Notes under the pieces: generated by a model | What the model was told of the DNA's origin: nothing | The model's database searches: none | What the model saw: only the letters and a program-made list of their open reading frames with translations | Shown here: one piece after another, positions 1 through 23,403 of the stretch | Position numbering within the stretch: position 1 is the first letter of the stretch | Layout: the number at the start of each line of letters is the position of its first letter | Position numbers and translations under genes: made by a program | Origin: a virus | Strand: one strand, 5' to 3' | DNA length: 23,403 bases | IMG/VR virus record: IMGVR_UViG_3300028802_000057 | Span: 1-23,403 of that record

Positions 1-1343
1 CACTCGCGATTCCAATCAGCGGCCTTGATGTACACCTGACCGGCCTGCACCTGCGCGGCATACGGCTCGGCGCGCGCTTCCTTCGAGCCGGTCACCTTGT
101 CGAGGAAGACCGAGTAGCCCTTGAAGCGGCGGGCTGAGGCTTCGGCGCTTTCCTTCCCGCCGCTCCCCGGCTCCTGCTCGATCCAGAGCTGGTAGCTGCG
201 ACACAGCTGCTTGTCGATCTCGGCGGCCTGCATGATGCGGCGCTCGCGTTCGAGCGATGCCCACTGGCCACGCACCACGTCCTCGATGATGGTGGTGCCG
301 TCCTTCATGTCGTGCGCCAGGACCGCTGCGGTGTATGCGCCGCCGTCCTCGGTGCCTGCCTTGTCAACGTAGCGCACGCTGCGGCGGACTTCCTTGCGGT
401 TGATGCTGGTGACCACACCGATGCGCTCGATGGGAAACATGTCGCCACCGGCAGCGATGGGATGCTGCTGGTAGATGCTCTCCCACCCGGACACGGTCAG
501 CGTCTTGCGGCGCGCGTTGAGGAATTCGAGCGACTTCAACTCTGGAAACAGCGGCTCGCCCTTCTTGCGGTGCCGCTCGTCATGCTCGGCGATGGCCGGA
601 TAGCGCAGCACGCGCGTGTTGGGGAAGTGTTCGAGCCAGCGCCCGGTAGGATCGTCCAGGTGCCAACGCGTCATGATCATCACGAGGCCCGCGTGGTCGC
701 TGAAGCGCCCGAAGAAGTCATCGGTGAGCCACGACCACGTCTTGTCCCGTACGGTTTTGCTCTGCGCCTCGGCGCGGCCCTTGATCGGATCGTCGATCAC
801 CCCGAGGTCGAGGCCCTGGCCGTTGATCTGGCCCATGACGGTGGTGTTGCGGAAGCTGCCTTCACAGCCGACGTACTCCAGGAGCGAGCTGTTGCGTATC
901 CAGCGGCCATGATCGGTCGAGACGTTCGTCTCGTTGATCTTGGTGCCTTCGAACACCCGGCGGTAGCGCGGGTTCTCGAACAGCCGCTGCAGCGTGAGGT
1001 TGACGCGCACGCCCAGCTCTTCCGAGAAGCTACCGAAGATCGTCTTCAGGTTCGGGTTCAGCCCGGCCACCCACGCGACGAAGTCGATCATCTGCTCGGT
1101 CTTGCCGTGCTGCGGTGGGGCCTGCAGCACCAGGGCGGGTCGCTTGCCTGCGTTGAGGTCGAGCCAGAAGCGCTGCAGCTGCCGGGCCACGTCACGCTGC
1201 CACCATGCATCGATCAAATTCGGACGAATTATCCGGCGAAACGCCATGAAGCTTTCGCGCGCGTACGCCTCGGCTAGCGCGTCGAGCGCGACGACCTCGG
1301 TCCCCTTCTTGAGGGTGGTCTTCTCAGGCGCGAGCTGCACCAT
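1..1343 (-). CDS. terL: Phage terminase large subunit (TerL), C-terminus cut by window edge
   Basis: This is the motor and nuclease that packages phage DNA into proheads. I translated the minus strand from the ATG at 1343; 447 residues are visible and the frame is open to the edge. The ATPase domain has Walker A APPQHGKT (residues 75-82), a Walker B-like LGVIDDP (180-186) and MIMTRWH (222-228). The C-terminal nuclease half begins at about 324 with RYVDKAGTEDGG and has the acidic motif WIEQEPGSGGK (387-397), then TGSKEARAEPYAAQ, a run typical of the psiM2_ORF9-type terminase C-terminal family. The remaining nuclease residues lie outside the window. The start overlaps the upstream 78-residue gene by 20 bases. 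Family is certain from the motifs; the packaging mechanism (cos or headful) cannot be read. Confidence 0.95.
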   Translation of the reverse strand, partial: MVQLAPEKTTLKKGTEVVALDALAEAYARESFMAFRRIIRPNLIDAWWQRDVARQLQRFWLDLNAGKRPALVLQAPPQHGKTEQMIDFVAWVAGLNPNLKTIFGSFSEELGVRVNLTLQRLFENPRYRRVFEGTKINETNVSTDHGRWIRNSSLLEYVGCEGSFRNTTVMGQINGQGLDLGVIDDPIKGRAEAQSKTVRDKTWSWLTDDFFGRFSDHAGLVMIMTRWHLDDPTGRWLEHFPNTRVLRYPAIAEHDERHRKKGEPLFPELKSLEFLNARRKTLTVSGWESIYQQHPIAAGGDMFPIERIGVVTSINRKEVRRSVRYVDKAGTEDGGAYTAAVLAHDMKDGTTIIEDVVRGQWASLERERRIMQAAEIDKQLCRSYQLWIEQEPGSGGKESAEASARRFKGYSVFLDKVTGSKEARAEPYAAQVQAGQVYIKAADWNRE

Positions 1344-1560
1344 CGGGTGGGTCCGGCAATGGTGTGGCGTCGGCCTCTTCAAAGGCCTTGTCGATCACGT
1401 CCTCGGGGATGGCGCAGTCCCGGACCAGGATGGTGGTGGCCTGCTCCCTGGTGATCCTGCCCAGCTTGTAGCGCAGGATGGTGCGGTCAGCCTCGGCCAG
1501 CTGACTGGCGAGTGGGTGCCGCTCACTCTTTGGCTGGCTCATCATTGGGTGCTGGCTCAT
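1324..1560 (-). CDS. Small hypothetical protein between terminase genes
   Basis: A 78-residue acidic protein of unknown function. It lies between the terminase small-like gene, whose end it overlaps by 38 bases, and TerL, whose start it overlaps by 20 bases. The middle (LAEADRTILRYKLGRITREQATTILVRDCAIPEDVIDKAFEEAD region) looks like two or three helices and the tail is proline-rich. Three possible ATG starts lie close together (1560, 1545, 1542) and none has a clear Shine-Dalgarno sequence, so translation is probably coupled to the upstream gene. The conserved position suggests a packaging accessory role, but this is inference from context only. Confidence 0.65.
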   Translation of the reverse strand: MSQHPMMSQPKSERHPLASQLAEADRTILRYKLGRITREQATTILVRDCAIPEDVIDKAFEEADATPLPDPPDGAARA

Positions 1561-1969
1561 CGTCGATCTCTACCATATCGGCCTCTTCAATGGAGCCGTT
1601 CAGCACATTGGCGACCAGCTCCATGGTGATGCCCCGGCTCTCCAGCTCGCGGCGCACCTCGGTCACGGTCTTGTAGGTCACCTCCACCACATCGTCGTGC
1701 TGGCTCTCGACCTGCAGCGGGATGACGGCGCGCACCAGGGTGGCGAAGGTGCGGATGTCTTCCCTGGCCAGCCTGCGCATGAAGCCAACCATTTTGCCTT
1801 TGCCTTCACCGTCGGAGCCTTCCAGCTCGACCGCCATGATGATCGCTTCCTTCAGCATGCGGGGCATCTTGTTGCCCCGTCCCTTGCTGCGGCCTCCGGT
1901 TTTCTGTTTGCCCTTACCAAAGCCGGGTGGCCGTGGCAGTGCGGGGAATTGTGTGACGTTGTCGGCCAT
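1523..1969 (-). CDS. Probable terminase small subunit-like protein
   Basis: A 148-residue protein just upstream of TerL. The N-terminus is basic and glycine-rich (GRSKGRGNKMPRMLKEAI, residues 27-44), followed by a helical part (GFMRRLAREDIRTFATLVRAVIPLQVES) and an acidic tail. This layout, with a basic GRxKGxxNK segment, a helix and a phrase close to FAxLxxxVxPLQV, is common in phage proteins encoded next to psiM2_ORF9-type terminases and usually called putative small subunits. The DNA-recognition role is inferred from position and charge, not from a classical HTH. A sigma70-like promoter at 1986-2012 would start transcription only about ten bases before the ATG, giving a very short leader; no good ribosome-binding site is visible. 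Confidence 0.6.
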   Translation of the reverse strand: MADNVTQFPALPRPPGFGKGKQKTGGRSKGRGNKMPRMLKEAIIMAVELEGSDGEGKGKMVGFMRRLAREDIRTFATLVRAVIPLQVESQHDDVVEVTYKTVTEVRRELESRGITMELVANVLNGSIEEADMVEIDDEPAPNDEPAKE

Positions 1970-1985
1970 TTGTCTAATTCGCTCT

Positions 1986-2012
1986 ATTATAGAATGGGGA
2001 CTCGCAGCTCAA
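1986..2012 (-). promoter_or_regulatory. Sigma70-like promoter for the terminase genes
   Basis: Read on the minus strand, the -10 box is a perfect TATAAT (1986-1991). Upstream lies TTGAGC (2007-2012, 15-base spacer) or TTTGAG (2008-2013, 16-base spacer). A GAGTC sequence (GANTC class) at 1999-2003 lies between the boxes. The promoter sits in the 109-base gap between the NusG-like gene and the terminase small-like gene, so packaging genes can be transcribed separately from the NusG-like gene. Confidence 0.6.
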
Positions 2013-2078
2013 ACTACCGGATGGCCACGAGGTGCGCGTGCAAAACGCGACCACGCTCAGCTGCGCACATGCTCAGCT

Positions 2079-2546
2079 CTACTGGAGCAAGCCTGACGCT
2101 AATTCGACGCGGCCCAGCGATCCGATCAGAACGATCTCGCGTTGGTGCTGTGTCATGCCTTGGTAGAGTCCTTTCGCGCCGCGAAATAGACCGCTGGCCA
2201 CGTGTACCTCTTGACCGATCTTGAAGCGGTGCTTCGGCAGCACGATGAATCCATTGCGCTCTTGTGTGCGCATTGTTGGCACGAAGTGGTCTGGCAAGCG
2301 CGCTGGCAGCTCACCGTTGAGCAGGACGCGCGAGACGCCGATGGTGTTGAACAGTTGGTGCCACTGATGCGTGACCCAGACAAAGATGTAGCGCGGGAAT
2401 AACCATCGCGACAGCTTCACGCGGTGTCCGCGTATGCGGCGCACGAACTGCTCGCGTGGTGCGTAGGTTTCGAAGCCCTGGAATTGCATGTGCCAGAGCG
2501 CGCGACGCTCGGCAGCTGGGTGCGACTGAACGACGGCCCAAAACAA
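2079..2546 (-). CDS. NusG/RfaH-like transcription elongation factor
   Basis: A 155-residue protein with the two-domain NusG plan. Residues 1-95 form the NGN-type domain that binds RNA polymerase (FWAVVQSHPAAERRALWHMQFQGFETYAP, then PRYIFVWV and a GVSRVL segment). Residues about 108-150 form a KOW domain (GQEVHVASGLFRGAKGLYQG). Length and the Y-P-shifted N-terminus match the RfaH/NusG paralogue group more than housekeeping NusG, which is longer. The start is TTG at 2546, chosen because GGGGAGAG lies six bases upstream and no in-frame ATG precedes it. It is the first gene of the packaging-side minus block, so a role in antitermination of a long late operon is plausible but inferred. Confidence 0.85.
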   Translation of the reverse strand: MFWAVVQSHPAAERRALWHMQFQGFETYAPREQFVRRIRGHRVKLSRWLFPRYIFVWVTHQWHQLFNTIGVSRVLLNGELPARLPDHFVPTMRTQERNGFIVLPKHRFKIGQEVHVASGLFRGAKGLYQGMTQHQREIVLIGSLGRVELASGLLQ

Positions 2547-2702
2547 GCGGCTCTCCCCTGGCGCACTGAGTCGGCTTGCGAACCTTGGGGGTGATTTTCG
2601 CGCGCCGTCAATTGCTCAGTTTGCGTAGGCCAATCAGCTGGCACGAACGTGCAGATACCAGCTGCGAACCGCGCTATTCGCCTGGGTGCATGGCCTAAGT
2701 GA

Positions 2703-2743
2703 TTGATATTACAGGCGAACTTAATTTACAAACACCTATTGCG
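2703..2743 (+). promoter_or_regulatory. Promoter-like patch with the shared ACCTATTGCG motif
   Basis: TTGATA (2703-2708) and TACAAA (2727-2732), 18 bases apart, form a weak sigma70-like pair pointing at the plus operon. Overlapping it, the 19 bases at 2725-2743 match 16 of 19 bases at 16939-16957, the other divergent region, with the core ACCTATTGCG identical. The shared motif in two divergent control regions suggests a phage operator or promoter element; which of these it is cannot be told from sequence. Confidence 0.4.
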
Positions 2744-2995
2744 ACCCAGGCGTTTCGAGCGCATATTATGGGCTGTTTCGTTGTTTCTCTTTCGACCCTT
2801 CCGCTAGCGAGTTTGAGGCGGTCATCGCCTCCGGGAGCCACCTAAAAGCCCCAGCCACCGGCCCCGTCACCTGATCGACGCGGAGCCAGCCAAGCCAGGG
2901 GATCGGTGGGGGGCCAATAGAATGGCCGAGTCGAACGGACCTTCCCCGCCAGCGGACACGTTGCCCGCCGAACGGAAAGGAAGCTGCAGCCACAT

Positions 2996-3031
2996 CCTGG
3001 CAAACGCGCAAAGTACAAGTCACGCGCCAGG
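2996..3031. repeat. Hairpin 1 of a tandem hairpin series
   Basis: Inverted repeat CCTGGC (2996-3001) and GCCAGG (3026-3031), extended outward by CTGCAG-containing arms (around 2984-2991 and 3035-3042) across a small internal loop. The weakest but one of the five hairpins in this series. Confidence 0.45.
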
Positions 3032-3066
3032 GAAAGCTGCAGTCACCCAACACGACGCAAGTCGAT

Positions 3067-3103
3067 CTCGAACATCTGAGCCAGTGGCGATGACGATGTT
3101 GAG
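3067..3103. repeat. Hairpin 2 of a tandem hairpin series
   Basis: AACATC (3071-3076) pairs with GATGTT (3095-3100), and CTC (3067-3069) with GAG (3101-3103) past a bulged G. The loop is 18 bases. Short stem, so significance rests mainly on its place in the series. Confidence 0.4.
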
Positions 3104-3143
3104 GAGGTCAGGACGGCGGCGCGGCAACTGGGTCTATCAATTC

Positions 3144-3213
3144 GAGAAAGCGCTGCGCGTAACCAGGACAACGCAGTTTGCACAGTCAGCCTGCATCGCG
3201 CGGCGCTCTTCTC
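3144..3213. repeat. Hairpin 3 of a tandem hairpin series
   Basis: Imperfect inverted repeat: GAGAAAGCGCTGCGCG (3144-3159) pairs with the complement at 3197-3213, with one bulge and one wobble pair. The loop is 37 bases. A CT-rich tract at 3207-3220 follows the second arm. Confidence 0.5.
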
Positions 3214-3218
3214 TCTCT

Positions 3219-3349
3219 CTTGCTGTTACGTCACGGCGCGGCATCTCGGATAGATGCAGCCGCTCTAGCGTTTCTTCGGCGCATGTCACGGTGCAAATCC
3301 TCACACGACGGGGCTGATCAGTCCGGTCGCGTCGTGACGCAACAGCAAG
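3219..3349. repeat. Hairpin 4: 22-base inverted repeat around a smaller hairpin
   Basis: Arms 3219-3240 and 3328-3349 are complementary at 20 of 22 positions; both mismatches are compatible with G-U or A-C wobble in RNA. The 87-base interior begins with a small hairpin, GCATCT-CGGAT-AGATGC (3241-3257). Two bases separate this element from the next hairpin. Confidence 0.65.
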
Positions 3350-3351
3350 AC

Positions 3352-3458
3352 GAACACTGCGATGCGGTGCGAGCGAGCTTCTCTCCGTCAAGATCGATGA
3401 CACACAGAGCAACGTGATCTTCGACGCGACATGGTCGCCTCACCGCATCGCAGTGTTC
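3352..3458. repeat. Hairpin 5: perfect 18-base inverted repeat
   Basis: GAACACTGCGATGCGGTG (3352-3369) has its exact complement at 3441-3458, with a 71-base interior. Inside, 3386-3395 pairs with 3416-3426 (ten pairs, one bulged G), making a long nested structure. It ends about 30 bases before the first gene of the plus operon, so it would lie in that transcript's leader if transcription begins upstream. Confidence 0.75.
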
Positions 3459-3489
3459 ATTCCGAACACACAACCGGAGTTACCAACCC

Positions 3490-3750
3490 ATGAAAATCAA
3501 AATCAACTGGCTCAACGAGAACCCCGGCGCGACGCCGGACGAGCGCGGCTACTGGATGTCAACGGAGCGGCGCTTCAGCATCAGTCCGCGCTACCGCCAC
3601 ACGGTCTATCCCGACAGCTACATGCTGGATGACCGCAACAGCATCGACAACAAGCAGACCTACAACACGGTCCGCGAAGCGAAGCAGGCGGCGCTCGACA
3701 TCGTCACCCGCGAGCTGGCGAACGAGCTTGGCCACATCAACGAACCCTAA
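3490..3750 (+). CDS. Hypothetical protein, first gene of the plus operon
   Basis: An 86-residue protein of unknown function. It starts at ATG 3490 with GGAG ten bases upstream. The sequence is mixed and soluble, with an aromatic/basic stretch (RRFSISPRYRHTVYPDSY) followed by a predicted helix (TVREAKQAALDIVTRELANELG). It has no signal or membrane segment. It is followed after 16 bases by another small gene of similar design (short N-terminal strands then a helical tail), so both are probably small phage accessory proteins made early in infection. Confidence 0.65.
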   Translation: MKIKINWLNENPGATPDERGYWMSTERRFSISPRYRHTVYPDSYMLDDRNSIDNKQTYNTVREAKQAALDIVTRELANELGHINEP

Positions 3751-3766
3751 CCAACAAGGAGCTACC

Positions 3767-3964
3767 ATGACGACCAACGACAAATTCCAGGCAGAGCAAG
3801 ACCCGAGCCGCAAGAACGGCTGGCGCATCGTGCGCGTCGAAGACGGCGAGCGCGTGCCGCTAAGTCAGCGGTTCAACAAAGAGCAGACGGCCCGCCAGCG
3901 CGCGTACGATCTGACGGTTGGCTACGAACACCGCCGCCATCGCTCGATCTATCTCGGCGACTGA
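3767..3964 (+). CDS. Hypothetical protein
   Basis: A 65-residue protein of unknown function. I chose ATG 3767 rather than an in-frame start at 3629, because 3767 has AAGGAG at the right distance and the longer version would overlap the previous gene by 120 bases. The sequence contains NGWRIVRVEDGERVPLSQRF, a short strand-turn-strand pattern, then a helix and an arginine/histidine-rich end. A GC hairpin (3978-3998) follows the stop codon. Confidence 0.65.
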   Translation: MTTNDKFQAEQDPSRKNGWRIVRVEDGERVPLSQRFNKEQTARQRAYDLTVGYEHRRHRSIYLGD

Positions 3965-3977
3965 GATGTTTCGCAAG

Positions 3978-3998
3978 CGCGCCGCTTCGTGCGGCGCG
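3978..3998 (+). promoter_or_regulatory. Intercistronic GC hairpin
   Basis: CGCGCCGC (3978-3985) and GCGGCGCG (3991-3998) form a perfect 8-pair stem with loop TTCGT. There is no T tract, so it is not a typical intrinsic terminator. It is one of a series of such stems before AAGGAG-type sites in this operon and may protect or process mRNA. Confidence 0.55.
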
Positions 3999-4037
3999 TC
4001 TCGAAGCACCAACGCTTCATCACCAAGGGAGCTAACA

Positions 4038-4274
4038 ATGTCTTTCTTCCTGAGCATCAAGGACGACAACGTCGTCATCACCCGCAACCACGGCGACGCG
4101 CTCGTCGTCGTCAGTAGCGTCGCAATGTTTCACCAGTACGTCGCGGGCATCGCGGCGGCGACCGGCGAGAAGATCGAGGACGTGCCGGTCTATGCATCGT
4201 CTTCGATGGATTTCCCCGAGGAGTTCACCGACAACCCCGACACCATCAAGCTGGCACGCGCGCTGCGTGCCTGA
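4038..4274 (+). CDS. Hypothetical protein
   Basis: A 78-residue acidic protein of unknown function. ATG 4038 was chosen because AAGGGAG lies seven bases upstream; an in-frame start at 3918 would run back into the previous gene. The N-terminal part looks like alternating strands (FFLSIKDDNVVITRNHGDALVVVSS) followed by a helix and a loop. No motif is recognised. It is the last gene before the structured 185-base gap that precedes the AAA+ ATPase cassette. Confidence 0.65.
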   Translation: MSFFLSIKDDNVVITRNHGDALVVVSSVAMFHQYVAGIAAATGEKIEDVPVYASSSMDFPEEFTDNPDTIKLARALRA

Positions 4275-4283
4275 TCATCACTA

Positions 4284-4418
4284 TCCAGTCCGGCGTAAGA
4301 GCCGCCCCCAAGAGACGCGCGAACTTGAAGCGAATATCGGGCGATGCCCGACGCGGGGAATAAGGGCGAACGTAGCGTGGCAGCCTCTGCAGGCGAACGA
4401 CCACTGTTACGGACTGGA
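4284..4418 (+). ncRNA. Possible structured RNA element between genes
   Basis: The 185-base gap at 4275-4459 has no gene. TCCAGTCCG (4284-4292) and CGGACTGGA (4410-4418) are perfect complements and would close the whole segment. Inside is a stable hairpin TCGGGC-GAT-GCCCGA (4337-4351) and G/C-rich runs that can pair further. The closing stem ends about 30 bases before the ribosome-binding site of the ATPase gene. It could be a leader structure, a processed small RNA or chance; I match it to no known family. Confidence 0.35.
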
Positions 4419-4459
4419 GCAGACATCATCAACCCGACCATCACGAAGGAGCATTTACG

Positions 4460-5503
4460 ATGGCACCCCTCACTAGCTTCAAAGAACACAGCTGCACCAT
4501 TGCCGAGGCCGCGATCCTGCTTCGGCTACTCACCGACGCCAACGACCCCGTCATGCTGTGGGGTCCTCCTGGCGTCGGCAAGTCGGACATCGTGCATCAG
4601 CTCGGTGTCGAGACTGACCGCAAGGTGATCGAGTTTCGTACCAACATCCGCGAACCAGTTGACGTGCGCGGGGTGCCGGTCCCCGATCCGAACACCGGCA
4701 CCACGCGCTGGTACGTCCCGGACGAGCTGCCGAACGTCAAGCGCGACGGCGAGCGTGGCATCCTCTTCATCGACGAGATCAACTCTGGCTCTTTGCAGAT
4801 GATGGCCGTGATGTTCGGCCTCGTGCTGGACCGCAAGGTCGGTGAGTACGTCCTCCCCGATGGCTGGGTGATCGTCGCTGCGGGCAACCGCGTCGGTGAT
4901 CGCGCGGCAGCGCAGCGGATGCCAACCGCGCTGCGTAACAGGTTCGCTCACGTTCACGTCCATTCCGCCATCGACCCGTGGTGCGACTGGGCGACCAAGA
5001 CCGGCATCGCGCCCGAGCTGGTTGCGTTTCACCGCTTCCGTCGCGGTGAGAACAACGGCGAAGGCCTGTTGCACGTCATGCCGAAAGGCGACGAGAACGC
5101 GTTTGCGACCCCACGGTCCTGGACGCGCTGCAGCAAGTACGTGAACGCGCCGAAGGCACATCGCCTGCGGCTGTTCGCGGCGCACGTCGGCGACACCTAC
5201 GCTGCGGAGCTGGACGGCTTCATCGACCTCTATCACAGCATCGGCTCGCTGGAAGAGATCGTGAAGCACCCGACCACGGCGAAGCTGCCGAGCGAGTCCT
5301 CGATACGTTACGCGGTCTGCACCGGGCTTGCCCGGCTCGCGAACAAGAAGACGTTCGCCAACATCGTCACCTACGCGGAGCGCTTGCCCCGCGAGTCACA
5401 GATACTCGTCGTCCACGATGCGACGCATCGCGACGAGACGCTGAAGAACACCTCAGTCTACGGCGACTGGGCGGTGAAGAACCAAGACCTCATCCTTCAG
5501 TGA
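4460..5503 (+). CDS. MoxR/CobS-like AAA+ ATPase
   Basis: A 347-residue ATPase of the MoxR group, hexameric chaperone-like machines that usually act together with a VWA-domain protein on a client. Visible motifs: Walker A GPPGVGKS (35-42), Walker B ILFIDE (101-106), sensor 1 asparagine in AAGNR (140-144), and an arginine-finger region TALRNRF (157-163). The C-terminal third is helical. It starts at ATG 4460 with GAAGGAG upstream. Two genes downstream lies an HExxH-VWA protein, the usual partner type, with a DUF3150-like gene between. CobS, the cobaltochelatase subunit, is the closest well-known relative, but nothing else here points to cobalamin synthesis, so I do not name it cobS. Confidence 0.88.
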   Translation: MAPLTSFKEHSCTIAEAAILLRLLTDANDPVMLWGPPGVGKSDIVHQLGVETDRKVIEFRTNIREPVDVRGVPVPDPNTGTTRWYVPDELPNVKRDGERGILFIDEINSGSLQMMAVMFGLVLDRKVGEYVLPDGWVIVAAGNRVGDRAAAQRMPTALRNRFAHVHVHSAIDPWCDWATKTGIAPELVAFHRFRRGENNGEGLLHVMPKGDENAFATPRSWTRCSKYVNAPKAHRLRLFAAHVGDTYAAELDGFIDLYHSIGSLEEIVKHPTTAKLPSESSIRYAVCTGLARLANKKTFANIVTYAERLPRESQILVVHDATHRDETLKNTSVYGDWAVKNQDLILQ

Positions 5504-5510
5504 TCACTAC

Positions 5511-5534
5511 GGGCGGCGCGATCCCGCGTCGCCC
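5511..5534 (+). promoter_or_regulatory. Intercistronic GC hairpin
   Basis: GGGCGGCGCG (5511-5520) and CGCGTCGCCC (5525-5534) form a 10-pair stem with one G-T pair and loop ATCC. It lies between the ATPase stop codon and the AAAGGAGC site of the next gene. No T tract follows. Confidence 0.6.
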
Positions 5535-5560
5535 GATCATCCTTCAAAGGAGCCTCTACC

Positions 5561-6454
5561 ATGAACGCAGATATCAAGACCCCGCTCTCCCGCAAGGCCG
5601 TGCTTGTCTCGGTCAACATCAGCCAATGGACAGCTCGCAAGCTGGACAAGAAGGTGACCGAGGACACGAACGACCGGCACCACGCGCAGAAGGATGCAGG
5701 CCGGTACAACAAATTGTTGATCGACCCGGAGCATCTCGCCGAGCTGACCTCCCTGGTCAGTAAGGCGCGCAAGACGCACTACGCACTGACGCAGCCGTGG
5801 GTCGATGAAGGCCCCCGCATCCTGGCGAACGTGATGTACAGCAAGTTCGCCGACGAATTCCGCACGCTCAAGCGTGAGTTTGCGGATGCCGCCGACCGCT
5901 TCTGTGCGGCCTACCCGGTGTACATCGAGCAGCGCAAGCGCGCGCTGAACGGCATGTTCAACGAGTCGGACTACCCCAGCCCCGACGAGATCAGGTCCAA
6001 GTTCGACCTGGACTACGAGGTGACGCCGTTCCTCGAAGCTGCCGACTGGCGGTCAGACCTCGACGACGACATCGTCGCCGAGATTCGCGCCGACCTCGAA
6101 GCCAAGTCGGTCAACGTGGTCGATAACGCGATGAAGCACACCATCGCGCAGATCGTCGAGCGCGTCGGCAAGATGGCGACCAAGCTGGCCGAGTTCAAAC
6201 CCTCGGGCGGCAAGGGCGACCCGGCTGAGAACACCTTCAAGGACACGCTCGTGGAGAACGTCCGCGAGCTGGCCGAGGTGCTGCCAGCCTTCAACCTGAC
6301 CAACGACCCGAAGCTGACCGAGATCACAGAGCGCATCAAACGCGAGCTGTGCGTCGAGGACGCCAAGGCGTTGCGTAAGAACGATGGCGCACGCGCCGTC
6401 GTCGCTAAGTCTGCCGAGGAAATCGTCAACGCGGTTTCCGAATTGTTCGGCTGA
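5561..6454 (+). CDS. DUF3150-like protein, middle gene of the ATPase/VWA cassette
   Basis: A 297-residue, largely helical, charged protein. The N-terminal half (VLVSVNISQWTARKLDKKV, then a K-rich segment, TQPWVDEGPRIL at about 81-92, and DYPSPDEIRSKFD at about 136-148) resembles the DUF3150 family, which is found in phages between a CobS/MoxR-type ATPase and a VWA protein. No catalytic motif is known or visible. The start ATG 5561 has AAAGGAGC upstream. Its fixed place between the two partners suggests an adaptor or substrate-recognition role. The family call is from memory of the motif layout, so it is moderate. Confidence 0.6.
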   Translation: MNADIKTPLSRKAVLVSVNISQWTARKLDKKVTEDTNDRHHAQKDAGRYNKLLIDPEHLAELTSLVSKARKTHYALTQPWVDEGPRILANVMYSKFADEFRTLKREFADAADRFCAAYPVYIEQRKRALNGMFNESDYPSPDEIRSKFDLDYEVTPFLEAADWRSDLDDDIVAEIRADLEAKSVNVVDNAMKHTIAQIVERVGKMATKLAEFKPSGGKGDPAENTFKDTLVENVRELAEVLPAFNLTNDPKLTEITERIKRELCVEDAKALRKNDGARAVVAKSAEEIVNAVSELFG

Positions 6455-6466
6455 TCATCACTGCAG

Positions 6467-6488
6467 GGCGGCGCTCAGGCGCGCCGCC
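6467..6488 (+). promoter_or_regulatory. Intercistronic GC hairpin
   Basis: GGCGGCGC (6467-6474) and GCGCCGCC (6481-6488) form a perfect 8-pair stem with a six-base loop, between the DUF3150-like gene and the AGAGGAGC site of the VWA gene. Confidence 0.55.
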
Positions 6489-6530
6489 TCACAGTGCTGA
6501 GGCACTATCATCCACACAGAGGAGCAAACG

Positions 6531-8042
6531 ATGTTTACCAATGACGACCTCAATACACTCAACACGATGGCTCGCGTCGAACGCGCTCGCGTTCGGCTGC
6601 AGCTTGAGAAGCGTTTCTACGCGGCGCTGATCGGTCGCGTCGAAGCAGTGATCGACGACAAGGTCGAGACTGCGGCGACCAACGGCAAGAACCACTTTTG
6701 GAATCCGACATTCGTCGCGGAGCTGAGCGACGACGAACTGTTCGGCGTGCAGATGCACGAGAACGAACACGACGCGCGCCATCACAGCACGCGTCGCTGC
6801 GGTCGCGATCCGCTGGAGTGGAATATCTGTTGCGACTACGCGATCAACATTGACCTCGTAGACGACGGCGTGAAGCTGCCCAAGGGCGCGTTGATCGATC
6901 CGAAATATCGCGGCATGAGCGCGGAAGACATCTTCCGCAGCCGCGAGCTGGATCGGGAGCGGGCCAAAAAGCAGCCGCAGCCCGAACCCGAGGAGCAGGA
7001 CGAGGACGGCGACGCCCCCGACCAAGCCGACACCAACCCCGGCCAGGGCAACCAGGACGACGACCAGGACGACGACCAGGACGATGCATCGCAGGACACG
7101 AACGTGTCAGGCGATGATGGCGACCAGGGCGACGACCAGGACGGCGACCAAGGCGACGACCAGGGCAAACCGGAACCCGGCCAGGGCAAGCCAGCCCAGG
7201 GGACGGGCGCTGGTGAGCCGGACGACCAGGGCGAGGGCGAAGGTAGCCCGACCCCAGGGAATCAAGCCGGTGAGGCTGGCTCCGAGGCTGGCGAGCCTGC
7301 CAAGGGCAAACCGACCTCCGGCCAGGGCGATCCGGGCCGGTGCGGCGAGGTGCTGGACGCGCCCGAAGGCACCGATCTGGTCGAGGAAGACATCGAGGTC
7401 GAGAAGGCCGTCCGGCAGGCGGTCAGCATGGCCAAGAAGCACGGCCAGCTGCCCGGCTACATCACCCGCGAGATCGACCGCGCCAACAACCCGACCAGGG
7501 ACTGGCGCGACGAGCTGCGGGAGTTCTGCGAGCAAGGCGCGCTCAGCATCGAGACTTGGAATCGCCCGAACCGGCGGTTCGTCGGTCGCGGTCTGATCCT
7601 GCCCGGCACGCAGCGGGACGGCGTGAACAAAGCGATCTTCGCCATTGATACCTCTGGTTCGATGGATGCGGTCGCCTTGGCTTGCGTACGTAACGAGGCG
7701 CAGGCGCTGCTTGATGACGGCGTCATCGATCAGGTTGCCGTGCTGTACTGCGACACACGAGTTACTCGTGAAGACCTGTACAGCACCGGGGACGAGATCG
7801 AGTTCGACCCGAAGGGCGGCGGCGGCACAAGGCTGCAGCCGATGTTCGATCACATCAGCGAACAGCACCAGGACGCTTCGCTGATCGTGTGCTTCACCGA
7901 CGGCTACACCGACATCAACAACGACAGCCCGGAGCCTGCTTGCCCCGTGCTGTGGGCGTTCACCGGCTACCCCGATGAGGTTCGTCGCATGATCGCGAAC
8001 GCACCTTGGGGCGCGAAGGCGGTGGACGTAGGAGCGCATTGA
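6531..8042 (+). CDS. HExxH metallopeptidase-like and VWA domain protein (DUF2201 type)
   Basis: A 503-residue protein in three parts. Residues 1-140 resemble the DUF2201 N-terminal putative metallopeptidase domain: HENEH (76-80) fits HExxH, followed by NICCDYAINIDLVDDG and LPKGALIDPKYRGMSAEDIF. Residues about 141-290 are a low-complexity acidic linker rich in D, Q, G, E and P with tandem DDQGDDQ-like units, probably disordered. Residues about 365-503 are a VWA-like domain with the metal-binding DTSGS (373-377) and CFTDGYTD. Such proteins normally pair with a MoxR ATPase, as here. The substrate is unknown. Whether the zinc site is active is unproven, because the third ligand is not certain. 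Start ATG 6531 has GAGGAGC upstream. Confidence 0.85.
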   Translation: MFTNDDLNTLNTMARVERARVRLQLEKRFYAALIGRVEAVIDDKVETAATNGKNHFWNPTFVAELSDDELFGVQMHENEHDARHHSTRRCGRDPLEWNICCDYAINIDLVDDGVKLPKGALIDPKYRGMSAEDIFRSRELDRERAKKQPQPEPEEQDEDGDAPDQADTNPGQGNQDDDQDDDQDDASQDTNVSGDDGDQGDDQDGDQGDDQGKPEPGQGKPAQGTGAGEPDDQGEGEGSPTPGNQAGEAGSEAGEPAKGKPTSGQGDPGRCGEVLDAPEGTDLVEEDIEVEKAVRQAVSMAKKHGQLPGYITREIDRANNPTRDWRDELREFCEQGALSIETWNRPNRRFVGRGLILPGTQRDGVNKAIFAIDTSGSMDAVALACVRNEAQALLDDGVIDQVAVLYCDTRVTREDLYSTGDEIEFDPKGGGGTRLQPMFDHISEQHQDASLIVCFTDGYTDINNDSPEPACPVLWAFTGYPDEVRRMIANAPWGAKAVDVGAH

Positions 8043-8049
8043 TAACTAA

Positions 8050-8073
8050 CCCGGCGGCAATGGTGCCGCCGGG
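8050..8073 (+). promoter_or_regulatory. Intercistronic GC hairpin
   Basis: CCCGGCGGCA (8050-8059) and TGCCGCCGGG (8064-8073) form a perfect 10-pair stem with loop ATGG. It follows the VWA gene and precedes the AAAGGAGCAAAC site of the next gene. The bases after it are ATTCTC, too poor in T for a standard terminator. Confidence 0.65.
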
Positions 8074-8092
8074 GATTCTCAAAGGAGCAAAC

Positions 8093-8353
8093 ATGGCTAG
8101 TGTCTACGAGCTACAACAGAAGGCGCTGACACATCGCGCCTACGACGACAGCCTGCGCTCGGCTGCCGACCGCGCGTTCCGCGACAAGGGTGCGTGCTTC
8201 ACCGTTTACTTCGACGGCGAAGCGATCTTCGTCCGCGCGTCAGAGGCTGCGCGCCCCGCCAACTCGGTGGTGGTGTGCATCGCCCAGTACTGGGCCGACC
8301 GTACGGTCCAGCTCCGCTTCGATGGAGCGCGGTCCGAGTGGATCGCGTTCTAA
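8093..8353 (+). CDS. Hypothetical protein
   Basis: An 86-residue soluble protein of unknown function. ATG 8093 is fixed by the AAAGGAGCAAAC ribosome-binding site immediately upstream; a longer in-frame start would run into the VWA gene. It has a helical N-terminus (ELQQKALTHRAYDDSLRSAADRAF) and a strand-rich end (CFTVYFDGEAIFVRAS and TVQLRFDG). The first gene after the ATPase cassette, but with its own hairpin and ribosome-binding site, so a link to the cassette is not established. Confidence 0.65.
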   Translation: MASVYELQQKALTHRAYDDSLRSAADRAFRDKGACFTVYFDGEAIFVRASEAARPANSVVVCIAQYWADRTVQLRFDGARSEWIAF

Positions 8354-8362
8354 CAAACAACA

Positions 8363-8379
8363 CTGGGCGATCCGCCCAG
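8363..8379 (+). promoter_or_regulatory. Intercistronic GC hairpin
   Basis: CTGGGCG (8363-8369) and CGCCCAG (8373-8379) form a 7-pair stem with loop ATC, just after the preceding stop codon and ahead of an AAAGGAGC site. Confidence 0.5.
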
Positions 8380-8412
8380 CCCAACATTCCAAACCACAAA
8401 GGAGCAAGCCAC

Positions 8413-8625
8413 ATGACCAACGTCCAGGTTCACCCTGCACTCGGCGCTGCTATCGCCAGCGCTGTCAACACCCGCTGCCTCGCCAGCGAGATGATCCACA
8501 ATGCGCTGTACGCCAAGCCGTACAAGCACGAGGACTTCCTGTTCTGGCGCGGCGAACACATCACTGCAACGCAGCGGCTCGCCGTGATGGGCATCCCGTT
8601 GCCGACCTACGAGGTGAAGCCATGA
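8413..8625 (+). CDS. Hypothetical protein
   Basis: A 70-residue protein of unknown function, mostly helical (ALGAAIASAVNTRCLASEMIHNALYA) with a tryptophan-containing turn (DFLFWRGEHITATQRL). ATG 8413 follows AAAGGAGC by about seven bases. Its stop overlaps the start of the cysteine-cluster gene in an ATGA arrangement, so the two are probably translated together. No motif or family is recognised. Confidence 0.6.
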   Translation: MTNVQVHPALGAAIASAVNTRCLASEMIHNALYAKPYKHEDFLFWRGEHITATQRLAVMGIPLPTYEVKP

Positions 8626-9098
8626 CCAACCACTGCGGCAGCTGCACCGCGTGCTGCCTCGTGTTTAACGTCCCCGCGTTGGACAAAGATGCTGGCAAGT
8701 GGTGCCAACATTGCAGTGTTGGTGTTGGCTGCAAGATTTACGAACAGCGACCAACGATGTGCCAGGACTTTTCCTGCCTGTATTTGTTGAGCCAGGAAGA
8801 GGGTCGGCCACACCTACCGCCGGAGCTTCGGCCTGACCGCTGCCGCATCGTGTTCTCACCAAGCACCAACGAGCGGGTCATGGCAGGCACCATCCTGCCG
8901 AACACACCGAACGCGCTCGACCGTAAGGGCGTGCGCCAACTGATCGAGTCGTTGGTCGGCGGCGGCATGTCCGTTGTTCTAGGCACGCCGAAGTCAACCA
9001 ACCGCGTCTTGATCAACCGCGAAGGCGCTCACCCGATCCGGATGACCGAGCCAGACGAGAGCGGCATGCAGTACAACATCGAAGAGGAGGAACGATGA
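8622..9098 (+). CDS. CxxCxxCC-type cysteine cluster protein (YkgJ-like)
   Basis: A 158-residue protein beginning with CGSCTACC (residues 5-12), the CxxCxxCC signature of the YkgJ-like putative zinc- or iron-binding family. More cysteines follow at 28, 31, 37, 47 and 52 (KWCQHCSVGVGC, then RPTMCQDFSC), enough to hold one or more metal ions. The C-terminal half has no cysteine and is mixed. Biochemical function of the family is unclear. It starts inside the previous stop (ATGA) and its own stop overlaps the next start (ATGA), giving a tight three-gene translation unit with the HNH-like gene. Confidence 0.75.
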   Translation: MTNHCGSCTACCLVFNVPALDKDAGKWCQHCSVGVGCKIYEQRPTMCQDFSCLYLLSQEEGRPHLPPELRPDRCRIVFSPSTNERVMAGTILPNTPNALDRKGVRQLIESLVGGGMSVVLGTPKSTNRVLINREGAHPIRMTEPDESGMQYNIEEEER

Positions 9099-9385
9099 GT
9101 CTCGGTAACACCAAGCACGGCTACTCTCCCAGAAAGAAGAGAACGCCAACTTACCGCACGTGGCTGTCCATGATGACGCGATGCATGAACGCCAACTCCA
9201 ACGACTACAAGAGATGGTACGGCGGTCGCGGCATCACCGTCTGCAAGCGGTGGAAGAAGTTCGAGAACTTCCTCGCTGACATGGGCGAGCGTCCTGAAGG
9301 AAAGACGCTCGACCGCAAGAACCCAAACGGTAACTACACTTCCAAGCAACTGTCGCTGGGCGACGCACAGCGAACAGCGAACTAA
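9095..9385 (+). CDS. HNH-like phage protein, C-terminus altered by a frameshift
   Basis: The 96-residue product has TYRTWLSMMTRCMNAN, WYGGRGITVCKRWKKFENFLADMGERPEGKTLDR and NGNY, characteristic of a common phage family related to HNH/AP2-type nucleases. The family usually ends with a SNCRWAT-x-x-EQ-x-x-N motif. Here the frame ends differently (SKQLSLGDAQRTAN), but the +1 frame reads SNCRWATHSEQRTN. Removing one T at 9340-9341 restores an unbroken family-like protein ending at 9410. So this copy carries a one-base insertion, a sequencing error, or less likely uses programmed frameshifting. It starts by an ATGA overlap with GAGGAGG upstream. Confidence 0.75.
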   Translation: MSLGNTKHGYSPRKKRTPTYRTWLSMMTRCMNANSNDYKRWYGGRGITVCKRWKKFENFLADMGERPEGKTLDRKNPNGNYTSKQLSLGDAQRTAN

Positions 9386-9395
9386 CAGACGCGTT

Positions 9396-9503
9396 CCCGA
9401 CACCCCGTGAGGGGTAACTCGGTCGGGTAGCGTGCGGCTCGGCTTTCAGAAAGGTGACCTGCGGCCTTCACGGGGTCATGGGTAACTACCGTTCAAGGTC
9501 ACC
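9396..9503 (+). promoter_or_regulatory. Structured intergenic segment with stacked hairpins
   Basis: CCCGAC (9396-9401) pairs with GTCGGG (9422-9427), enclosing ACCCC-GTGA-GGGGT (9402-9415). Further on, GGTGACCT (9453-9460) pairs perfectly with AGGTCACC (9496-9503). The segment lies before the AAAGGAGCAAAC site of the 54-residue gene and has no coding ORF of note. The first hairpin overlaps the end of the restored HNH-like frame. Confidence 0.45.
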
Positions 9504-9532
9504 GACGCACGCATCAATTCAAAGGAGCAAAC

Positions 9533-9697
9533 ATGATCATCGACGCCGACAAGGACTACGTCATCGAAGGCCGCATCCTCGCGCGGCTGTTCAAGATCGC
9601 CGAGCGTTTCAACGACGGCACCAAGATCGACGCGAACGAGCGACGCGATCTCGCTCAAGAACTGCGGGCCAAGCTGGAAACAGCAACGCCCGTTTAA
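9533..9697 (+). CDS. Small hypothetical protein
   Basis: A 54-residue charged protein, translated by me from ATG 9533, which follows AAAGGAGCAAAC exactly as in several neighbouring genes. The sequence (EGRILARLFKIAERFNDGTKIDANERRDLAQELRAKLE) is strongly helical and amphipathic and may form a helical hairpin or dimer. No family is recognised. The perfect ribosome-binding site makes it likely to be expressed in spite of its small size. Confidence 0.7.
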   Translation: MIIDADKDYVIEGRILARLFKIAERFNDGTKIDANERRDLAQELRAKLETATPV

Positions 9698-9725
9698 CCC
9701 CCAACTGCTCAAAGGAGCAAACAAC

Positions 9726-10214
9726 ATGCAAGCATCTAAGATCAAGATCGGCGGCCTCTATGCCATCCGGCTGGAGGACGAACTCGTCCGCTTCGAGGTT
9801 TCCGAAGTGGTCACCCGGCGCGTCAGCGCACATGGCAACCCGCACGACTTCAAGTCCCACGTGCTGGGCCGCGTCCGCGAGGGCAACAACTCGGTGGTGA
9901 ACATCGGCTTCGGTAGCGGCGGCAAGGAGATCACGGTCGGCCCCGATGCCCTGCTCGGCTTCTACGACGAACACGTCGAGCTTGTCGCTCGCGCCAACGT
10001 AGAGAAGGCAGCAAAGGAAAAGGCCGAGCAAGACCAGACGGCGAAGCTGCAGGAGCTTTGGCGGTTGCTCTACGCCAAGACCGGCATGGTGATGCCGAAC
10101 GACGATGCCGATTACAAGCAACCGTTCCGGCAAGCGTATGGCCGCGCAGTGGAGATTCGCGACAACGGCATCGAGCCGCTGCTCGACTATCTCCGCAACA
10201 GTGAGCGGAGGTAA
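9726..10214 (+). CDS. Hypothetical protein
   Basis: A 162-residue protein of unknown function. ATG 9726 follows AAAGGAGCAAACA. Residues 1-80 look like a small beta-rich domain (KIGGLYAIRLEDELVRFEVSEVVTRRV, with a glycine-rich turn GFGSGGKEITVGPDALLGF). Residues 85-115 are an alanine/lysine/glutamate helix that could form a coiled coil, and the end is helical. The layout (barrel plus helix) is common in phage accessory proteins but gives no function. The next gene begins two bases after its stop. Confidence 0.7.
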   Translation: MQASKIKIGGLYAIRLEDELVRFEVSEVVTRRVSAHGNPHDFKSHVLGRVREGNNSVVNIGFGSGGKEITVGPDALLGFYDEHVELVARANVEKAAKEKAEQDQTAKLQELWRLLYAKTGMVMPNDDADYKQPFRQAYGRAVEIRDNGIEPLLDYLRNSERR

Positions 10215-10216
10215 CG

Positions 10217-10543
10217 ATGGCTAACAAACCGCAGCCGATGCTGTGGCTCAGCGATGCGCGGGGGCAATACATCCCCCGCGACTTCGCCAGCTCGTTTGCT
10301 GACCGCGCCAAGTACGTGACCGGCGTGAGCGATGAAGACTGGACGATCCTCGAAGCAGGCCCCGATCACGAACACTACTGGGACGCATGGCAAGAGGTCG
10401 AGCAGAAGGCACGCATCACCGATAGCGACGGCAACGCCTTCACGATCTACCAGGACAGCGACTGCTGGCTCATCCCAGTCGGGATGGACTGGAGCGACAA
10501 GGACGACTGGTTCGTCTGGCCAGAGGAGGAAGCTGATGACTGA
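10217..10543 (+). CDS. Conserved phage hypothetical protein
   Basis: A 108-residue, very acidic protein. The phrases LWLSDARGQYIPRDFASSF, GVSDEDWTILEAGPDHEHYWDAWQEV and DGNAFTIYQDSDCWLIP recall a small protein found in many phages and mobile elements, with no known function. The high negative charge and DNA-free composition could suit a DNA mimic, but nothing shows this. Start ATG 10217 has GGAGG a few bases upstream. The end overlaps the next start by eight bases. Confidence 0.7.
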   Translation: MANKPQPMLWLSDARGQYIPRDFASSFADRAKYVTGVSDEDWTILEAGPDHEHYWDAWQEVEQKARITDSDGNAFTIYQDSDCWLIPVGMDWSDKDDWFVWPEEEADD

Positions 10544-10856
10544 TCTGCACGCTAAATATCTCAAGCTCGCACGCGAGCATACCCAAAGGAGCAACATCGT
10601 GACACGGGAGCAAGCGCTTCCCTACGTGACGGCCTGCGTTGACGACGCGCTGGCCGTTCGATCTATCGACGAGATGCCCGACAACGCGCGGCTCGTCGGC
10701 TGGCAATGCGGCTTCGAACCGTTGTTCGTGGCCGTGTGGTCCTACCTCCCCGGCATTGAGCTTGAAGACTCCGAGGCCGAGGAGATCGCCCGCGACTATC
10801 TGCTTGAGCGTGGCTGGTTCAGCACCGCTCAGACGGAAGCCGATTTTATTATCTGA
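10536..10856 (+). CDS. Hypothetical protein with two possible starts
   Basis: The frame gives 106 residues from ATG 10536 (AGAGGAGG upstream) or 85 residues from GTG 10599, which follows the operon's standard site AAAGGAGCAAC. Both sites look functional, so two forms may be made. The common part is acidic and helical (REQALPYVTACVDDALAV, then EDSEAEEIARDYLLERGWF) and contains a central GWQCGFEPLFVAVWSYL stretch. No family is recognised. The upstream start overlaps the previous gene, as elsewhere in this operon. Confidence 0.65.
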   Translation: MTDLHAKYLKLAREHTQRSNIVTREQALPYVTACVDDALAVRSIDEMPDNARLVGWQCGFEPLFVAVWSYLPGIELEDSEAEEIARDYLLERGWFSTAQTEADFII

Positions 10857-10872
10857 CAAAAGGAGCAGACGA

Positions 10873-11091
10873 ATGACTGTCCCCGTACTACCCGAGCGTC
10901 GGCAACTGCCGAAGCTCATCGACAACGATGAAGGCTGCATCACTGTCGAGCTGAATGGCGAAGAGATTCGCGGCTGGACTTACGACACCGATCACCAGCG
11001 ACGCCAGAAAATGTTGTATGCTCGGGAGTTCATGAACGGCTGGCTTACCGCCAGGAATTTCATCTACACCGGCAGCACCGAGGAAGACTGA
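10873..11091 (+). CDS. Hypothetical protein
   Basis: A 72-residue protein of unknown function from ATG 10873, with AAAAGGAGC upstream. It has a short beta-rich start (CITVELNGEEIRGWTYD) followed by a helix (DHQRRQKMLYAREFMNGWLTARNFI) and an acidic end. Its stop overlaps the start of a one-span membrane peptide by one base, so the two are likely coupled. Confidence 0.65.
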   Translation: MTVPVLPERRQLPKLIDNDEGCITVELNGEEIRGWTYDTDHQRRQKMLYAREFMNGWLTARNFIYTGSTEED

Positions 11092-11183
11092 TGCGTAGCG
11101 AGGACGCCATCGCGATATTCGTGGTGCTGACGTTCTCGTTCGCGTTGGTCGCGTGGGCCATGCTTGTCATGGGCCGCTTCTAA
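11091..11183 (+). CDS. Tiny single-span membrane peptide
   Basis: A 30-residue peptide that I read from ATG 11091, in a TGATG overlap with the previous gene. After the charged start MRSED, residues 7-27 are continuously hydrophobic (AIAIFVVLTFSFALVAWAMLVMG), long enough to span the inner membrane, ending in RF. Function is unknown; small phage membrane peptides can act in lysis or superinfection control, but nothing here favours either. It is followed by a 13-pair hairpin. Confidence 0.55.
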   Translation: MRSEDAIAIFVVLTFSFALVAWAMLVMGRF

Positions 11184-11184
11184 G

Positions 11185-11217
11185 TACCCCGCGCCGGGGC
11201 GAAACCGGCGCGGGGTA
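11185..11217 (+). terminator. Strong 13-pair hairpin, possible terminator or mRNA boundary
   Basis: TACCCCGCGCCGG (11185-11197) and its exact complement (11205-11217) flank the loop GGCGAAA. The stem starts one base after the membrane-peptide stop codon. AGAGCCAGACCC follows rather than T residues, so full intrinsic termination is doubtful; RNA protection or partial termination is as likely. Confidence 0.5.
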
Positions 11218-11250
11218 GAGCCAGACCCTTACAAACAAAAGGAGCCTACC

Positions 11251-11802
11251 ATGCCGAAGAAGCTAAAGACTATCGAAGAGATCGATGCGGCCATCGCCCG
11301 ATGGCAGACCAGGGCAAAGCGCGCCCTGACTACGCTTGAGAAGCTGCGCGTGCAGCGCAAGCGGCTGGCGAGGAAGGCACACCTCGCTGACCTCGTCGCG
11401 CACAAGCCGGTCGTCACCTACTCGAAGACGCCGCCACCCATGACGCCAGCCCTCGCGCAGGCTGTCACGGAGCTAACGCGCCCGGTGCATCCGGCCAACA
11501 TCGAGTCGGCAATGCTGCACGGCAAGACCCAGTCCATGGGCATCGTCACCGACGTGCCGAACGACGATGACCAGGGCATCCCTGCCTTCCTGCAACGCAA
11601 CCGCGCCGAGTTCAAAGCGGACATCGACGCGGCCAAGGCGAAGGACGCCGCGCGAGCGGCGGAGATCAAAGCGGAGCAGGCCGAGCGCAAGAAAGAAAAG
11701 GCGCGCGGTCGCATCGCCAAGATGAAAGCCAAGCAGGCTGGCGACCTGAAGAAGATGCCGCTAACAGGACGCGCCGCACTCGACGCGATCAAGAACGGCT
11801 GA
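11251..11802 (+). CDS. Alanine/lysine-rich helical protein
   Basis: A 183-residue basic protein from ATG 11251 with AAAAGGAGC upstream. Residues 1-50 are a helical, coiled-coil-like segment (EEIDAAIARWQTRAKRALTTLEKLRVQRKRLARK). The middle is proline-rich and probably flexible, and residues about 130-170 are a long alternating K/A/E/R helix. Such make-up suits a scaffolding-like or nucleic-acid-binding protein, but no motif allows a call. It stands alone between two strong hairpins. Confidence 0.65.
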   Translation: MPKKLKTIEEIDAAIARWQTRAKRALTTLEKLRVQRKRLARKAHLADLVAHKPVVTYSKTPPPMTPALAQAVTELTRPVHPANIESAMLHGKTQSMGIVTDVPNDDDQGIPAFLQRNRAEFKADIDAAKAKDAARAAEIKAEQAERKKEKARGRIAKMKAKQAGDLKKMPLTGRAALDAIKNG

Positions 11803-11807
11803 CACTA

Positions 11808-11832
11808 CCCCGGCAGCATCCCGCTGCCGGGG
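11808..11832 (+). terminator. Terminator-like hairpin
   Basis: CCCCGGCAGC (11808-11817) and GCTGCCGGGG (11823-11832) form a perfect 10-pair stem with loop ATCCC, followed by CTTTCCTCCC. The weak T tract suggests partial termination. The AAAGGAGC site of the next gene is about ten bases further on. Confidence 0.5.
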
Positions 11833-11857
11833 CTTTCCTCCCAAAGGAGCAATGACA

Positions 11858-12352
11858 ATGAGCGACATACGAAAGTTCTTTGAGAACTGCCAGAAAGCGT
11901 TCGGCAAGAACGCCTACAACGACTTCATGCTGACGCACGGTCACGCGTACAACTTCGGTCCGCACACGTTCAAGGGGCCACGGCAGGAAGCAAACAACTG
12001 CTACGGCAACGCACTGCACACTGCCATGGACAAGGGCCTGACCTACGTCGAAGGCAAGGTGCTAGTCCACGGCGTGCCGATAGATCACGCGTGGTGCGTC
12101 GATGCCGACGGCTTCGTCGTCGATCCCACCATCGTGTACAAAGGACAGGTCACCGAATACTTCGGCGTCCCGTTCCTCACCAAGTACGCAGCCCGAGCGG
12201 TCGCCCGCAACGGTATCTATGGTCTGCTCGACATCGTGTTCGCCGATCAGACTGCGCCCAAGCTGTACGAGCTGGGCCTGGAGGCCGGACAAAAGTGGCT
12301 GCTCGATCAGCCGTTCAAGGTTAAGAGAGCCAAGCAGAGGAGGACAGCATGA
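11858..12352 (+). CDS. Possible Cys-His-Asp (papain/transglutaminase-fold-like) protein
   Basis: A 164-residue protein. A cysteine in NNCYGNA (C48), a histidine in IDHAWCV (H78) and an aspartate in GFVVDPT (D89) occur in the order and spacing expected of a Cys-His-Asp triad, with VEGKVLVHG as a strand between. A similar N-C-Y-x-N-A … HAW … DPT pattern recurs in phage and bacterial proteins of unknown function. Enzyme activity (peptidase, amidase or transferase) is inference. ATG 11858 is preferred to 11852 because AAAGGAGC is seven bases from it but only one base from the other. Its stop overlaps the next start (ATGA). Confidence 0.6.
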   Translation: MSDIRKFFENCQKAFGKNAYNDFMLTHGHAYNFGPHTFKGPRQEANNCYGNALHTAMDKGLTYVEGKVLVHGVPIDHAWCVDADGFVVDPTIVYKGQVTEYFGVPFLTKYAARAVARNGIYGLLDIVFADQTAPKLYELGLEAGQKWLLDQPFKVKRAKQRRTA

Positions 12353-12684
12353 GCTGGGACATTGACGACCGGCAGCGCAGACAGCGGCATCTCGCCAAGA
12401 TGCTGTCGGTCATGGTTGCGCTGACGGTGTTCGGCACTGCGGTGATCGCCTTGCTGCTGATGGTAACAGCAGCGGGGCATGCGCAGGGCTGGCCGGGAAG
12501 CGTCGAGCGAACCTACCGCAACGAGATGGGCCAGGAGGTCGGGCGATCCACCACCGACAGCAAAGGCAACACCACGTACCGCGACAACATGAGCCGCGAG
12601 ACGGGGCGCTCGACCACTGACGCCAACGGCACGACCACGTTCCGCGACAACATGGGCCGCACCACCGGCACGGTGCGCAAATGA
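12349..12684 (+). CDS. Membrane-anchored or secreted repeat protein
   Basis: A 111-residue protein with a basic N-terminus (residues 1-16), a hydrophobic segment (17-41: AKMLSVMVALTVFGTAVIALLLMV) and an AGHA-QG sequence that may be a signal cleavage site. The outer part, residues 55-111, is made of about 2.5 imperfect copies of a 20-residue unit around YRDNMGRETGRSTTD-x-x-G-N-T-T. The repeat resembles short RDS-G-R-x-T-G repeats seen in rhizobial proteins. It overlaps both neighbours in ATGA arrangement. A surface or envelope role is likely, with function unknown. Confidence 0.65.
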   Translation: MSWDIDDRQRRQRHLAKMLSVMVALTVFGTAVIALLLMVTAAGHAQGWPGSVERTYRNEMGQEVGRSTTDSKGNTTYRDNMSRETGRSTTDANGTTTFRDNMGRTTGTVRK

Positions 12685-12896
12685 CCGGCACTGAACTGGA
12701 GCAGGCCATCGACAAGGTGGGCTTCGCGTCGTACGCCGAGGCCTCGCGCTTCTTCGAGGTCAACGACAGCACGGTCAGGCGCTGGATCACCAAGCAGCAC
12801 GAAATACCACGCTCCGTTGAAATAGTGCTGCGGCTGATGGAGCGATACCACCTGACACCGAACGGCGTCGCCATCATCATGGGGACGCGCAAATGA
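12681..12896 (+). CDS. HTH DNA-binding protein, last gene of the operon
   Basis: A 71-residue protein with a helix-turn-helix: YAEASRFFEVNDSTVRRWITKQHEIPRSVEIVLRLMERY (residues about 18-56). This is the pattern of small phage regulators in which S-T-V-R-R-W forms the recognition helix and the IPRSVEIVLRLM helix lies behind it. It is small enough to act as a dimeric repressor or activator. It starts by an ATGA overlap with the repeat protein and is directly followed by an intrinsic terminator. Confidence 0.75.
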   Translation: MTGTELEQAIDKVGFASYAEASRFFEVNDSTVRRWITKQHEIPRSVEIVLRLMERYHLTPNGVAIIMGTRK

Positions 12897-12901
12897 AAAT
12901 G

Positions 12902-12936
12902 GCCCCGGTCATCGCAAGATGGCTGGGGCTTTTTTT
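12902..12936 (+). terminator. Rho-independent terminator of the plus operon
   Basis: GCCCC (12902-12906) pairs with GGGGC (12925-12929) and CATC (12910-12913) with GATG (12918-12921), joined by wobble pairs, with loop GCAA. Seven T residues follow (12930-12936). The flank on the other side is A/T-rich, so it may also stop transcription coming from the helicase block, which ends at 13055 in the opposite direction. Confidence 0.9.
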
Positions 12937-13054
12937 ATGTCCAGAAACACGAAGAGGCGGCCAACTTTCGCTGACCACCTCTCCGGTCTATCCGGGGCGA
13001 GCCAAAGGCAAAGGAGCAAACCTCGCTCAAGCACGCTCGGAAGGAGCCAGGACA
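12937..13054. other. Gap between convergent operons with orphan ribosome-binding site
   Basis: An open frame begins at ATG 12937 inside the terminator T tract, but has no ribosome-binding site and reads into the opposite gene, so I do not call it. At 13009-13021 the sequence AAAGGAGCAAAC is the operon's standard start signal, yet no ATG, GTG or TTG follows in place. It looks like the remains of a lost gene. Confidence 0.4.
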
Positions 13055-13252
13055 TTAGGGTGCGTCGCGGACCTTTTCAAGCGTCCGCTGGACCGCAGCC
13101 ATAGCACACGTGCGTGCCGTAGCCTCAGCCGTCGTCATCTTCTTCTCGCCAACCAGCCGGGCGTAGACCTTCTGCCGCATCCTCACCTCGCGCTTGACCT
13201 CCTCGATCTGCTCGCCCAGCGTCACCCGCGCGATCACATCCTCTCCGGCCAT
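13055..13252 (-). CDS. Small phage hypothetical protein
   Basis: A 65-residue helical protein from ATG 13252 with GGAGGGGA upstream. The core (EEVKREVRMRQKVYARLVGEKKMTTAEATARTCAMAAVQRTLEKV) matches the pattern of a small protein found in many phages, E-x-x-R-E-x-x-x-R-x-x-V-Y-x-x-L-V-x-x-x-K-M-T, for which no function is known. An in-frame start at 13396 would duplicate the upstream gene's region, so I reject it. It is the last gene of the helicase block and overlaps the preceding gene by 19 bases. Confidence 0.75.
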   Translation of the reverse strand: MAGEDVIARVTLGEQIEEVKREVRMRQKVYARLVGEKKMTTAEATARTCAMAAVQRTLEKVRDAP

Positions 13253-13473
13253 GTGATCCCCTCCCCCCTCTTCCACTCTGAAACAGTGCAGTCGCCGCCG
13301 TCGGTTATGATAATGCGCAGCGGCGGATTCTCGGATCGCTCGCCAACGGCAATGGCCCTGCGGAAGCAGGCCACGGCTGCCTTGTCGTGAACCCAACGCA
13401 CAATGTACGCATGCTTGCCGTTGTCCAAGAACACGGCGACAGAAAACTGTGGACGATCCTCCTCCTCCATCAT
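13234..13473 (-). CDS. Hypothetical protein
   Basis: A 79-residue protein from ATG 13473, in an ATGA overlap with the helicase stop. It is strand-rich (RPQFSVAVFLDNGKHAYIVRWV) with a central helix (DKAAVACFRRAIAVGER) and ends in RIIITDGGDCTVSEWKRGEG, a phrase I know from other phage proteins of unknown function. The ATG-ATG doublet leaves a one-residue uncertainty. Coupled translation with the helicase suggests a related role, but this is only inference. Confidence 0.65.
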   Translation of the reverse strand: MMEEEDRPQFSVAVFLDNGKHAYIVRWVHDKAAVACFRRAIAVGERSENPPLRIIITDGGDCTVSEWKRGEGITWPERM

Positions 13474-15050
13474 CGCGCCGTTTCCATCGTTCGCCGCTTC
13501 GACTTCGCGTAGGCGATCTGCCGCGACTTGATCCAGCTCGCTGTCACTGGCGACACCGACTGCAGCGGCGAATCCTTGTACGCGTTCGGCCACACCCCGA
13601 ACCGCTCCCTGAACTGGTTCGACGCCCAGCCGCTCTGATAGCCGTGCTGCCGTGCGTACATCTTCAGCTCGCCAAAGAAGTGCGCCTCGTTGATATAACC
13701 CCAGCGCTCGGGTGCCGCCTCCTTCACCGGCTTCGGCTTGGGCTTCAGCTCGCGCAACTCGCCCGGCTCCGGCTCGATCTTGCTGACCACCTTGGCGACG
13801 AACCCACACGCCGGACACTGCGCCATCTTCGGCAGCTTGAGGTAGCCGCACTTCGGACATTCCTTCGGCAGCCGGATGCCCTCGGTGCGGTTGTCGTGTA
13901 CCGGCGTCTGGCCATCGTGCAGGCCGGTGTAGCTCTCATCAATGTCGGTGACGAAGCCCAGCCGCAAGTGGTTGTCCGAGTGGTCGAGGATCAGGCAGTG
14001 ATCCTTGCCATCGGCTGTGCGCAACCCACGGCCAACGATCTGCGTGAACAACATGTCCGACTTGGTTGGTCTGCACATGCTGATACAACGCACATCCCAA
14101 TCGATCCCCATGGTCAACGTGCCGACGTTGCAGACCACCTTGTATTCACCATCGTGAAACTTGCGCTTGATGGTCTTGCGGCCCTCGACGAACTCCTTGG
14201 TCTTCTTTTTTATCTTATCGTTGTCTGGCGTGAACGCGTCCTGGTAGCCGCACGGCACACCAGCCGCTTGGAATTTCAGCTGCAGCTTCTTGGCGTGCGC
14301 GCGGTCCACCGCGTAGCACAGCGTCGGTCGATACTCCGCATGCTTGAGCCATGTCTCCACGATGTCGGCCACGAGCTTGCCGTCCTGCATCACCTCGGAC
14401 AGCTGACCCTCGTGGTAGTCCCCAGCCATCGTGCGAACCCCAGACAGGTCAGGATGCGATGGCGCGAACACCTTGAACGGCGACAGGTGGCCATCGTCGA
14501 TCATCTGCTGGATCGTCGCTGCCTTGTGGAAGTGATCGAACCAGGAGCCAAGCCCCTTGGTCCACGGCGTCGCGCTCAACCCGATGACTGGCACATTGGT
14601 GAAGTGCGCTGGCTCCGATGGGTGCCTCTTGCTCGGGTCTGGATGCTTCATCGTCCCCAGCCACTTCTCGTAGAACGTGAACCAGATGTGGCACTCGTCG
14701 ATAAGCACAACATCCGCCAGCGGGATCGTGCGCTTCATCAACGTCTGTACGCTGGCGATCTGCACCGGTTGATTCCAGTCGTACAACGGGTTGTCAGCCT
14801 GGATCACGCCGACTTCGGTGATGCCTTGGCGTGCGAACATGTCGAGCGTCTGCTCTATCAGGTCGATGGCTGGCACGGTGAACAGAACCTTCTTGCCCTT
14901 GGCCAGCGCACCGTTGACCAGGGCTGCGGCCAGCACGGTCTTGCCGTAGCCGGTCGCTGCCTGCATGCAGATGCGCTTACAGCCATCCCTCGTCGCCTCA
15001 CGTAGCGCGTCGAGATCGCCTTGTTGGTCTTCGCGTAGTACTACCGTCAT
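13470..15050 (-). CDS. SF2 DEAD/H-box-like helicase with C-terminal zinc ribbon
   Basis: A 526-residue ATP-driven helicase or translocase of superfamily 2. Motif I AATGYGKT (31-38), motif II DECH (118-121), motif III SAT-P (159-162) and motif VI QIVGRGLR (337-344) are all present. A four-cysteine zinc ribbon follows (CPKC 398-401, CPAC 412-415), then a charged linker and a helical C-terminal part. Phage relatives are thought to serve replication or recombination. ATG 15050 has a perfect AAAAGGAGC upstream; a longer in-frame version to 15098 is less likely. It overlaps the zinc-ribbon gene upstream by 53 bases. Confidence 0.92.
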   Translation of the reverse strand: MTVVLREDQQGDLDALREATRDGCKRICMQAATGYGKTVLAAALVNGALAKGKKVLFTVPAIDLIEQTLDMFARQGITEVGVIQADNPLYDWNQPVQIASVQTLMKRTIPLADVVLIDECHIWFTFYEKWLGTMKHPDPSKRHPSEPAHFTNVPVIGLSATPWTKGLGSWFDHFHKAATIQQMIDDGHLSPFKVFAPSHPDLSGVRTMAGDYHEGQLSEVMQDGKLVADIVETWLKHAEYRPTLCYAVDRAHAKKLQLKFQAAGVPCGYQDAFTPDNDKIKKKTKEFVEGRKTIKRKFHDGEYKVVCNVGTLTMGIDWDVRCISMCRPTKSDMLFTQIVGRGLRTADGKDHCLILDHSDNHLRLGFVTDIDESYTGLHDGQTPVHDNRTEGIRLPKECPKCGYLKLPKMAQCPACGFVAKVVSKIEPEPGELRELKPKPKPVKEAAPERWGYINEAHFFGELKMYARQHGYQSGWASNQFRERFGVWPNAYKDSPLQSVSPVTASWIKSRQIAYAKSKRRTMETAR

Positions 15051-15318
15051 TCGCTTTGCTCCTTTTCTCAACCTCTGCTCTTGCCCATTGCACCGCAATG
15101 ATGCGCTTGTCGCCAGCCACCTCGTGCATTTCCTCGTCGTTCAATTCACGGAACGACAGGTCGTCCGCAAAGGCCATGATGTGTCCGCAGTAAATGCACA
15201 ACGTAATGTCACCAGGACTCGGCATCCCATCGTCATTGATCGCCGACGCCCCATCCAGATGCTTCCCGCAGTTCAGACAATTGCAGCCCGGCATCAAATG
15301 ATCGGTGCCGACTTTCAT
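14998..15318 (-). CDS. Small zinc-ribbon protein
   Basis: A 106-residue protein with CxxC pairs at C14/C17 and C41/C44 (CNCLNCGK and LCIYCG), spaced as in a zinc ribbon. A conserved P-x-P-G-D lies between them. The last 20 residues are very basic (RRPTRRSRR) and come from the part overlapping the helicase start. The N-terminal pattern is common in phage proteins of unknown function. It starts by ATGA overlap with the 94-residue gene. Confidence 0.7.
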   Translation of the reverse strand: MKVGTDHLMPGCNCLNCGKHLDGASAINDDGMPSPGDITLCIYCGHIMAFADDLSFRELNDEEMHEVAGDKRIIAVQWARAEVEKRSKANDGSTTRRPTRRSRRAT

Positions 15319-15599
15319 TCGAGCAACCCATCTAGTGTCGGATCAAGCTCCCATGTCTCTAGCGTGCGCAGCATCACGATCATCGGTTCAAGCGCAGCCA
15401 TTCCTTCATCGTACTGCACGCGCGTGATCGATCCGTCCTGAAACAGGTCGCGGCCCAAATGCTGATCGACCTTGATGTACGCGCGCAGCGCATCGATCAG
15501 GTTGATGGTCGCCTCCGGCCAGTCCGGCCCAACGTCGGCGGCGTGCGCGGCGATCCGTTCGAGGTGATGCCGCAGCCGGTCGAATTCATCATTTGCCAC
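15315..15599 (-). CDS. Hypothetical protein
   Basis: A 94-residue acidic, helical protein of unknown function. It contains FDRLRHHLERIAAHAADVGPDWPEATINLIDALRAYI and, further on, MAALEPMIVMLRTLETWELDP. ATG 15599 overlaps the end of the upstream gene by 11 bases; no separate strong ribosome-binding site is seen, which fits coupled translation within the helicase block. Confidence 0.65.
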   Translation of the reverse strand: MANDEFDRLRHHLERIAAHAADVGPDWPEATINLIDALRAYIKVDQHLGRDLFQDGSITRVQYDEGMAALEPMIVMLRTLETWELDPTLDGLLE

Positions 15600-15816
15600 T
15601 GGCTGCCTCCACCGTTGGCACCACGGTCGTGAACGGCAGCGGCTCGATGAGCCACATCAACCCGGCGTCACCGATCCACTTCACCGCCATGTCTGGGCAG
15701 ATCATATCAGTGCGCAGCGCAACGCCGATGCTGTTGATCTCGTTGTCCCACAGCTTGCAGCGCGATGACGCGACGCGCAGCGTCGCCAGCATGTACTCCT
15801 TGTGATCGTCGTCCAC
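15589..15816 (-). CDS. Hypothetical protein
   Basis: A 75-residue protein of unknown function. The start is GTG 15816, chosen because AAAAGGAGCAAAC lies directly upstream in the same arrangement as the plus-strand genes; no in-frame ATG precedes it. It is mixed helix and strand (LATLRVASSRCKLWDNEINSIGVAL, then MAVKWIGDAGLMWLIEPLPF). It is coupled by overlap to the 94-residue gene. Confidence 0.7.
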   Translation of the reverse strand: MDDDHKEYMLATLRVASSRCKLWDNEINSIGVALRTDMICPDMAVKWIGDAGLMWLIEPLPFTTVVPTVEAASGK

Positions 15817-15832
15817 CGTTTGCTCCTTTTGT

Positions 15833-16018
15833 TTATAACTTCTTCAGCCCCTGTTGCTGCAGCCACCGCTGCTCCGCCGCGCGCGCTCTCGCCTCAAGTG
15901 AGTCGCGCGGTTTGCTGGACACGACGCGCCCGCTATCCAACACCTTCCCTGGTTCGTATTTCTCTTCGGTCGCCGCGAACCGCTTCGCCCTGCGCCAGTC
16001 TCTCTTGCCTCCAGCCAC
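15833..16018 (-). CDS. Small basic hypothetical protein, probable first gene of the helicase block
   Basis: A 61-residue basic protein (AGGKRDWRRAKRFAATEEKYEPGK, then SSKPRDSLEARARAAEQRWLQQQGLKKL). I prefer GTG 16018, because GGAGGAGG is five bases upstream; ATG 16033 lacks such a site. The stop lies only a few bases before the ribosome-binding site of the next gene, as in an operon. The frame stays open far upstream but becomes unprotein-like there, so the long version is rejected. Confidence 0.5.
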   Translation of the reverse strand: MAGGKRDWRRAKRFAATEEKYEPGKVLDSGRVVSSKPRDSLEARARAAEQRWLQQQGLKKL

Positions 16019-16710
16019 CTCACCCTCCTCCATCGAGTCGATACGCCGCCACTTTCTTCCAGAGATAGCCCCGAGGGCTGCTCTCTTCCTGCCTGCTGGC
16101 GGGACCGGGCGCGGCCCGGCGGAATACTCGTTAGTCTTCTCTGGTTTTAACCGGCGTACAAAGTGGACAAGCACACGGCCACGCAGCCGCTTTCCCAGCC
16201 GGGGGGCAGCACGGCACCGATCTGCTTCTATGGGGCGGGACCACCGAGCGCACACCAACAGCCAGATCGAAACCGACCGGAACCGTTGTGGCAGGAAGGG
16301 GCTTGATGCTGGCGGCGATGGTTGGTATTTATCGCTGCAAGCAGTCCGCCCTTTGACCGACATCAAAGGCTTCGGATCAGGGGGCGGTGCCGTTGATCGC
16401 GGCCCGCCCCAACTTTTTGAAGCTCCGCTGATTCCCCGGAAGAGTCCAGCACCCTCCAGAAATAAATCCGTCGGCGCGTGATGTTGTGCCGCGTGCGCTG
16501 CATCAACGCGACATCTTGCGATGCATCGTGTGACAGCGTCGTGTCGTACGATGGTCTGTGAGCAGCGGGGATAACTCCGGCGGCGAAACCGAATCACCCG
16601 ACGCGCGTTGTGCTGATCTCAGGCGCGGCACAACCTGAGAAGGAAGCGGGGCCGACCCGACCATAGCCCCCCAGCCCCTGACAGGCCGGTCCCGCCTTCC
16701 ACCCCCCCCG

Positions 16711-16828
16711 AGATAACACTGGCTAACCCTGGCGCACCCTGGCTGGTGCTGGCTCGTGCTGTCTTGTGCTGTCTGGTGCTGGCTCGTGCTGTCCACCTCT
16801 GACAGCTCTGACACCTCTGACACCAGTT
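16711..16828. repeat. 10-bp-period tandem repeat array (iteron-like)
   Basis: From 16721 to 16800, eight consecutive ten-base units fit the consensus GGCTNGTGCT (for example GGCTAACCCT, GGCTGGTGCT, GTCTTGTGCT, GGCTCGTGCT), preceded by a degenerate unit at 16711. After 16800 the period changes to nine bases (GACAGCTCT, GACACCTCT, GACACCAG). A period near one helical turn places protein-binding sites on one face of DNA, as in iteron arrays. The array is followed at once by an AT-rich tract. Confidence 0.8.
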
Positions 16829-16839
16829 TCGCGGTCCAT

Positions 16840-16887
16840 AAAAATAAACCGCCTGAATAAATAAAAACAAACCGCCGGATAAATAAA
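16840..16887. repeat. AT-rich direct repeat, possible DNA-unwinding element
   Basis: Two copies of a 23-24 base unit, at 16840-16863 and 16863-16887, share AAAYAAACCGCC, a short GA/GG-A stretch and ATAAATAA. In a genome of high GC this A/T-rich tract stands out. Beside the repeat array it suits an unwinding element of an origin. Confidence 0.6.
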
Positions 16888-16910
16888 CTTCACGCACGGC
16901 TCGCTGTCGT

Positions 16911-16957
16911 TTGACAGACGCATGCTCGTTGGCCTAGCTTCTCAAATACCTATTGCG
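16911..16957 (+). promoter_or_regulatory. Sigma70-like promoter with shared ACCTATTGCG motif
   Basis: TTGACA (16911-16916) is a perfect -35 box; 18 bases on, TAGCTT (16935-16940) is a weak -10 box. Overlapping its end, 16939-16957 matches 2725-2743 at 16 of 19 positions. It points to the plus block beginning at 17010. Confidence 0.5.
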
Positions 16958-16983
16958 TGCTTTACAAAAAAGGAGCAGCGGCA

Positions 16984-17031
16984 ATGGGCCAACACACATG
17001 GAGAAGACAATGCGCTGGAATAATACCGTAG
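16984..17031 (+). CDS. Possible 15-residue leader peptide
   Basis: AAAAAAGGAGCAGCGGCA at 16968-16983 is a strong ribosome-binding site, but the ATG it serves (16984) is not in frame with the large gene downstream. It encodes only MGQHTWRRQCAGIIP and a TAG stop at 17029-17031, overlapping the start of the 299-residue gene. It may be a leader that controls initiation at 17010, or an unused remnant. No regulatory codon run is seen. Confidence 0.35.
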   Translation: MGQHTWRRQCAGIIP

Positions 17032-17909
17032 ATACGGTCATCGAGGTCGAACAAGCTGGCAGCAAGGGCCAGTGGCGGATCGGCGACGCCATCATCAAAG
17101 ACCTGAAGGAGGAGGGATATTTCGCGTCGCGAAATGACGAGACAATTCCCGAGATCGAAGGCGATGTCTTTGAGGAATGCGCAGGCAAGCTGGCCGAGCG
17201 TGGCGTCGAACGTGAAGGCAAGCCCTACTCTGTGCTGCATATCCGCAACCTGTTCCGCACGGCGTATGTCTTCCCGCGCGCTGACCGCAACGACAAATAC
17301 TCGTGGAGTGTTCACGTCGAGGCTGGCACGCCAGACAACCTGAAGAATGCGGTAACCGCGTTGCGCAAGATTAGTAAGTCCATCAACAAGGACAACGTGC
17401 GGGCGCTGATCAAGCATTGGACCGAAGAGGCCGACGCCAAGCGCCGGGCCGAGGTGGCGACAGCCAAGGCCAAAAAGGACGCGGCCACGAATAAGAAGAA
17501 GAAGGCGGCAGAGGAAAGGCTGGCAACCAAGGACAAGGCCGTCCACGCACAGGCTGATGCGGCACGTGCAGAGGCCCAGCAAGAAATCAAGGAAGCCGAA
17601 GCGACGATCAAAGAACTTGGTGGACCGCCGCCGTTCAATTCTGATCTGGATGTTGACACCAGCGATGTCAGCGCACTGGAGCGTTGGGCGGTCATGCTTG
17701 GCATCTATGCTCACACACTCGCCATGAAGCGTGAGGCGAAGAAGATGCTCAAGGCTATCGGCAAGATAGCGGCATCGCTCACCGAGGATGAAAAGCAGTC
17801 CGTCGCTGACGGCTGCAACGAGATCATCGCGCTCTTGGAGGGCATCAACGAGTCGGTGAAACGCCCGGTGCGGAAGCTTGCGGCAATTCAGGGAGGGAAG
17901 GCGTCATGA
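17010..17909 (+). CDS. Putative DNA-binding protein with long coiled coil, next to the candidate origin
   Basis: A 299-residue protein of unknown function. Residues 1-110 contain a helical domain (WRIGDAIIKDLKEEGYF, YSVLHIRNLFRTAYVFPRADR) and a phrase SWSVHVEAGTPDNLKNAVTAL that recalls phage and plasmid DNA-binding proteins. Residues about 130-195 are an alanine/lysine/glutamate coiled coil, and the end is helical. ATG 17010 has GGAG six bases upstream; ATG 16998 is an alternative with a poorer site. Being the first gene after the repeat array, it is a candidate origin- or operator-binding protein, by position only. The next gene starts by ATGA overlap. Confidence 0.55.
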   Translation: MRWNNTVDTVIEVEQAGSKGQWRIGDAIIKDLKEEGYFASRNDETIPEIEGDVFEECAGKLAERGVEREGKPYSVLHIRNLFRTAYVFPRADRNDKYSWSVHVEAGTPDNLKNAVTALRKISKSINKDNVRALIKHWTEEADAKRRAEVATAKAKKDAATNKKKKAAEERLATKDKAVHAQADAARAEAQQEIKEAEATIKELGGPPPFNSDLDVDTSDVSALERWAVMLGIYAHTLAMKREAKKMLKAIGKIAASLTEDEKQSVADGCNEIIALLEGINESVKRPVRKLAAIQGGKAS

Positions 17910-18529
17910 CCAAGCGGGCGAAGTTGCACATTATACGCGGCGGTAAGATACGCGGCGGCAACGGTAGCCCGCCCACGGGAGGGGGTGGCGGTAAGAAAAA
18001 AAAGCGCCGCCCCAACCCGCTCAACAAGTTGCTCTGGTACGCAACCTCGCGTGCCTACTATCCGAGCCGCGCGACCGGCGTTGAGATGATCGCGGAGCGG
18101 ATGACGAAGCTCAGCAAGCGCATCGAGGGCCGCCAGATCAACATCACCACCAGCACTGCTAACATGGTGATCGTTGATTGTCGGCGGCGCTGTCAGTTCT
18201 ACGGTTGGATGTTGATGAACGTAGAGAAAGGCAGCGTCGGATGGAATCGTGGTTTCGTCCCGATCCTAACCGATGTTGATGACGAGGGGTTCGAGACGTT
18301 CCTGCTTGACGACGACGATCTCCTGTTCGCCATCAGCGGCATTAAGTCGGCGTTGCACACTCAGGCAAGCATGATCGGCACCACCGCAAACGGCGTGTCG
18401 TTCCTCACCAACTGCCTAGAGGCCTTGGGTAATAAAAAGGCCGCCGACGATCTACGTGAGTTTGCCGCAGAGTGCCGCTCGTTTGCGCGGCGAGCTGCGG
18501 AAGTTCGCGCAAGTGCTGACGCGCTGTAA
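17906..18529 (+). CDS. Hypothetical basic protein
   Basis: A 207-residue protein. The first 40 residues are basic and glycine-rich and probably disordered (KIRGGNGSPPTGGGGGKKKKRR). The rest mixes a strand-rich region (ITTSTANMVIVDCRRRCQFYGWMLMNVEKGSV) with helices near the C-terminus. The basic tail suggests nucleic acid contact. Start ATG 17906 overlaps the previous gene and has GGGAGGG upstream. Function not recognised. Confidence 0.65.
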   Translation: MTKRAKLHIIRGGKIRGGNGSPPTGGGGGKKKKRRPNPLNKLLWYATSRAYYPSRATGVEMIAERMTKLSKRIEGRQINITTSTANMVIVDCRRRCQFYGWMLMNVEKGSVGWNRGFVPILTDVDDEGFETFLLDDDDLLFAISGIKSALHTQASMIGTTANGVSFLTNCLEALGNKKAADDLREFAAECRSFARRAAEVRASADAL

Positions 18530-18762
18530 TGCTTGACGTACAGCGCCGAATAATCGACCTGCTTCGCATTCGCGCGGAGCAGGTTGATTACACCGAAATC
18601 CCCACATTCCTACGGATGACTGCGGAGCAACGCCGACAGGCTTGGGTCGTTTACGATAACCAGCGCGCGGTGGCGGCGCGCGGCACAGGAGCCGACCATG
18701 CGGATCGTGGAATGGTTGCGCCAAAAGATGCTCGCGGTAGTGGCGCGGTTCAAGAAGCCTAA
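18529..18762 (+). CDS. Small hypothetical protein
   Basis: A 77-residue protein starting in a TAATG overlap with the previous stop. The first 50 residues are helical and protein-like (VQRRIIDLLRIRAEQVDYTEIPTFLRMTAEQRRQAWVVYDNQRAVAA). The last 20 overlap the start of the following gene by 65 bases and look like by-product sequence. It is likely translated by coupling. Function unknown. Confidence 0.55.
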   Translation: MLDVQRRIIDLLRIRAEQVDYTEIPTFLRMTAEQRRQAWVVYDNQRAVAARGTGADHADRGMVAPKDARGSGAVQEA

Positions 18763-20203
18763 GCCCGAGCCGACACCGAAGCCAGCGCCGGGACCAGCGC
18801 CAAAACCAGCGCCGCCCGAGCCACCCAAGGACGTACTCTTCGACGATGCGCAATTGGCGGAAGACCCGCCCGGCAGGCCGACCAAGAGCGCTGAGCTGCG
18901 ACGGCTCGAACGGCGGCGGCTCAAGCACGACAAGTTCGTAACGCCGAAGGGCGAGAGGCCACCGAAGGTCGAGCGCGAGCCAGCGCCGCCGAAGCCGAAG
19001 CCCGAGCCGGTGCCGGAGGGGGAGCCGGAGGGAGAGCCGGACGGCCACATCACCAGGATGCACGTGTTCGGCAAGCATCACGAGGACACGCAGGATGTCT
19101 ATTACCACGAGTCCGAATTCTACGGCATGTTCAACTTCAGGGACACGATCCTGCAGCAGCTCGAACGCTACTTCGTCTACCTCGCGCGCATGAAGAAGTA
19201 CGACAGCGACTCGTATGGTTTCTATCGGCAGTACGGAGCGCAGCTCCTGCCCTACGTCAACGTGGGCGCACACGACCGCCACCTCAACGACGACAAGCCT
19301 GATGAGTGGAAGCCGTTCCTGGCGGAGTGGTTTCACCTGAACCGGCCATCGTTCGGTTGCTACGCTTACGGCACCGATCCGGAGACGGAGAAGTATGAGC
19401 TGACGGCGAAGGGTAAGACGAACAAGGCGACGCTGTGGGTGCCGAAGTTCATGTACTTCACCAAGCTGGACAAGCCTTCGCCCAACCTACAGATGATGAA
19501 GGGCGGCGACATCTACACCATGACGGTCTGGTGGGACCGGCCACACGACCCCAAGTACAAGCGCAAGTACGGTACGCCGCAGGAGTTTGGCATCTTCGTC
19601 AGCGACGACGGCCAGCGGATCGTGGCGCTGCGTTCGCTGCGGACCAACATGCGTCCGATCAAGGCCAAGCGCGGAGCGTATCGCGGCTATACGGTCCACA
19701 TCCCGCAGCGTGGCTGGCAATACCCGAGCGAGTTCGAGAGCTGGGCGAAGGACAACGGCGAGGACGCGCAGGCGTTTCTGACACGGCTGTTTCTGTCATC
19801 GGTGCAGCGGCACGCCAACGCGCAGCGTGGCATGGTGCGGATCGCGGTTCACAAGGACGACATGACCGCCGTGTTCTCAGTCAACCACGAGAAGATGGGA
19901 TACTTCTTTCAGGATCGCGACATCCACATTGGCGAGACGGGCGCGCGCAAAAAGATATTCCACATGGTGCGAGCGCACACCCGCAAGGATGGGGCCGAGG
20001 TGCCGCTGCACTTCCGTGGCGAGCGCGAGTTCACGTGGGCCGACTACGACGTGAAGATCACCGTTCCAGGCTACGACCATACCAACTTCGATGAACTCGA
20101 TGTCGGCATCATCGACGAGCATTGGATGGACGAGAAGGAGTCGTACCTAAACCAGGAAGAGGTCGGCAAGATATTCGCCGAGAAAATAAACCGGGTTCAC
20201 TAA
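18698..20203 (+). CDS. Large hypothetical protein with proline-rich linker
   Basis: A 501-residue protein. Residues 1-20 form a basic amphipathic helix (MRIVEWLRQKMLAVVARFKK). Residues about 21-115 are rich in P, K and E (repeated PKPxP, PEPPK and EPEGEPEG), a probably extended linker. Residues 120-500 are a folded region with many aromatic and histidine residues (HVFGKHHEDTQDVYYHESEFYGMFNF, WVPKFMYFTKL, MVRIAVHKDDMTAVFSVNHEK) but no ATPase, polymerase or protease motif that I recognise. ATG 18698 has CAGGAGC upstream. Its stop codon overlaps that of the convergent RuvC-like gene. It could belong to replication or virion assembly; I cannot decide. Confidence 0.65.
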   Translation: MRIVEWLRQKMLAVVARFKKPKPEPTPKPAPGPAPKPAPPEPPKDVLFDDAQLAEDPPGRPTKSAELRRLERRRLKHDKFVTPKGERPPKVEREPAPPKPKPEPVPEGEPEGEPDGHITRMHVFGKHHEDTQDVYYHESEFYGMFNFRDTILQQLERYFVYLARMKKYDSDSYGFYRQYGAQLLPYVNVGAHDRHLNDDKPDEWKPFLAEWFHLNRPSFGCYAYGTDPETEKYELTAKGKTNKATLWVPKFMYFTKLDKPSPNLQMMKGGDIYTMTVWWDRPHDPKYKRKYGTPQEFGIFVSDDGQRIVALRSLRTNMRPIKAKRGAYRGYTVHIPQRGWQYPSEFESWAKDNGEDAQAFLTRLFLSSVQRHANAQRGMVRIAVHKDDMTAVFSVNHEKMGYFFQDRDIHIGETGARKKIFHMVRAHTRKDGAEVPLHFRGEREFTWADYDVKITVPGYDHTNFDELDVGIIDEHWMDEKESYLNQEEVGKIFAEKINRVH

Positions 20204-20739
20204 CGGCGAAACAGCGGCGTCGAGTACGCAGCCAGCTTCGGGTTGAGCCACGCGCATTGGAAGTCCCACAACGCGCAGGCGTCGGCCTCGTCGAAGTCCG
20301 CAACCTCCCAGCCCAGCATGCGACACTGATCGAATGTCTTCTGCTTGGCCATCGCGCTCTTCATGTTCTGGCCGATGAAGTGAACGCGGACCGCAGCGAC
20401 GCGTGCCTCGTGCAGCTCGGCCTTGCCGTGGCACCATTCCTCAAGATGCTCAGCGAGGCCCATCAGCAGCTTGATGGTGTCGATGTTGGTCTTGCCTGCC
20501 ATGATCGACGGCACCGCTGGACTCTCGTAGACGATCACGTCGGGTATCGCGTTGTCGTCGTCGATACGACCGCCCCACTTCTGATCGAGCCAGTTGCGGA
20601 AGTTGCGGTAGACCAGGGCGCGCGGTGACCCCGGCTTGGCGAAGCGCAGATGCCCGAACTGTGGGATCGAACCGGGTGCGCCATAGGCGTACCCGGTTGT
20701 CGTCGCCAAGTCGAGCGCGAGGACCCGCCCCTCAAACAT
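20200..20739 (-). CDS. RuvC-like Holliday junction resolvase / RNase H-fold nuclease
   Basis: A 179-residue nuclease-fold protein. Acidic positions fit RuvC: D10 in VLALDLATTTGYAYG, E72 in VIVYESP, and D150/D153 in ADFDEADACALWDF. Length matches phage RuvC-like resolvases, which cut branched DNA during replication, recombination or before packaging. ATG 20739 was chosen because it places the first aspartate near the N-terminus and overlaps the previous stop by eight bases; a longer version from 20793 would overlap the 55-residue gene. Last gene of its minus block. Confidence 0.85.
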   Translation of the reverse strand: MFEGRVLALDLATTTGYAYGAPGSIPQFGHLRFAKPGSPRALVYRNFRNWLDQKWGGRIDDDNAIPDVIVYESPAVPSIMAGKTNIDTIKLLMGLAEHLEEWCHGKAELHEARVAAVRVHFIGQNMKSAMAKQKTFDQCRMLGWEVADFDEADACALWDFQCAWLNPKLAAYSTPLFRR

Positions 20740-20899
20740 TGGATCGCCGTTTCCGGCGCTTCCTCCGCCGCATGAAGTCGGCGAGCGGCGCATTGGCCGC
20801 GTCCAGCTCCCGCTGTCGGCGGGTTTCGACCTGCCTGGAGATGGCCCGAAGAATGGACAGCAACACGATCCGCTCTTCGTCGTCGATCCGCTTGCTCAC
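20732..20899 (-). CDS. Small, very basic protein
   Basis: A 55-residue protein that I read from GTG 20899, which forms a GTGA overlap with the preceding stop. The N-terminal part is helical and acidic-basic (SKRIDDEERIVLLSILRAISRQVETRRQRELDAANAPLADF), the end a run of arginine and lysine (MRRRKRRKRRSN). It may bind DNA or RNA. No family is recognised, and its size makes the call moderate. Confidence 0.6.
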   Translation of the reverse strand: MSKRIDDEERIVLLSILRAISRQVETRRQRELDAANAPLADFMRRRKRRKRRSNV

Positions 20900-21024
20900 C
20901 TGCTTCGCGTACTGCGTTTGGTCTTCTTCACGCTGCGCTTGGCAGGCTGCCGCTTGGTCGTTGCGCGCGCCTCACGCATCTCCCGAAGCTGCTGCTCGCG
21001 CGGTCCCACTTTCTTTACTGCCAT
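20896..21024 (-). CDS. Tiny lysine/arginine-rich protein
   Basis: A 42-residue, highly basic protein (AVKKVGPREQQLREMREARATTKRQPAKRSVKKTKR). ATG 21024 has AGAGGAGAC upstream at a good distance, so it is a real translation start although it overlaps the previous gene by 53 bases. Composition suits nucleic acid binding or charge neutralisation. No family can be given. Confidence 0.6.
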   Translation of the reverse strand: MAVKKVGPREQQLREMREARATTKRQPAKRSVKKTKRSTRSR

Positions 21025-21700
21025 TCGAGTCTCCTCTGGTTGGTAGGTGTTGACTGCAAAACCAAGTGCCGAATTCACCATTGCGGATGGTGCCTGTAGA
21101 AAAGCTCTGTGTCGCGTACGCCCCGCACTGACAGTAGGCAACAAAGCGGCCCTGCTCGTCGAAGCCAACGAAGCCAGCCAGACCCTTGCGCGTGTTCTGT
21201 CGTCTGCGAAGCTCTTCTCTTAATTCCTGCGGTGGCTTCATGATCGGATCGTTGCGCGGGATGAAGTAGCCGCCGCCATCGGTCCGCTTCACCTCCCAGT
21301 ATTTCTGTTGCTTGCCCTCGTAGCCCCAGCACCATGCGACGATCTGGTACTGTGGATGTGCCGAAACATCGACAAGCAGGTACGCCCAGTGATCGGGCTT
21401 CTTCGGCGAGATCAAGAGTCGGCGATACGAATCCGCGACGCCCTTTACGTCGATAAAATCATCCAGGTCAGCATCGGTGTGGCGCAATGAAAACGCGTTC
21501 CATGTCACGGGGTTCATGTAGAGTTTCCCGGCGGCCTCGGCTCTGGCACCGAGTATGTCCAGCGGCAGCGCGCGCTCATCATCCTCCGGAGCGCCCTGCG
21601 ACCCGCGCCAGTTGTTATCCGCCGCATTCCGTCTGCGCTTCACCGCGATCTTGTCGGCGAAGTCGATGTGCAGCGCCTCCATCGTAACCCACTCGATCAT
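20972..21700 (-). CDS. Putative PD-(D/E)XK nuclease-like phage protein
   Basis: A 242-residue protein from ATG 21700, in an ATGA overlap with the methyltransferase stop. The segment ILGARAEAAGKLYMNPVTWNAF, then DADLDDFIDVKGV and a strand LISPKKPDHWAYLLVDV, fits an E-x(n)-D-x(n)-DxK arrangement of the PD-(D/E)XK fold. The segment PQYQIVAWCWGYEGKQ follows as in related phage proteins. C-terminal cysteines (YCQCG, WFCSQH) may bind zinc. Catalysis is inferred from spacing only, so the call is moderate. The last residues overlap the 42-residue gene. Confidence 0.55.
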   Translation of the reverse strand: MIEWVTMEALHIDFADKIAVKRRRNAADNNWRGSQGAPEDDERALPLDILGARAEAAGKLYMNPVTWNAFSLRHTDADLDDFIDVKGVADSYRRLLISPKKPDHWAYLLVDVSAHPQYQIVAWCWGYEGKQQKYWEVKRTDGGGYFIPRNDPIMKPPQELREELRRRQNTRKGLAGFVGFDEQGRFVAYCQCGAYATQSFSTGTIRNGEFGTWFCSQHLPTRGDSNGSKESGTARAAASGDA

Positions 21701-22284
21701 GCTTCGTTGCCCCACCTACTCCAGCCCTTGCGCGGCCTGCGCGCATTGAGTTCGATCTTCGGCAGGCTTGGGTAGTACTCCTCGATGATCCGGTAGAACA
21801 CGTCAGGCTTGACGCTGTGCCTGCCGCGCACAGCTTCGATCACCGACGACCACTGCGTCCCTGGTGCCGGTGCCGGAATTCTGCCGCGCGTGCCGACCAG
21901 GAGCAGCTCGTGCTTGTTACGAAACCAGTAGCCGGTGCCATTGCGGTCCTTCGCCCAGACCATGTGCGACTTGTACTTGAAGCCCCACGCGTCCATGACC
22001 TCAAGCGCCTGCGGCAGCATCGGCTGCGTCGCCCACAGAAACAGCGCGCAGTGCTTCGCCGCGATGCTTTCCACGGACCGCGCCTTGATCACCGCCAGCA
22101 ACGATGTCGGGTAGTGATTGTCGGCGGCTCGGTCCATGCCGGTCTTGCGCGAGTACGGCTCGAACCGCCATTCGGGATCGGCCAGGATCACGCCGTACTT
22201 CTTGCGCGGCAGCGCTCTGATCTTCTTGGCCAGCGTGCGCTCACGAAGTCGGCGCAGCCGCTGCTTGTCGAGAGCTGAGTCCAT
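21697..22284 (-). CDS. MT-A70 family DNA N6-adenine methyltransferase with DPEW motif
   Basis: A 195-residue protein of the MT-A70 fold, which transfers a methyl group from SAM to adenine N6. Typical phrases are present: GVILADPEWRFEPYS, AADNHYPTS, CALFLWATQPMLPQALEVMDAWGFKYKSHMVWAKD, GTGYWFRNKHELLLVGTRG and a C-terminal R-W-G-N-E-A. The catalytic motif reads DPEW (36-39) where the family has DPPW. Start ATG 22284 is used; TTG 22320, directly after the previous stop, would add 12 residues and cannot be excluded. It lies just downstream of a GcrA-like regulator. Confidence 0.88.
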   Translation of the reverse strand: MDSALDKQRLRRLRERTLAKKIRALPRKKYGVILADPEWRFEPYSRKTGMDRAADNHYPTSLLAVIKARSVESIAAKHCALFLWATQPMLPQALEVMDAWGFKYKSHMVWAKDRNGTGYWFRNKHELLLVGTRGRIPAPAPGTQWSSVIEAVRGRHSVKPDVFYRIIEEYYPSLPKIELNARRPRKGWSRWGNEA

Positions 22285-22320
22285 CCCAGAATCTATACAA
22301 GCGAAGTTTGCGATGCGCAA

Positions 22321-22818
22321 TCAGCCGCTCGATCTCTTGGGGATGGTTGTGTGGTAGAGCCGGAAGTGCGTCGGACAATAGACGCTGTCAGCGCCATGGT
22401 AGTCGAGGCCGCAGGGCCTGCCGCAGCACAGCGGCAGCTTGGTGTGCGGGTCGCGCTTGTCCAGAATCGCCTTGCACCGGCCCTTCGATAGATCGAGATA
22501 GTTCACACCGGCATTCAGAAACAGCATTTCGAGTTCGGCTGCGCTGACCTCGCGGCGTGGCGGCGGCGGCCTTGCTGCAGCTGGTCGCTGCTTCGGCGGT
22601 TCAGTCGGCATCTTCCAGGTTCGCTGTGTCGGCTTCGCGGTCTTGCGGCTGAAGCGGCCTTCACCGAGCCGGTTCTTACGGCCAGCGATGGCGTTGCGCG
22701 TGACCTCGTAGCCCGCCGCGCGCATTCCCTGCATGACGTAGTTAAACGATCCGCCCTCATCCCAGAGCTGGATCAATAACGCGTCCGCTTCATCGGTCCA
22801 CCGGATAAGCTCCACCAT
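22321..22818 (-). CDS. GcrA-like cell cycle regulator
   Basis: A 165-residue protein with both ends of the GcrA family, which in alphaproteobacteria activates promoters carrying methylated GANTC sites. The N-terminus (IRWTDEADALLIQLWDEGGSFNYV, then VTRNAIAGRKNRLG, residues about 5-52) matches the GcrA DNA-binding region. The C-terminus has a C-x-x-I-L-D segment, LCCGRPCG and SVYCPTHFRLYH, as in the GcrA polymerase-binding end. The middle is proline/arginine-rich. ATG 22818 overlaps the upstream gene. A phage copy could redirect host sigma70 polymerase; this is inference. Confidence 0.75.
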   Translation of the reverse strand: MVELIRWTDEADALLIQLWDEGGSFNYVMQGMRAAGYEVTRNAIAGRKNRLGEGRFSRKTAKPTQRTWKMPTEPPKQRPAAARPPPPRREVSAAELEMLFLNAGVNYLDLSKGRCKAILDKRDPHTKLPLCCGRPCGLDYHGADSVYCPTHFRLYHTTIPKRSSG

Positions 22819-23093
22819 CAGCGCCTGCGTCGGCTGAACACGTCGGGTCGTATCTGCTCGGGGGTCATGTCGAGCATCTCTGCCACCTCAAGCACATGGT
22901 GGGCCGGGACTCGATTCCACGCCGATACGTTCTGGTGAGTGACGCCGAGGTGCTTGGCGATCTCGGTGGCGAACCCGTCCTTGGCGAAGATCGATCTCAT
23001 GATCGCGTCGCGCCGGTCGTTGCGATTCGCGCTCCGGGTATCACCTCGCTTACGTTTACGTGGCACGAAGCTGTGGGCTGATGGCATGCTCAT
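22818..23093 (-). CDS. Cro/YdaS-like HTH regulator
   Basis: A 91-residue protein. After a basic N-terminus (RKRKRGDTRSANRNDRRD), residues about 40-85 form a helix-turn-helix of the YdaS/Cro sort: FATEIAKHLGVTHQNVSAWNRVPAHHVLEVAEMLDMTPEQIRPDVF. Such small proteins act as repressors or antitoxin-like factors. It is the first gene of the minus block and faces the plus-strand nuclease gene across a 187-base divergent region that holds an inverted repeat, a likely operator site. A GAGG sequence lies some 13 bases before ATG 23093. Confidence 0.8.
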   Translation of the reverse strand: MSMPSAHSFVPRKRKRGDTRSANRNDRRDAIMRSIFAKDGFATEIAKHLGVTHQNVSAWNRVPAHHVLEVAEMLDMTPEQIRPDVFSRRRR

Positions 23094-23141
23094 TTGCTTG
23101 TCTTTTCCTCTGGGTTTTTAACGCAACCATACAATAAGACG

Positions 23142-23170
23142 TTGCAAAGGTGATATCCAGGTCCTAGGTT
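23142..23170 (+). promoter_or_regulatory. Promoter with overlapping operator-like inverted repeat
   Basis: TTGCAA (23142-23147), a 17-base spacer and TAGGTT (23165-23170) form a sigma70-like promoter toward the nuclease gene. Its -10 box lies in an inverted repeat, GGTCC-TAGGTT-GGACC (23160-23175), that could bind a repressor such as the adjacent Cro/YdaS-like protein. Confidence 0.45.
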
Positions 23171-23221
23171 GGACCGGGTCACGCCGCGTCTGACAAGTAC
23201 GCTTTTGGATAGGTTTGATCA

Positions 23222-23260
23222 CGGGGCGGACAGACTGGTCGGTGGGTCCTGTCCGCCCCG
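23222..23260 (+). promoter_or_regulatory. 12-pair hairpin in the 5' leader
   Basis: CGGGGCGGACAG (23222-23233) and CTGTCCGCCCCG (23249-23260) are perfect complements with a 15-base loop. The AAAGGAGC site of the next gene follows a few bases later. This is the same hairpin-plus-ribosome-binding-site layout found in the 3490-12896 operon. Confidence 0.65.
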
Positions 23261-23280
23261 ACTTCAAAGGAGCAAAGGTT

Positions 23281-23403
23281 ATGAAGATAAACAAGTGGGA
23301 CGGCAAGCCGATCTCAAAACCGGGCTGGTACTCTGATGTGCCAATCGAGAAGTACCACGGTCCGAACATGTGCGCTGGCCCGGCGGTCAGCTCATCGAAC
23401 TTG
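23281..23403 (+). CDS. RecE/exonuclease VIII-like nuclease, N-terminus only
   Basis: The first 41 residues of a gene cut by the window edge, from ATG 23281 with AAAGGAGC upstream. The start (WDGKPISKPGWYSDVPIEKYH, then CAGPAVSSSNL) closely follows the beginning of the phage PD-(D/E)XK nucleases of the exonuclease VIII/DUF3799 group, where a Y-H … S-S-S-x-L phrase is typical. The catalytic residues are outside the window, so the call rests on this N-terminal match. Such enzymes resect DNA for annealing-type recombination. Confidence 0.55.
   Translation, partial: MKINKWDGKPISKPGWYSDVPIEKYHGPNMCAGPAVSSSNL

Follow-up and report, generated by a model that had tools for sequence, protein, structure and literature searches.

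MoxR ATPases that pair with VWA proteins are described as maturing large complexes (PMC7159879). The closest published system is the MoxR-vWA pair of group 2.2 jumbo phages, in which an AAA+ ATPase is accompanied by a VWA protein with an N-terminal metallopeptidase domain, and for which a role in virion assembly was proposed (PMC7824862). The locus described here encodes the same two kinds of protein, although the likeness to the jumbo-phage pair ASV44728/ASV44729 rests on architecture as described in that source. DUF3150, the family to which we relate a third protein, is not named in the accessible part of the source, and our trio is also found on plasmids. In phage N4, genes 24 and 25 belong to the core genes of N4-like phages (PMC4193335). 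By profile, gp24 and gp25 are members of the same ATPase and VWA families as the proteins studied here, and gp25, which RefSeq labels 'HNH endonuclease', keeps the motifs HELWH and DTSGS; the 17 kb stretch of N4 examined contains no DUF3150-like gene.

The archaeal virus ATV offers a further case of a viral MoxR ATPase, p618, binding a VWA protein, p892; the interaction was linked to tail development, and p618 is itself a virion component (PMC4124505). This pair has no peptidase domain, as stated in PMC7824862. The MoxR-vWA ternary conflict systems, as outlined in PMC7159879, combine MoxR, vWA and a third component, sometimes with peptidases fused to the vWA protein, but their third component is a beta-propeller, whereas that of our locus is DUF3150-like. 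DUF3150 also adjoins an AAA+ protein in Planctomycetes and other bacteria, where a CDC48/FtsH-type AAA ATPase occurs with DUF1257 and DUF3150; this ATPase is of another clade than ours, and no DUF2201_N was found in the sole genome of this type that was tested. RavA-ViaA, NorQ-NorD and CbbQ-CbbO likewise join an AAA+ ATPase to a VWA partner, NorD being a structure match of our VWA protein. To our knowledge, these three pairs have neither a zincin domain nor a DUF3150 protein. The pairing of an ATPase with a metallopeptidase-VWA protein is already known, while DUF3150 as a third part, the plasmid trio and the placement of DUF3150 beside an unrelated ATPase are new.

The three genes and their products

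The window, i.e. the whole stretch of DNA analysed, comprises the 23,403 nucleotides of IMG/VR virus record IMGVR_UViG_3300028802_000057. An earlier note on this DNA had pointed to three adjacent genes at 4460-8042. All three are in the window ORF list at these positions, on the plus strand, and each is closely preceded by a purine-rich ribosome-binding site (aaggag before 4460, aaaggag before 5561, agaggag before 6531). The features are as follows.

4460..5503, plus strand: AAA+ ATPase, AAA_5/MoxR-like in the wide sense (347 aa, phrog_1297)
5561..6454, plus strand: DUF3150-like partner protein (297 aa), mostly helical with a small sheet
6531..8042, plus strand: DUF2201 protein (503 aa, phrog_1314) with an N-terminal zincin-like domain, a disordered linker and a C-terminal VWA domain
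6531..6980, plus strand: zincin-like domain (about residues 1-150), with HENEH at 76-80 and N98, D102 and N106 of WNxxxDxxIN
6993..7340, plus strand: linker, acidic and of low complexity (about residues 155-270), with predicted disorder (mean pLDDT mostly 40-60)
7614..8042, plus strand: VWA domain (about residues 362-503), with MIDAS residues D373, S375, S377, T433 and D457
12901..12930, plus strand: terminator-like hairpin with a T run, by consensus match only

The ATPase had been read as a MoxR/CobS-like AAA+ protein with Walker A and B motifs. The motifs are intact (Walker A GPPGVGKS, Walker B LFIDE, sensor N143, arginine R161) and conserved in aligned relatives, with K41 kept in 100, D105 in 99 and N143 in all of 101 sequences, and the protein passes AAA_5 (PF07728) with 28.7 bits at a cut-off of 22. 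The narrower assignment did not hold: the score against AAA_3 (PF07726), the model for MoxR proper, is 15.7 at a cut-off of 27, and the best solved-structure match found by sequence is the AAA domain of midasin, so that 'MoxR-like' is valid only in the wide sense. The protein also stays below the bpMoxR model of the ternary conflict systems (PF20030; 18.2, cut-off 27). A comparison with known anti-phage defence systems in PADLOC gave weak matches for the ATPase only (E of at least 0.011) and none for the other two proteins.

For the middle protein, the proposed DUF3150 similarity was borne out. It matches DUF3150 (PF11348) with 21.8 bits and an E of 1.4e-4, just below the Pfam gathering cut-off of 24.9; since the window protein alone misses this score, we call it DUF3150-like. 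Its AlphaFold model (pLDDT 95.6) superimposes on a phage protein named DUF3150 with a TM of 0.86, and of 108 aligned homologues, 51 reach an E of 0.001 or lower against DUF3150. The protein thus shares a fold and a sequence continuum with named DUF3150 proteins. Among solved structures, Foldseek found no match at E <= 0.001, and the fold therefore gives no hint of an adaptor function. A sequence search against solved structures reached at best an E of 0.056, and VIA-align returned helical-bundle matches only, the highest of which (6dg6, Z 9.8, rmsd 2.7, 97 residues) lies at a level the aligner itself warns about. A literature search, with most subscription journals outside its range, turned up no mention of DUF3150 and no study of the family in such a capacity.

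The third protein was predicted to join an HExxH motif and a VWA domain with DTSGS. Both are present, HENEH at residues 76-80 and DTSGS at 373-377, and the protein clearly exceeds the cut-offs of DUF2201_N (PF13203; 140.7 bits, cut-off 23.2) and DUF2201 (PF09967; 53.7 bits, cut-off 26.4). With this, the similarities to DUF3150 and DUF2201, on which the earlier note had made its reading depend, were both found by profile search. The HExxH motif is intact in 113 of 117 aligned homologues and its glutamate in 114, while the MIDAS is exact in 116, the remaining one having a T to S exchange. D102 is a candidate third metal ligand of the zincin-like domain; it is kept in 116/117, a count to which many rows were contributed by a pattern that demands D102. 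The N-terminal domain matches the M48 peptidase 3c37 over the HExxH region (E 8e-4), other matches being weaker. The VWA domain aligns with solved VWA folds with Z about 12 and rmsd about 3 over about 137 residues, and NorD of the NorQ-NorD complex is matched with an E of 9e-4. Some Paraburkholderia copies (four loci, including one plasmid copy) have lost HExxH and kept the VWA motif DxSxS. Because of these copies, and because four of the 117 homologues have no perfect HExxH, peptidase cutting is not always needed. The label 'HNH endonuclease', which phrog_1314 and public records such as that of N4 gp25 carry, found no counterpart, as no HNH family is among the Pfam matches to E 0.1. We treat it as a wrong name and, judging by its profile matches, assign the window protein to DUF2201.

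Conservation and arrangement of the trio

All three genes occur together in 41 of the 41 viral loci that were found via the middle protein and have at least 5 kb on both sides; with any flank, the trio is complete in 70/75. Searching via the VWA protein gave complete trios in 30 of 32 loci with flanks of the same minimum length and, over all loci, in 61 of 77, with the middle gene present in 65; these counts derive from the best 80 of 541 viral matches and therefore describe the closest relatives. The conserved gene order that had been expected was confirmed in part: the genes stay together, but their order takes at least three arrangements, namely ATPase-middle-VWA, ATPase-VWA-middle and middle-ATPase-VWA, with one further locus type in which the middle gene lies on the other strand. 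The middle-protein tree requires 14 changes of order; if only its well-supported branches are considered, at least 4 are still needed for the commonest order. Gene content is thus more strictly conserved than gene order. As the motifs are conserved over the 117 homologues and the three genes remain together, the co-occurrence of this motif-bearing trio is not due to chance. The distance matrices of the three proteins correlate across 101 loci with r 0.83-0.89 (permutation maximum 0.16), which is also expected from shared descent of whole phages. That the three are unrelated neighbours, assembled by chance or inherited with the whole phage genome, would account for such correlations too, but is hardly credible, as the set persists through several order changes in viral and plasmid loci while other neighbours turn over; no other family was found beside the trio in more than 22 of the 101 loci.

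The idea of a complete three-part unit was supported by this linkage but needs to be restricted. An ATPase-VWA pair with no detectable DUF3150 is found in N4-like, jumbo and other isolated phages, and searches of N4-like phages and phage G with the middle-protein profile, one of them at full sensitivity, revealed no remote relative of DUF3150. The N4-like phages indicate that DUF3150 is not essential to the pair. In two phage loci without DUF3150, a DUF6744 protein occupies the middle slot. Hence, the trio is a conserved unit; in this branch, though not in N4-like phages, its third part is usually DUF3150. ATPase and VWA relatives were matched in 786 and 493 sequenced phage records, respectively, including the model phage N4, where they form a core pair. 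DUF3150 in turn is not confined to this ATPase: in bacterial loci with no VWA gene and at least 4.5 kb upstream, it lies downstream of the CDC48/FtsH-type AAA ATPase in 23 of 25, often with DUF1257. Since it also adjoins this unrelated ATPase, DUF3150 looks like a reusable AAA+ partner.

Plasmid copies and possible function

The trio is also present on Burkholderiaceae plasmids. The middle protein was found in 37 plasmid records, of which 16 are typed as conjugative and 8 as mobilizable. Among the Burkholderiaceae loci, 25 extend at least 5 kb beyond the trio on its downstream side; in 23 of these virB11 follows the trio, and in most Burkholderiaceae copies the conjugation genes virB11-virB2-virB3-virB4 come directly after it.

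We propose, with a probability of about 0.5, that the three proteins form a single machine, carried by mobile elements, which uses ATP to remodel a client other than a virion protein and bears a zincin on a tether. The AAA_5/MoxR-like ATPase would form a ring and supply the force. Through its metal-ion-dependent adhesion site, the VWA domain may dock to the ring or the client in the manner of other MoxR-VWA pairs. The zincin domain, on its long flexible acidic tether, would cut the client in a metal-dependent manner after presentation or unfolding. The DUF3150-like protein may act as an adaptor or scaffold of the ring in a physical complex with the other two. The client is most likely not part of the virion but a protein of the host or of the element, which would matter both to phages and to transferring plasmids. 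If so, the trio would represent a class of ATP-driven proteases of mobile elements, and a function as portable AAA+ adaptor could be assigned to DUF3150.

A more specific version, which we offer tentatively, regards the trio as a weapon shared by mobile elements. Here, an ATP-dependent protease, its AAA+ ring fed by the DUF3150 adaptor and the VWA hook, would unfold and cut a host protein, e.g. a defence factor, and thereby allow the genome of an infecting phage or a conjugating plasmid to become established. The target could be changed by exchange of the adaptor (DUF3150, DUF6744 or none), with DUF3150 being a general AAA+ adaptor family moved between unrelated ATPases.

The trio's job is probably not only the building of virus particles. 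An ATPase-VWA chaperone that helps to build the virion, with the tethered peptidase trimming structural proteins, would agree with the role proposed in print for the jumbo-phage pair (PMC7824862) and with the tail-linked interaction in the archaeal virus (PMC4124505), and in cyanophage S-TIM5 the pair lies two genes from a gene annotated as virion structural. However, plasmids carry the same trio although they make no virion, and this argues against a general role in virion assembly; in the N4-like phages examined, the genes around the pair are those for dCTP deaminase, a helicase or DNA polymerase; and the only structural families that recur beside the trio in the 101 loci are terminase-type genes of the opposite strand (18-22 loci, identities assigned by eye). 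We thus consider assembly or maturation of virions unlikely. For the general role, the plasmid copies render host takeover or anti-defence, both suggested in the earlier note, more plausible than virion assembly.

The neighbouring vir genes, together with the maturation of large complexes by MoxR-VWA pairs (PMC7159879), could instead point to a general chaperone for envelope or secretion machines, building the type IV secretion system when plasmid-borne and an ejection or tail machine when in a phage. This seems quite improbable, as a Cupriavidus plasmid typed conjugative has no secretion gene annotated in the 35 kb around the trio (in the incomplete PLSDB gene table), and the phage copies have no recurring tail gene family as a neighbour.

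Metal handling, also suggested earlier, received no specific support. Maturation of a metal centre, as by NorQ-NorD, CoxD-CoxE or CobS-CobT, would have the trio insert a metal or cofactor into an enzyme, with HExxH binding metal but not cutting. The match of the ATPase to a PHROG labelled porphyrin biosynthesis (E 3.7e-10) and NorD among the structure matches fit such a role, as would a weak, sub-cut-off match to a metal-chelating CxxCxxCC protein at 8637-9098, just downstream of the trio. We regard it as very unlikely: no metalloenzyme recurs near the trio, the CxxCxxCC neighbour is absent from the recurring neighbour families of the 101 loci, and the HExxH glutamate, dispensable for metal binding, is nearly always kept.

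Within 3000-13200 of the window a single sigma-70-like promoter site was detected, and none near the trio. The plus-strand block of small genes that contains the trio ends with the terminator-like hairpin at 12901..12930.

A three-gene unit in viral contigs

The genes for the ATPase (ATP), the DUF3150-like middle protein (MID) and the DUF2201 metallopeptidase-VWA protein (VWA), together the trio, are adjacent larger genes inside a + strand block of mostly small genes in the virus record, which is 23,403 bases long; the block extends from ~3.5 kb to 12.9 kb.

4460-5503, + strand: ATPase gene, ribosome-binding site present
5561-6454, + strand: middle protein gene, ribosome-binding site present
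6531-8042, + strand: DUF2201 (VWA) gene, ribosome-binding site present
12901-12930: terminator-like hairpin of the + strand block

Viral contigs were surveyed via the middle protein (78 loci, 75 new ones counted) and via the VWA protein (best 80 of 541, 77 new ones counted). All three genes were present in 70 of the 75 middle-protein loci, and in all 41 that have 5 kb on both sides. The VWA survey, drawn from the best 80 of 541, gave the complete trio at 61 of its 77 loci and the middle gene at 65; with 5 kb on both sides, the trio is complete in 30 of 32. Nine of these 77 contigs, all with the trio, are shared with the middle-protein survey by contig name, and once they are removed the middle gene is found in 56 of 68. 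The order ATP-MID-VWA was observed 53 times in the middle-protein survey and 49 times in the VWA survey (best 80 of 541), MID-ATP-VWA 7 and 10 times, and ATP-VWA-MID 9 and 2 times, respectively, with a divergent arrangement at one middle-protein locus. The middle-protein tree, many branches of which are weakly supported, requires 14 gene-order changes; if only well-supported branches are counted, the commonest order still demands a minimum of 4. No further constant neighbour was observed, as no other family occurs in more than 22 of 101 loci.

The three proteins

The window ATPase matches PHROG 1297 (E 1e-84) and scores over the Pfam AAA_5 cut-off, while falling under that of the MoxR model AAA_3. 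Across 101 relatives in the alignment, 100 retain the Walker A lysine, 99 the Walker B aspartate, 97 the arginine at position 161 and all of them the sensor asparagine. The best solved-structure match, for a profile from 15 relatives, is a midasin AAA domain (E 2e-27).

Pfam DUF3150 matches the window middle protein at E 1.4e-4, yet under its curated score. At E ≤ 0.001, 51 of 108 middle-protein sequences matched DUF3150 and none matched any other family. The structure model, built from 108 sequences, has a mean pLDDT of 95.6; among viral predicted structures it is best matched (TM 0.86) by a phage protein that bears the name DUF3150, and no significant match was found among solved structures.

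The VWA protein far exceeds the Pfam cut-offs of both DUF2201_N and DUF2201. In its structure model an N-terminal domain and a C-terminal part with the VWA fold are ordered, and the acidic linker between them (residues ~155-270) is disordered. Of 117 homologues in the alignment, 113 have a complete HExxH and 114 retain its glutamate; the MIDAS is exact in 116, the remaining copy having T changed to S. Some of the aligned sequences were retrieved by means of a pattern built around the WNxxxDxxIN motif, whose conservation therefore partly reflects how they were chosen; this does not apply to HExxH and MIDAS. A profile from 54 N-terminal domains matched the M48 peptidase 3c37 over the HExxH region (E 8e-4) and, more weakly, structures of MJ1213, HtpX and BepA (E 0.05-0.5). 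We infer metal ligands and catalysis for this zincin domain. The protein is called an HNH endonuclease in PHROG 1314, in phage N4 (NC_008720 gp25) and in many RefSeq phage records; no HNH domain was found in the window protein, and the name is probably a propagated wrong label.

Versions without DUF3150

The ATPase and the VWA protein occur together in 10 of 11 isolated phages examined in detail, with HExxH and DxSxS in all 10 VWA proteins, and MinM2 is the only one of the ten that also has the middle protein. The gp24-gp25 pair of phage N4 is one example of the form with two genes. The eleventh phage, Tunturi_3, has DUF3150 without ATPase or VWA protein in the stretch read. When 50,697 phage records were searched by tblastn with the window proteins, matching records numbered 493 for the VWA protein, 786 for the ATPase and 4 for the middle protein; the three-gene form is therefore rare in isolated phages, or too divergent for this search. 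In two metagenomic loci (L106:7037-7915 and L167:1024-1860) a DUF6744 protein, possibly an alternative adaptor, occupies the usual DUF3150 slot between ATPase and VWA gene; in a third, L140, a protein of similar appearance without Pfam match is found there.

Bacterial and plasmid loci

All three genes were found in 30 of 77 bacterial loci recovered via the middle protein, 27 of them assigned to Burkholderiaceae by record title. Where a Burkholderiaceae locus extends 5 kb or more downstream, homologues of virB11 (23 of 25 loci) and virB4 (22 of 25) are encoded on the trio's strand no further than 4 kb away; the secretion-gene Pfam check was made on one such locus. In 72,556 plasmid records, the middle protein of bacterial locus L178 matched 37 (PLSDB types: 16 conjugative, 8 mobilizable) and its VWA protein 64 (17 conjugative, 10 mobilizable). 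On a Paraburkholderia plasmid (L265) virB11 to virB4 genes and traD directly follow the trio, and on a Cupriavidus plasmid (L266) secretion gene annotation is absent in the 35 kb fetched around it. Both plasmids carry PRTRC cassettes (ParB- and ThiF-related) ~12 kb or less from the trio (L265:40640-46547, L266:22718-28533). HExxH is lost and DxSxS kept in Paraburkholderia loci L179, L183 and L187 and in the plasmid copy in L265, and the zincin motif is altered in L177; loss of the peptidase part with retention of the rest can thus occur. DUF2201_N and DUF3150 are uncommon in cellular genomes of L178's phylum, exceeding the cut-off in 4 and 2 of 200 sampled genomes, respectively.

The 45 other bacterial loci (L206-L250), from Planctomycetes, Deltaproteobacteria, Nitrospirota and others, show no match to the VWA gene; at one of them, L247, the opposite strand gives a faint match to the ATPase. 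A CDC48/FtsH-type AAA ATPase, the type being named for two and assigned to the remainder by homology, is nearby in 30 of 45 (in 23 of 25 where the upstream stretch is 4.5 kb or longer), and a DUF1257-type protein in 21. These proteins may be akin to the chloroplast and cyanobacterial proteins Ycf46 and Ycf35. One genome of this kind lacks DUF2201_N. Recovery of these loci was aided by the inclusion of Tunturi_3, itself of the CDC48/FtsH-DUF3150 kind, in the middle-protein profile A1.

Possible function

The best-supported reading is a machine of the MoxR-VWA type, one that includes a tethered zincin as well as an AAA+ partner. It may remodel or cut clients: the HExxH glutamate is widely kept, yet the motif is lost in a plasmid clade. 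Virion assembly is the published proposal (PMC7824862). The plasmid copies are compatible with such a role in phages and make one common to phages and plasmids more likely.

Surroundings in the window

No virion family was matched in block genes 9726-10214 and 11852-12352 (Pfam and PHROGs scans) or 8637-9098 and 9095-9385 (Pfam scan). Just downstream of the trio, 8637-9098 (+) has a weak, below-cut-off match to CxxCxxCC (metal-chelating); this gene is not among the recurring neighbours in 101 loci. The - strand features are:

Left end, - strand: large terminase (Pfam and PHROGs matches)
2079-2546, - strand: NusG-like protein (PF02357), near the terminase genes
21697-22320, - strand: MT-A70 family methyltransferase, adjoining the GcrA gene
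22321-22818, - strand: GcrA cell-cycle regulator homologue, over the Pfam cut-off
22818-23093, - strand: YdaS/Cro-like DNA-binding protein

As GcrA usually occurs in alphaproteobacteria, its homologue suggests an alphaproteobacterial host. Together with the methyltransferase it could form a host-mimicking methylation pair, and the NusG-like protein is a possible antiterminator.

Follow-up and report, generated by a model that had tools for sequence, protein, structure and literature searches.

The window analysed in this study, that is, the whole stretch of DNA, is a virus record from IMG/VR, 23,403 bases long (GC 61%), in which a gene for a GcrA-like protein is packed between a gene for a YdaS/Cro-like regulator and a gene for an MT-A70-type adenine methyltransferase. 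Comparison of eleven distinct phage lineages carrying the same GcrA subfamily revealed that the Cro-like repressor is the fixed partner of GcrA and that the methyltransferase is optional, because the YdaS-like gene is present in all eleven lineages and MT-A70 is missing in four. On balance, we favour the view that this run of genes would supply an early σ70 cofactor under a Cro-like repressor, accompanied by an optional, co-transcribed m6A methyltransferase.

The gene run and its products

The features of the locus are as follows:

23127..23144 (−): candidate promoter/operator element CAAYRWCTYATTGTATGG, located 5' of the YdaS-like gene
22818..23093 (−): YdaS/Cro-like HTH regulator, 91 aa, PF15943; opens the putative operon
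22321..22818 (−): GcrA-like protein, 165 aa, ATG start, PF07750; also recovered by a six-frame search
21697..22284 (−): MT-A70-type adenine methyltransferase, short form, PF05063; 195 aa from the likely start, ATG 22284
20972..21715 (−): ORF of unknown function, phrog_18407; 3' neighbour of the MT-A70 gene
20896..21024 (−): small conserved 'GPREQQLREMREAR' protein, found in most syntenic relatives
20200..20793 (−): RuvC-like Holliday junction resolvase (phrog_159, E 2.5e-7), in the same gene run

An earlier, sequence-only reading of this DNA had proposed a GcrA-like gene followed by an adenine methyltransferase gene in one operon, with a Cro/YdaS-like regulator in front, and this arrangement was borne out, as all three products score above the cut-offs of their respective families. 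The YdaS-like protein belongs to PF15943 (E 4.4e-8, 33.3 bits, cut-off 30) and its gene overlaps that of the GcrA-like protein by one base (TGATG, 22820-22816), while the gap between the GcrA-like and MT-A70 genes amounts to 0 nt or 36 nt, depending on whether the latter starts at a TTG or an ATG codon. Such touching and overlapping stops and starts are as expected for, and consistent with, a single operon. The 3' end of the MT-A70 gene overlaps the ORF at 20972-21715 by 19 nt, and the small protein, whose ATG start lies within MAVKKVGPREQQ, overlaps the 3' end of that ORF in another frame; homologues of the ORF occur close to the operon in three relatives (L104, L107 and L126). The order YdaS, GcrA, MT-A70, small protein and RuvC-like resolvase, the last being kept downstream in relatives also, is conserved in phages whose GcrA is approximately 41–47% identical to that of the window, and since gene order persists at so low an identity the three-gene arrangement exceeds chance. 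A nucleotide search of the entire window against phages returned no matches. The host of the window phage is probably an alphaproteobacterium. Elsewhere in the window, positions 2079-2546 (−) encode a NusG/RfaH-like antiterminator (NCBIfam RfaH, E 2e-22; phrog_6386).

The GcrA-like protein is a member of PF07750 (E 9e-9, 36.3 bits, cut-off 26.9), its residues 6-155 aligning with positions 2-144 of the 155 in the profile. Modelled with AlphaFold2 on the basis of 22 homologues, at a mean pLDDT of 87 that drops in the linker and tail, the protein comprises a three-helix N-terminal domain of DNA-binding type (residues ~7-52), a lower-confidence linker and a C-terminal domain in which C115, C132, C148 and H151 are conserved within the subfamily; R41, I44, G46, R47 and R50 of the recognition helix are invariant across it. 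The top Foldseek match of the model was Caulobacter crescentus GcrA (7ye1_G), with the DNA-binding domain matching 5yiu (TMt 0.73, rmsd 1.9) and the sigma-interacting domain (SID) matching 5yix_B (TMt 0.68). The E-values are weak (best 0.012) because the domains are small, and a sequence search of solved structures recovered GcrA chains as the sole relatives. Among these matches are GcrA chains of RNA polymerase complexes (7ye1 and 7ye2) and a SID-sigma complex (5yix). With both domains of the 22321-22818 product thus matched to GcrA, the objection that it might lack the GcrA fold, on which the earlier proposal could have foundered, falls away.

The NCBIfam equivalog for GcrA (NF050816) scored 30.3 bits against a cut-off of 280, with the N-terminal half alone matched, and the canonical C-terminal CKWP is replaced by CKAI in the window protein and in 8/8 aligned subfamily members. 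On account of this score and this replacement, the protein is best classed as a member of the GcrA family and not as an orthologue of the cellular protein. Since CKAI stands in for CKWP throughout the subfamily, binding to σ70 may have been lost or retuned. Neither a comparison of the protein with named phage records nor a scan of viral contigs with the single sequence gave any match, and the subfamily relatives were recovered from viral contigs with an alignment as query. When genomes were scanned with the subfamily, the sole hit was a weak one to the N-terminal part, located in an Acetobacteraceae MAG in a neighbourhood devoid of the other operon genes.

Concerning the methyltransferase, its ORF extends over 21697-22320 from a TTG at 22320 (207 aa), directly after the GcrA stop. 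As the conserved part begins at approximately residue 18 of this ORF and an internal ATG, at 22284, lies close to where the nearest relatives start, the gene is likely to occupy 21697-22284 and to encode 195 aa. The protein belongs to PF05063 (E 5.5e-20, 72.4 bits, cut-off 23.9), which alone passed its cut-off, PF01555 (N6_N4_Mtase, the CcrM domain) giving no match above threshold, and its model (pLDDT 88) has METTL3 (E 4e-14) and MTA1 as top Foldseek matches, both with E about 1e-13, which substantiates the earlier statement that this enzyme is not CcrM. Its catalytic motif reads DPEW instead of DPPW and, being invariant in 81/81 aligned sequences, would represent a conserved variant. The window enzyme is of short form, whereas in most relatives the N-terminus is extended by ~100 residues or more, and the N-terminal part of some long relatives gives weak HTH matches (HTH_23). 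A stand-alone homologue of this extension, with the methyltransferase domain absent, was observed at L133:1952-2656. In Mesorhizobium phage vB_MloP_Lo5R7ANS (L216:3319-4588), an MT-A70 gene directly follows a gene annotated as a BglII-like restriction endonuclease, the two constituting a possible restriction-modification pair. A read-through fusion of GcrA and MT-A70, which in the window share a frame and are separated by one TGA, was considered and dismissed as a conserved feature, the frame being different in L003.

In the arrangement that we favour, the first gene of the operon would encode a Cro/YdaS-like repressor. By analogy with Caulobacter GcrA, the N-terminal helix-turn-helix of the GcrA-like protein would bind DNA and its C-terminal domain would grip domain 2 of the host σ70, by which means the protein would redirect the host RNA polymerase early in infection, while the MT-A70 N6-adenine methyltransferase would be co-expressed as an optional part of the operon. 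GcrA has been reviewed as a σ2-binding activator (PMC7403470).

Fixed and optional partners of the phage GcrA

The eleven lineages of the subfamily are the window, L003/L004, L042, L107, L130, L126, L098-L100, L101/L104, L106, L109 and L133. In each of these, the YdaS-like gene lies immediately before, or overlaps, the GcrA gene. The Cro-like repressor thus sits where temperate phages keep cro and cII. The element CAAYRWCTYATTGTATGG has exact copies at the equivalent place in L042, L107 and L130, one per phage, and may, judging from this conservation, serve as the promoter/operator of the operon; it contains no GANTC, and a scan of 21600-23403 for consensus σ70 promoters found none.

The position of MT-A70 is far more variable. 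Its gene lies directly after GcrA, or one gene later, in 6/11 lineages, with ~490 nt or another gene intervening in L042, L107 and L130, and is found 3.8 kb from GcrA in L126. Four lineages (L101/L104, L106, L109 and L133) retain YdaS-GcrA and lack MT-A70, an absence that in the fragmentary L101 and L133 applies to the available stretch only. In L098, a non-orthologous DUF3102-MT-A70 enzyme with a DPAW motif occupies exactly the position of the window MT-A70. In several relatives a coiled-coil-looking gene of unknown function is located between GcrA and MT-A70 or in the place of MT-A70 (L042:3448-3909, L106:5344-5880 and L109:5344-5922). Furthermore, a protein predicted to be secreted and bearing a PEPxxWA-CTERM sorting signal, an odd cargo for a phage, is encoded just 5' of the RuvC-like gene in relatives (L042:5598-6290, L130:9243-10001, L106:6705-7625 and L109:7728-8393); the NCBIfam model of the signal scores above its cut-off in two of these four proteins and below it in the other two.

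The linkage of GcrA and MT-A70 extends beyond these lineages. In a sample of 80 related viral contigs centred on MT-A70, which includes a few near-duplicates, GcrA was detected above cut-off in 23, on the same strand in every case, and 12 GcrA genes lie within 1 kb of MT-A70 against 1.5 expected from random placement. GcrA is encoded by at least 393 viral contigs, and among 50 sampled with GcrA at the centre, MT-A70 was present in 9 and an N6_N4 methyltransferase in 11, 41 being without MT-A70; eight of the nine MT-A70 genes are situated less than 2 kb from GcrA. In unrelated phages the pairs share one strand and occur in either order, several with overlapping genes, and the enzymes involved are of at least three kinds, with short DPEW, long DPEW, DPPW and DUF3102-DPAW forms represented. 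Strict adjacency was observed in 13/36 cases versus 7.3 expected from early-region genes (P 0.02). The linkage is real and recurrent, and it is rated as modest because GcrA and MT-A70 are both early-region genes and their adjacency exceeds the expectation for that region only mildly; this excess nevertheless hints at some direct link between the two. The self-contained regulator-plus-methylation module of the sequence-only reading is therefore upheld in part: recurrent linkage and tight packing speak for it, whereas the lack of MT-A70 in four YdaS-GcrA lineages and in most GcrA-centred contigs speaks against self-containment. A dedicated regulator-plus-methylation switch is possible.

If the genes were simply neighbours, MT-A70 would serve in anti-restriction or early modification, having arrived in the early operon through modular exchange, and would be functionally unlinked to the GcrA-like protein. 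The gain, loss and replacement of MT-A70, exemplified by L098, would fit such an origin, as would the weak enrichment in adjacency, the pairing of MT-A70 elsewhere with a BglII-like endonuclease or other HTH genes, and the PADLOC assignment of the window enzyme to MTase_II (E 5.7e-49), where models of type II restriction-modification methyltransferases score best. Repeated adjacency and overlap, in either order and in unrelated phages, exceed what pure hitchhiking would produce, however, and we consider this explanation somewhat unlikely.

A different relationship would be that of a holoenzyme, in which the GcrA-like HTH protein would act as a subunit that targets the short MT-A70, substituting for the N-terminal extension fused to most relatives. 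In the MT-A70-centred sample, GcrA lies at most 1 kb upstream of 4/7 short and 5/73 long enzymes (Fisher P 0.002, uncorrected for kinship), although the sample is limited in size and its members are not phylogenetically independent, L003 and L004 being near-identical. The weak HTH_23 match in some long enzymes, the occurrence of the N-terminal part as a separate protein and the precedent of M.EcoPA8orf6770P with PNB-2 (PMC10810198) are in keeping with a subunit role. In contrast, long enzymes also adjoin GcrA, GcrA persists where MT-A70 is missing, and the two genes are set apart in L042, L107 and L130; such a holoenzyme appears very unlikely.

GANTC sites, missing palindromes and the role of methylation

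GANTC is the CcrM site of alphaproteobacteria. The window contains 44 GANTC sites against 74 expected (order-2 Markov model), and control pentamers are equally low (TCNGA 56 versus 100, CTNAG 32 versus 60). No conserved GANTC was found at the operon start or at gene junctions across the window and its relatives. In L106 and L109, which possess YdaS-GcrA without MT-A70, GANTC occurs once against 149 expected (37 kb) and once against 79 (19 kb), as counted on the contigs behind L118, L124 and L120, and these lone sites lie several kilobases off the operon. L131-L133 have zero GANTC, and L133 nonetheless carries a GcrA-family gene. Because near-GANTC-free sister phages retain YdaS-GcrA, GcrA of this subfamily has no need of GANTC on its own phage genome, and in these sister phages it cannot work through GANTC on phage DNA; it would act either on host promoters or at a site other than GANTC. 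The tie to GANTC methylation that had been suggested for this module finds no support here.

These observations also bear on the possibility that MT-A70 marks a phage or host site, GANTC or other, and that the GcrA-like protein activates the promoters so marked, in the way that GcrA uses the marks of CcrM. The same-strand linkage and proximity recorded in both samples, the diversity of order and enzyme type among the pairs, and two GANTC sites of the window, at 22277 and 22289, which flank the likely MT-A70 start, would accord with this. Set against it are the lack of GANTC conservation at the operon and junctions, the retention of GcrA by GANTC-free sister phages, the frequent absence of MT-A70 (4/11 lineages and 41/50 GcrA phages) and the shared early-region location, which accounts for much of the linkage. 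We therefore regard a marking and reading relationship as quite unlikely.

The notion that MT-A70 protects GANTC looked attractive because sister phages without MT-A70 avoid this site, and it was discarded: L101/L104 lack MT-A70 yet show no avoidance of GANTC, and the wider samples, in which low GANTC was seen at 2/80 MT-A70 loci and 4/50 GcrA loci, show no clear link.

Restriction-type palindromes are strikingly depleted in the window, with none seen of GDGCHC (60 expected), RGATCY (24), CGATCG (32), CGGCCG (22), GCCGGC (21), GGCGCC (18), CCGCGG (16), GTCGAC (14), GACGTC (10) and CTCGAG (9). Among six-mers with zero copies and an expectation above 8, 9/10 are palindromic, and the sets missing from relatives overlap that of the window but differ from it. 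Of all properties of the record, this absence of palindromes may be the most surprising. Because avoidance of RGATCY and numerous further palindromes persists, broad protective methylation by MT-A70 is unlikely, which also weighs against an anti-restriction enzyme that is no more than a neighbour of GcrA.

A bolder proposition, which we entertain with considerable doubt, is that phages have repeatedly built GcrA/MT-A70 pairs in which the GcrA-like protein reads a non-GANTC mark of its own MT-A70, or targets the short, extension-less enzyme, thereby forming an epigenetic switch of transcription that belongs to the phage and does not depend on the host CcrM. If such a pair were functional, phages would have reassembled the cell-cycle logic of alphaproteobacteria (m6A plus a σ70 cofactor) using a different enzyme, and would offer a compact two-gene system for methylation-dependent activation outside Caulobacter. 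Even if it is not, the GANTC-free sister phages represent a natural test of GcrA-family action other than via GANTC on phage DNA.

Relation to known systems

GcrA homologues of phages have been published previously, namely gp222 of phiCbK (PMC3556154), gp5 of Atu_ph08 (PMC6630229) and ORF4/5 of Brucella phage Y17 (PMC11836647), and the passages concerned propose a redirection of host gene expression; GcrA has also been published in a coral-associated phage genome. No GcrA/MT-A70 gene pair is described in the passages on phiCbK, Atu_ph08 and Y17 and, as far as these passages permit comparison, the window protein differs in that its subfamily is a divergent one whose YdaS-like partner is fixed. 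Within the literature searched, which covered few subscription papers, none joins GcrA, phage and MT-A70, and the recurrent pairing in phages appears to be undescribed there.

The nearest arrangement is that of Mesorhizobium phage vB_MseS-P1 (PP232116), where an early one-strand run, gp14-gp19, includes CII, a gene annotated as GcrA (gp15) and MT-A70 (gp19). The 106-aa gp15 falls below the cut-off and aligns with only a portion of the GcrA C-terminal region, the gp19 enzyme is of long form (383 aa), and three genes separate the two.

Regarding the methyltransferase, the short MT-A70 of an E. coli Stx phage (M.EcoPA8orf6770P) on its own displays no significant specific activity, and it complexes with PNB-2, an HTH-type protein encoded upstream (PMC10810198). 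As in the window, a prophage MT-A70 gene there lies directly 3' of a nucleic-acid-binding HTH gene, although the partner is described as a winged HTH protein and not GcrA, the reported substrate is 16S rRNA and the host is gammaproteobacterial (PMC10810198). Published work also covers GANTC-specific methyltransferases encoded by phages of Sinorhizobium and Paracoccus (PMC5537653). Like the window enzyme, these are m6A methyltransferases that alphaproteobacterial phages carry in their replication region, but they are described there by NPPY/F/W motifs, in contrast to the MT-A70 enzyme with DPEW.

With GcrA of Caulobacter crescentus (PF07750; 5yiu, 5yix and 7ye1), the window protein shares the two-domain layout, the DNA-binding fold, the recognition helix and the C-terminal C..CG..C..H pattern. 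It differs in being phage-encoded, in reaching 36 bits to the family, in carrying CKAI for CKWP and in a short insertion in its helix-turn-helix; and whereas Caulobacter GcrA works with CcrM, the enzyme encoded next to the phage protein is an MT-A70.
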